From a virus: 27,176 nt of DNA. Positions within the stretch are counted from its first letter, which is position 1; each line of letters opens with the position of its first letter. Below are positions 1 through 27,176 of this stretch, piece by piece. The position numbers and the translations under genes were made by a program. The notes below the pieces were generated by a model. That model was not told the DNA's origin, did no database searches, and was given only the letters and a program-made list of their open reading frames with translations. The stretch is taken from IMG/VR virus record IMGVR_UViG_3300002835_000895, positions 1 through 27,176 of that record; one strand, given 5' to 3'.

Positions 1-422
1 GTCGTAGTTGCACCAGTGAAAGGTGAAGTAAATCTTGCTGAGCTATCACCCAATAGCGTCTGCGCCATCTGGTTATAAACCTGCACCTTCTCTCTCATCA
101 TCATGGTGTTACTGGCAAAAATTAGCTTTCCTGCCGAGTCAACGCTGTAGCCGGGTGAGCCTGTCACGATACCGCCGGAGGAATAAAGACCCACAGTCAT
201 ATCGAACATTTCGTTAGCTGTCGCAAGAGTAAAGTCTTGGTCAAAGACAGTCTGGAATATCGATGAAGTTACTGCAGAAGTACCCGAGCCTGTGACGAAA
301 ACTTGGTACGCCTTCCTCGTGTTAGAACCGCTGACGCTTTCCTGCAGGATGTCAACCAGCTGATTCAGGTAAGATCTTGCTGTCTTGATATCGTTTGGTG
401 ATATGGCTTTAAAGACGGGCAT
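1..422 (-). CDS. Putative virion structural protein, N-terminal part (runs off the left edge)
   Basis: This open reading frame is cut by the window edge; about 140 residues are visible, beginning MPVFKAISPNDIKTARSYL. The ATG at 422 is preceded by a purine-rich AAGGAAAGG element in the 14-nt gap after the upstream stop, which supports this start. The visible part has a helical N-terminus (about residues 8-30), then a Ser/Thr/Gly-rich stretch with a VFVTGSG segment, then a mixed region with several Phe residues (SSIFQTVFDQDFTL) and a run of three Met. No signal peptide or membrane segment is visible. I do not recognise a named family. It is last in a long run of tail and baseplate genes, so a role in the virion is inferred from position only. 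Confidence 0.75.
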   Translation of the reverse strand, partial: MPVFKAISPNDIKTARSYLNQLVDILQESVSGSNTRKAYQVFVTGSGTSAVTSSIFQTVFDQDFTLATANEMFDMTVGLYSSGGIVTGSPGYSVDSAGKLIFASNTMMMREKVQVYNQMAQTLLGDSSARFTSPFTGATT

Positions 423-436
423 TTATTTTCCTTTCC

Positions 437-1141
437 TTACTGTGCTGTTGTAATATTAACACGTATGTCTTGACGTTGACCGGAATTTCTTCCAACAACA
501 CTCACATATGTCGTGACATAGGTTGTGCCTGCGACCTTATATGCAGCTTGAGTTGCTGCAGGAACAGACTGGGGTGTAAGCGAAAACGCTAGAGTTGATA
601 GAGGATTTGTCGATGCTGTCTGATCTGACGGGAAAACGTAGGTTGCGACGCTTGTCTGCGAGATAGAGATCGGTGCTGTCACACTCTTAGACGACGCTCT
701 CAAGAATCTATTGTCAAGCGTGACAATAAAATCGTCATCGATAAGCTCAGGAGGACTGCTAAACCCGTCTGAGATCTTAAGCTGAACAGTGATGAGCTGC
801 GAGGTCGTGGAGTTGAAGTTAAGAGCCACAGCACCCGTGGGTGTTAAGCTCAAATTTGGTATGTATGTAATGTTGTTAGAGACTGTTGAGATGCTAACAA
901 GGCTATTTCGAATGGCTTGAGACGGATTTGTCAATGCCTCAAAAACAGGTGTATTCTTCTCAATCTTTTCCTTACCAACTGTCCTACCATACTGCTGGAC
1001 AATTCCGTAATCAACACCGTCATCAGCAAGAGAAAATTTGGTAATAACAAATCTACCCTGCTGTGCAAGCAGATTCCTGCCGGCGTCCGTTAGAACTGCG
1101 TCTAAGATGATGTTGTTGGTGCTCTGGTCTAGAAAGCCCAT
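437..1141 (-). CDS. Probable tail/baseplate structural protein with N-terminal MGFLD module (short paralogue)
   Basis: This gene encodes 234 residues from an ATG at 1141, with a GAGGAAA ribosome-binding site just upstream. The first 45 or so residues (MGFLDQ, then DAVLTDAGRNLLA, then FVITKFSLADDGVDY) match the pattern at the start of the 313-residue protein encoded at 8296-9237, so the two are likely paralogues. The pattern T..GR..L followed by a beta-strand and F..D(G) also resembles in outline the N-terminal attachment domain of tail-fibre proteins such as P2 gpH. That comparison is a remote, unverified inference. The remainder is Ser/Thr-rich and looks all-beta, with an Ig-like stretch around residues 115-155. 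A fibre- or collar-like role is plausible; the exact function is unknown. Confidence 0.8.
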   Translation of the reverse strand: MGFLDQSTNNIILDAVLTDAGRNLLAQQGRFVITKFSLADDGVDYGIVQQYGRTVGKEKIEKNTPVFEALTNPSQAIRNSLVSISTVSNNITYIPNLSLTPTGAVALNFNSTTSQLITVQLKISDGFSSPPELIDDDFIVTLDNRFLRASSKSVTAPISISQTSVATYVFPSDQTASTNPLSTLAFSLTPQSVPAATQAAYKVAGTTYVTTYVSVVGRNSGQRQDIRVNITTAQ

Positions 1142-1193
1142 CAGTAGTTTCCTCGCTGTCTTAAGTATTCAGTGCAAAGGTTCACAGTTAAAA

Positions 1194-2987
1194 TTATCTT
1201 GCTGTGTAGAATCTTGCCTGGCTAGGCGGAATGCCTAATTTGCTTAGCTTGTTGTCAGCTATCTTGATGTTAATTGTCTGATTGAGCGCCAAGTTGGCTT
1301 CTGTTAGGACTAACTTATATGCGGTTTCATCTCCCCTGCTAATGTTTAGCAGCTTAAGCGATCTCCCATTCTGGTCGAGAACGTCAGGATATTCGGGGTC
1401 GAAATAAAGACGAATTCTTTTTAGTCCGCTCGACGTAATTAAGTCTTCAAAAAAATCACCTAAAATATTGACATTTGGATATGCTTTTGGAGCATCTGCA
1501 GTAGAGACACGAGTGATCAACAGCTTTGCATTTAACTGATCAAATCTAACTCTAAATTGCTCTGAGTATGCTGATGAGTAGCCGTGTGCATCAATGCAGC
1601 AAACCGCGTATATGAAATCGCTGTTTAGTTTAACGAAGTCTGTATCCAAGTAATGCTTGACGGGACCGTCCGCAATAGTGACAAGCTCTTCGGGCACTAT
1701 CTCGCCTGTTGTATAGGGCAAAACTGTCTTATCAAAGTTTATCTCCTGGATCATCATAAAAGGTTCATCAATAGACATTCTTCTAAAAACTTGAAATCGC
1801 TTTACGTCTTTCTGTGGGTTAGACGGAAAATTCCAGCGCATGTACAGACCGTCAAGTGTCTGCTGAAATGTTAGGTTATTGGGTGGACCAGGCGGGACAG
1901 ACTCTACGCATGATAGAGATGTAAATGTCCCTGTCGAGGCAATAATGACACTTGAGAGCGCGACCTTAGTTGTGCCACTCACCTTTGTTCGAATTTTTGC
2001 TCGATACAGCGATCGAAGCCTGTATTTGTAAACAGCACCATAACGAACATGTGTATCTGTATAGCTTGTCTCCTCTGGATTCCAGATGTATATGTCATCA
2101 TATCTGCGTGTTGTGCCATCAATCTGTTCGCCATACTTTTCAATGATGTAGCCGACGTGCGTCAGTGTTTCTGCTCCATCTCCGATAACTTTTGCATAAG
2201 CAGGTATGACAACATCGAGCTCTTTTCTTGCGATATTAAGAGGATCTTCGGCATTCCTTGACACTGACTGGCTTTGATCAGCATCTCCAAATGAAGCGGC
2301 GTACTCATCAGTAAAAACTGATGTTTGCCATCTCTCAACTGTTTTTACAAAATCAGATACGAATAGTGCGTTTATTGAAAGACCTAGATTGATAGCTTTG
2401 ACATCATTAGCATAAGAATCGACGACTTCTTTACGTGCTTGTGCCTTGGAAAATCTAATACCTGCGGATTGAAGCTTGGCATTATTCAAAAAATCTGTTT
2501 GACTTTCACCAGGTGTGCTTTCGCTGATGATTTCAGTGGCGCCAGCTTCGATAATTCTCGAGTTTCTTCCAGTTGACGTTGACTGTTCATAAATCTTTTC
2601 ATCGATTGAAGTGTCATTAACAATGATCGAGTTAAACTTCTTGTTAAACGGTGCTTCTTCATAGACAATATGAAAACTTAAATTCTTTTCTATGAGCGCG
2701 ATCTCGCCACGTGTCAATGTCGTCTTGGAGCTGTAATGTGGCGGTGTGATAACAAGATTAACTTGACGTGGGTAAGTGTTCCTCTCGTAATTTTCAACTA
2801 TAAAATTGTACTCATCTGTATCTCGCTGCAATCCATCTAATGCAGTCACTTCAGACACACCCTCGTCACGTGTGTAATAGTTGTACACAAAGGTTGACGA
2901 TATGCTCTCACCAGCTGTTCCAGTTGGCAAGTTCGTGCTGTAGAAAGGAAATGATATTGTCTGTACTTGATCTAGTGTGGTTGCCAT
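1194..2987 (-). CDS. Structural protein with fibronectin type III-like domains
   Basis: This gene encodes 597 residues. The ATG at 2987 follows the upstream stop codon by one nucleotide, with AGGTG nearby, suggesting translational coupling. The clearest domain is at about residues 364-482: PPGPPNNLTF opens it, WNFPSNP and FQVFRR form the core strands, and IYAVCCIDAHGYSSAYSEQF closes it. That is the Pro-rich start, Trp and Tyr/Asp-xx-Gly layout of a fibronectin III fold. A weaker similar unit precedes it at about 275-335 (IIEKYGE, then VYKYRLRSLY). The N-terminal 240 residues are mixed alpha/beta and unrecognised. Fn3 domains are common in phage tail-tip and fibre proteins, where they bind surfaces or act as spacers. 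The virion location is inferred from neighbours. Confidence 0.85.
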   Translation of the reverse strand: MATTLDQVQTISFPFYSTNLPTGTAGESISSTFVYNYYTRDEGVSEVTALDGLQRDTDEYNFIVENYERNTYPRQVNLVITPPHYSSKTTLTRGEIALIEKNLSFHIVYEEAPFNKKFNSIIVNDTSIDEKIYEQSTSTGRNSRIIEAGATEIISESTPGESQTDFLNNAKLQSAGIRFSKAQARKEVVDSYANDVKAINLGLSINALFVSDFVKTVERWQTSVFTDEYAASFGDADQSQSVSRNAEDPLNIARKELDVVIPAYAKVIGDGAETLTHVGYIIEKYGEQIDGTTRRYDDIYIWNPEETSYTDTHVRYGAVYKYRLRSLYRAKIRTKVSGTTKVALSSVIIASTGTFTSLSCVESVPPGPPNNLTFQQTLDGLYMRWNFPSNPQKDVKRFQVFRRMSIDEPFMMIQEINFDKTVLPYTTGEIVPEELVTIADGPVKHYLDTDFVKLNSDFIYAVCCIDAHGYSSAYSEQFRVRFDQLNAKLLITRVSTADAPKAYPNVNILGDFFEDLITSSGLKRIRLYFDPEYPDVLDQNGRSLKLLNISRGDETAYKLVLTEANLALNQTINIKIADNKLSKLGIPPSQARFYTAR

Positions 2988-2988
2988 A

Positions 2989-5900
2989 TTACACCTGAAC
3001 CTTCGCTGTTAATGACGCTAGATTACCTAAAGTCTCAGTCTCAACAAGACAGTATATTATTTTATCAAACAAAGGCGCAGTCTCAAGATCATTTACCATT
3101 GTTGTCGTACAAAAATCTTTATGCATTAGAATAGCAGCTTTGATGCGCGATCTAATTAGCTGTGATTCTTGCTCTTCAACTGGATATGTGTTTGCGATCT
3201 CTGTCGCTATATCATCTTCAGCAATAAGACGCTCGGGCTGAGATTTTGTGAAGGCATAACGCGGGTAAAGGCCATAAAGATCTTCAACATATGATTCTAG
3301 TGCTGACTGGACTTTCTGGCTATCATACGTCGGTCCTGTGTGTTGTGTGCCATTAGCTCTAAATATTGTGCCTATGCTATAGTTGAAACTATCTACAAAG
3401 ATTGACTTATTGTTATAATTTGTGAATCTTGTTGTAGATTCTTGATCATCTGTTACTGACACTGTTGACGAGCTGTAAGCATATCCAACGAGGCTGCCTG
3501 TTAGAGCATCCTGTGGGAGGTAGTAATCTACTCGCTGGAAGCTGCCATCTTTAAGGACCTTGTTAATGTGGACATTAAACTCTGGGGAGAAAGTTTGCTC
3601 TAACGGACTTTCTAGCCTAAGAACCTCAAGCATTCCGTATGGAATTCCTACGACATATATCTTGGCCTGACGCTCTGTTAGCACATCTCTGTGTGTAGCC
3701 TCGACAACTGATCTAAAGTATGGTGATCTTGCTGCCATGCTGGTCATATCAGTGTTTTTGATTAATTTCAAATAACGCTGTTGTCGATTTTTTAGCTCAA
3801 CTATCGACTCAGGCGTGCTGTATTTTGATATTAAAGATTTTGCTTTAGAAGCGGCAAGCTCGCTACTGGTATTGTCAAATGTTTGATATGCTCTAGTTAG
3901 ATTGTTATACGCAGTTACGGCTAAATCAACTTGAGTGAGCGCACTAGACAAAAGAGTGCGTGTGTAGGATGCAACATCAACAAATGACTCGTACTCGCTC
4001 AAAACACCTTGCACAATTCCTCTAATAGGACTCCAGAAGTTACTTCTTATTGCATCTTTTGTAGACTCGTACGGTTCTCCACCTCTATAAGCTGCGTAAG
4101 TTGAAAAATCCGTGATGTCTGATGTGGTGAGTGCTGATCTAAGACAGTCCGTAATGGCTGTTGTATCGCGCTTGGAAAACTCAACGAAGCCTACAATGCC
4201 GTTGTAATTCTCACCGCCTACTTCTTCGGTAAATCGAAGCTGGTATTTCACTTTAAGCAAACTTAGAATATCCAAAAACACTATATAAGATGTTATCTTT
4301 ATTGCACCTTCTGCTACTGTCCCATCAATTTGAGGAAATTGGCTAATGAACTTGTTTGCTATTCTGTCAAACATACCAAATGATGAGTCCGTGTCAAATA
4401 GCTTCTCAAGAAATCTTCTAGAAGTATCTGCGGTTGATTCTGCATCATCTTCCGTCTGTTGCACTTTATCTGCATAAGCGTCAAATGAGAAGACACCACC
4501 ATTTGAATAATCCGTATAAAGGCTGTCTCGACCAGCGATACTGTTCTTAATACCTTTCTCAAAATTGTCAATTTCTTCAGCATTTCTAATTTTAGCTTTA
4601 TTATTGCACATAGTCCAAACAACAGCTTTAAAGTATTCACTGCTGATGGCTCTAAAGAACATAATTGTTCTAGCAAGTGAGTATTTGCTAGAACCAGTTG
4701 TAAGCACTGATCCCTTAAAAAAGTTGTAATACTCGTCAAACATGCATTTCATCAAAAACACGGCAACTTGATTCGATAGGTAACCTGTGTTTGCAGTGAT
4801 AACATTGTCAAGCTGGTTTCTTGCATTTAAGATCTTGTCTTTAAGTGTAGAAAGCTCGTCTATGTCGAATGTAGTTGCTGCTAAAAGGCTTTTAGTAGTC
4901 GTAGAAGCTGCTTGATCATTTGCTATCTTTACATCAAATAAGCTGTAATTTTTATTTCCTATGCTTGCAACTAGCGGCAATTTATTTTCTGCTCCCGTAG
5001 AGTTGATTGTATACTCTTGAGAGTTATATGACGCATTTCTTAAAAATTGAGGTAGAGTTAGATTGTTGCTAGTCTCACCCCCAATTTGTTCGTTGATTAA
5101 ATTTGCTGTTATTAATATCAAATTTTTTGATCTTTCAGTGATACTTGGCGACGATTCGTCTATTTTCTTAAAATTGGGGATTACACCTTTAACGCCAGAC
5201 GGCTTTGATTTGGCAGTCTCAGAATCGAAGCCGCCAATTGCCTCTGTAAAACCGCCATTGTATGAATTTGTAATTGAATAGCCACCTATCTTGTAAAAAT
5301 CATTGAAATCAAAGCCATCGTCGTCTGGTTCATCAAACTCTTTTAAGAATTCGTCACTAATAAAGCCGCCTTCTTGCCAAGCTCGAGCAGTGCGCTCTAA
5401 AACGTGCCTATAGACACCTAATCCTTGACTTTCATTTACACTATACAACGGCTTTATTATAACATCTGGCTTAGATGATGCTGAACGCTGTGTAACAGAT
5501 GCACTAGTTCCGTACTTGAGAACGCTTACTCTATCATGCAGGACCTGCCCCAGAAGAGTTGATTTATAGATGCCGTACGGGAGAAGGTCATCAAAGTGAC
5601 TAGTAAACCTTGATGCTTTAATTACGTCATCATCATTGTATGGCGTTCCAGGCCTAGTCTGTGTAACAGATCCCGCGTATCTTAATGTGCTATTGAGATT
5701 ATTAGTTACAGTGTTGTATTCTGCAGGATCTGGCGCTGTCTTTACCGTTAATGTTGCAAGTAAGTTTCTGGCTGCGCTTGCTACGGTGCTAACAGAATTA
5801 GATCCTGTGTTGTAAAACGATAGATTTTTACTTCTGATCTTCTCTAATGCAGTTTTTTTGGCCTGATTTGTGCTGTAGAAGTTCTTAACTAGATCGTTTG

Positions 5901-6366
5901 CAATTTTAACTGTGCTGTCTTGTAGGTCTTGTTGAACTTTAACAATGTCATATGATGGGCTTTCTGAGCCAAAGTAGTTAGAGAACGGGACGTCGGCAAT
6001 TATGACAGGTTGATAGCTATTGATGCCCGATCCCGTGAGAAACACATCGTAATCTGTGGGTGCAAATGTGAAAACAATTTCTGTATCAAATGACCTGTCG
6101 CGGGGCGTAAACTTGTTTCTACTTGCTAGATTTGATTCTTTGTCCTGCGTGGATGATTGCGTTGCGGTGCCAAAAGTTGTTTTTTTCGTGCGCTTGTTCT
6201 CGTTTTCTCGATTTTGTGTTTCCTTATCGGTCTCTTGAGAAATTGCTACGCCTGTTGCAACGTTTGTAGCTATTCTTGTTGAAGCTGCTTTAGTTTTGGT
6301 AGATGCGGGCTTGCCGCTTCCAGAATTTTGAGCAACAAGACGTGTTGTTGGATTCTTAATAGGCAT
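2989..6366 (-). CDS. Very large unrecognised protein (1125 aa), likely virion component
   Basis: The ATG at 6366 directly follows the TAA of the upstream gene (TAAATG), with GGAG about nine bases before it. The first 90 or so residues are strikingly polar: rich in Thr, Ser, Lys, Asn and Glu, almost without aromatic residues, and so probably disordered. The rest looks mainly helical, with many Lys/Glu/Asn helices and few of the Gly/Ser beta-repeats seen in neighbouring fibre-like proteins. A Cys/Phe/Tyr-rich helical section lies near the middle (CMFDEYYNFFKG). No signal peptide or clear membrane segment is seen. Its size matches giant baseplate or wedge subunits, but I recognise no family and assign no function. 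Confidence 0.85.
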   Translation of the reverse strand: MPIKNPTTRLVAQNSGSGKPASTKTKAASTRIATNVATGVAISQETDKETQNRENENKRTKKTTFGTATQSSTQDKESNLASRNKFTPRDRSFDTEIVFTFAPTDYDVFLTGSGINSYQPVIIADVPFSNYFGSESPSYDIVKVQQDLQDSTVKIANDLVKNFYSTNQAKKTALEKIRSKNLSFYNTGSNSVSTVASAARNLLATLTVKTAPDPAEYNTVTNNLNSTLRYAGSVTQTRPGTPYNDDDVIKASRFTSHFDDLLPYGIYKSTLLGQVLHDRVSVLKYGTSASVTQRSASSKPDVIIKPLYSVNESQGLGVYRHVLERTARAWQEGGFISDEFLKEFDEPDDDGFDFNDFYKIGGYSITNSYNGGFTEAIGGFDSETAKSKPSGVKGVIPNFKKIDESSPSITERSKNLILITANLINEQIGGETSNNLTLPQFLRNASYNSQEYTINSTGAENKLPLVASIGNKNYSLFDVKIANDQAASTTTKSLLAATTFDIDELSTLKDKILNARNQLDNVITANTGYLSNQVAVFLMKCMFDEYYNFFKGSVLTTGSSKYSLARTIMFFRAISSEYFKAVVWTMCNNKAKIRNAEEIDNFEKGIKNSIAGRDSLYTDYSNGGVFSFDAYADKVQQTEDDAESTADTSRRFLEKLFDTDSSFGMFDRIANKFISQFPQIDGTVAEGAIKITSYIVFLDILSLLKVKYQLRFTEEVGGENYNGIVGFVEFSKRDTTAITDCLRSALTTSDITDFSTYAAYRGGEPYESTKDAIRSNFWSPIRGIVQGVLSEYESFVDVASYTRTLLSSALTQVDLAVTAYNNLTRAYQTFDNTSSELAASKAKSLISKYSTPESIVELKNRQQRYLKLIKNTDMTSMAARSPYFRSVVEATHRDVLTERQAKIYVVGIPYGMLEVLRLESPLEQTFSPEFNVHINKVLKDGSFQRVDYYLPQDALTGSLVGYAYSSSTVSVTDDQESTTRFTNYNNKSIFVDSFNYSIGTIFRANGTQHTGPTYDSQKVQSALESYVEDLYGLYPRYAFTKSQPERLIAEDDIATEIANTYPVEEQESQLIRSRIKAAILMHKDFCTTTMVNDLETAPLFDKIIYCLVETETLGNLASLTAKVQV

Positions 6367-8295
6367 TTAACGTATCTCCAGAGCGGCGTATGCGCCTTGA
6401 TTTTCGCCTGCTGGTACAGCAGTGACTTCTATCTTTCCTTTAATCCTTGAGTCAAGATAGAAATAACATTGTCTTTGTCCAGGTAAGGTTAAGGCTGTCT
6501 TAGTCACACCATTTACAGACACATTAAAATAGTAAGGGCTTCCTGTGTAGCTCCAGGACAGCATTTTTGAGCTAGGCGTGACTTGAACACGTAAGTCTTT
6601 GATCGAGATCGACGCTTGTTCTTTCGGTATGGAGATGTCAGCAAATATTCCTGTCCGACCAGCGTGAAAACCAAGATCTATACCCGATGCCGCATTTCCA
6701 TATTTCAGTGTGGAACCGCGTAAGGAAGATCTTGATAAGAACTTTGCTGTAAAAGAATTTTGTGATGCCTTAAAGCGATTAGAAATAGCCTTAGAAGCAG
6801 TGTCAACAATGTCTTTGGAATCTCTTGATATGTTTGCCAAGACGTTCTGGCTTGATGCTATATTTTCCATTAGTTCGGGTGCTGATCTAATTGCTGCCTC
6901 GAACCTATACAGGTAGCTTGCCTGCGTTGAGTTTGCGTATTCTACTTCGCCAGGTTCAATCACGCCCAGGTCTGCTTCTTCGCCCGATTCGAGATTAATT
7001 CTAGAGACAAGAACACGTATGAGCGGTTTTAGGTTGTTGGTCATTTTCTTAAGATCTTCATCAAAAAGATTATCAAGACCTACTTTTTTTAGATCGCTTA
7101 CGATTTGATCAAATGGTGACGTATTGTTATAGTTGACATCAATCCTGAATTTGGTGATAACTGTTCCTTCTTTAACAGTCTGCTCTACTTTTCTTGCTGC
7201 AACACTGGCAAGAGTGTTAAGCTTAAGGCTTGGAAGAAACAAGAAGCTCGATGATGTTTTTAACGTTGAATTTTCATCGATGTAGTCCAGGCTATAGACA
7301 CAGTCATATTGCGTTAACCGTTCAACATCCTTGATTACAAGGTCACCCGTAGTTACTCTCCCATCAGAGATAAATTTTCTTTCTGCCTGGTTAAGAATTT
7401 GTCTATAAAGCATCACCTTCTTTATTGAAGATGGCACATCTTTGACGATGAAAGTCACTCCAACGTCGTTGATGTTCGTAACATAGAAGGGAAAATACAA
7501 ATTAGTGTAGCTACTACCGACTTCAGTCTCAGTAGAATGTGACATCTTTCTGTTTGTGAATTTTGATGTAGGTGTGATAGAAAACTTTAACTTCTGGCCT
7601 CTCTCAATGTTGTAAGTAATTTGTGCTGTATTGTTATCATCTAGTGCACTGTCTCCAATCGATTCGAAAAAGACAGGGCGAACATCGGTCGGTGTCTCAT
7701 TTTTAACGAAAAAGTTAAACGCTCCGATGTTGTTATCAAATGATGATGCCTCTAATACCAGTGTGTTATCATCAATGTATCCAGATCTTAAAGAAAAGCC
7801 ATTTCCTGGTATGTCATAATTTTTTAACTTTTCATTGTGATTAATAGTGATAGATTCAGAAGTTGTCACGTTGTTGCTAGAGTCAACCTGAACGATTTGG
7901 AACACAAACTGGCTCCTAGCAAGAGAGGCAGGTATGTCTATGTCGTACACAAGATTTCGTCTATTGAGATCGACACGAGGAACATTGAAGACAACAAGCG
8001 GTGATAACTTTGTTTCAAAGCTCTGCAAGAGCTTGTCTTGCACAAGCTTGATAGCACTACCGTTTAGAATTGACCTTCGTGTAAGCTGCGCTTCAGGCAG
8101 CCTTTTTTGACTCTCGACAACTCTAACCTGTAGGTTTAGATTAGGATCGATGCTCACATTAGAATCATAAATCAAGCTAATTCTGTACGTAAAAAGCAGA
8201 TTCTCATCGATGCTTTTATGTGTGACAATAAAAAAGTCACTTTCATTGCCAAATCTTATCGGTGCTGTTGTCAGCTCTTGTGATGCAACGGGCAT
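6367..8295 (-). CDS. Unrecognised structural protein with Fn3-like beta domains (642 aa)
   Basis: The start is an ATG at 8295 that abuts the upstream stop as TAAATG, with GGTGAT about nine bases ahead. The protein is mainly beta. A segment at about residues 265-355 has a fibronectin III-like rhythm (FPFYVTNINDVGVTFIV, VMLYRQI, CVYSLDYIDENS). Another beta unit near the C-terminus (about 565-640) has LSWSYTGSPYYFNVSVNG and ends in EVTAVPAG. Between them is a more helical part (about 365-520). The N-terminal 160 residues look like further beta-sandwich material. It is coupled to both neighbours and shares the Fn3-like character of the 597-residue protein at 1194-2987. A tail-periphery or fibre function is inferred. 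Confidence 0.83.
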   Translation of the reverse strand: MPVASQELTTAPIRFGNESDFFIVTHKSIDENLLFTYRISLIYDSNVSIDPNLNLQVRVVESQKRLPEAQLTRRSILNGSAIKLVQDKLLQSFETKLSPLVVFNVPRVDLNRRNLVYDIDIPASLARSQFVFQIVQVDSSNNVTTSESITINHNEKLKNYDIPGNGFSLRSGYIDDNTLVLEASSFDNNIGAFNFFVKNETPTDVRPVFFESIGDSALDDNNTAQITYNIERGQKLKFSITPTSKFTNRKMSHSTETEVGSSYTNLYFPFYVTNINDVGVTFIVKDVPSSIKKVMLYRQILNQAERKFISDGRVTTGDLVIKDVERLTQYDCVYSLDYIDENSTLKTSSSFLFLPSLKLNTLASVAARKVEQTVKEGTVITKFRIDVNYNNTSPFDQIVSDLKKVGLDNLFDEDLKKMTNNLKPLIRVLVSRINLESGEEADLGVIEPGEVEYANSTQASYLYRFEAAIRSAPELMENIASSQNVLANISRDSKDIVDTASKAISNRFKASQNSFTAKFLSRSSLRGSTLKYGNAASGIDLGFHAGRTGIFADISIPKEQASISIKDLRVQVTPSSKMLSWSYTGSPYYFNVSVNGVTKTALTLPGQRQCYFYLDSRIKGKIEVTAVPAGENQGAYAALEIR

Positions 8296-9237
8296 TTAGT
8301 CTATCACCATGGTAAAAATATTGACAAATGTTGGAGAACCTGTCTCGTCAACAAAAACCTTGCCATAAAAGATGATTCTCTTAATGGGGTGAGCACGGTC
8401 GCTAGAGACTGTAACTTGACCATAATCGACAGCATCGAGCTTGATGATGCCCTCATTATTTGTTTCTAGTAACTGAATCACAAGATCGTTGGTGTCTGTT
8501 GTATCTGTGATCTCAATGTCAACTCTTTGCTTGACAGGATTTGCGTCTGTGCCTAGAGTCTCGTTAACAAGATCTTTATATGTGTATTGATTGAATTCCT
8601 TGATGTTTTCATAACGACCTAGACGACTTTGTGTGTTATTTACACTGACAACTGGTGGTAAGAACTTAAATTGAGCGAAGTTAGCTAAACGTTTATCAAA
8701 GAAGACAGAAGGCGCAGAATTTACTGTTTTTGGCTTATCACTAGGCTTAAACGGGTGTCCATTGTCAATTTGAAATGATGCAGTGTTTGATGAAACTATG
8801 AAGTTTGGACTAACATCTAGCGGGTCTCTGGATGCTATGATTGTATTATATGCGGTAGATTGCTGGAACATATTTGACACTGTTGAGATAGCAGACGAGA
8901 ATGATCCCGTGTTATTAAATCTCGTAATGTCCTTCCCACCTTGAAAAAGGTCACCGTTATCTGTGACTCGTATCCCAAAAGCGTCGATCGGGACAAGTTT
9001 TCCTGTGTCATCTGTCACCAAAGCAAAAGTATCTTGTGGCAGAGATGCCGGACTTTCTAACAAGACGCGATTGACAGCCTCATCAGATGATCCACTAATA
9101 GAGCTCGGGTCGTAATATGTCTGCCCATCTGTGAAAGTTGCGTAAGCGATGGTCAAGCCACCATTCGACAATGACGCACGACCGATGGGCGTCATAACAA
9201 CATCCATGATGCGCTTCTTTGAGTCTAAAAATCCCAT
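8296..9237 (-). CDS. Probable tail/baseplate structural protein with N-terminal MGFLD module (long paralogue)
   Basis: This gene encodes 313 residues from an ATG at 9237 with an AGGGG site upstream. The N-terminus (MGFLDSKKRIMDVVMTPIGR, then L, then YATFTDGQTYYD) follows the pattern of the 234-residue protein at 437-1141. Both have MGFLD, an I/V-rich helix, T..GR..L, and a strand leading to F.D(G). Both also contain the short string ISTVSN further on. The middle is Asn/Ser-rich and the C-terminal 90 residues look beta-rich (DIEITDTTDTNDLVIQLLE). The N-terminal pattern resembles in outline the attachment domain of tail-fibre proteins, but this is unverified. A virion role is inferred from location among tail genes. 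Confidence 0.82.
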   Translation of the reverse strand: MGFLDSKKRIMDVVMTPIGRASLSNGGLTIAYATFTDGQTYYDPSSISGSSDEAVNRVLLESPASLPQDTFALVTDDTGKLVPIDAFGIRVTDNGDLFQGGKDITRFNNTGSFSSAISTVSNMFQQSTAYNTIIASRDPLDVSPNFIVSSNTASFQIDNGHPFKPSDKPKTVNSAPSVFFDKRLANFAQFKFLPPVVSVNNTQSRLGRYENIKEFNQYTYKDLVNETLGTDANPVKQRVDIEITDTTDTNDLVIQLLETNNEGIIKLDAVDYGQVTVSSDRAHPIKRIIFYGKVFVDETGSPTFVNIFTMVID

Positions 9238-9259
9238 GTTGACGCGCCCCTAACTCTAA

Positions 9260-12190
9260 CTATTTGAATCCGAAGCTGCCTGTAATACCAAAGATGAGAT
9301 TATTAGGACCAGTTGATACGGTGGATGCAGGAACATCACGGCGATTTCTAGCACGACCATCATCATATGGGACTGATGATGTGCAGAATATGCTCACATT
9401 ACTGCACTGTGTCGTATAAGGATCTGCTTTTACATCTGTTGATGCATTGACAAACTCGGCTGTAACAACGCCATCAGTGACGACAGGTTTTGCACCAACA
9501 AAATACTGTGTCCTAGAGTCGCGTGACTGCTCTAGCATGTCTCTCACAAACCCATAGTGGTCACGCCTGTATGTGTAAGTTGGTGGTGTTAAACGTATGT
9601 TAGAAAGACCGTAGCGAACTGCAGCAGCACTACCGTAAAAGTACTTAAAAGGTGGCAAAATTAGAGTGCTAAATTGCTTGAAAAGAGGGTGCCACGCACT
9701 ATCATAGTACAAAATTGACCTTGCTGCATCACCTTTGCCTATAATTGACGTAAGTGACGAGCCTAGCGGTTGTGCAAGGATTTCTACTTCTATATCTCTA
9801 TTTCTTTTAGTTGTGGGTGTGCTAGTCTCGAAAGCGAAAGCATTTCTATAGTATGGATTACCTGACAACACTTCGATCTGGAATGAAATTCCGAATAGTG
9901 TGATGACAAATTGTACAGGCTTAATATTCTGGATAGGTAAAACTTTTGAAGAAAATGGACCTGCGCCAATATCAACCTGTAAAGGTGCTCTTTCTAGACG
10001 CAATCTTGTAGGAGGAACAGAGGCGCTGATTATATTTGATCCAACATATGATGATGTCAAATTAGCTGAAGCGCTTGCAATACCGGCTGCTATTGCGACT
10101 GGCTCTGGTGTCATTGAATCGTAAAAGATGGCATTCTGGTCAAGAATCTTAATGTTTCTGGCAAAAGATCCTGTGAATTGTGTGTTTAGATAGTCTAGAT
10201 AGCCGCCTGGCGTGAATTGAGCTTGATTAACGTCAGTGAAGTTACCAATCTTTCTTCTACTTGGCAGAGAATTGCCATTTATAATGTTGTTGACATACGA
10301 CGCAGAGAAATAAGATCGTGGGTAGACGTCATATTGATCTGTAACAGCGTTGTTATAGTGGATATCTTCACTAACAGCAGCTGAGCCAAGATGCTGGTTC
10401 AGGACTGGCAAAAGCTCTTTGCCGTTCTGGATGAGAGATCCGTATATTACGATCTTTGCATTCTCTTGCTTGATGGTGAGCGCCGACCCAGTGACATTAA
10501 GCACGGACTCATCTAGGCCGCTTCCTGCAGAGTTAACATATGCAGTATTCGGATGAACACCAGACTCGATTCCTAGGACTAGCTCATCCTCGGGAAACAG
10601 TATAATCGGCGTCTCAACGCTGCATGAGATTACTGTTGATATTTTGGCATCAGGCGTCCATGCTGTATCTGTTCTTGTGTCCTGCGTCGATTCCCAAAAT
10701 GATCCGATAAGCGCCCGCTGGCTCGGGACAGAAGCAACAAGATTTTGATTCATGCTGCCTGACTCGGCTTCGTATCCTGCCATCTTATTCAGAGTGAAGG
10801 TCGACGTACCCCAACGAACAAAGCTGTCATTTGTAGTGCCAGATGCATATTGACCGCCACGCCAAAAATGCTGCAGGATGACATTGTCTTTTGATGAAAC
10901 GTTGCTCCTGAATGCACCGTATTTTGATTGTCCGCCGTAATATTGATTAAATGTTGTGGGACGAAATGTCATGTAGACATTTGCATCAATTTCTTCTATC
11001 TGGCGAATGCCTGCGGTCTTTGCTTGTGTTGATGTCATGCCAAAAGATGCAGAATAAGCTGCATCATGTATTATGGGCTTTGCTTGTAGGGCAGAAGAAA
11101 ATGTTTGTGTGTTATAAAAACAGAATGACTTTCTAGCCACTAGATTTCTTATGCTACTTGAGACATCCGTTATGCTGTCTTTAATCACATTTGATCTGTT
11201 TTGCGTGTATAAGAAGACAACGTAGTTATCAATATCACGCCCAAAGCCAGCATCTCTTGTCCAGGTGACACTTACGGGCGGATTTTGAATTCTTCTAGCT
11301 TTGACAGGAAGCTCGATTGAAAATCTGTCTACAACAATTGGATGCTTAATGTAGTCTGATAGTTTGATCGTTTGGTTCTGATTTGCATGATAACGAGGTG
11401 CATATGGTGCCTCAAACATCGAGGTTGGCTCACCAATTTTATCGTAACCTCTATTATATTGCTCGCTAATAGTTGTAGGGGCTAAGCCTGCTGCAGTGTT
11501 AGTTGATCCTGCCACGTTAGGTGTGCTACAAAACTGCGACATCATCTTTCTATGACCGCTTGTCATTCTAGCATCAGACGAAGTCAAGATAGAAGTGTAA
11601 TTTAGATCTGCTCCTGTTACAGGATCAGTCTCACCGACATAGTCCCATGTCTTATTTGCAAAGTTAAAATACGCAAATCCTGTGTGGGTTGAGTCATAGA
11701 ACTCTCCTGCCGTTGAACCAGATACGCTGTCAACTCTGCTTAATCGCGTGATTTTTTTCTCAGCACTTGGTGTGATATCAATTGTTATGGCGATCTTGTC
11801 TTTTTCAGGTGATGAAAAACCTGGGTATGTGTTTTGTGGAAAGCCTTCATCTTCAGGCCCTAGGTTGTAGCCTGCTGGATTTGAATACTCAATAAACGGT
11901 GAAAGGATACCATTGTCAACAGGTTTTCCTAGATAAGATGTCGAATCTTTGATGTTGCTTGTGATGATTAAAGAGCCTGTCGCAAAACCTGCAGATTCAG
12001 CTGGAATCATATAAGGGGCCAAGATGACCTGGCTTGACGTGTAGACTAAGACATCGGCATCATTAAATGGCTCATTTTTTGCGCCAATCTCATTTTGATA
12101 GCCTGTCCTGACAATTGCAGGCAAAACATTTTTAGAGTCTAAGTCTCTTAGATAGGGTCGAGGCGAAACATTTAGTATTCTACTTTTCAT
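9260..12190 (-). CDS. Very large beta-rich structural protein (976 aa), possible fibre or adhesin
   Basis: The ATG at 12190 overlaps the upstream gene's stop by four bases (ATGA), implying translational coupling. The product is rich in Ser, Thr, Asn, Tyr and Gly and poor in Lys/Glu-rich helices, a composition typical of extended beta-structured fibre or baseplate-periphery proteins. Recurrent beta-strand motifs are visible, for example SIELPVKARRIQNPPVSVTW near the middle and repeated SGS/TGS turns. The sequence ends in ITGSFGFK. I find no catalytic motif, signal peptide or membrane segment and do not recognise a family. It shows no frameshift or internal stop. A receptor-binding or fibre role is possible but is inference from composition and position. 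Confidence 0.83.
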   Translation of the reverse strand: MKSRILNVSPRPYLRDLDSKNVLPAIVRTGYQNEIGAKNEPFNDADVLVYTSSQVILAPYMIPAESAGFATGSLIITSNIKDSTSYLGKPVDNGILSPFIEYSNPAGYNLGPEDEGFPQNTYPGFSSPEKDKIAITIDITPSAEKKITRLSRVDSVSGSTAGEFYDSTHTGFAYFNFANKTWDYVGETDPVTGADLNYTSILTSSDARMTSGHRKMMSQFCSTPNVAGSTNTAAGLAPTTISEQYNRGYDKIGEPTSMFEAPYAPRYHANQNQTIKLSDYIKHPIVVDRFSIELPVKARRIQNPPVSVTWTRDAGFGRDIDNYVVFLYTQNRSNVIKDSITDVSSSIRNLVARKSFCFYNTQTFSSALQAKPIIHDAAYSASFGMTSTQAKTAGIRQIEEIDANVYMTFRPTTFNQYYGGQSKYGAFRSNVSSKDNVILQHFWRGGQYASGTTNDSFVRWGTSTFTLNKMAGYEAESGSMNQNLVASVPSQRALIGSFWESTQDTRTDTAWTPDAKISTVISCSVETPIILFPEDELVLGIESGVHPNTAYVNSAGSGLDESVLNVTGSALTIKQENAKIVIYGSLIQNGKELLPVLNQHLGSAAVSEDIHYNNAVTDQYDVYPRSYFSASYVNNIINGNSLPSRRKIGNFTDVNQAQFTPGGYLDYLNTQFTGSFARNIKILDQNAIFYDSMTPEPVAIAAGIASASANLTSSYVGSNIISASVPPTRLRLERAPLQVDIGAGPFSSKVLPIQNIKPVQFVITLFGISFQIEVLSGNPYYRNAFAFETSTPTTKRNRDIEVEILAQPLGSSLTSIIGKGDAARSILYYDSAWHPLFKQFSTLILPPFKYFYGSAAAVRYGLSNIRLTPPTYTYRRDHYGFVRDMLEQSRDSRTQYFVGAKPVVTDGVVTAEFVNASTDVKADPYTTQCSNVSIFCTSSVPYDDGRARNRRDVPASTVSTGPNNLIFGITGSFGFK

Positions 12191-12903
12191 CTTAGCATCC
12201 CGGCGTATGTCACAGAGTCTGTCTCAAATATTGCAGAATATAGATCCCGACCAAATGACCCATATACACCATTGGGATCGAAAGAGTCATAGTTGAGAGT
12301 CGTGCCAAGTGAGCTTGTCAGAGTCGTGTCATAGAAAATCATCCTCGTCTCAGGTGTTATTCCATGATAACCAATCTTAGCTATTCCAAGCAGGCTTTCA
12401 CCTTCATCGATGAAAGGTGACTTTCTAGTACCTACGCTAAATCCAACGATAGACTCGTCTGTTGCTTTGACACCGCGCGCGTCGAACGGTATTTCGTCTC
12501 TAGCTAAGTAGCTCCTAGCGCTTAGCTTGAAGATTGTGATGCGACCATCCTTGCTGGTTGCAGCATCATAGTCAATGGTGTTTGATCTAATTATCTCTTC
12601 ATCAACAAGGACTTGCGCTGGTGTCTTGGTCTCGACAACGTCATTGAAGTGTTCATAATCAAGTGGATCAATTGTCTCACCCAAAACAGCGGGTAGAACT
12701 TCTTGATCAATAAGACCGTCATTAGACGCCTCAGCCCACTTTCCTGATGATATGAAGGGCTTAGATGATGCTCTAAAGACGTCTCTTCCTCTCCTAAGCT
12801 CTATTCCTTGCGCAAAATTTATATCGGGTGTAAAGCTTGTCGATACAGGTGTTGGAAGATTTTCGTAGTGACGAAATAAACTCTCTTCAATAAAAGGCTT
12901 CAT
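12187..12903 (-). CDS. Unrecognised protein of the baseplate/fibre cluster (238 aa)
   Basis: This gene is wedged between two giant genes with four-base ATGA overlaps at both ends (12900-12903 and 12187-12190), so its translation is likely coupled to both. The product starts MKPFIEESLFRHYENLPTP and is moderately acidic. A central stretch reads like a beta-structured domain (GRITIFKLSARSYLARDEIP, then IVGFSVGTRKSP), and the C-terminal part is rich in Tyr, Thr, Asp and Gly. I see no membrane segment, signal peptide or known motif. The tight coupling suggests it is made in proportion to its neighbours, for example as a connector or partner of the 1143- or 976-residue protein. This is inference. 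Confidence 0.82.
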   Translation of the reverse strand: MKPFIEESLFRHYENLPTPVSTSFTPDINFAQGIELRRGRDVFRASSKPFISSGKWAEASNDGLIDQEVLPAVLGETIDPLDYEHFNDVVETKTPAQVLVDEEIIRSNTIDYDAATSKDGRITIFKLSARSYLARDEIPFDARGVKATDESIVGFSVGTRKSPFIDEGESLLGIAKIGYHGITPETRMIFYDTTLTSSLGTTLNYDSFDPNGVYGSFGRDLYSAIFETDSVTYAGMLR

Positions 12904-15900
12904 TTTACTGACCCCGCGACATCATCGACTCTACTAATATTAGTTGTTACTGACGCCCCTGTTGTTGCGACAGCCATTTCTTCAGAATAGTATTTGACTT
13001 TGCCTCTTTCTAATATGTGAGGTTCGATTACGTAATTCATGCCTGAGAATCGCGTGCGCTTTGGAAGAGCCGCAGAGATCATCTGACTCAATGCTGTGTC
13101 GACCCATCTAAAAACTTGATAGGTTCGCATAAGATCAACTTTATCAGTTAGACGATTAAAATAAACGTCATTTAAGTGAACAAAATTCGAGTATGTGTCA
13201 GAAAACATGTCGGCATTGCTTCCTAAAACATTGTCTAGATATTGCATATCACCTATTGTTGCCACAATGTCCTGATCGAGTGCTTTAACAACAGAATGTT
13301 CTATTGAGTATCTAACGTCGTCAATGATGCTGTCAACACTGTAAATTTCATATGCGGGTCCTGTCACCGTGTATTGAGGATCAGTGGGCTCAACAACATC
13401 GAGTCCACGAACTCTGACCTTGTTTGAGCTTTGTTGCAAGTCAAAACGAGGTGCCAGCCTATTGATGAACTGTCTGTACGGCTTAATGACAGTCTTTCCG
13501 GCCTCAAATCCAGATCCGCTGATGTGTGATAGATTCTGGCTAAAGTCAAATATCCTTATATTTCCAGCAATATCTGCCGTTGTCGTGGCTTGATCGCAGC
13601 TGGCATCAACTCTTAGCCGTTGGAATGCACCAGTCTGTACTAGATCGAATCCCAGACCAAGCTCTGGATTCCTCGTGCCTATATTGTAGGGATTCCTTGC
13701 ATGTTCAATGAACGCCGGTTGACCCACATCGGTTGACCAGAATCTGACACCTGAAATTTTTCCTGTGAACATTGACGCAATCGAGCCAAATTCGTTGACA
13801 AAGCCATTCAGGCCACTTGCAGGTGCATCTAGGCTTTGTGAGCCGACAACAATAAAGCAACCCGAGGTGTTTTGAGTGCTGATATTCGATAGAGCATTGC
13901 TAGAGGCGTTTGGTGTCTCTAGGAAGTAAGACGACGTAGTGAATAACGTTACTGTGTTTCCTGCTTGTCTCGCGCATCTAACAGAGTAATTGCTACCCGA
14001 TCTGATGTTGAATGCATCGGCTCGTGTCCTTTCGACTCCCACAACCCATCTGTTACCATCAAATAGGTCAACACCTGACAGGACTAACTTTAAGACGTTT
14101 GGATTTGTTGTATTTACTGCGTCAACGCACAATGAGCAGGATAAATTTTTCATAACATTGTTATAAACAACATTCATTAAAACAGGATTCTTGCCCGCAC
14201 TTGAAGTTGTCTCCAAACGAATTAAGCTCTGCTGCGCAGGATGTGATTTTGTTGTGTCAAAAACATAGGATGCTTCAAGTGTAAATGAGCCGCTTGTAAG
14301 CAGGCCATCACTCACATTGTTAGAAATTCCGTGGGGTGAGTATTGAGTCTTATCTGTAAATGTGCCAACAGGATATGGATAACCAGTTTCAACTCTAGAG
14401 GCACTTAAATACGACCCAACCAGCCTAGGTGAGTCATTCTTGAAGCCCATTGGAACTGCGGAACCAGCAGGACTGTTAAGGCTTGCTGAGAAGTCCAGCA
14501 CAGACATTACCTCTAGTGTCTGCTCTCTCTTATCAACCAACCTTGTCTCACCTGCCATCCCTAGCTCTCTAATCTCGAAAAAGTTCTCAGGAACTATTCC
14601 AGATGACAAGAATATTGATCGTACAGCGGCGCCCGTGCCTTTTGTTACGTTGACATTTGGCATGTTGGCAAGCAACCTACGCCACAGTGTGTTGCGTAGG
14701 TCCTTAAGGGTGTAGCTAGTGACCTGATCTTCAGCAACATTTTGTCCAAAAATGAACTGATCTGTGCTTGACTTGGCAAAGAAGTTAGGCAACTCGACAC
14801 CAAAATAGTCAGCAACAAATGGTAGCATCTGGTCGCTTACATCTTCGTCTGAGTCAAGCTCAATGGCCAAAATCTTTGACATGCTGTCAGCAAATTGCTT
14901 GATCTCATCAAGAGTTATTGAGACTGTACACAAGAGCCGCACAAGTGATGACGTCTGTGCAATTCTTCCAGTTCCTGGGATTGTGTCGATCGCGGGCATG
15001 ACACCTAGACCAGAATCGAACTTGTTCAAACCGTTAGCCAGCGCGCTCTCATCAAGATAGTGAGGCGGAACTAGTGAAAGGATTATGTTTGGGTTGTCTT
15101 TGTCATAATCAGACGCGCTCGTGATCAGATCATAAAAGTAATTGTTGACAGCATCGTCACTTGGGAAAAGAACAGGATTGTAGTAATAATCCTGGTATGT
15201 CATTGGTTGTGCTAGCGACGATGTAAGTCTTAGACTACTGGTAAAGTTCTGGATATATGAATGCAGAGCATTACCAGATGAATCCAGAGCAACATCGTCA
15301 TAGTCATATGAACCATACGGTTCGTCAAAACCAAAACGCAACCGGAGCTGGTCTGTTGCATATTTCTGGTGGTATGCGTAATCGTTGATATCAGCTTGAG
15401 TTCTCTCTCCGACAAAAAATCTGAACTCATCCAGCGCGCCACTGAAGGTTGTCTGTGGGCTAATGGCATAATCAATTATGGAATGATACGAACCAGAACC
15501 GATGAACATGTTCTGTGTTGTAAAAGTCAGATCACCAAAATCTTGAATATCAGATGATGACGCGATTAGTGACCCATTGACATATACTGCAGCTATTTTC
15601 CCACTGTCTTGCGTGCTTAGACACGCTCTTAGATGATTAAACCGACCTTTTTGTATAGATCCTGATGCTATGACATATGCTTCTGATGCGGATGATACCA
15701 GGAACATGATATTGCATTGCGTTGTGTCAGAAGAATTATCAAGTGCTAACGTGAAACCCGCATCAGATGACAGCCTCTGCGCAATAACTTGGACGTTGTT
15801 TGTGATAGCAGGAATAAAGACGTGTGTCTCGATCTCGAATGGGCTATCAGATAAGAGCAAAGCATTCTGCCCTGTTGCCCCAGGTGCTTGCGAGAAGTTA

Positions 15901-16331
15901 TTACCTGCTATAGGGCTTACAGTAATATAAGATCCGCCACCAGGTGCTGCGCTACCAGAAAAATTTAAGTATCCTACATTCTTAGGTGTATTGTCGTATA
16001 TAAACCTCTCGAATCCTGTCATCTGCTGGATGAATAGATCGACATCGCTTAAAGAGCCCGTATAGGGAAATTGATTAAAAATTTTGTATGCTGCTAGATC
16101 TATCTTGGCTCTAGCAGGAGCAAAAAAAGCATGATTTTCAAATTTAGAGAAATCTATTGAAAGCTGCTGTGTTGACTTAATTCCAGATCTATAAGAGTCA
16201 AGTTCGAATGCTGCATTTGATGTGTTTCTAGAGAACAAGGTGCTGTTGCTGATGTTCTTGCTTACGCCGTTAGTCGTGCTTAGACTCGATTTAGCTGTAA
16301 AAATCGATGGGCGTGTTCTTAAGCGTGGCAT
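12900..16331 (-). CDS. Giant baseplate wedge-like protein: gpI/gp7-type core flanked by two LamG-like domains
   Basis: This gene encodes 1143 residues. The ATG at 16331 overlaps the upstream TAA (TAATG). Residues about 165-330 form a concanavalin A/LamG-like domain (FEIETHVFIPA, then GRFNHLRACLS, IAAVYVNGSLIAS, GALDEFRFF). A second, more divergent one spans about 680-895 (GSFTLEASYVF, then GFVNEF, ISGVRFWS). Between them, at about 475-595, is a helical stretch with TLWRRLLANMPNV, KGTGAAVRSIF and FFEIRELG, which resembles the tail protein I region of P2-like baseplates (T4 gp7 counterpart). The C-terminus carries an IEPHILERGKVKYY motif that I recall from other phage tail proteins. Its position downstream of gp25- and gp6-like genes supports a wedge role. 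LamG folds usually bind carbohydrate, so it may also contact the host surface. Domain calls are by eye. Confidence 0.85.
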   Translation of the reverse strand: MPRLRTRPSIFTAKSSLSTTNGVSKNISNSTLFSRNTSNAAFELDSYRSGIKSTQQLSIDFSKFENHAFFAPARAKIDLAAYKIFNQFPYTGSLSDVDLFIQQMTGFERFIYDNTPKNVGYLNFSGSAAPGGGSYITVSPIAGNNFSQAPGATGQNALLLSDSPFEIETHVFIPAITNNVQVIAQRLSSDAGFTLALDNSSDTTQCNIMFLVSSASEAYVIASGSIQKGRFNHLRACLSTQDSGKIAAVYVNGSLIASSSDIQDFGDLTFTTQNMFIGSGSYHSIIDYAISPQTTFSGALDEFRFFVGERTQADINDYAYHQKYATDQLRLRFGFDEPYGSYDYDDVALDSSGNALHSYIQNFTSSLRLTSSLAQPMTYQDYYYNPVLFPSDDAVNNYFYDLITSASDYDKDNPNIILSLVPPHYLDESALANGLNKFDSGLGVMPAIDTIPGTGRIAQTSSLVRLLCTVSITLDEIKQFADSMSKILAIELDSDEDVSDQMLPFVADYFGVELPNFFAKSSTDQFIFGQNVAEDQVTSYTLKDLRNTLWRRLLANMPNVNVTKGTGAAVRSIFLSSGIVPENFFEIRELGMAGETRLVDKREQTLEVMSVLDFSASLNSPAGSAVPMGFKNDSPRLVGSYLSASRVETGYPYPVGTFTDKTQYSPHGISNNVSDGLLTSGSFTLEASYVFDTTKSHPAQQSLIRLETTSSAGKNPVLMNVVYNNVMKNLSCSLCVDAVNTTNPNVLKLVLSGVDLFDGNRWVVGVERTRADAFNIRSGSNYSVRCARQAGNTVTLFTTSSYFLETPNASSNALSNISTQNTSGCFIVVGSQSLDAPASGLNGFVNEFGSIASMFTGKISGVRFWSTDVGQPAFIEHARNPYNIGTRNPELGLGFDLVQTGAFQRLRVDASCDQATTTADIAGNIRIFDFSQNLSHISGSGFEAGKTVIKPYRQFINRLAPRFDLQQSSNKVRVRGLDVVEPTDPQYTVTGPAYEIYSVDSIIDDVRYSIEHSVVKALDQDIVATIGDMQYLDNVLGSNADMFSDTYSNFVHLNDVYFNRLTDKVDLMRTYQVFRWVDTALSQMISAALPKRTRFSGMNYVIEPHILERGKVKYYSEEMAVATTGASVTTNISRVDDVAGSVK

Positions 16332-17845
16332 TACTCAACCCTAAATTTTGCTGCTACATCATTAATAGCCACTTCTTGTCCTTTGTTCACGATCTTGAAA
16401 TCAAACGTGTATGTCCTGCCTCTTGGAAGAGATGACATATAAAAGTCAAAGTAATGTGTTGTAGCATCGTTAGATGTTTTTGTTCCAGGATCGTGATAGG
16501 GAATTATCACATCACCACTTTCGAAGTCTCGAACTCTATAGAAGCATTTTTCAACTATGATGCCTGTGTTCTCTAGCGGTGTCTTAACATACTGTATTTC
16601 ACGGTTAAAATCTTCAATAAAGATCTTGAATCTAAATTTCTCATCAAACTTGTAGAATGATCTCATATTTACAATATTGATAAAATAGCGCTCAGGAGAC
16701 TGGGTGAAATATGTTGTGTTTCTGGGTGTGACGGTCAATGATCCGGTTGCAAATTGAACTGTCTGGTCATTCGATAGCCATTTGACACCAAAGTTAAGCG
16801 ACGGGTAATTGTTTCCTGTCATGTAAGGAAATATGTCGCTATCGTAAGAATTTATCAAGAATGAAGCTGAATAGATGCCCGTGATGTATGTGTTTCCAAT
16901 TTTATGCTGTGAAGCATTAAAGGAACGTGATAGAGAGCCAGATATTAGTTTTACCTTTATGCAATCTTGCCCTGTCAAGGCTGTAAGTGAAGATCCTGAT
17001 AACAAGTTAGATGGCGAGCTTCTAGTAAATGAGTTTAAGAAAATTGATCCTGACGTGTTAAATTCAAAGATCTGTGTGTTATCTGAGATTGTGTCGTCAT
17101 ACGTGACGATCAACTCGGGACGTTTAGATGTGTTAGTCGTGTTTCTCGATGCAAACCTCTTAACAAATCTTGTCTTGGCGTCTTCTTCTTGAGCTGCAAT
17201 AAACGATATTCTAAAACCTGCATCAGGCAGCTGACCTGACAGCACGCCCGATACAATCTTTGTTACATCTACATCAAGATCTTCTTCACCTGTCTCGAAA
17301 GACTGCGTCGCAGCAAGTGAAATTGTCCCAAGTCCGTCATTCAAGTTACCTAGCGTAAAGTAGTCTAAGTTAGGACTACCTAGAGTGCCTCCAGCTGCAG
17401 CGCCTTGCGATGACCATAAAGTTGCCGATAGTGACGTTGATGCTGTTATAAAGTTCACAACATCAATATCTTCAAATCTAATGATGTCGCGTCCTACACC
17501 CTCATCAAAGCTTTTTGACAACGGATAGACTACAAGTGAGAAGTTAGACGGTGTCGTTTGGCCGCCGTAGACGTCATGCATGTACAGACGACACTTAAAA
17601 TTAGGAGATGCTGGATCAAATTCTCCTAAAGCTAGCGTGCTAATAAGATTGCTAATATCAAAATGTATGAGACCTCTCGACAGCTCTATGGGATTTGTCT
17701 CGCCTACAATTGAATTTTCGTCATAAAGCTTGAACAGGTCGACTGTGCCTGCCTGTCCCGTGTTAGTGTCAAGTGCTCGCAACGTCGGCGATATGATCTT
17801 GTTGGTAATGTATGCATCTTTATCAGATTGAAAGACTCTGTACAC
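16331..17845 (-). CDS. Structural protein with DNRLRE-like N-terminal beta-sandwich
   Basis: This gene encodes 504 residues and starts with GTG at 17845; a strong AGGAG lies six bases upstream and decides the start. Residues about 1-250 follow the layout of DNRLRE-type domains: an early DAYI, then RGLIHFDIS (about 57-65), an RLYMH strand (about 86-90), and a closing FASRN..KRPELIVTYDD segment (about 231-251). That fold is a surface or carbohydrate-associated beta-sandwich. The C-terminal half looks beta-rich, with strings such as FNTSGSIFLNSF and YFINIVNMRSFYKF, and ends in a strand-rich module (TYTFDFKIVNKGQEVAINDV). It lies between the gp6-like and gpI-like genes, a place with no equivalent in P2. 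A baseplate decoration or fibre-docking role is inferred. Confidence 0.83.
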   Translation of the reverse strand: MYRVFQSDKDAYITNKIISPTLRALDTNTGQAGTVDLFKLYDENSIVGETNPIELSRGLIHFDISNLISTLALGEFDPASPNFKCRLYMHDVYGGQTTPSNFSLVVYPLSKSFDEGVGRDIIRFEDIDVVNFITASTSLSATLWSSQGAAAGGTLGSPNLDYFTLGNLNDGLGTISLAATQSFETGEEDLDVDVTKIVSGVLSGQLPDAGFRISFIAAQEEDAKTRFVKRFASRNTTNTSKRPELIVTYDDTISDNTQIFEFNTSGSIFLNSFTRSSPSNLLSGSSLTALTGQDCIKVKLISGSLSRSFNASQHKIGNTYITGIYSASFLINSYDSDIFPYMTGNNYPSLNFGVKWLSNDQTVQFATGSLTVTPRNTTYFTQSPERYFINIVNMRSFYKFDEKFRFKIFIEDFNREIQYVKTPLENTGIIVEKCFYRVRDFESGDVIIPYHDPGTKTSNDATTHYFDFYMSSLPRGRTYTFDFKIVNKGQEVAINDVAAKFRVE

Positions 17846-17853
17846 GTTTTCTC

Positions 17854-19704
17854 CTAAGCTGCATTACCAATAATGTCTGAATCGGGGTACTTGACCTCAA
17901 ATATCCCACCTCTAGGAGGAACTAGCCTGCCCTTGCTTATTGAGTTTGCTACGCTAATTGGAATTGATGAGTATTTTCTGTCATCAATTGTGCCCGTCAG
18001 GCTTGTGAATGTGTAGCTGTCTAAGCTTATTACGCCGTCTTGATTAATTATGAGGTTGATAAGGTCAGATATTAAGATGGGCGCTTCAATATTCATATTA
18101 GGTGTAGCAAGATATTCTTTCAAAGCGTTGTTGATTCTAGTAATAATTGCTGATTTATCGTCTCTAGGATCAACAGTGACCTTATAGTTGAAGCCCACAT
18201 TGACAATTTTTGCGTCCAAGATGTCAAATGAGTCAGAGACAAGCCTAAACTCGTTGATATAAGTTGCAATATTTCTTTTCAAGGTGTCAGGTGATTTTGA
18301 CAATTTTTCATCTGCGTCACGGCTGACCAGGTACAGTATTGATGATAATGGGTTGACAGGATTGGGGCTGATTCCTATCCTAAAGGGTCTGCCAAAGTTT
18401 GATGGCATGGTGTAGACACGCGATATTAGGTCTTCTTTAGATACAATTCTGTTCTGTGAATTTCTAACAGATAGCGCGACCTGCCTCAAGTCCTCTAGCG
18501 TAGGAGCATTTTCACCTCCCTGTGCGGCCGCGATGTTATTGACTGTTGTTGATGCTCTTATCGCTGCAACTTTACCTGGTGAGACTGATGAACTAAATGA
18601 GGTAACCAGGTTACCAACAGTTTTGATGGTGTTAGGTGAGACGTTGTGTGACACACCCCCACCGTATCTGTACCGCACTCTAAGTGTGGTATTTGCAGGT
18701 GTTATTCCTAGGCTTTGGGAGTTTAGAAGTGAATTAGGGTCAATTGAAACCTTTGAGAAAGACTTTCTGTCACCATACAGTGGCAAAGAAACCTGGCTTG
18801 GGTCAGGTAAGATATCGTTATCTAGAGAAGATGCGTCACCTGACCCGAAAATTAGCTGGACTGCGCCAGAGTCTGCTGCGACACGAGCAACAAATCGATA
18901 GGGTGCAGGTATAACGGCAATTGCATTTGGAACTTGATCATTGTCATCACGAACATTGTCAACGATCTTAAAGACAGTGTCTTGAGCTAGAGTATCAACT
19001 TCATAGTATTCGTTTCCTTCCGTGTCTTTGACAAGAAGAATCTCGTTCACGTTGGAATTGGTCAAGTCTATAGTCTTGAATGGTGTTAAATCTCCACCGA
19101 AAGTGAACAGCTCTTCTGCTGTTGCGCCTGAGACAAAAGTTCCAGTTCGCGTCACGTTAAATGATGTTGGGACGCCTGCTGAACCTGTTGACGCAACTCT
19201 ATATCTTGCAATGTACTTATTTTTTGCATTAATCTGTGAGAAATCAACGTCATCCACTAGAGAAAACTCGATCCCAGTGTTTGATCGGACTGTAGTGCCG
19301 ATGTTGACAATTGGAAGTTGTGAGCTTTTCGGTAGGTATCCCTGTGATGTTAATTCAGCATCTACCTTGAACGTAAGATCAACATCACAAAAAGCGGGCG
19401 ATGCGCCTTTAATCTTGACCCCTGCTAACCTAATCAGCCTTTCAACATTCGCACGTTCTACAGCCGTGTCAAGGCTAAGCTCATTGAACTGGTGGTCAAG
19501 GTAGAAAGAAGTGGTGTCACCGATATAGGCAACAAGATCTAGAAGCATGCCTCCAACAGATGCCTCAGAAAAATCCTGGATCTTGTCAGGAAAGTATGCC
19601 TGTGCATATTGAAGAAGCTCTGCTCTAAAACTATCGAAGTCACGGGCAAGATAGTTCCTCTGGCGCTTCTGCTTCAGTGTCTTTTTAACATCAGTTAAAG
19701 CCAT
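17854..19704 (-). CDS. 6: Baseplate wedge protein, gp6/gpJ-like (Baseplate J family)
   Basis: In contractile tails this protein forms the iris-like ring of the baseplate wedge that changes shape when the sheath contracts. The product is 616 residues (T4 gp6 is 660). The N-terminus contains the family's typical stretch: RNYLARDFDSFRAELLQYA (16-34), then VGGMLLDLVAYIGDTTSFYL (50-69) and TAVERANVERLIRLAG (80-95). The central region carries the Baseplate J-type segment with GGENAPTLEDLRQVAL and VSKEDLISRVYTMP (396-434). The ATG at 19704 has AAGAAG before it. The gp25-like gene ends six bases upstream, giving the W-J order seen in P2-, Mu- and T4-type baseplates. I am confident of the family but not of which detailed subtype it belongs to. 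Confidence 0.92.
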   Translation of the reverse strand: MALTDVKKTLKQKRQRNYLARDFDSFRAELLQYAQAYFPDKIQDFSEASVGGMLLDLVAYIGDTTSFYLDHQFNELSLDTAVERANVERLIRLAGVKIKGASPAFCDVDLTFKVDAELTSQGYLPKSSQLPIVNIGTTVRSNTGIEFSLVDDVDFSQINAKNKYIARYRVASTGSAGVPTSFNVTRTGTFVSGATAEELFTFGGDLTPFKTIDLTNSNVNEILLVKDTEGNEYYEVDTLAQDTVFKIVDNVRDDNDQVPNAIAVIPAPYRFVARVAADSGAVQLIFGSGDASSLDNDILPDPSQVSLPLYGDRKSFSKVSIDPNSLLNSQSLGITPANTTLRVRYRYGGGVSHNVSPNTIKTVGNLVTSFSSSVSPGKVAAIRASTTVNNIAAAQGGENAPTLEDLRQVALSVRNSQNRIVSKEDLISRVYTMPSNFGRPFRIGISPNPVNPLSSILYLVSRDADEKLSKSPDTLKRNIATYINEFRLVSDSFDILDAKIVNVGFNYKVTVDPRDDKSAIITRINNALKEYLATPNMNIEAPILISDLINLIINQDGVISLDSYTFTSLTGTIDDRKYSSIPISVANSISKGRLVPPRGGIFEVKYPDSDIIGNAA

Positions 19705-19710
19705 TTCTTC

Positions 19711-20181
19711 TTACCCTATGTTTGTGAGAATTATCTCAAGAAGCTTTGATGAAGTTGTTAGTCGAGGTATGGAAAACTTCACAAGTACTTTAACCTTTGA
19801 CAAAGATTCTGTGTCAGTTTGCATTGTCTGGACCTCAAAAGTGTCAAGATTGACATACGGCATGTACTTCTCTGTCGTTGCCTTGATCAATAGCATGGCT
19901 TGAGATTCATAATCATCAATTGCAAGTCTTTCTGTCAAAAGCTGTCTTAGGTTTGCACCATAGTCAAACAGTGGGACCCTTTCGCCATGATTAGTCAACA
20001 GCATGTTTCTAAAATTGTCGATAACTTGATTGACAATGCTTGTTGACATTTCTAGTGGTCCGCCAACCTTGCTGCTGTATACCACAGGAGTTACAATTCC
20101 CACAGGAACAGGCTGGCGTGTCTGTGCTGCACGCACATCCACATTCAACTCACCTACACTTTTAAAGCTACGCTCTGCCAT
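19711..20181 (-). CDS. 25: Baseplate wedge/sheath initiator, gp25/gpW-like
   Basis: This 156-residue protein (T4 gp25 is 132) belongs to the family that nucleates sheath assembly on the baseplate. The diagnostic segment is at residues 54-82: an amphipathic helix, then LLTNHGERVPLFDYGANLRQ, which matches the family's helix-GER-P-(F/L)-x-x-x-G layout, with G66, E67 and R68. It is followed by TERLAIDDYESQAMLLIK and a C-terminal beta hairpin (LSKVKVLVKFSIPRL). The ATG at 20181 has no convincing ribosome-binding site in the 31-nt gap above it (20182-20212). AGGGC is present but about 25 bases away, so initiation may rely on unstructured leader or coupling. Immediately downstream is the gp6-like gene, as expected. 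Confidence 0.93.
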   Translation of the reverse strand: MAERSFKSVGELNVDVRAAQTRQPVPVGIVTPVVYSSKVGGPLEMSTSIVNQVIDNFRNMLLTNHGERVPLFDYGANLRQLLTERLAIDDYESQAMLLIKATTEKYMPYVNLDTFEVQTMQTDTESLSKVKVLVKFSIPRLTTSSKLLEIILTNIG

Positions 20182-20212
20182 CGTTTATAAGTATCAGCAA
20201 AATGAGTGCCCT

Positions 20213-21346
20213 TCACGCGATTCCAAGAATCGAAGCAGCGCTAAGCGCAATTAATCCTGAGCCTAGCAAGAATGAAATCATACTAACAATGAAATACTTG
20301 ACAAAAAACACAACTAGCTGGTAGACAGACGCTGCCTCGAGAACAATGGCAGACGTAACATTAATTGCGCTCGTGATGATGCTCCAAACAAGTCCAAGCA
20401 AAACATCTAAGAGCTCTTGAACTCCTTCAGCAACGTTTGTGATCAATTTTTTGAAAGCATTTTTAAGCTGCTCTCCAAACTCGACAGCTTCCTGGATTTG
20501 CTGGACAATTTTACTAGGAAGTGAAGCAAACACAGTCATAAGTTTGATAAATTTTGTTGCAATTCCATCGACTTGATTTGCCTCGAGCGTAGCAAAAAGT
20601 GGCGCTACATTAACGTCAGGCTGCATAAAAGAAACATCAAGAGACGGTATTGGAAAAGATGGAATAGGTAAATTAACAGATTCTGTTATCTCTAATGCAG
20701 TTTCTACAGCTGCCTCTTTGATTTGCGTTGATGACTCAGAAATTTTCTGGATGGTGTCATCAATTATGCTTCTATCAATTCTTTCAGCGCTCATTACACT
20801 TTGAACAGTATCTTTAATGACATCAACAAACCCGGACGCTGCATCTTTAGCAGCTTCAACACCGTCACTCAGCGCGTCAATTACTTCGTTCAGAGCAGCA
20901 ATAATCACATCGGCTTTTGATAAAACAATATCTAGATGTAAAAGAAGCAGGCTATCGATAGAAAACGTTAAAAACGAAAAAATCCGATCAAATAGAGAAC
21001 GAAGCTTGTTGATCACAATCAGTATTGGCTTAGTTGGATCAAATAGGCCAATAGGCTTTAGAATGCCTGCATCAGGTATTGCATCTAATAGAAGAGCTAC
21101 ATTTTCTAGAAGTCCTGTTACATACATTCCATTCCACGCTGGAAATGCATCGGCGTGTGCCTGATCGTTCTCACTAGCGAATTTACCTAGTGGAACAGGT
21201 ATGGGTGGAACTTGAAAAGTGCCAATTGAAAATCCATTTTCGACGGATGAAACAGTCTCGTCTTTAAACAATGTTTTTGGTCTAGAAGAAAGTCTGCTTC
21301 TTCGGTCTATAGATTCAATAACGCCTATATTGCTTAGAGCACCCAT
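20213..21346 (-). CDS. Unrecognised baseplate-cluster protein with hydrophobic C-terminus (377 aa)
   Basis: The ATG at 21346 overlaps the spike gene's stop as TGATG; a GTG one codon upstream would add a single Met and is less likely. The protein has two Pro-rich linkers (VPPIPVPLGKF at about 46-56 and NLPIPSFPIPSLDVSF at about 225-240). A long helical, partly coiled-coil-like stretch lies between (about 110-215). The last 65 residues are almost continuously hydrophobic (about 312-377: LLDVLLGLVWSIITSAINV, then VFFVKYFIVSMISFLLG), enough for two membrane-crossing helices. I recognise no family. It sits between a spike-like and a gp25-like gene, where P2 has none. A needle-tip, hub or membrane-penetrating role is possible but speculative. 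Confidence 0.82.
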   Translation of the reverse strand: MGALSNIGVIESIDRRSRLSSRPKTLFKDETVSSVENGFSIGTFQVPPIPVPLGKFASENDQAHADAFPAWNGMYVTGLLENVALLLDAIPDAGILKPIGLFDPTKPILIVINKLRSLFDRIFSFLTFSIDSLLLLHLDIVLSKADVIIAALNEVIDALSDGVEAAKDAASGFVDVIKDTVQSVMSAERIDRSIIDDTIQKISESSTQIKEAAVETALEITESVNLPIPSFPIPSLDVSFMQPDVNVAPLFATLEANQVDGIATKFIKLMTVFASLPSKIVQQIQEAVEFGEQLKNAFKKLITNVAEGVQELLDVLLGLVWSIITSAINVTSAIVLEAASVYQLVVFFVKYFIVSMISFLLGSGLIALSAASILGIA

Positions 21347-22305
21347 CACTTCACCAGGATTTTAGAAGCAAACAATCCTGTTCCTAATACAGCAGGTGAT
21401 CCGATTATTCCGCCTGCCGTCGAAACTATGCTCTTTGCAGACACATTTCCAGGTGTTGTTGTTGCTTGATCAGCTTCTTGACAAAGAATTGCCTTGCTAG
21501 CATCAGAACCACCTAGTTTTATGAAGCCTGTCTCACTGGGTGTTATGATTATGTCGCCGTTTGTTAGAACCTGTATTGCAGCGCTGCCTACTCTTATTAA
21601 TACTCCTAAAGGCGCAGAAACTTCGATAACAGAAGCATCTGAGGCTGTTGCGCTTGGAATCGAGTAGGGCTTAACTGTTTCTTTGTATCCATCTACGTTT
21701 TGAACGGCTTCACGTTCTGCCTGAATGTCTTCTTTTAAACCCGATTTAAGAATTATCGTGCCTTCACCGCCAATTTCTGACATCACGATGGCAGTGCTAT
21801 TAGATCCTTGTAGCATCAAATCAGGTGACTTAGAAGGCAAGCTAACAATAGGCTTTCCTACAAACTGTGATCTTGATAAAGCATCACGTCGAGTCTTTTC
21901 AAGGTCTGCTCCTGACGTGTTAGCGTCCAAGAATACACGGCTATTGGTAACTGGATCGACACTTTTTGAAAAAAATGCTCGATCATCATGTGTGAAGTTT
22001 AAATCTTCAGCTGAGCCATTTTGTACCTTTCTAGAAAGCCAGTAAGATACTTGCCCTTTGTCATTTGTGAAACCCCAGGCTCTCTCGCCTGCCTTAATCG
22101 GCACACGCATATGAGAGAAGAAAGGATAAAAAACGCGCCCTTTAGCAATTCTATTGTTGGCAATAATCTGGCCGATTATTGTCCCATTTGGGCAATTAAC
22201 CAGAAAACCTGGATCGATAACAAGATCAGCCAATTTAGCTTTTTGCTCGTCTGTGAGGCTTGAATAGCTTGACACATAATCGATCACTAAGATCTCGTCA
22301 AACAT
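21346..22305 (-). CDS. Baseplate central spike, gp5/gpV-like, OB-fold type, without a lysozyme domain
   Basis: This gene encodes 319 residues; the ATG at 22305 overlaps the upstream stop (TAATG) with GGAGG five bases before it. The spike pierces the outer membrane when the tail contracts. Residues about 36-115 form an OB-fold-type domain (IIGQIIANN, then VFYPFFSHMRVPIKAGERAW, YWLSRKV, EDLNFTHDDR). A gp5-family segment at 157-176 (LPSKSPDLMLQGSNSTAIVM) links it to a beta-prism-like C-terminus (about 225-319: GVLIRVGSAAIQVLTNGDI, then FIKLGGSDASKAILC). T4 gp5 has a lysozyme domain (575 aa); here nothing resembles one and length leaves no room. No PAAR tip gene was seen nearby. Its order before gp25- and gp6-like genes fits the V-W-J plan. 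Confidence 0.85.
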   Translation of the reverse strand: MFDEILVIDYVSSYSSLTDEQKAKLADLVIDPGFLVNCPNGTIIGQIIANNRIAKGRVFYPFFSHMRVPIKAGERAWGFTNDKGQVSYWLSRKVQNGSAEDLNFTHDDRAFFSKSVDPVTNSRVFLDANTSGADLEKTRRDALSRSQFVGKPIVSLPSKSPDLMLQGSNSTAIVMSEIGGEGTIILKSGLKEDIQAEREAVQNVDGYKETVKPYSIPSATASDASVIEVSAPLGVLIRVGSAAIQVLTNGDIIITPSETGFIKLGGSDASKAILCQEADQATTTPGNVSAKSIVSTAGGIIGSPAVLGTGLFASKILVK

Positions 22306-22682
22306 TAGTCCTCCATTATCTTGTCGAATATCGATCCTGTGTCAAGTGGCTTGTTCTCTTCGGCCGTGATCATTTCAGCAAGCTTTATAATCTGGTCATT
22401 GGCTCTTGACATTCTTTCTATGTATTTGACTACAACGGGACCTAGAATAGAGTGATTAGCAGCGTTGCCTTTAATTTGCAAGATCGTGTCTGTGAAGAGG
22501 ATTGATGCATTCTCACGGTCTGTGAGCGCATTGTGATAAATCTCGAGCCATAACACGCGCTTCTTATCATCAAGATTTTCTATGGATTCCAAGATGTCAG
22601 AAAATTGTGACACCTTGGTCTCTTTATGCTTAAGACCGTCAATCTGGTCGTTAATCTTTTCTACGTCTGACTTTTTTGACAT
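22305..22682 (-). CDS. Small helical protein of unknown function (125 aa)
   Basis: The preferred start is the ATG at 22682 (MSKKSDVEK), which has GAGG five bases upstream and begins ten bases after the sigma gene's stop. A TTG eight codons further up would overlap the sigma gene and lacks this signal. The protein is almost entirely helical and charged. It opens with a Lys/Asp/Glu-rich coiled-coil-like part (about 1-40), followed by the notable segment EIYHNALTDRENASILFTDT and then VVKYIERMSRANDQIIKLAEM (about 89-109). No membrane segment is present. I do not recognise the family. It is translationally coupled to the spike gene downstream (TAATG). A packaging or assembly role is only one guess. 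Confidence 0.78.
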   Translation of the reverse strand: MSKKSDVEKINDQIDGLKHKETKVSQFSDILESIENLDDKKRVLWLEIYHNALTDRENASILFTDTILQIKGNAANHSILGPVVVKYIERMSRANDQIIKLAEMITAEENKPLDTGSIFDKIMED

Positions 22683-22692
22683 TGGTTCCTCA

Positions 22693-23412
22693 TTAGAAAA
22701 TATCAAACTCGCAATCTTTCATCGATTCTCTATAGTGCTTTTTGATGCTAGACATGGCAGTTGATATCTGCTTCGTGTTGAGGTTTGTCATCTCTCGTAT
22801 GTAGACAAAGACGGCGCGCTTATTAAAGAAGTCAATATCGTCGATGTTGTGGAAGATCTCGATTATGGCGTCCATGCAGACAATTTCATGATCTTGCTCA
22901 AGCCGCGATCGTATCTCATTAAACATCAGCTCAAGCTGCTCTGCTTGAAATGCTTTTTTGCCACCTACACCGTAGATCTCAAATGTTGGTTCTACAACGT
23001 CAAGTGTCTCAAGCTCAGGAACAACAGTCTTGTCATCGATATTAACATGTTTTCTACTGTGCTTTGTCTTCTGACGGGTCTTGACAACAATCCAATTCTT
23101 GGCAACTACATTAAAATACGAAAATGCCTTTGTTCCGCGCGATGCGTCAAACTTCTTGAGAGTTTCATATAAAAAGCTGATGCAATCATTCTTAAATTCA
23201 TCAACAGGCCCTATGACATTGGCACCGTGTATGAATATCAAATTTTCAACAAGCTTTGTGAAAGCGGGTAATATCTCAATAGTATAGATGAAATCTCTAA
23301 CTTCTTGTTGACCTTCTTTCTGGAATCGAACAATTGCATCGTGCGTCCCAGAATGAAAATACATCTTCAAATCATTTTTCTTAGAAACCTGCTTCTTGCT
23401 AATCTTTTTCAT
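22693..23412 (-). CDS. gp55-like RNA polymerase sigma factor, probably for late transcription
   Basis: This gene encodes 239 residues. The ATG at 23412 (MKKISKKQ) is chosen because AGGAG lies about ten bases upstream; it overlaps the 95-residue protein's gene by 14 bases. A longer reading from a TTG at 23451 would overlap by 53 bases and lacks that signal. Residues about 72-110 match the core of sigma region 2 (DEFKNDCISFLYETLKKFDA, then RGTKAFSYFNVVAKNWIV), which binds core polymerase and the -10 element. The C-terminus (about 199-227: RAVFVYIREMTNLNTKQIST, then IKKHYRE) looks like a short helical tail that may correspond to region 4 or a clamp-binding part. It is alone and short, as in T4 gp55. 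Its position directly upstream of the tail genes supports late control. Target promoters are not known. Confidence 0.83.
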   Translation of the reverse strand: MKKISKKQVSKKNDLKMYFHSGTHDAIVRFQKEGQQEVRDFIYTIEILPAFTKLVENLIFIHGANVIGPVDEFKNDCISFLYETLKKFDASRGTKAFSYFNVVAKNWIVVKTRQKTKHSRKHVNIDDKTVVPELETLDVVEPTFEIYGVGGKKAFQAEQLELMFNEIRSRLEQDHEIVCMDAIIEIFHNIDDIDFFNKRAVFVYIREMTNLNTKQISTAMSSIKKHYRESMKDCEFDIF

Positions 23413-23686
23413 CAGATACAGGCTCCTGTAGATTTGATATCGTATTGGCAACTTTCAAGATAGATTCTTGACTTAATCTAATTTCTTGGACTGTCTGTCT
23501 AACCTCAATCGAATCAAAGAATATTGGTTTTTCAAGAATTTTAGAAACTACCTTATAGCGTTCGTCAAGGTCGTCAAGACACTCTTCGATCGCGTCCTCA
23601 AGACGTAGGATAATTAGGCCGAATCTGACATTATAGTAGATGGATACACATAAAAGTAGAAAAATGATTGACGTCAAGATAAGCAT
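23399..23686 (-). CDS. Small single-pass membrane protein with coiled-coil-like tail (95 aa)
   Basis: The ATG at 23686 overlaps the upstream glycosyltransferase stop as TAATG. The first 27 or so residues are hydrophobic (MLILTSIIFLLLCVSIYY), a likely N-terminal membrane anchor or uncleaved signal. The rest is acidic and helical (LEDAIEECLDDLDERYKVVS, then EVRQTVQEIRLSQESILKVA), giving a coiled-coil-like pattern. I have seen similar small anchored helical proteins in T4-related phages but cannot name a function. Cleavage is not obvious. It overlaps the sigma gene's start by 14 bases. Confidence 0.8.
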   Translation of the reverse strand: MLILTSIIFLLLCVSIYYNVRFGLIILRLEDAIEECLDDLDERYKVVSKILEKPIFFDSIEVRQTVQEIRLSQESILKVANTISNLQEPVSDEKD

Positions 23687-24837
23687 TACAAGATCTCATT
23701 GAAAAGCTTTCTATAATCTTCAAGAATACTCTCTTTTGTGTACCGTGTCTTGCAGACAGAAGCGAGCTCTGTTGCCCATCCCTTGGGCACGACATGAGAA
23801 TCTCTAAACTTTTTGATCTTCTTCTTAAAGTCCTGCTCACTTGGATCTGCCCACTGGACGCCTGGCATGAATATCCTATTGTCGACTCTAGAATCCGGTA
23901 TGGTTGTCTTGTTCGACTCAATCTTGATCCACTTGCCTAGATTCATAAATTCTACATGGGCCGACCAATCTGTGGCTATAACTGGAAGCTCAGATGCTGA
24001 GGCTTCAAGGATTGGTAGGCCAAATCCTTCGCCTCTCGTCAAGCTCACTAGAGCCTTGATCTTTGGATGCCTGTACAGCGAGGCAATCTCCACATTGGTC
24101 ATGTTACCATGCATCAGGTAGACAGGAACTTTAGACTTCTGCCTTACTGGTCCTAGGATTGTGTTTATGCTTGCAACTGTAACGTGCCTATCAATATCAG
24201 TGCCTCTACCGCTGTTAGTCTTGAGAATAATTCCAACACTTGGGTCATCCTTGAATGTCTCACAAATCCACTTTATCGTATTTGTAATGTTCTTCCTGTC
24301 GATAGAAGAATCTGGAGATGACATCTGGCTAACAATCAAAAAATTAAAAGGTGTTCTGAAGTCAACGTCAAGGTGATCTTTGATGTGGTTGATCTCATCG
24401 ATGTACCATTCACCTACTACATGAATAGGAACCGTAATGTTGCCCGTGTCCATCAAAACTTTTCGAGTAAAATGTGATGGAACAATAACGGCGTTCATCC
24501 TGTTGCATGCGTCTACCCAGACTGGATTGCAACGATCTGTTTCGACAGCAGCAGTTACGCCTATGTTAAACTTTGCTAAAGTTGGTGTCCATTCATCGGG
24601 TAGCTGAACTTGGAAAGAGACGTCATAGCCTTCACTGGCATCTGTCGATCGACTCATAATCTCACCGATGAGACCTTCTTCAGCATCTGGGTTGACATAC
24701 CACGATGTGTTTCCCCACTGCACAACTTGTGTGCTGACCTGCGCATTTGGTAGACGCTTAGCCGCCTCGTATATCTGGCGGCTATGCTGTCCATAACCAG
24801 AAATGCTAAGAAGCGGCGCACGAACAATTACTTTCAT
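23686..24837 (-). CDS. GT-B glycosyltransferase (GT4-like), second of a tandem pair
   Basis: This gene encodes 383 residues from an ATG at 24837 (TAATG overlap with the upstream glycosyltransferase; AAGGA upstream). It likely transfers a sugar from a nucleotide-sugar donor to an acceptor that cannot be told from sequence. The C-terminal half has the EX7E motif of retaining GT-B enzymes: EGFGLPILE with E270 and E278, followed by LPVIATDWSAHVEF. The N-terminus (MKVIVRAPLLSISGYGQHSR) carries the Gly-rich loop of the acceptor domain. There is no signal peptide or membrane helix, so it is probably cytoplasmic. It is adjacent to a second glycosyltransferase and close to a nucleotide-sugar dehydrogenase. 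Confidence 0.88.
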   Translation of the reverse strand: MKVIVRAPLLSISGYGQHSRQIYEAAKRLPNAQVSTQVVQWGNTSWYVNPDAEEGLIGEIMSRSTDASEGYDVSFQVQLPDEWTPTLAKFNIGVTAAVETDRCNPVWVDACNRMNAVIVPSHFTRKVLMDTGNITVPIHVVGEWYIDEINHIKDHLDVDFRTPFNFLIVSQMSSPDSSIDRKNITNTIKWICETFKDDPSVGIILKTNSGRGTDIDRHVTVASINTILGPVRQKSKVPVYLMHGNMTNVEIASLYRHPKIKALVSLTRGEGFGLPILEASASELPVIATDWSAHVEFMNLGKWIKIESNKTTIPDSRVDNRIFMPGVQWADPSEQDFKKKIKKFRDSHVVPKGWATELASVCKTRYTKESILEDYRKLFNEIL

Positions 24838-26081
24838 TAGAGTTCCTTGATCGTAAAGTTTTTCTTATTTTGCTTCCACGTGCTCAAGAGCTGTGATGCC
24901 GTGTTGTGCCACGTATCAATAGTGTTGTTGAAGCTAAACTCTGACCTTGCATAACTGAGAACTTTTTGCCCTAGTGCTCTGCGTTCGGTGTCAGACAAAG
25001 AGTAAAGCTGCATAATGCCTTTTGCAACGTTCTGGTTTGTGACATAGTCTTCGTAGATATAAGGCACAGATTGTGATCCTACAAGAGTTTGAAGGTCAAT
25101 ATCAAGTGCCACGCCGTTATGTGATCCATCACGATGATCGACAACCTGTCTGGTCAATCCACCCGTCTTGGCAGCGATGATCGGGATACCTGCATTCATC
25201 GCCTCCAGAGTTCCTAGTCCAAAACCCTCAGCAAAGCTGATGTTGATGCAGAAGTCTGATATGTTGTAGAGAACGTTCACCTTGTCAAAAGGTAGACGAT
25301 CCTTAGAGAAAACAATGTTATCTTGAATGCCTAAGTTATCTGCAACTGCATAAAGATTCGGGCCTTCTTGATCCAATGGATCTGTATGCATAATAAGCGT
25401 TGCCCGCTTATGACCATGCTTTGTATGCAAGTCATCAATAAAGATCTTCCATGACTCTATGACATCGCTTGGGCGCTTTCTGCGGGCATTTCTGTTGATC
25501 CAGACGCCTACGAAATGATCCTCACGTCCTGACCCTAGAAGCTGGTTCCTATACATTCTCCTTTCAATCTGTGTTAGAGGAAAAAATAGGTCGGGCGGAA
25601 CAGAATGTGGGACAAAATTGGTCTTATCTGGGAATCGCTCCTTGAGCATAGAGTATGTCAAATGAGAGTGACAGTTTAACAGACCAGTTGATTCATACAG
25701 TGGTCCGTTGAACGCTGGATATGGAAGATTATCCCATACATGCCACCACGCTATTGGGCAGACCTGGTTAACTTCATCTGCCATCTCGAATAACCAGATG
25801 AAGAATCTCGGGTCTGTAAAGATTAAAAGAAGATCTGGTTTTTCTGCTGCAAGCGTGACTCTAATTAAGTCTCTATTACCGAATCCATCAATTGGCTTGA
25901 TGATGAAGTCTTCATTAACAGCAACAGTTCGATAGTCGGTGTGTTTCATAGCAGCACCAAACTGTCTAAATGTCCAGTCACCCTTGGCAATCATTCCATT
26001 GATGAGATGACGAGTTTGTGTGCCTACACCTGACGTTGATAACGCGTGATCAGATAAAACGATTACTTTTTTCTTGCTCAT
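24837..26081 (-). CDS. GT-B glycosyltransferase (GT4-like), first of a tandem pair
   Basis: The start is assigned to the ATG at 26081 (MSKKKVIVLSDHALS), because the longer reading from a GTG at 26105 adds only eight residues, and CAGG precedes the ATG by five bases; this signal is weak. The 414-residue product has the EX7E motif as EGFGLGTLE (E285 and E293), then IIAAKTGGLTRQVVD, typical of retaining GT-B enzymes. The N-terminal loop STSGVGTQTRHLI belongs to the first Rossmann-like domain. The middle includes HSVPPDLFFP and a basic NRNARRKRPSD stretch (about 196-206), where phosphate groups of the donor commonly bind. Donor and acceptor cannot be told. It resembles its neighbour in fold but the two are clearly divergent. 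Confidence 0.88.
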   Translation of the reverse strand: MSKKKVIVLSDHALSTSGVGTQTRHLINGMIAKGDWTFRQFGAAMKHTDYRTVAVNEDFIIKPIDGFGNRDLIRVTLAAEKPDLLLIFTDPRFFIWLFEMADEVNQVCPIAWWHVWDNLPYPAFNGPLYESTGLLNCHSHLTYSMLKERFPDKTNFVPHSVPPDLFFPLTQIERRMYRNQLLGSGREDHFVGVWINRNARRKRPSDVIESWKIFIDDLHTKHGHKRATLIMHTDPLDQEGPNLYAVADNLGIQDNIVFSKDRLPFDKVNVLYNISDFCINISFAEGFGLGTLEAMNAGIPIIAAKTGGLTRQVVDHRDGSHNGVALDIDLQTLVGSQSVPYIYEDYVTNQNVAKGIMQLYSLSDTERRALGQKVLSYARSEFSFNNTIDTWHNTASQLLSTWKQNKKNFTIKEL

Positions 26082-26114
26082 GGTACCTGTTCTAAACAAT
26101 AGCACCGCGCATAA

Positions 26115-26924
26115 TTAAGTAAATGCCGAGAATTCCCCTGAACCAGGACAATGTGAAGTTCCCTTAAAGTCACAGTACTTACAAGATAGACGATTTTTAA
26201 TCGCCTTGCCTGCTCTAACGCCTTTAATCATAGAATCAACAAGCTTTTTGGCATCTTCAAGTGTCTTTGGGCCCGTCGATATCTCGAATAGCTCACATGC
26301 CTTACCTGGTTTAACGCCGCGCTTGAGAAGTATGAATCCACACTTGATGTCTTTCGGGTCAATCTCGAATTTCTCACTGCAGAAATGCTTATAAAGCGCA
26401 AGCTGAGCCAGAACCAGCTTGTCTCTACGTTTATCAGAATTCCACCCACGAGGACCTGCCGTCTTCCAGTCAATAATCCATAGACAATCTTGACCGCGCT
26501 TGTTCTTTGCACGAATCATTCCGTCAACAAATCCCTTAAACTTGATCTCTTCCTCACCCTCGATAGGTTCATATAGCGCCTGCTCTGCAGCTATAAATGA
26601 CCAGTCGGGAAACGTGGTGTTGAGAAAATCTGCAATCTCAGACATGATCACTTTACCGTCATTGATCCAGTCGTCGACTTTTTCGAAGTTGTGCTGCTCC
26701 CATGTCTTCTTGATTGTCTCTGTTAATCTTTCGACATTGTACGTTCTTTTCTCTAGAAATTCTTCGCACTCTTCGTGCACAGCTGTTCCAAAGCTAGGAC
26801 TTTCAGCAGGCTTGAATACATCAATTTTATCAATATGGACAAGCTTGTGACGCCAGCCACATTCATGCCACATCTTGACTTCAGAGAAAGAAATATGCGG
26901 TTTGCCAGTTGGGAATTTATTCAC
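26115..26924 (-). CDS. PD-(D/E)XK nuclease, RecB/Cas4-like, with four-cysteine Fe-S pattern
   Basis: This gene encodes 269 residues with GTG as the likely start at 26924; the reading frame has a stop six codons further up and no better start. It likely cuts or resects DNA. Motifs in order: H50 (GTAVHEE), E114 (AAEQAL), D134 (KGFVDGMI), D152-x-K154 (IDWKTA) and the Q174..Y178 motif (QLALY), all as in RecB-family nucleases. C22 together with C248, C251 and C259 (CKYCDFKGTSHC) gives the 1+3 spacing seen in Cas4 and AddB iron-sulfur nucleases. No helicase domain is attached. Its role in the phage is unknown; recombination, DNA degradation and genome processing are all possible. No CRISPR array is present to suggest adaptation. 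Confidence 0.87.
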   Translation of the reverse strand: MNKFPTGKPHISFSEVKMWHECGWRHKLVHIDKIDVFKPAESPSFGTAVHEECEEFLEKRTYNVERLTETIKKTWEQHNFEKVDDWINDGKVIMSEIADFLNTTFPDWSFIAAEQALYEPIEGEEEIKFKGFVDGMIRAKNKRGQDCLWIIDWKTAGPRGWNSDKRRDKLVLAQLALYKHFCSEKFEIDPKDIKCGFILLKRGVKPGKACELFEISTGPKTLEDAKKLVDSMIKGVRAGKAIKNRLSCKYCDFKGTSHCPGSGEFSAFT

Positions 26925-26930
26925 TTTTCT

Positions 26931-26936
26931 ATTATA
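26931..26936 (-). promoter_or_regulatory. Possible -10 element (TATAAT) upstream of the nuclease gene
   Basis: On the minus strand the 15-nt gap between the dehydrogenase stop and the nuclease GTG contains GCGTATAATAG. The hexamer is a perfect bacterial -10 match, but the best upstream -35 hexamer (TTAGTA) matches TTGACA at only three positions. The transcript would start near the GTG itself, giving an almost leaderless message. It also partly resembles the T4 late element TATAAATA. The GTG lacks a clear ribosome-binding site. The call is weak and rests on a short AT-rich match. Confidence 0.22.
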
Positions 26937-26939
26937 CGC

Positions 26940-27176
26940 CTAATTCTTTCTTTTACTAACTGCTCGACCTACTTGTTTCTCCCAGTCACGATCTTCAGGA
27001 GGCCTGACTTCAAGGTTCTTTTCCCATGCAGCACGCATAACAATGGGCTTAATATCATAACCTCTAGCAACGCTAATCAAGGCGTTAATATCTTTAGGAA
27101 AGCAATGACCGCCAAACCCCTTGACATAGCGACCATCATTTGTCGGAACAGGTCCAGGAACGGACCAGTGTGTTTC
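26940..27176 (-). CDS. UDP-glucose/GDP-mannose-type dehydrogenase, C-terminal end (runs off the right edge)
   Basis: Only the last 78 residues are visible, ending in a TAG at 26942-26940. The stretch WSVPGPVPTNDGRYVKGFGG, then HCFPKDINALISVARGYDI, matches the conserved region around the catalytic cysteine of UDP-glucose 6-dehydrogenase and GDP-mannose dehydrogenase (here C of GGHCFPKD). These enzymes oxidise a nucleotide sugar to its uronic acid using two NAD+. The C-terminal tail is basic (GRAVSKRKN), and the usual C-terminal UDP-binding domain appears to be absent or very short. Its substrate cannot be told. It heads a sugar cassette with the two downstream glycosyltransferases. Confidence 0.85.
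   Translation of the reverse strand, partial: ETHWSVPGPVPTNDGRYVKGFGGHCFPKDINALISVARGYDIKPIVMRAAWEKNLEVRPPEDRDWEKQVGRAVSKRKN

Follow-up and report, generated by a model that had tools for sequence, protein, structure and literature searches.

A predicted phage baseplate wedge subunit of the gpI/gp7 type with two LamG-fold insertions

A gene in the window (the whole 27,176-nucleotide stretch of IMG/VR virus record IMGVR_UViG_3300002835_000895) very probably encodes a baseplate wedge subunit of the gpI/gp7 type, from a large phage with a contractile tail; that the encoded protein contains two LamG folds is slightly more certain still. The gene, P0001, occupies positions 12900..16331 on the minus strand, starts with ATG, and encodes 1143 aa without an internal stop. 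The description of the product as a wedge subunit with two LamG-fold insertions draws on the ORF, its domains, and a gp6-like neighbor; the wedge-subunit identity in particular follows from a match to a gpI profile for which the controls scored <1% and from the gp6-like gene upstream. All segments of the protein, like the gene, are on the minus strand: an N-terminal segment, residues 1-116 (15984..16331), containing a conserved helical element at residues 69-84; LamG1, residues 117-372 (15216..15983); a conserved helical core, residues 380-600 (14532..15194); LamG2, residues 607-958 (13458..14513); and a helical C-terminal part, residues 1005-1115 (12987..13319), LamG2 being nested between this part and the core. 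A chance or misread feature was ruled out, the ORF being intact and the architecture recurring in the separate contigs L006, L007, and L008; a related architecture was found in L009-L012 and L020. A large family of environmental phage proteins, whose core was described by no Pfam, PHROG, or NCBIfam model in the searches made, thereby gains a provisional identity as gpI/gp7-type wedge subunits.

The core and the C-terminal part had mean pairwise identities of 40% and 45%, respectively, over 102 aligned sequences. The core was predicted to be mostly helical, with pLDDT values mostly of 60 to 87; the two structure models had mean pLDDT values of 55.7 and 64.0, which is moderate confidence. Within it, residues 493-594 matched a profile of 10 gpI-type proteins in hhalign (81%, E 1.2e-5), and a second alignment of the stretch gave 61% and E 7.9e-5; seven control proteins, T4 gp6, gp8, gp9, and gp10 and P2 H, J, and W, scored <1%. 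The gpI-matching stretch as a whole (residues 493-595, 14547..14855) includes a KGT motif at residues 564-566, and its residues G565 and E589 were invariant in 102 of 102 sequences. The C-terminal part alone did not match gpI (0.1%). Pfam gave no match to the middle region of the window protein, which did not pass the curated cut-off of Tail_P2_I (PF09684); the best values among relatives, an E of 0.037 in 2 of 68 members and 0.024 in the LR756508 homolog, were below the cut-off as well, and T4 likewise gave no PF09684 match. The protein is therefore filed as gpI/gp7-type, on the basis of profile match and position, and not as a PF09684 member. Sequence similarity to T4 gp7 was undetectable, the comparison giving <1%, which has little power because gpI against gp7 fails alike. 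The preliminary description had placed a gpI/gp7-like segment at about residues 475-595; the gpI half of that claim holds at 493-595, but no direct match to T4 gp7 accompanies it. Foldseek searches of the PDB with the second model (best E, 0.14) left the helical core without a solved fold match, and searches of solved structures by sequence with the family profiles gave no match. The lack of a match for the modeled core does not show that the fold is new. Ten unnamed viral proteins in a viral structure library matched at E 1e-19 or better, from which no function was gained.

The genes around P0001 form a wedge neighborhood, and each of the following lies on the minus strand. Directly adjoining is gene X (16331..17845, 504 aa), which had no family match and whose homologs adjoin the wedge genes in relatives. 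Then come a gp6/J-like baseplate wedge protein gene (17854..19704, 616 aa; phrog_6, E 1.1e-21), with full-length relatives in the immuto phages, Mel-JY01, and LR756508, and a weakly supported gp25-like sheath initiator gene (19711..20181, 156 aa; phrog_43 baseplate wedge subunit, E 0.014), whose positional counterparts are annotated as tail lysozyme or baseplate assembly protein. Of 84 loci, 79 had a gp6-like gene upstream in the same orientation; among the five others, four start no more than 742 bases from a contig end, and in L032 the 3.3 kb of upstream sequence gave no match. Both the alignment of the KGT region over about 100 residues and the gene order, after gp25- and gp6/J-type genes, resemble those of P2 tail protein I (Tail_P2_I), although P2 gpI has 176 aa, whereas the window protein has 1143 aa and two LamG insertions, and the window has one extra gene between the gp6-like and wedge-subunit genes. 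T4 gp7 is similar in being a long wedge protein whose gene lies directly 3' of gene 6. In three named phages, homologs with the same core occupy the same place after the wedge genes (WWT39511 of Microcystis phage Mel-JY01, gp109 of Flavobacterium phage immuto, and an LR756508 ORF), but they lack LamG1 and have extra N-terminal regions, and the immuto protein also lacks LamG2. Residues 21-98 of the window protein aligned to residues 253-330 of the Mel-JY01 homolog (BLASTP, E 2e-4).

LamG1 exceeded the Pfam Laminin_G_3 cut-off and also matched the LamG fold. In the full protein, Laminin_G_3 covered residues 162-316 (E 2.7e-12; 47.5 bits versus a cut-off of 27.6), the segment scanned alone gave an E of 1.4e-12, and a model of residues 117-366 matched the LamG domain of PAPP-A (Z 18.2, rmsd 3.0, 196 residues). 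These results bear out a LamG-like domain proposed at about residues 165-330. Pfam recognized LamG1 in five of seven relatives scanned, L009 and L054 giving no match, and LamG1 is an extra insertion found in the clade of the window only. It separates two conserved elements by about 200 additional residues: the distance from the N-terminal helical element to the core is 312 residues in the window protein versus 61 to 137 in the homologs matching the pattern of that element, which only 46 of 164 ORFs did. In close pairs, identity was 72% in LamG1 versus 76% in the core, and 51% versus 59%, so that LamG1 was not markedly more variable.

For the second LamG-like domain, proposed at about residues 680-895, the evidence came from the fold and from profile comparison, not from Pfam, which at a threshold as loose as E 10 still gave no match to the window protein. 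A model of residues 380-1143 matched LamG and pentraxin chains at 607-958 (Z 14.0, rmsd 3.2, 193 residues), and the LamG1 and LamG2 profiles matched one another (94%, E 1.1e-7; 51 and 26 columns covered). When five relatives were scanned, four gave weak Laminin_G_3 matches at the same position (E 0.013 to 6.8e-5, below the cut-off). Signature residues were kept: G857 in 98, E861 in 97, R863 in 98, and W865 in 100 of 102 sequences. Solved structures searched by sequence with LamG1 alone or LamG2 alone gave no match. Two LamG folds thus lie on either side of the helical core, as had been anticipated, and the segment boundaries given in the preliminary description are good except for LamG2, which is longer. 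The two domains had been described as fused to the wedge protein; both are present, but as insertions at two places, one of them family-wide.

That LamG2 is a family-wide feature is an upper estimate of its extent, because the relatives were chosen by queries and a profile containing LamG2. Two scans of IMG/VR yielded at least 463 and at least 548 confirmed stretches, of which the best 80 each were kept as ranked by LamG2-containing queries; 158 of 160 ORFs passed into the alignment (101 after removal of near-duplicates), and admission to the 102-sequence alignment required an ORF to cover 75% or more of a LamG2-containing profile. Loss of LamG2 was flagged in 1 of 164 ORFs, that of immuto, in a comparison that could not flag ORFs ending before the C-terminal part. 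LamG2 is absent in the immuto phages; their homolog aligned on both sides of LamG2 to the LR756508 homolog (E 3e-45 and 2e-10), and its C-terminal part is conserved. Replacement of LamG2 by another domain was not seen, the absence in immuto being the sole change in domain content.

The loop before the core has the appearance of an adhesion-module slot, because relative L020 carries a head-spike-fiber domain there (NF048003, residues 166-328, E 1.6e-24). This domain, known at this site from L020 only, is a 192-residue insert in the loop used by LamG1 elsewhere, and its flanks are 65% and 57% identical to L009. Capsular polysaccharide is the ligand of the RcGTA head spike fiber (PMC10218006). 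LamG1 would be, somewhat more probably than not, an adhesion module for host or fiber.

The explanation judged best overall, and moderately probable as a whole, combines a wedge subunit, a standing LamG2, and LamG1 in the adhesion slot. By analogy with solved wedges, each of the six wedges would contain one copy of the subunit, bridging two gp6-like subunits; LamG2 would be a permanent domain at the wedge periphery, and LamG1, in a slot accepting adhesion-type modules, would contact host surface glycans or docked fibers at the baseplate rim. A part for the wedge in host recognition or fiber docking, as proposed in the preliminary description, is plausible and gains indirect support from the spike-fiber domain at the LamG1 site of L020; the tail base itself may help to touch the host or to hold the fibers that do. 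A bolder reading, rather doubtful at present, is that the wedge subunit itself bears adhesion modules, the loop exchanging LamG, head-spike-fiber, and perhaps other binding domains; the baseplate rim would then make the host contact, in direct coupling with the trigger of contraction. A parallel is AlgoCIS, for which PMC8894135 reports that Alg12 touches tail fibers through its gp7-like part, termed a re-engineering hotspot, and that the wedge protein Alg11 has two carbohydrate-binding modules, with an attachment role suggested by the authors. In that account the modules are in Alg11, as a spike cage, and not in the gp7-like part, whereas the window phage has LamG folds inserted into the gpI/gp7-type protein itself. 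In the open-licence literature, as covered by titles and the beginnings of abstracts, no paper was found that reports a gpI/gp7-type wedge protein carrying LamG domains.

A distinctly less probable alternative is that both LamG domains are purely structural, filling the space between wedges and anchoring fibers encoded downstream, without host contact. Retention of LamG2 across the family agrees with it, as does the fiber binding of the gp7-like part of Alg12 (PMC8894135). Downstream of P0001 the window has large unmatched genes of 976, 642, 1125, and 597 aa, which could encode separate fibers; as expected of such fibers, they were recognized in no more than 2 other loci of 84, the locus DNA being short in many. 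That LamG1 was found in one clade only, at the spike-fiber site of a relative, would not be expected from a purely structural role.

Those downstream candidate fibers weigh against the improbable proposal that the protein is the main receptor-binding protein, in which LamG1 and LamG2 would bind glycans and signal to the wedge with no separate fiber needed for contraction. The presence of two LamG folds on a wedge protein, the attachment role suggested for the Alg11 modules (PMC8894135), and the position of LamG2 as the least conserved region in most close pairs are in keeping with it. Against it, LamG2 varies in sequence, but no swap for another domain was seen, the module being merely absent in immuto. 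That the protein is a peripheral adhesin or fiber connector and its gpI likeness a short chance match is very improbable, since the match, although spanning only about 100 residues in a core without a solved fold and with the weak Tail_P2_I values given above, holds against the negative controls, includes invariant residues, and lies in a wedge neighborhood.

With the insertion places of binding-type modules located in the wedge protein, the idea of contact between the baseplate itself and the host becomes testable domain by domain. Among phage records, 6 of 50,697 matched the family. A viral-contig scan with P2 gpI returned near-identical P2 relatives only (L089-L168), which were set aside. 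A scan of genome contigs gave one relative among 27 stretches, on a short MAG contig labeled Nitrosopelagicus that is probably a mis-binned viral contig.

The gene for the wedge protein (positions 12900 to 16331, minus strand) was intact, encoded 1143 aa, and overlapped its neighbors by a few bases at both ends. A Pfam Laminin_G_3 match above the cut-off (E 2.7e-12) covered residues 162 to 316, and a structure predicted for the full-length protein (mean pLDDT 55.7) resembled LamG-type folds at residues 117 to 372 (LamG1), the best being PAPP-A with a Z of 18.2; according to the tool's own note, a best Z of 7 to 8 is typical of models without a clear match. A second region, residues 607 to 958 (LamG2), had no Pfam match, and in a model of residues 380 to 1143, which was better than the whole-protein model (pLDDT 64.0, pTM 0.62), it matched the LamG domain of PAPP-A, pentraxins, and neurexins with a best Z of 14.0. 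Weak Laminin_G_3 matches were found at the LamG2 position in four of five relatives scanned (E 0.013, 0.0023, 6.8e-5, and 0.0082), the profiles of LamG1 and LamG2 matched one another over a common C-terminal signature, and the signature residues of LamG2 were kept in at least 97 of 102 aligned sequences (G857 in 98, E861 in 97, R863 in 98, and W865 in 100). The two LamG-like domains that the preliminary description had placed at about residues 165 to 330 and 680 to 895 were thus confirmed.

The segment between them had been called gpI/gp7-like, and the gpI likeness held. Residues 493 to 595 matched a profile built from ten tail proteins of the gpI type at 81% (E 1.2e-5) and gpI with a larger alignment at 61% (E 7.9e-5), and the controls T4 gp6, gp8, gp9, and gp10 and P2 H, J, and W remained below 1% in both comparisons. 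T4 gp7, taken together with two relatives, likewise stayed below 1%, a result with little deciding power because gpI against gp7 gave only 0.1% in the same test. Pfam Tail_P2_I appeared only below its cut-off, in the homologue of the 484-kb uncultured phage LR756508 (E 0.024) and in 2 of 68 relatives (E 0.037); it had no match in T4 either.

Homologues occupied the same place in LR756508, Microcystis phage Mel-JY01, and Flavobacterium phage immuto. With the Mel-JY01 protein as the query, 6 of 50,697 phage records matched, and two IMG/VR scans, each with a ceiling of 600 stretches, confirmed at least 463 and at least 548 relatives, the best 80 of each being kept for analysis. Since relatives were numerous and the core (residues 380 to 600) was described by no NCBIfam, Pfam, or PHROG model among those searched, the protein belongs to a large family that has no name. 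Most relatives kept from the first scan (L061, L074, and similar loci) were about 1,600 to 1,800 aa in length, and several hundred residues (N-terminal 800 to 900) preceded the core; in five of these, Pfam and PHROG scans gave this part no name.

The window spans a complete virus record, which IMG/VR classed as a linear fragment of 27,176 bases. In transcription order, the wedge gene was preceded by a weakly matched gp25-like gene (phrog_43, E 0.014), a gp6/J-like wedge gene (phrog_6, E 1.1e-21), and a 504-aa gene (16331 to 17845, minus strand). Of 84 loci, 79 had a gp6-like gene upstream in the same orientation, and four of the other five started at most 742 bases from a contig end. The 504-aa gene had no family match; its homologues, recognized with a profile built from the Mel-JY01, immuto, and LR756508 counterparts, lay near the gp6-like gene in 79 of the 84 loci, and it probably encodes another wedge part. 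Genes of 238, 976, 313, 642, 1125, and 597 aa followed the wedge gene; the Pfam scan covered the products of 238, 976, 642, 1125, and 597 aa and gave no match at E 0.05 or better.

LamG2 is nested inside the conserved protein, because the immuto and LR756508 homologues aligned on both its sides (E 3e-45 and 2e-10), with immuto lacking about 360 residues in between. Immuto alone was flagged among 164 ORFs checked for LamG2 absence, a set biased toward carriers by its selection with LamG2-containing queries. Its gp109 (L004, 15621 to 19418) offers a cultured relative without LamG2 and a natural comparison for the role of this domain. A conserved helical element, whose pattern matched 46 of the 164 ORFs, the window protein and L001, a near-identical copy of it, among them, lay 61 to 137 residues ahead of the core in matching homologues and 312 ahead of it in the window protein; the extra length is LamG1. 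Another relative (L020, 8863 to 13956) had a further 192-residue insert directly before LamG1, with flanks 65% and 57% identical to those of the relative in L009. This insert, which had no match in any other ORF searched, is a head-spike-fibre domain (residues 166 to 328; NF048003, E 1.6e-24, with 87.5 bits where the cut-off is 36); capsular polysaccharide is bound by the RcGTA head spike fibre (PMC10218006).

The interpretation in the preliminary description was supported in part: the wedge identity and both LamG folds had support, and the proposed role in host recognition or fibre docking is plausible. In phage XM1, every wedge combines two copies of gp16 with one of gp17, which are homologous to the T4 (gp6)2-gp7 module (PMC10457771); the gp7-like part of AlgoCIS Alg12 faces outward on the lateral surface, touches tail fibres, and was termed a hotspot of evolutionary re-engineering (PMC8894135); and wedges anchor the tail fibres of cyanophage A-1(L) (PMC10966104). 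By analogy with these wedges, LamG2 would be a permanent domain on the rim of the wedge, and LamG1 would be a contact module open to exchange, which might touch either host glycans or fibres. Conservation does not separate these partners, because in close pairs LamG2 was mostly the least conserved region and LamG1 was only slightly below the core. The large downstream genes (976, 642, 1125, and 597 aa) could encode fibres: the first three (within 2989 to 12190, minus strand) were recognized in only two other loci of 84 (L006 and L007) and the 597-aa gene in none, and the 976- and 1125-aa proteins had no match in phage records.

No report of LamG domains in a gpI/gp7-type protein was found in the open-licence literature searched. 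Among wedge proteins, AlgoCIS Alg11 is the nearest precedent found for modules of the sugar-binding type: it has two carbohydrate-binding modules in a spike cage, and the authors of that study proposed that it takes part in attachment (PMC8894135); the modules described here, in contrast, have the LamG fold and are carried by a gpI/gp7-type protein of a phage. A jumbo Pseudomonas phage is also reported to have five gene products with LamG domains; their function is unclear, and they were supposed to play an accessory part at the cell surface (PMC8541153). Elsewhere in the window, two adjoining glycosyltransferase genes (23686 to 26105, minus strand; phrog_2170, E 6.9e-20 and 4.9e-17) lay beside an exonuclease gene (26115 to 26924; phrog_69, E 6.8e-18).
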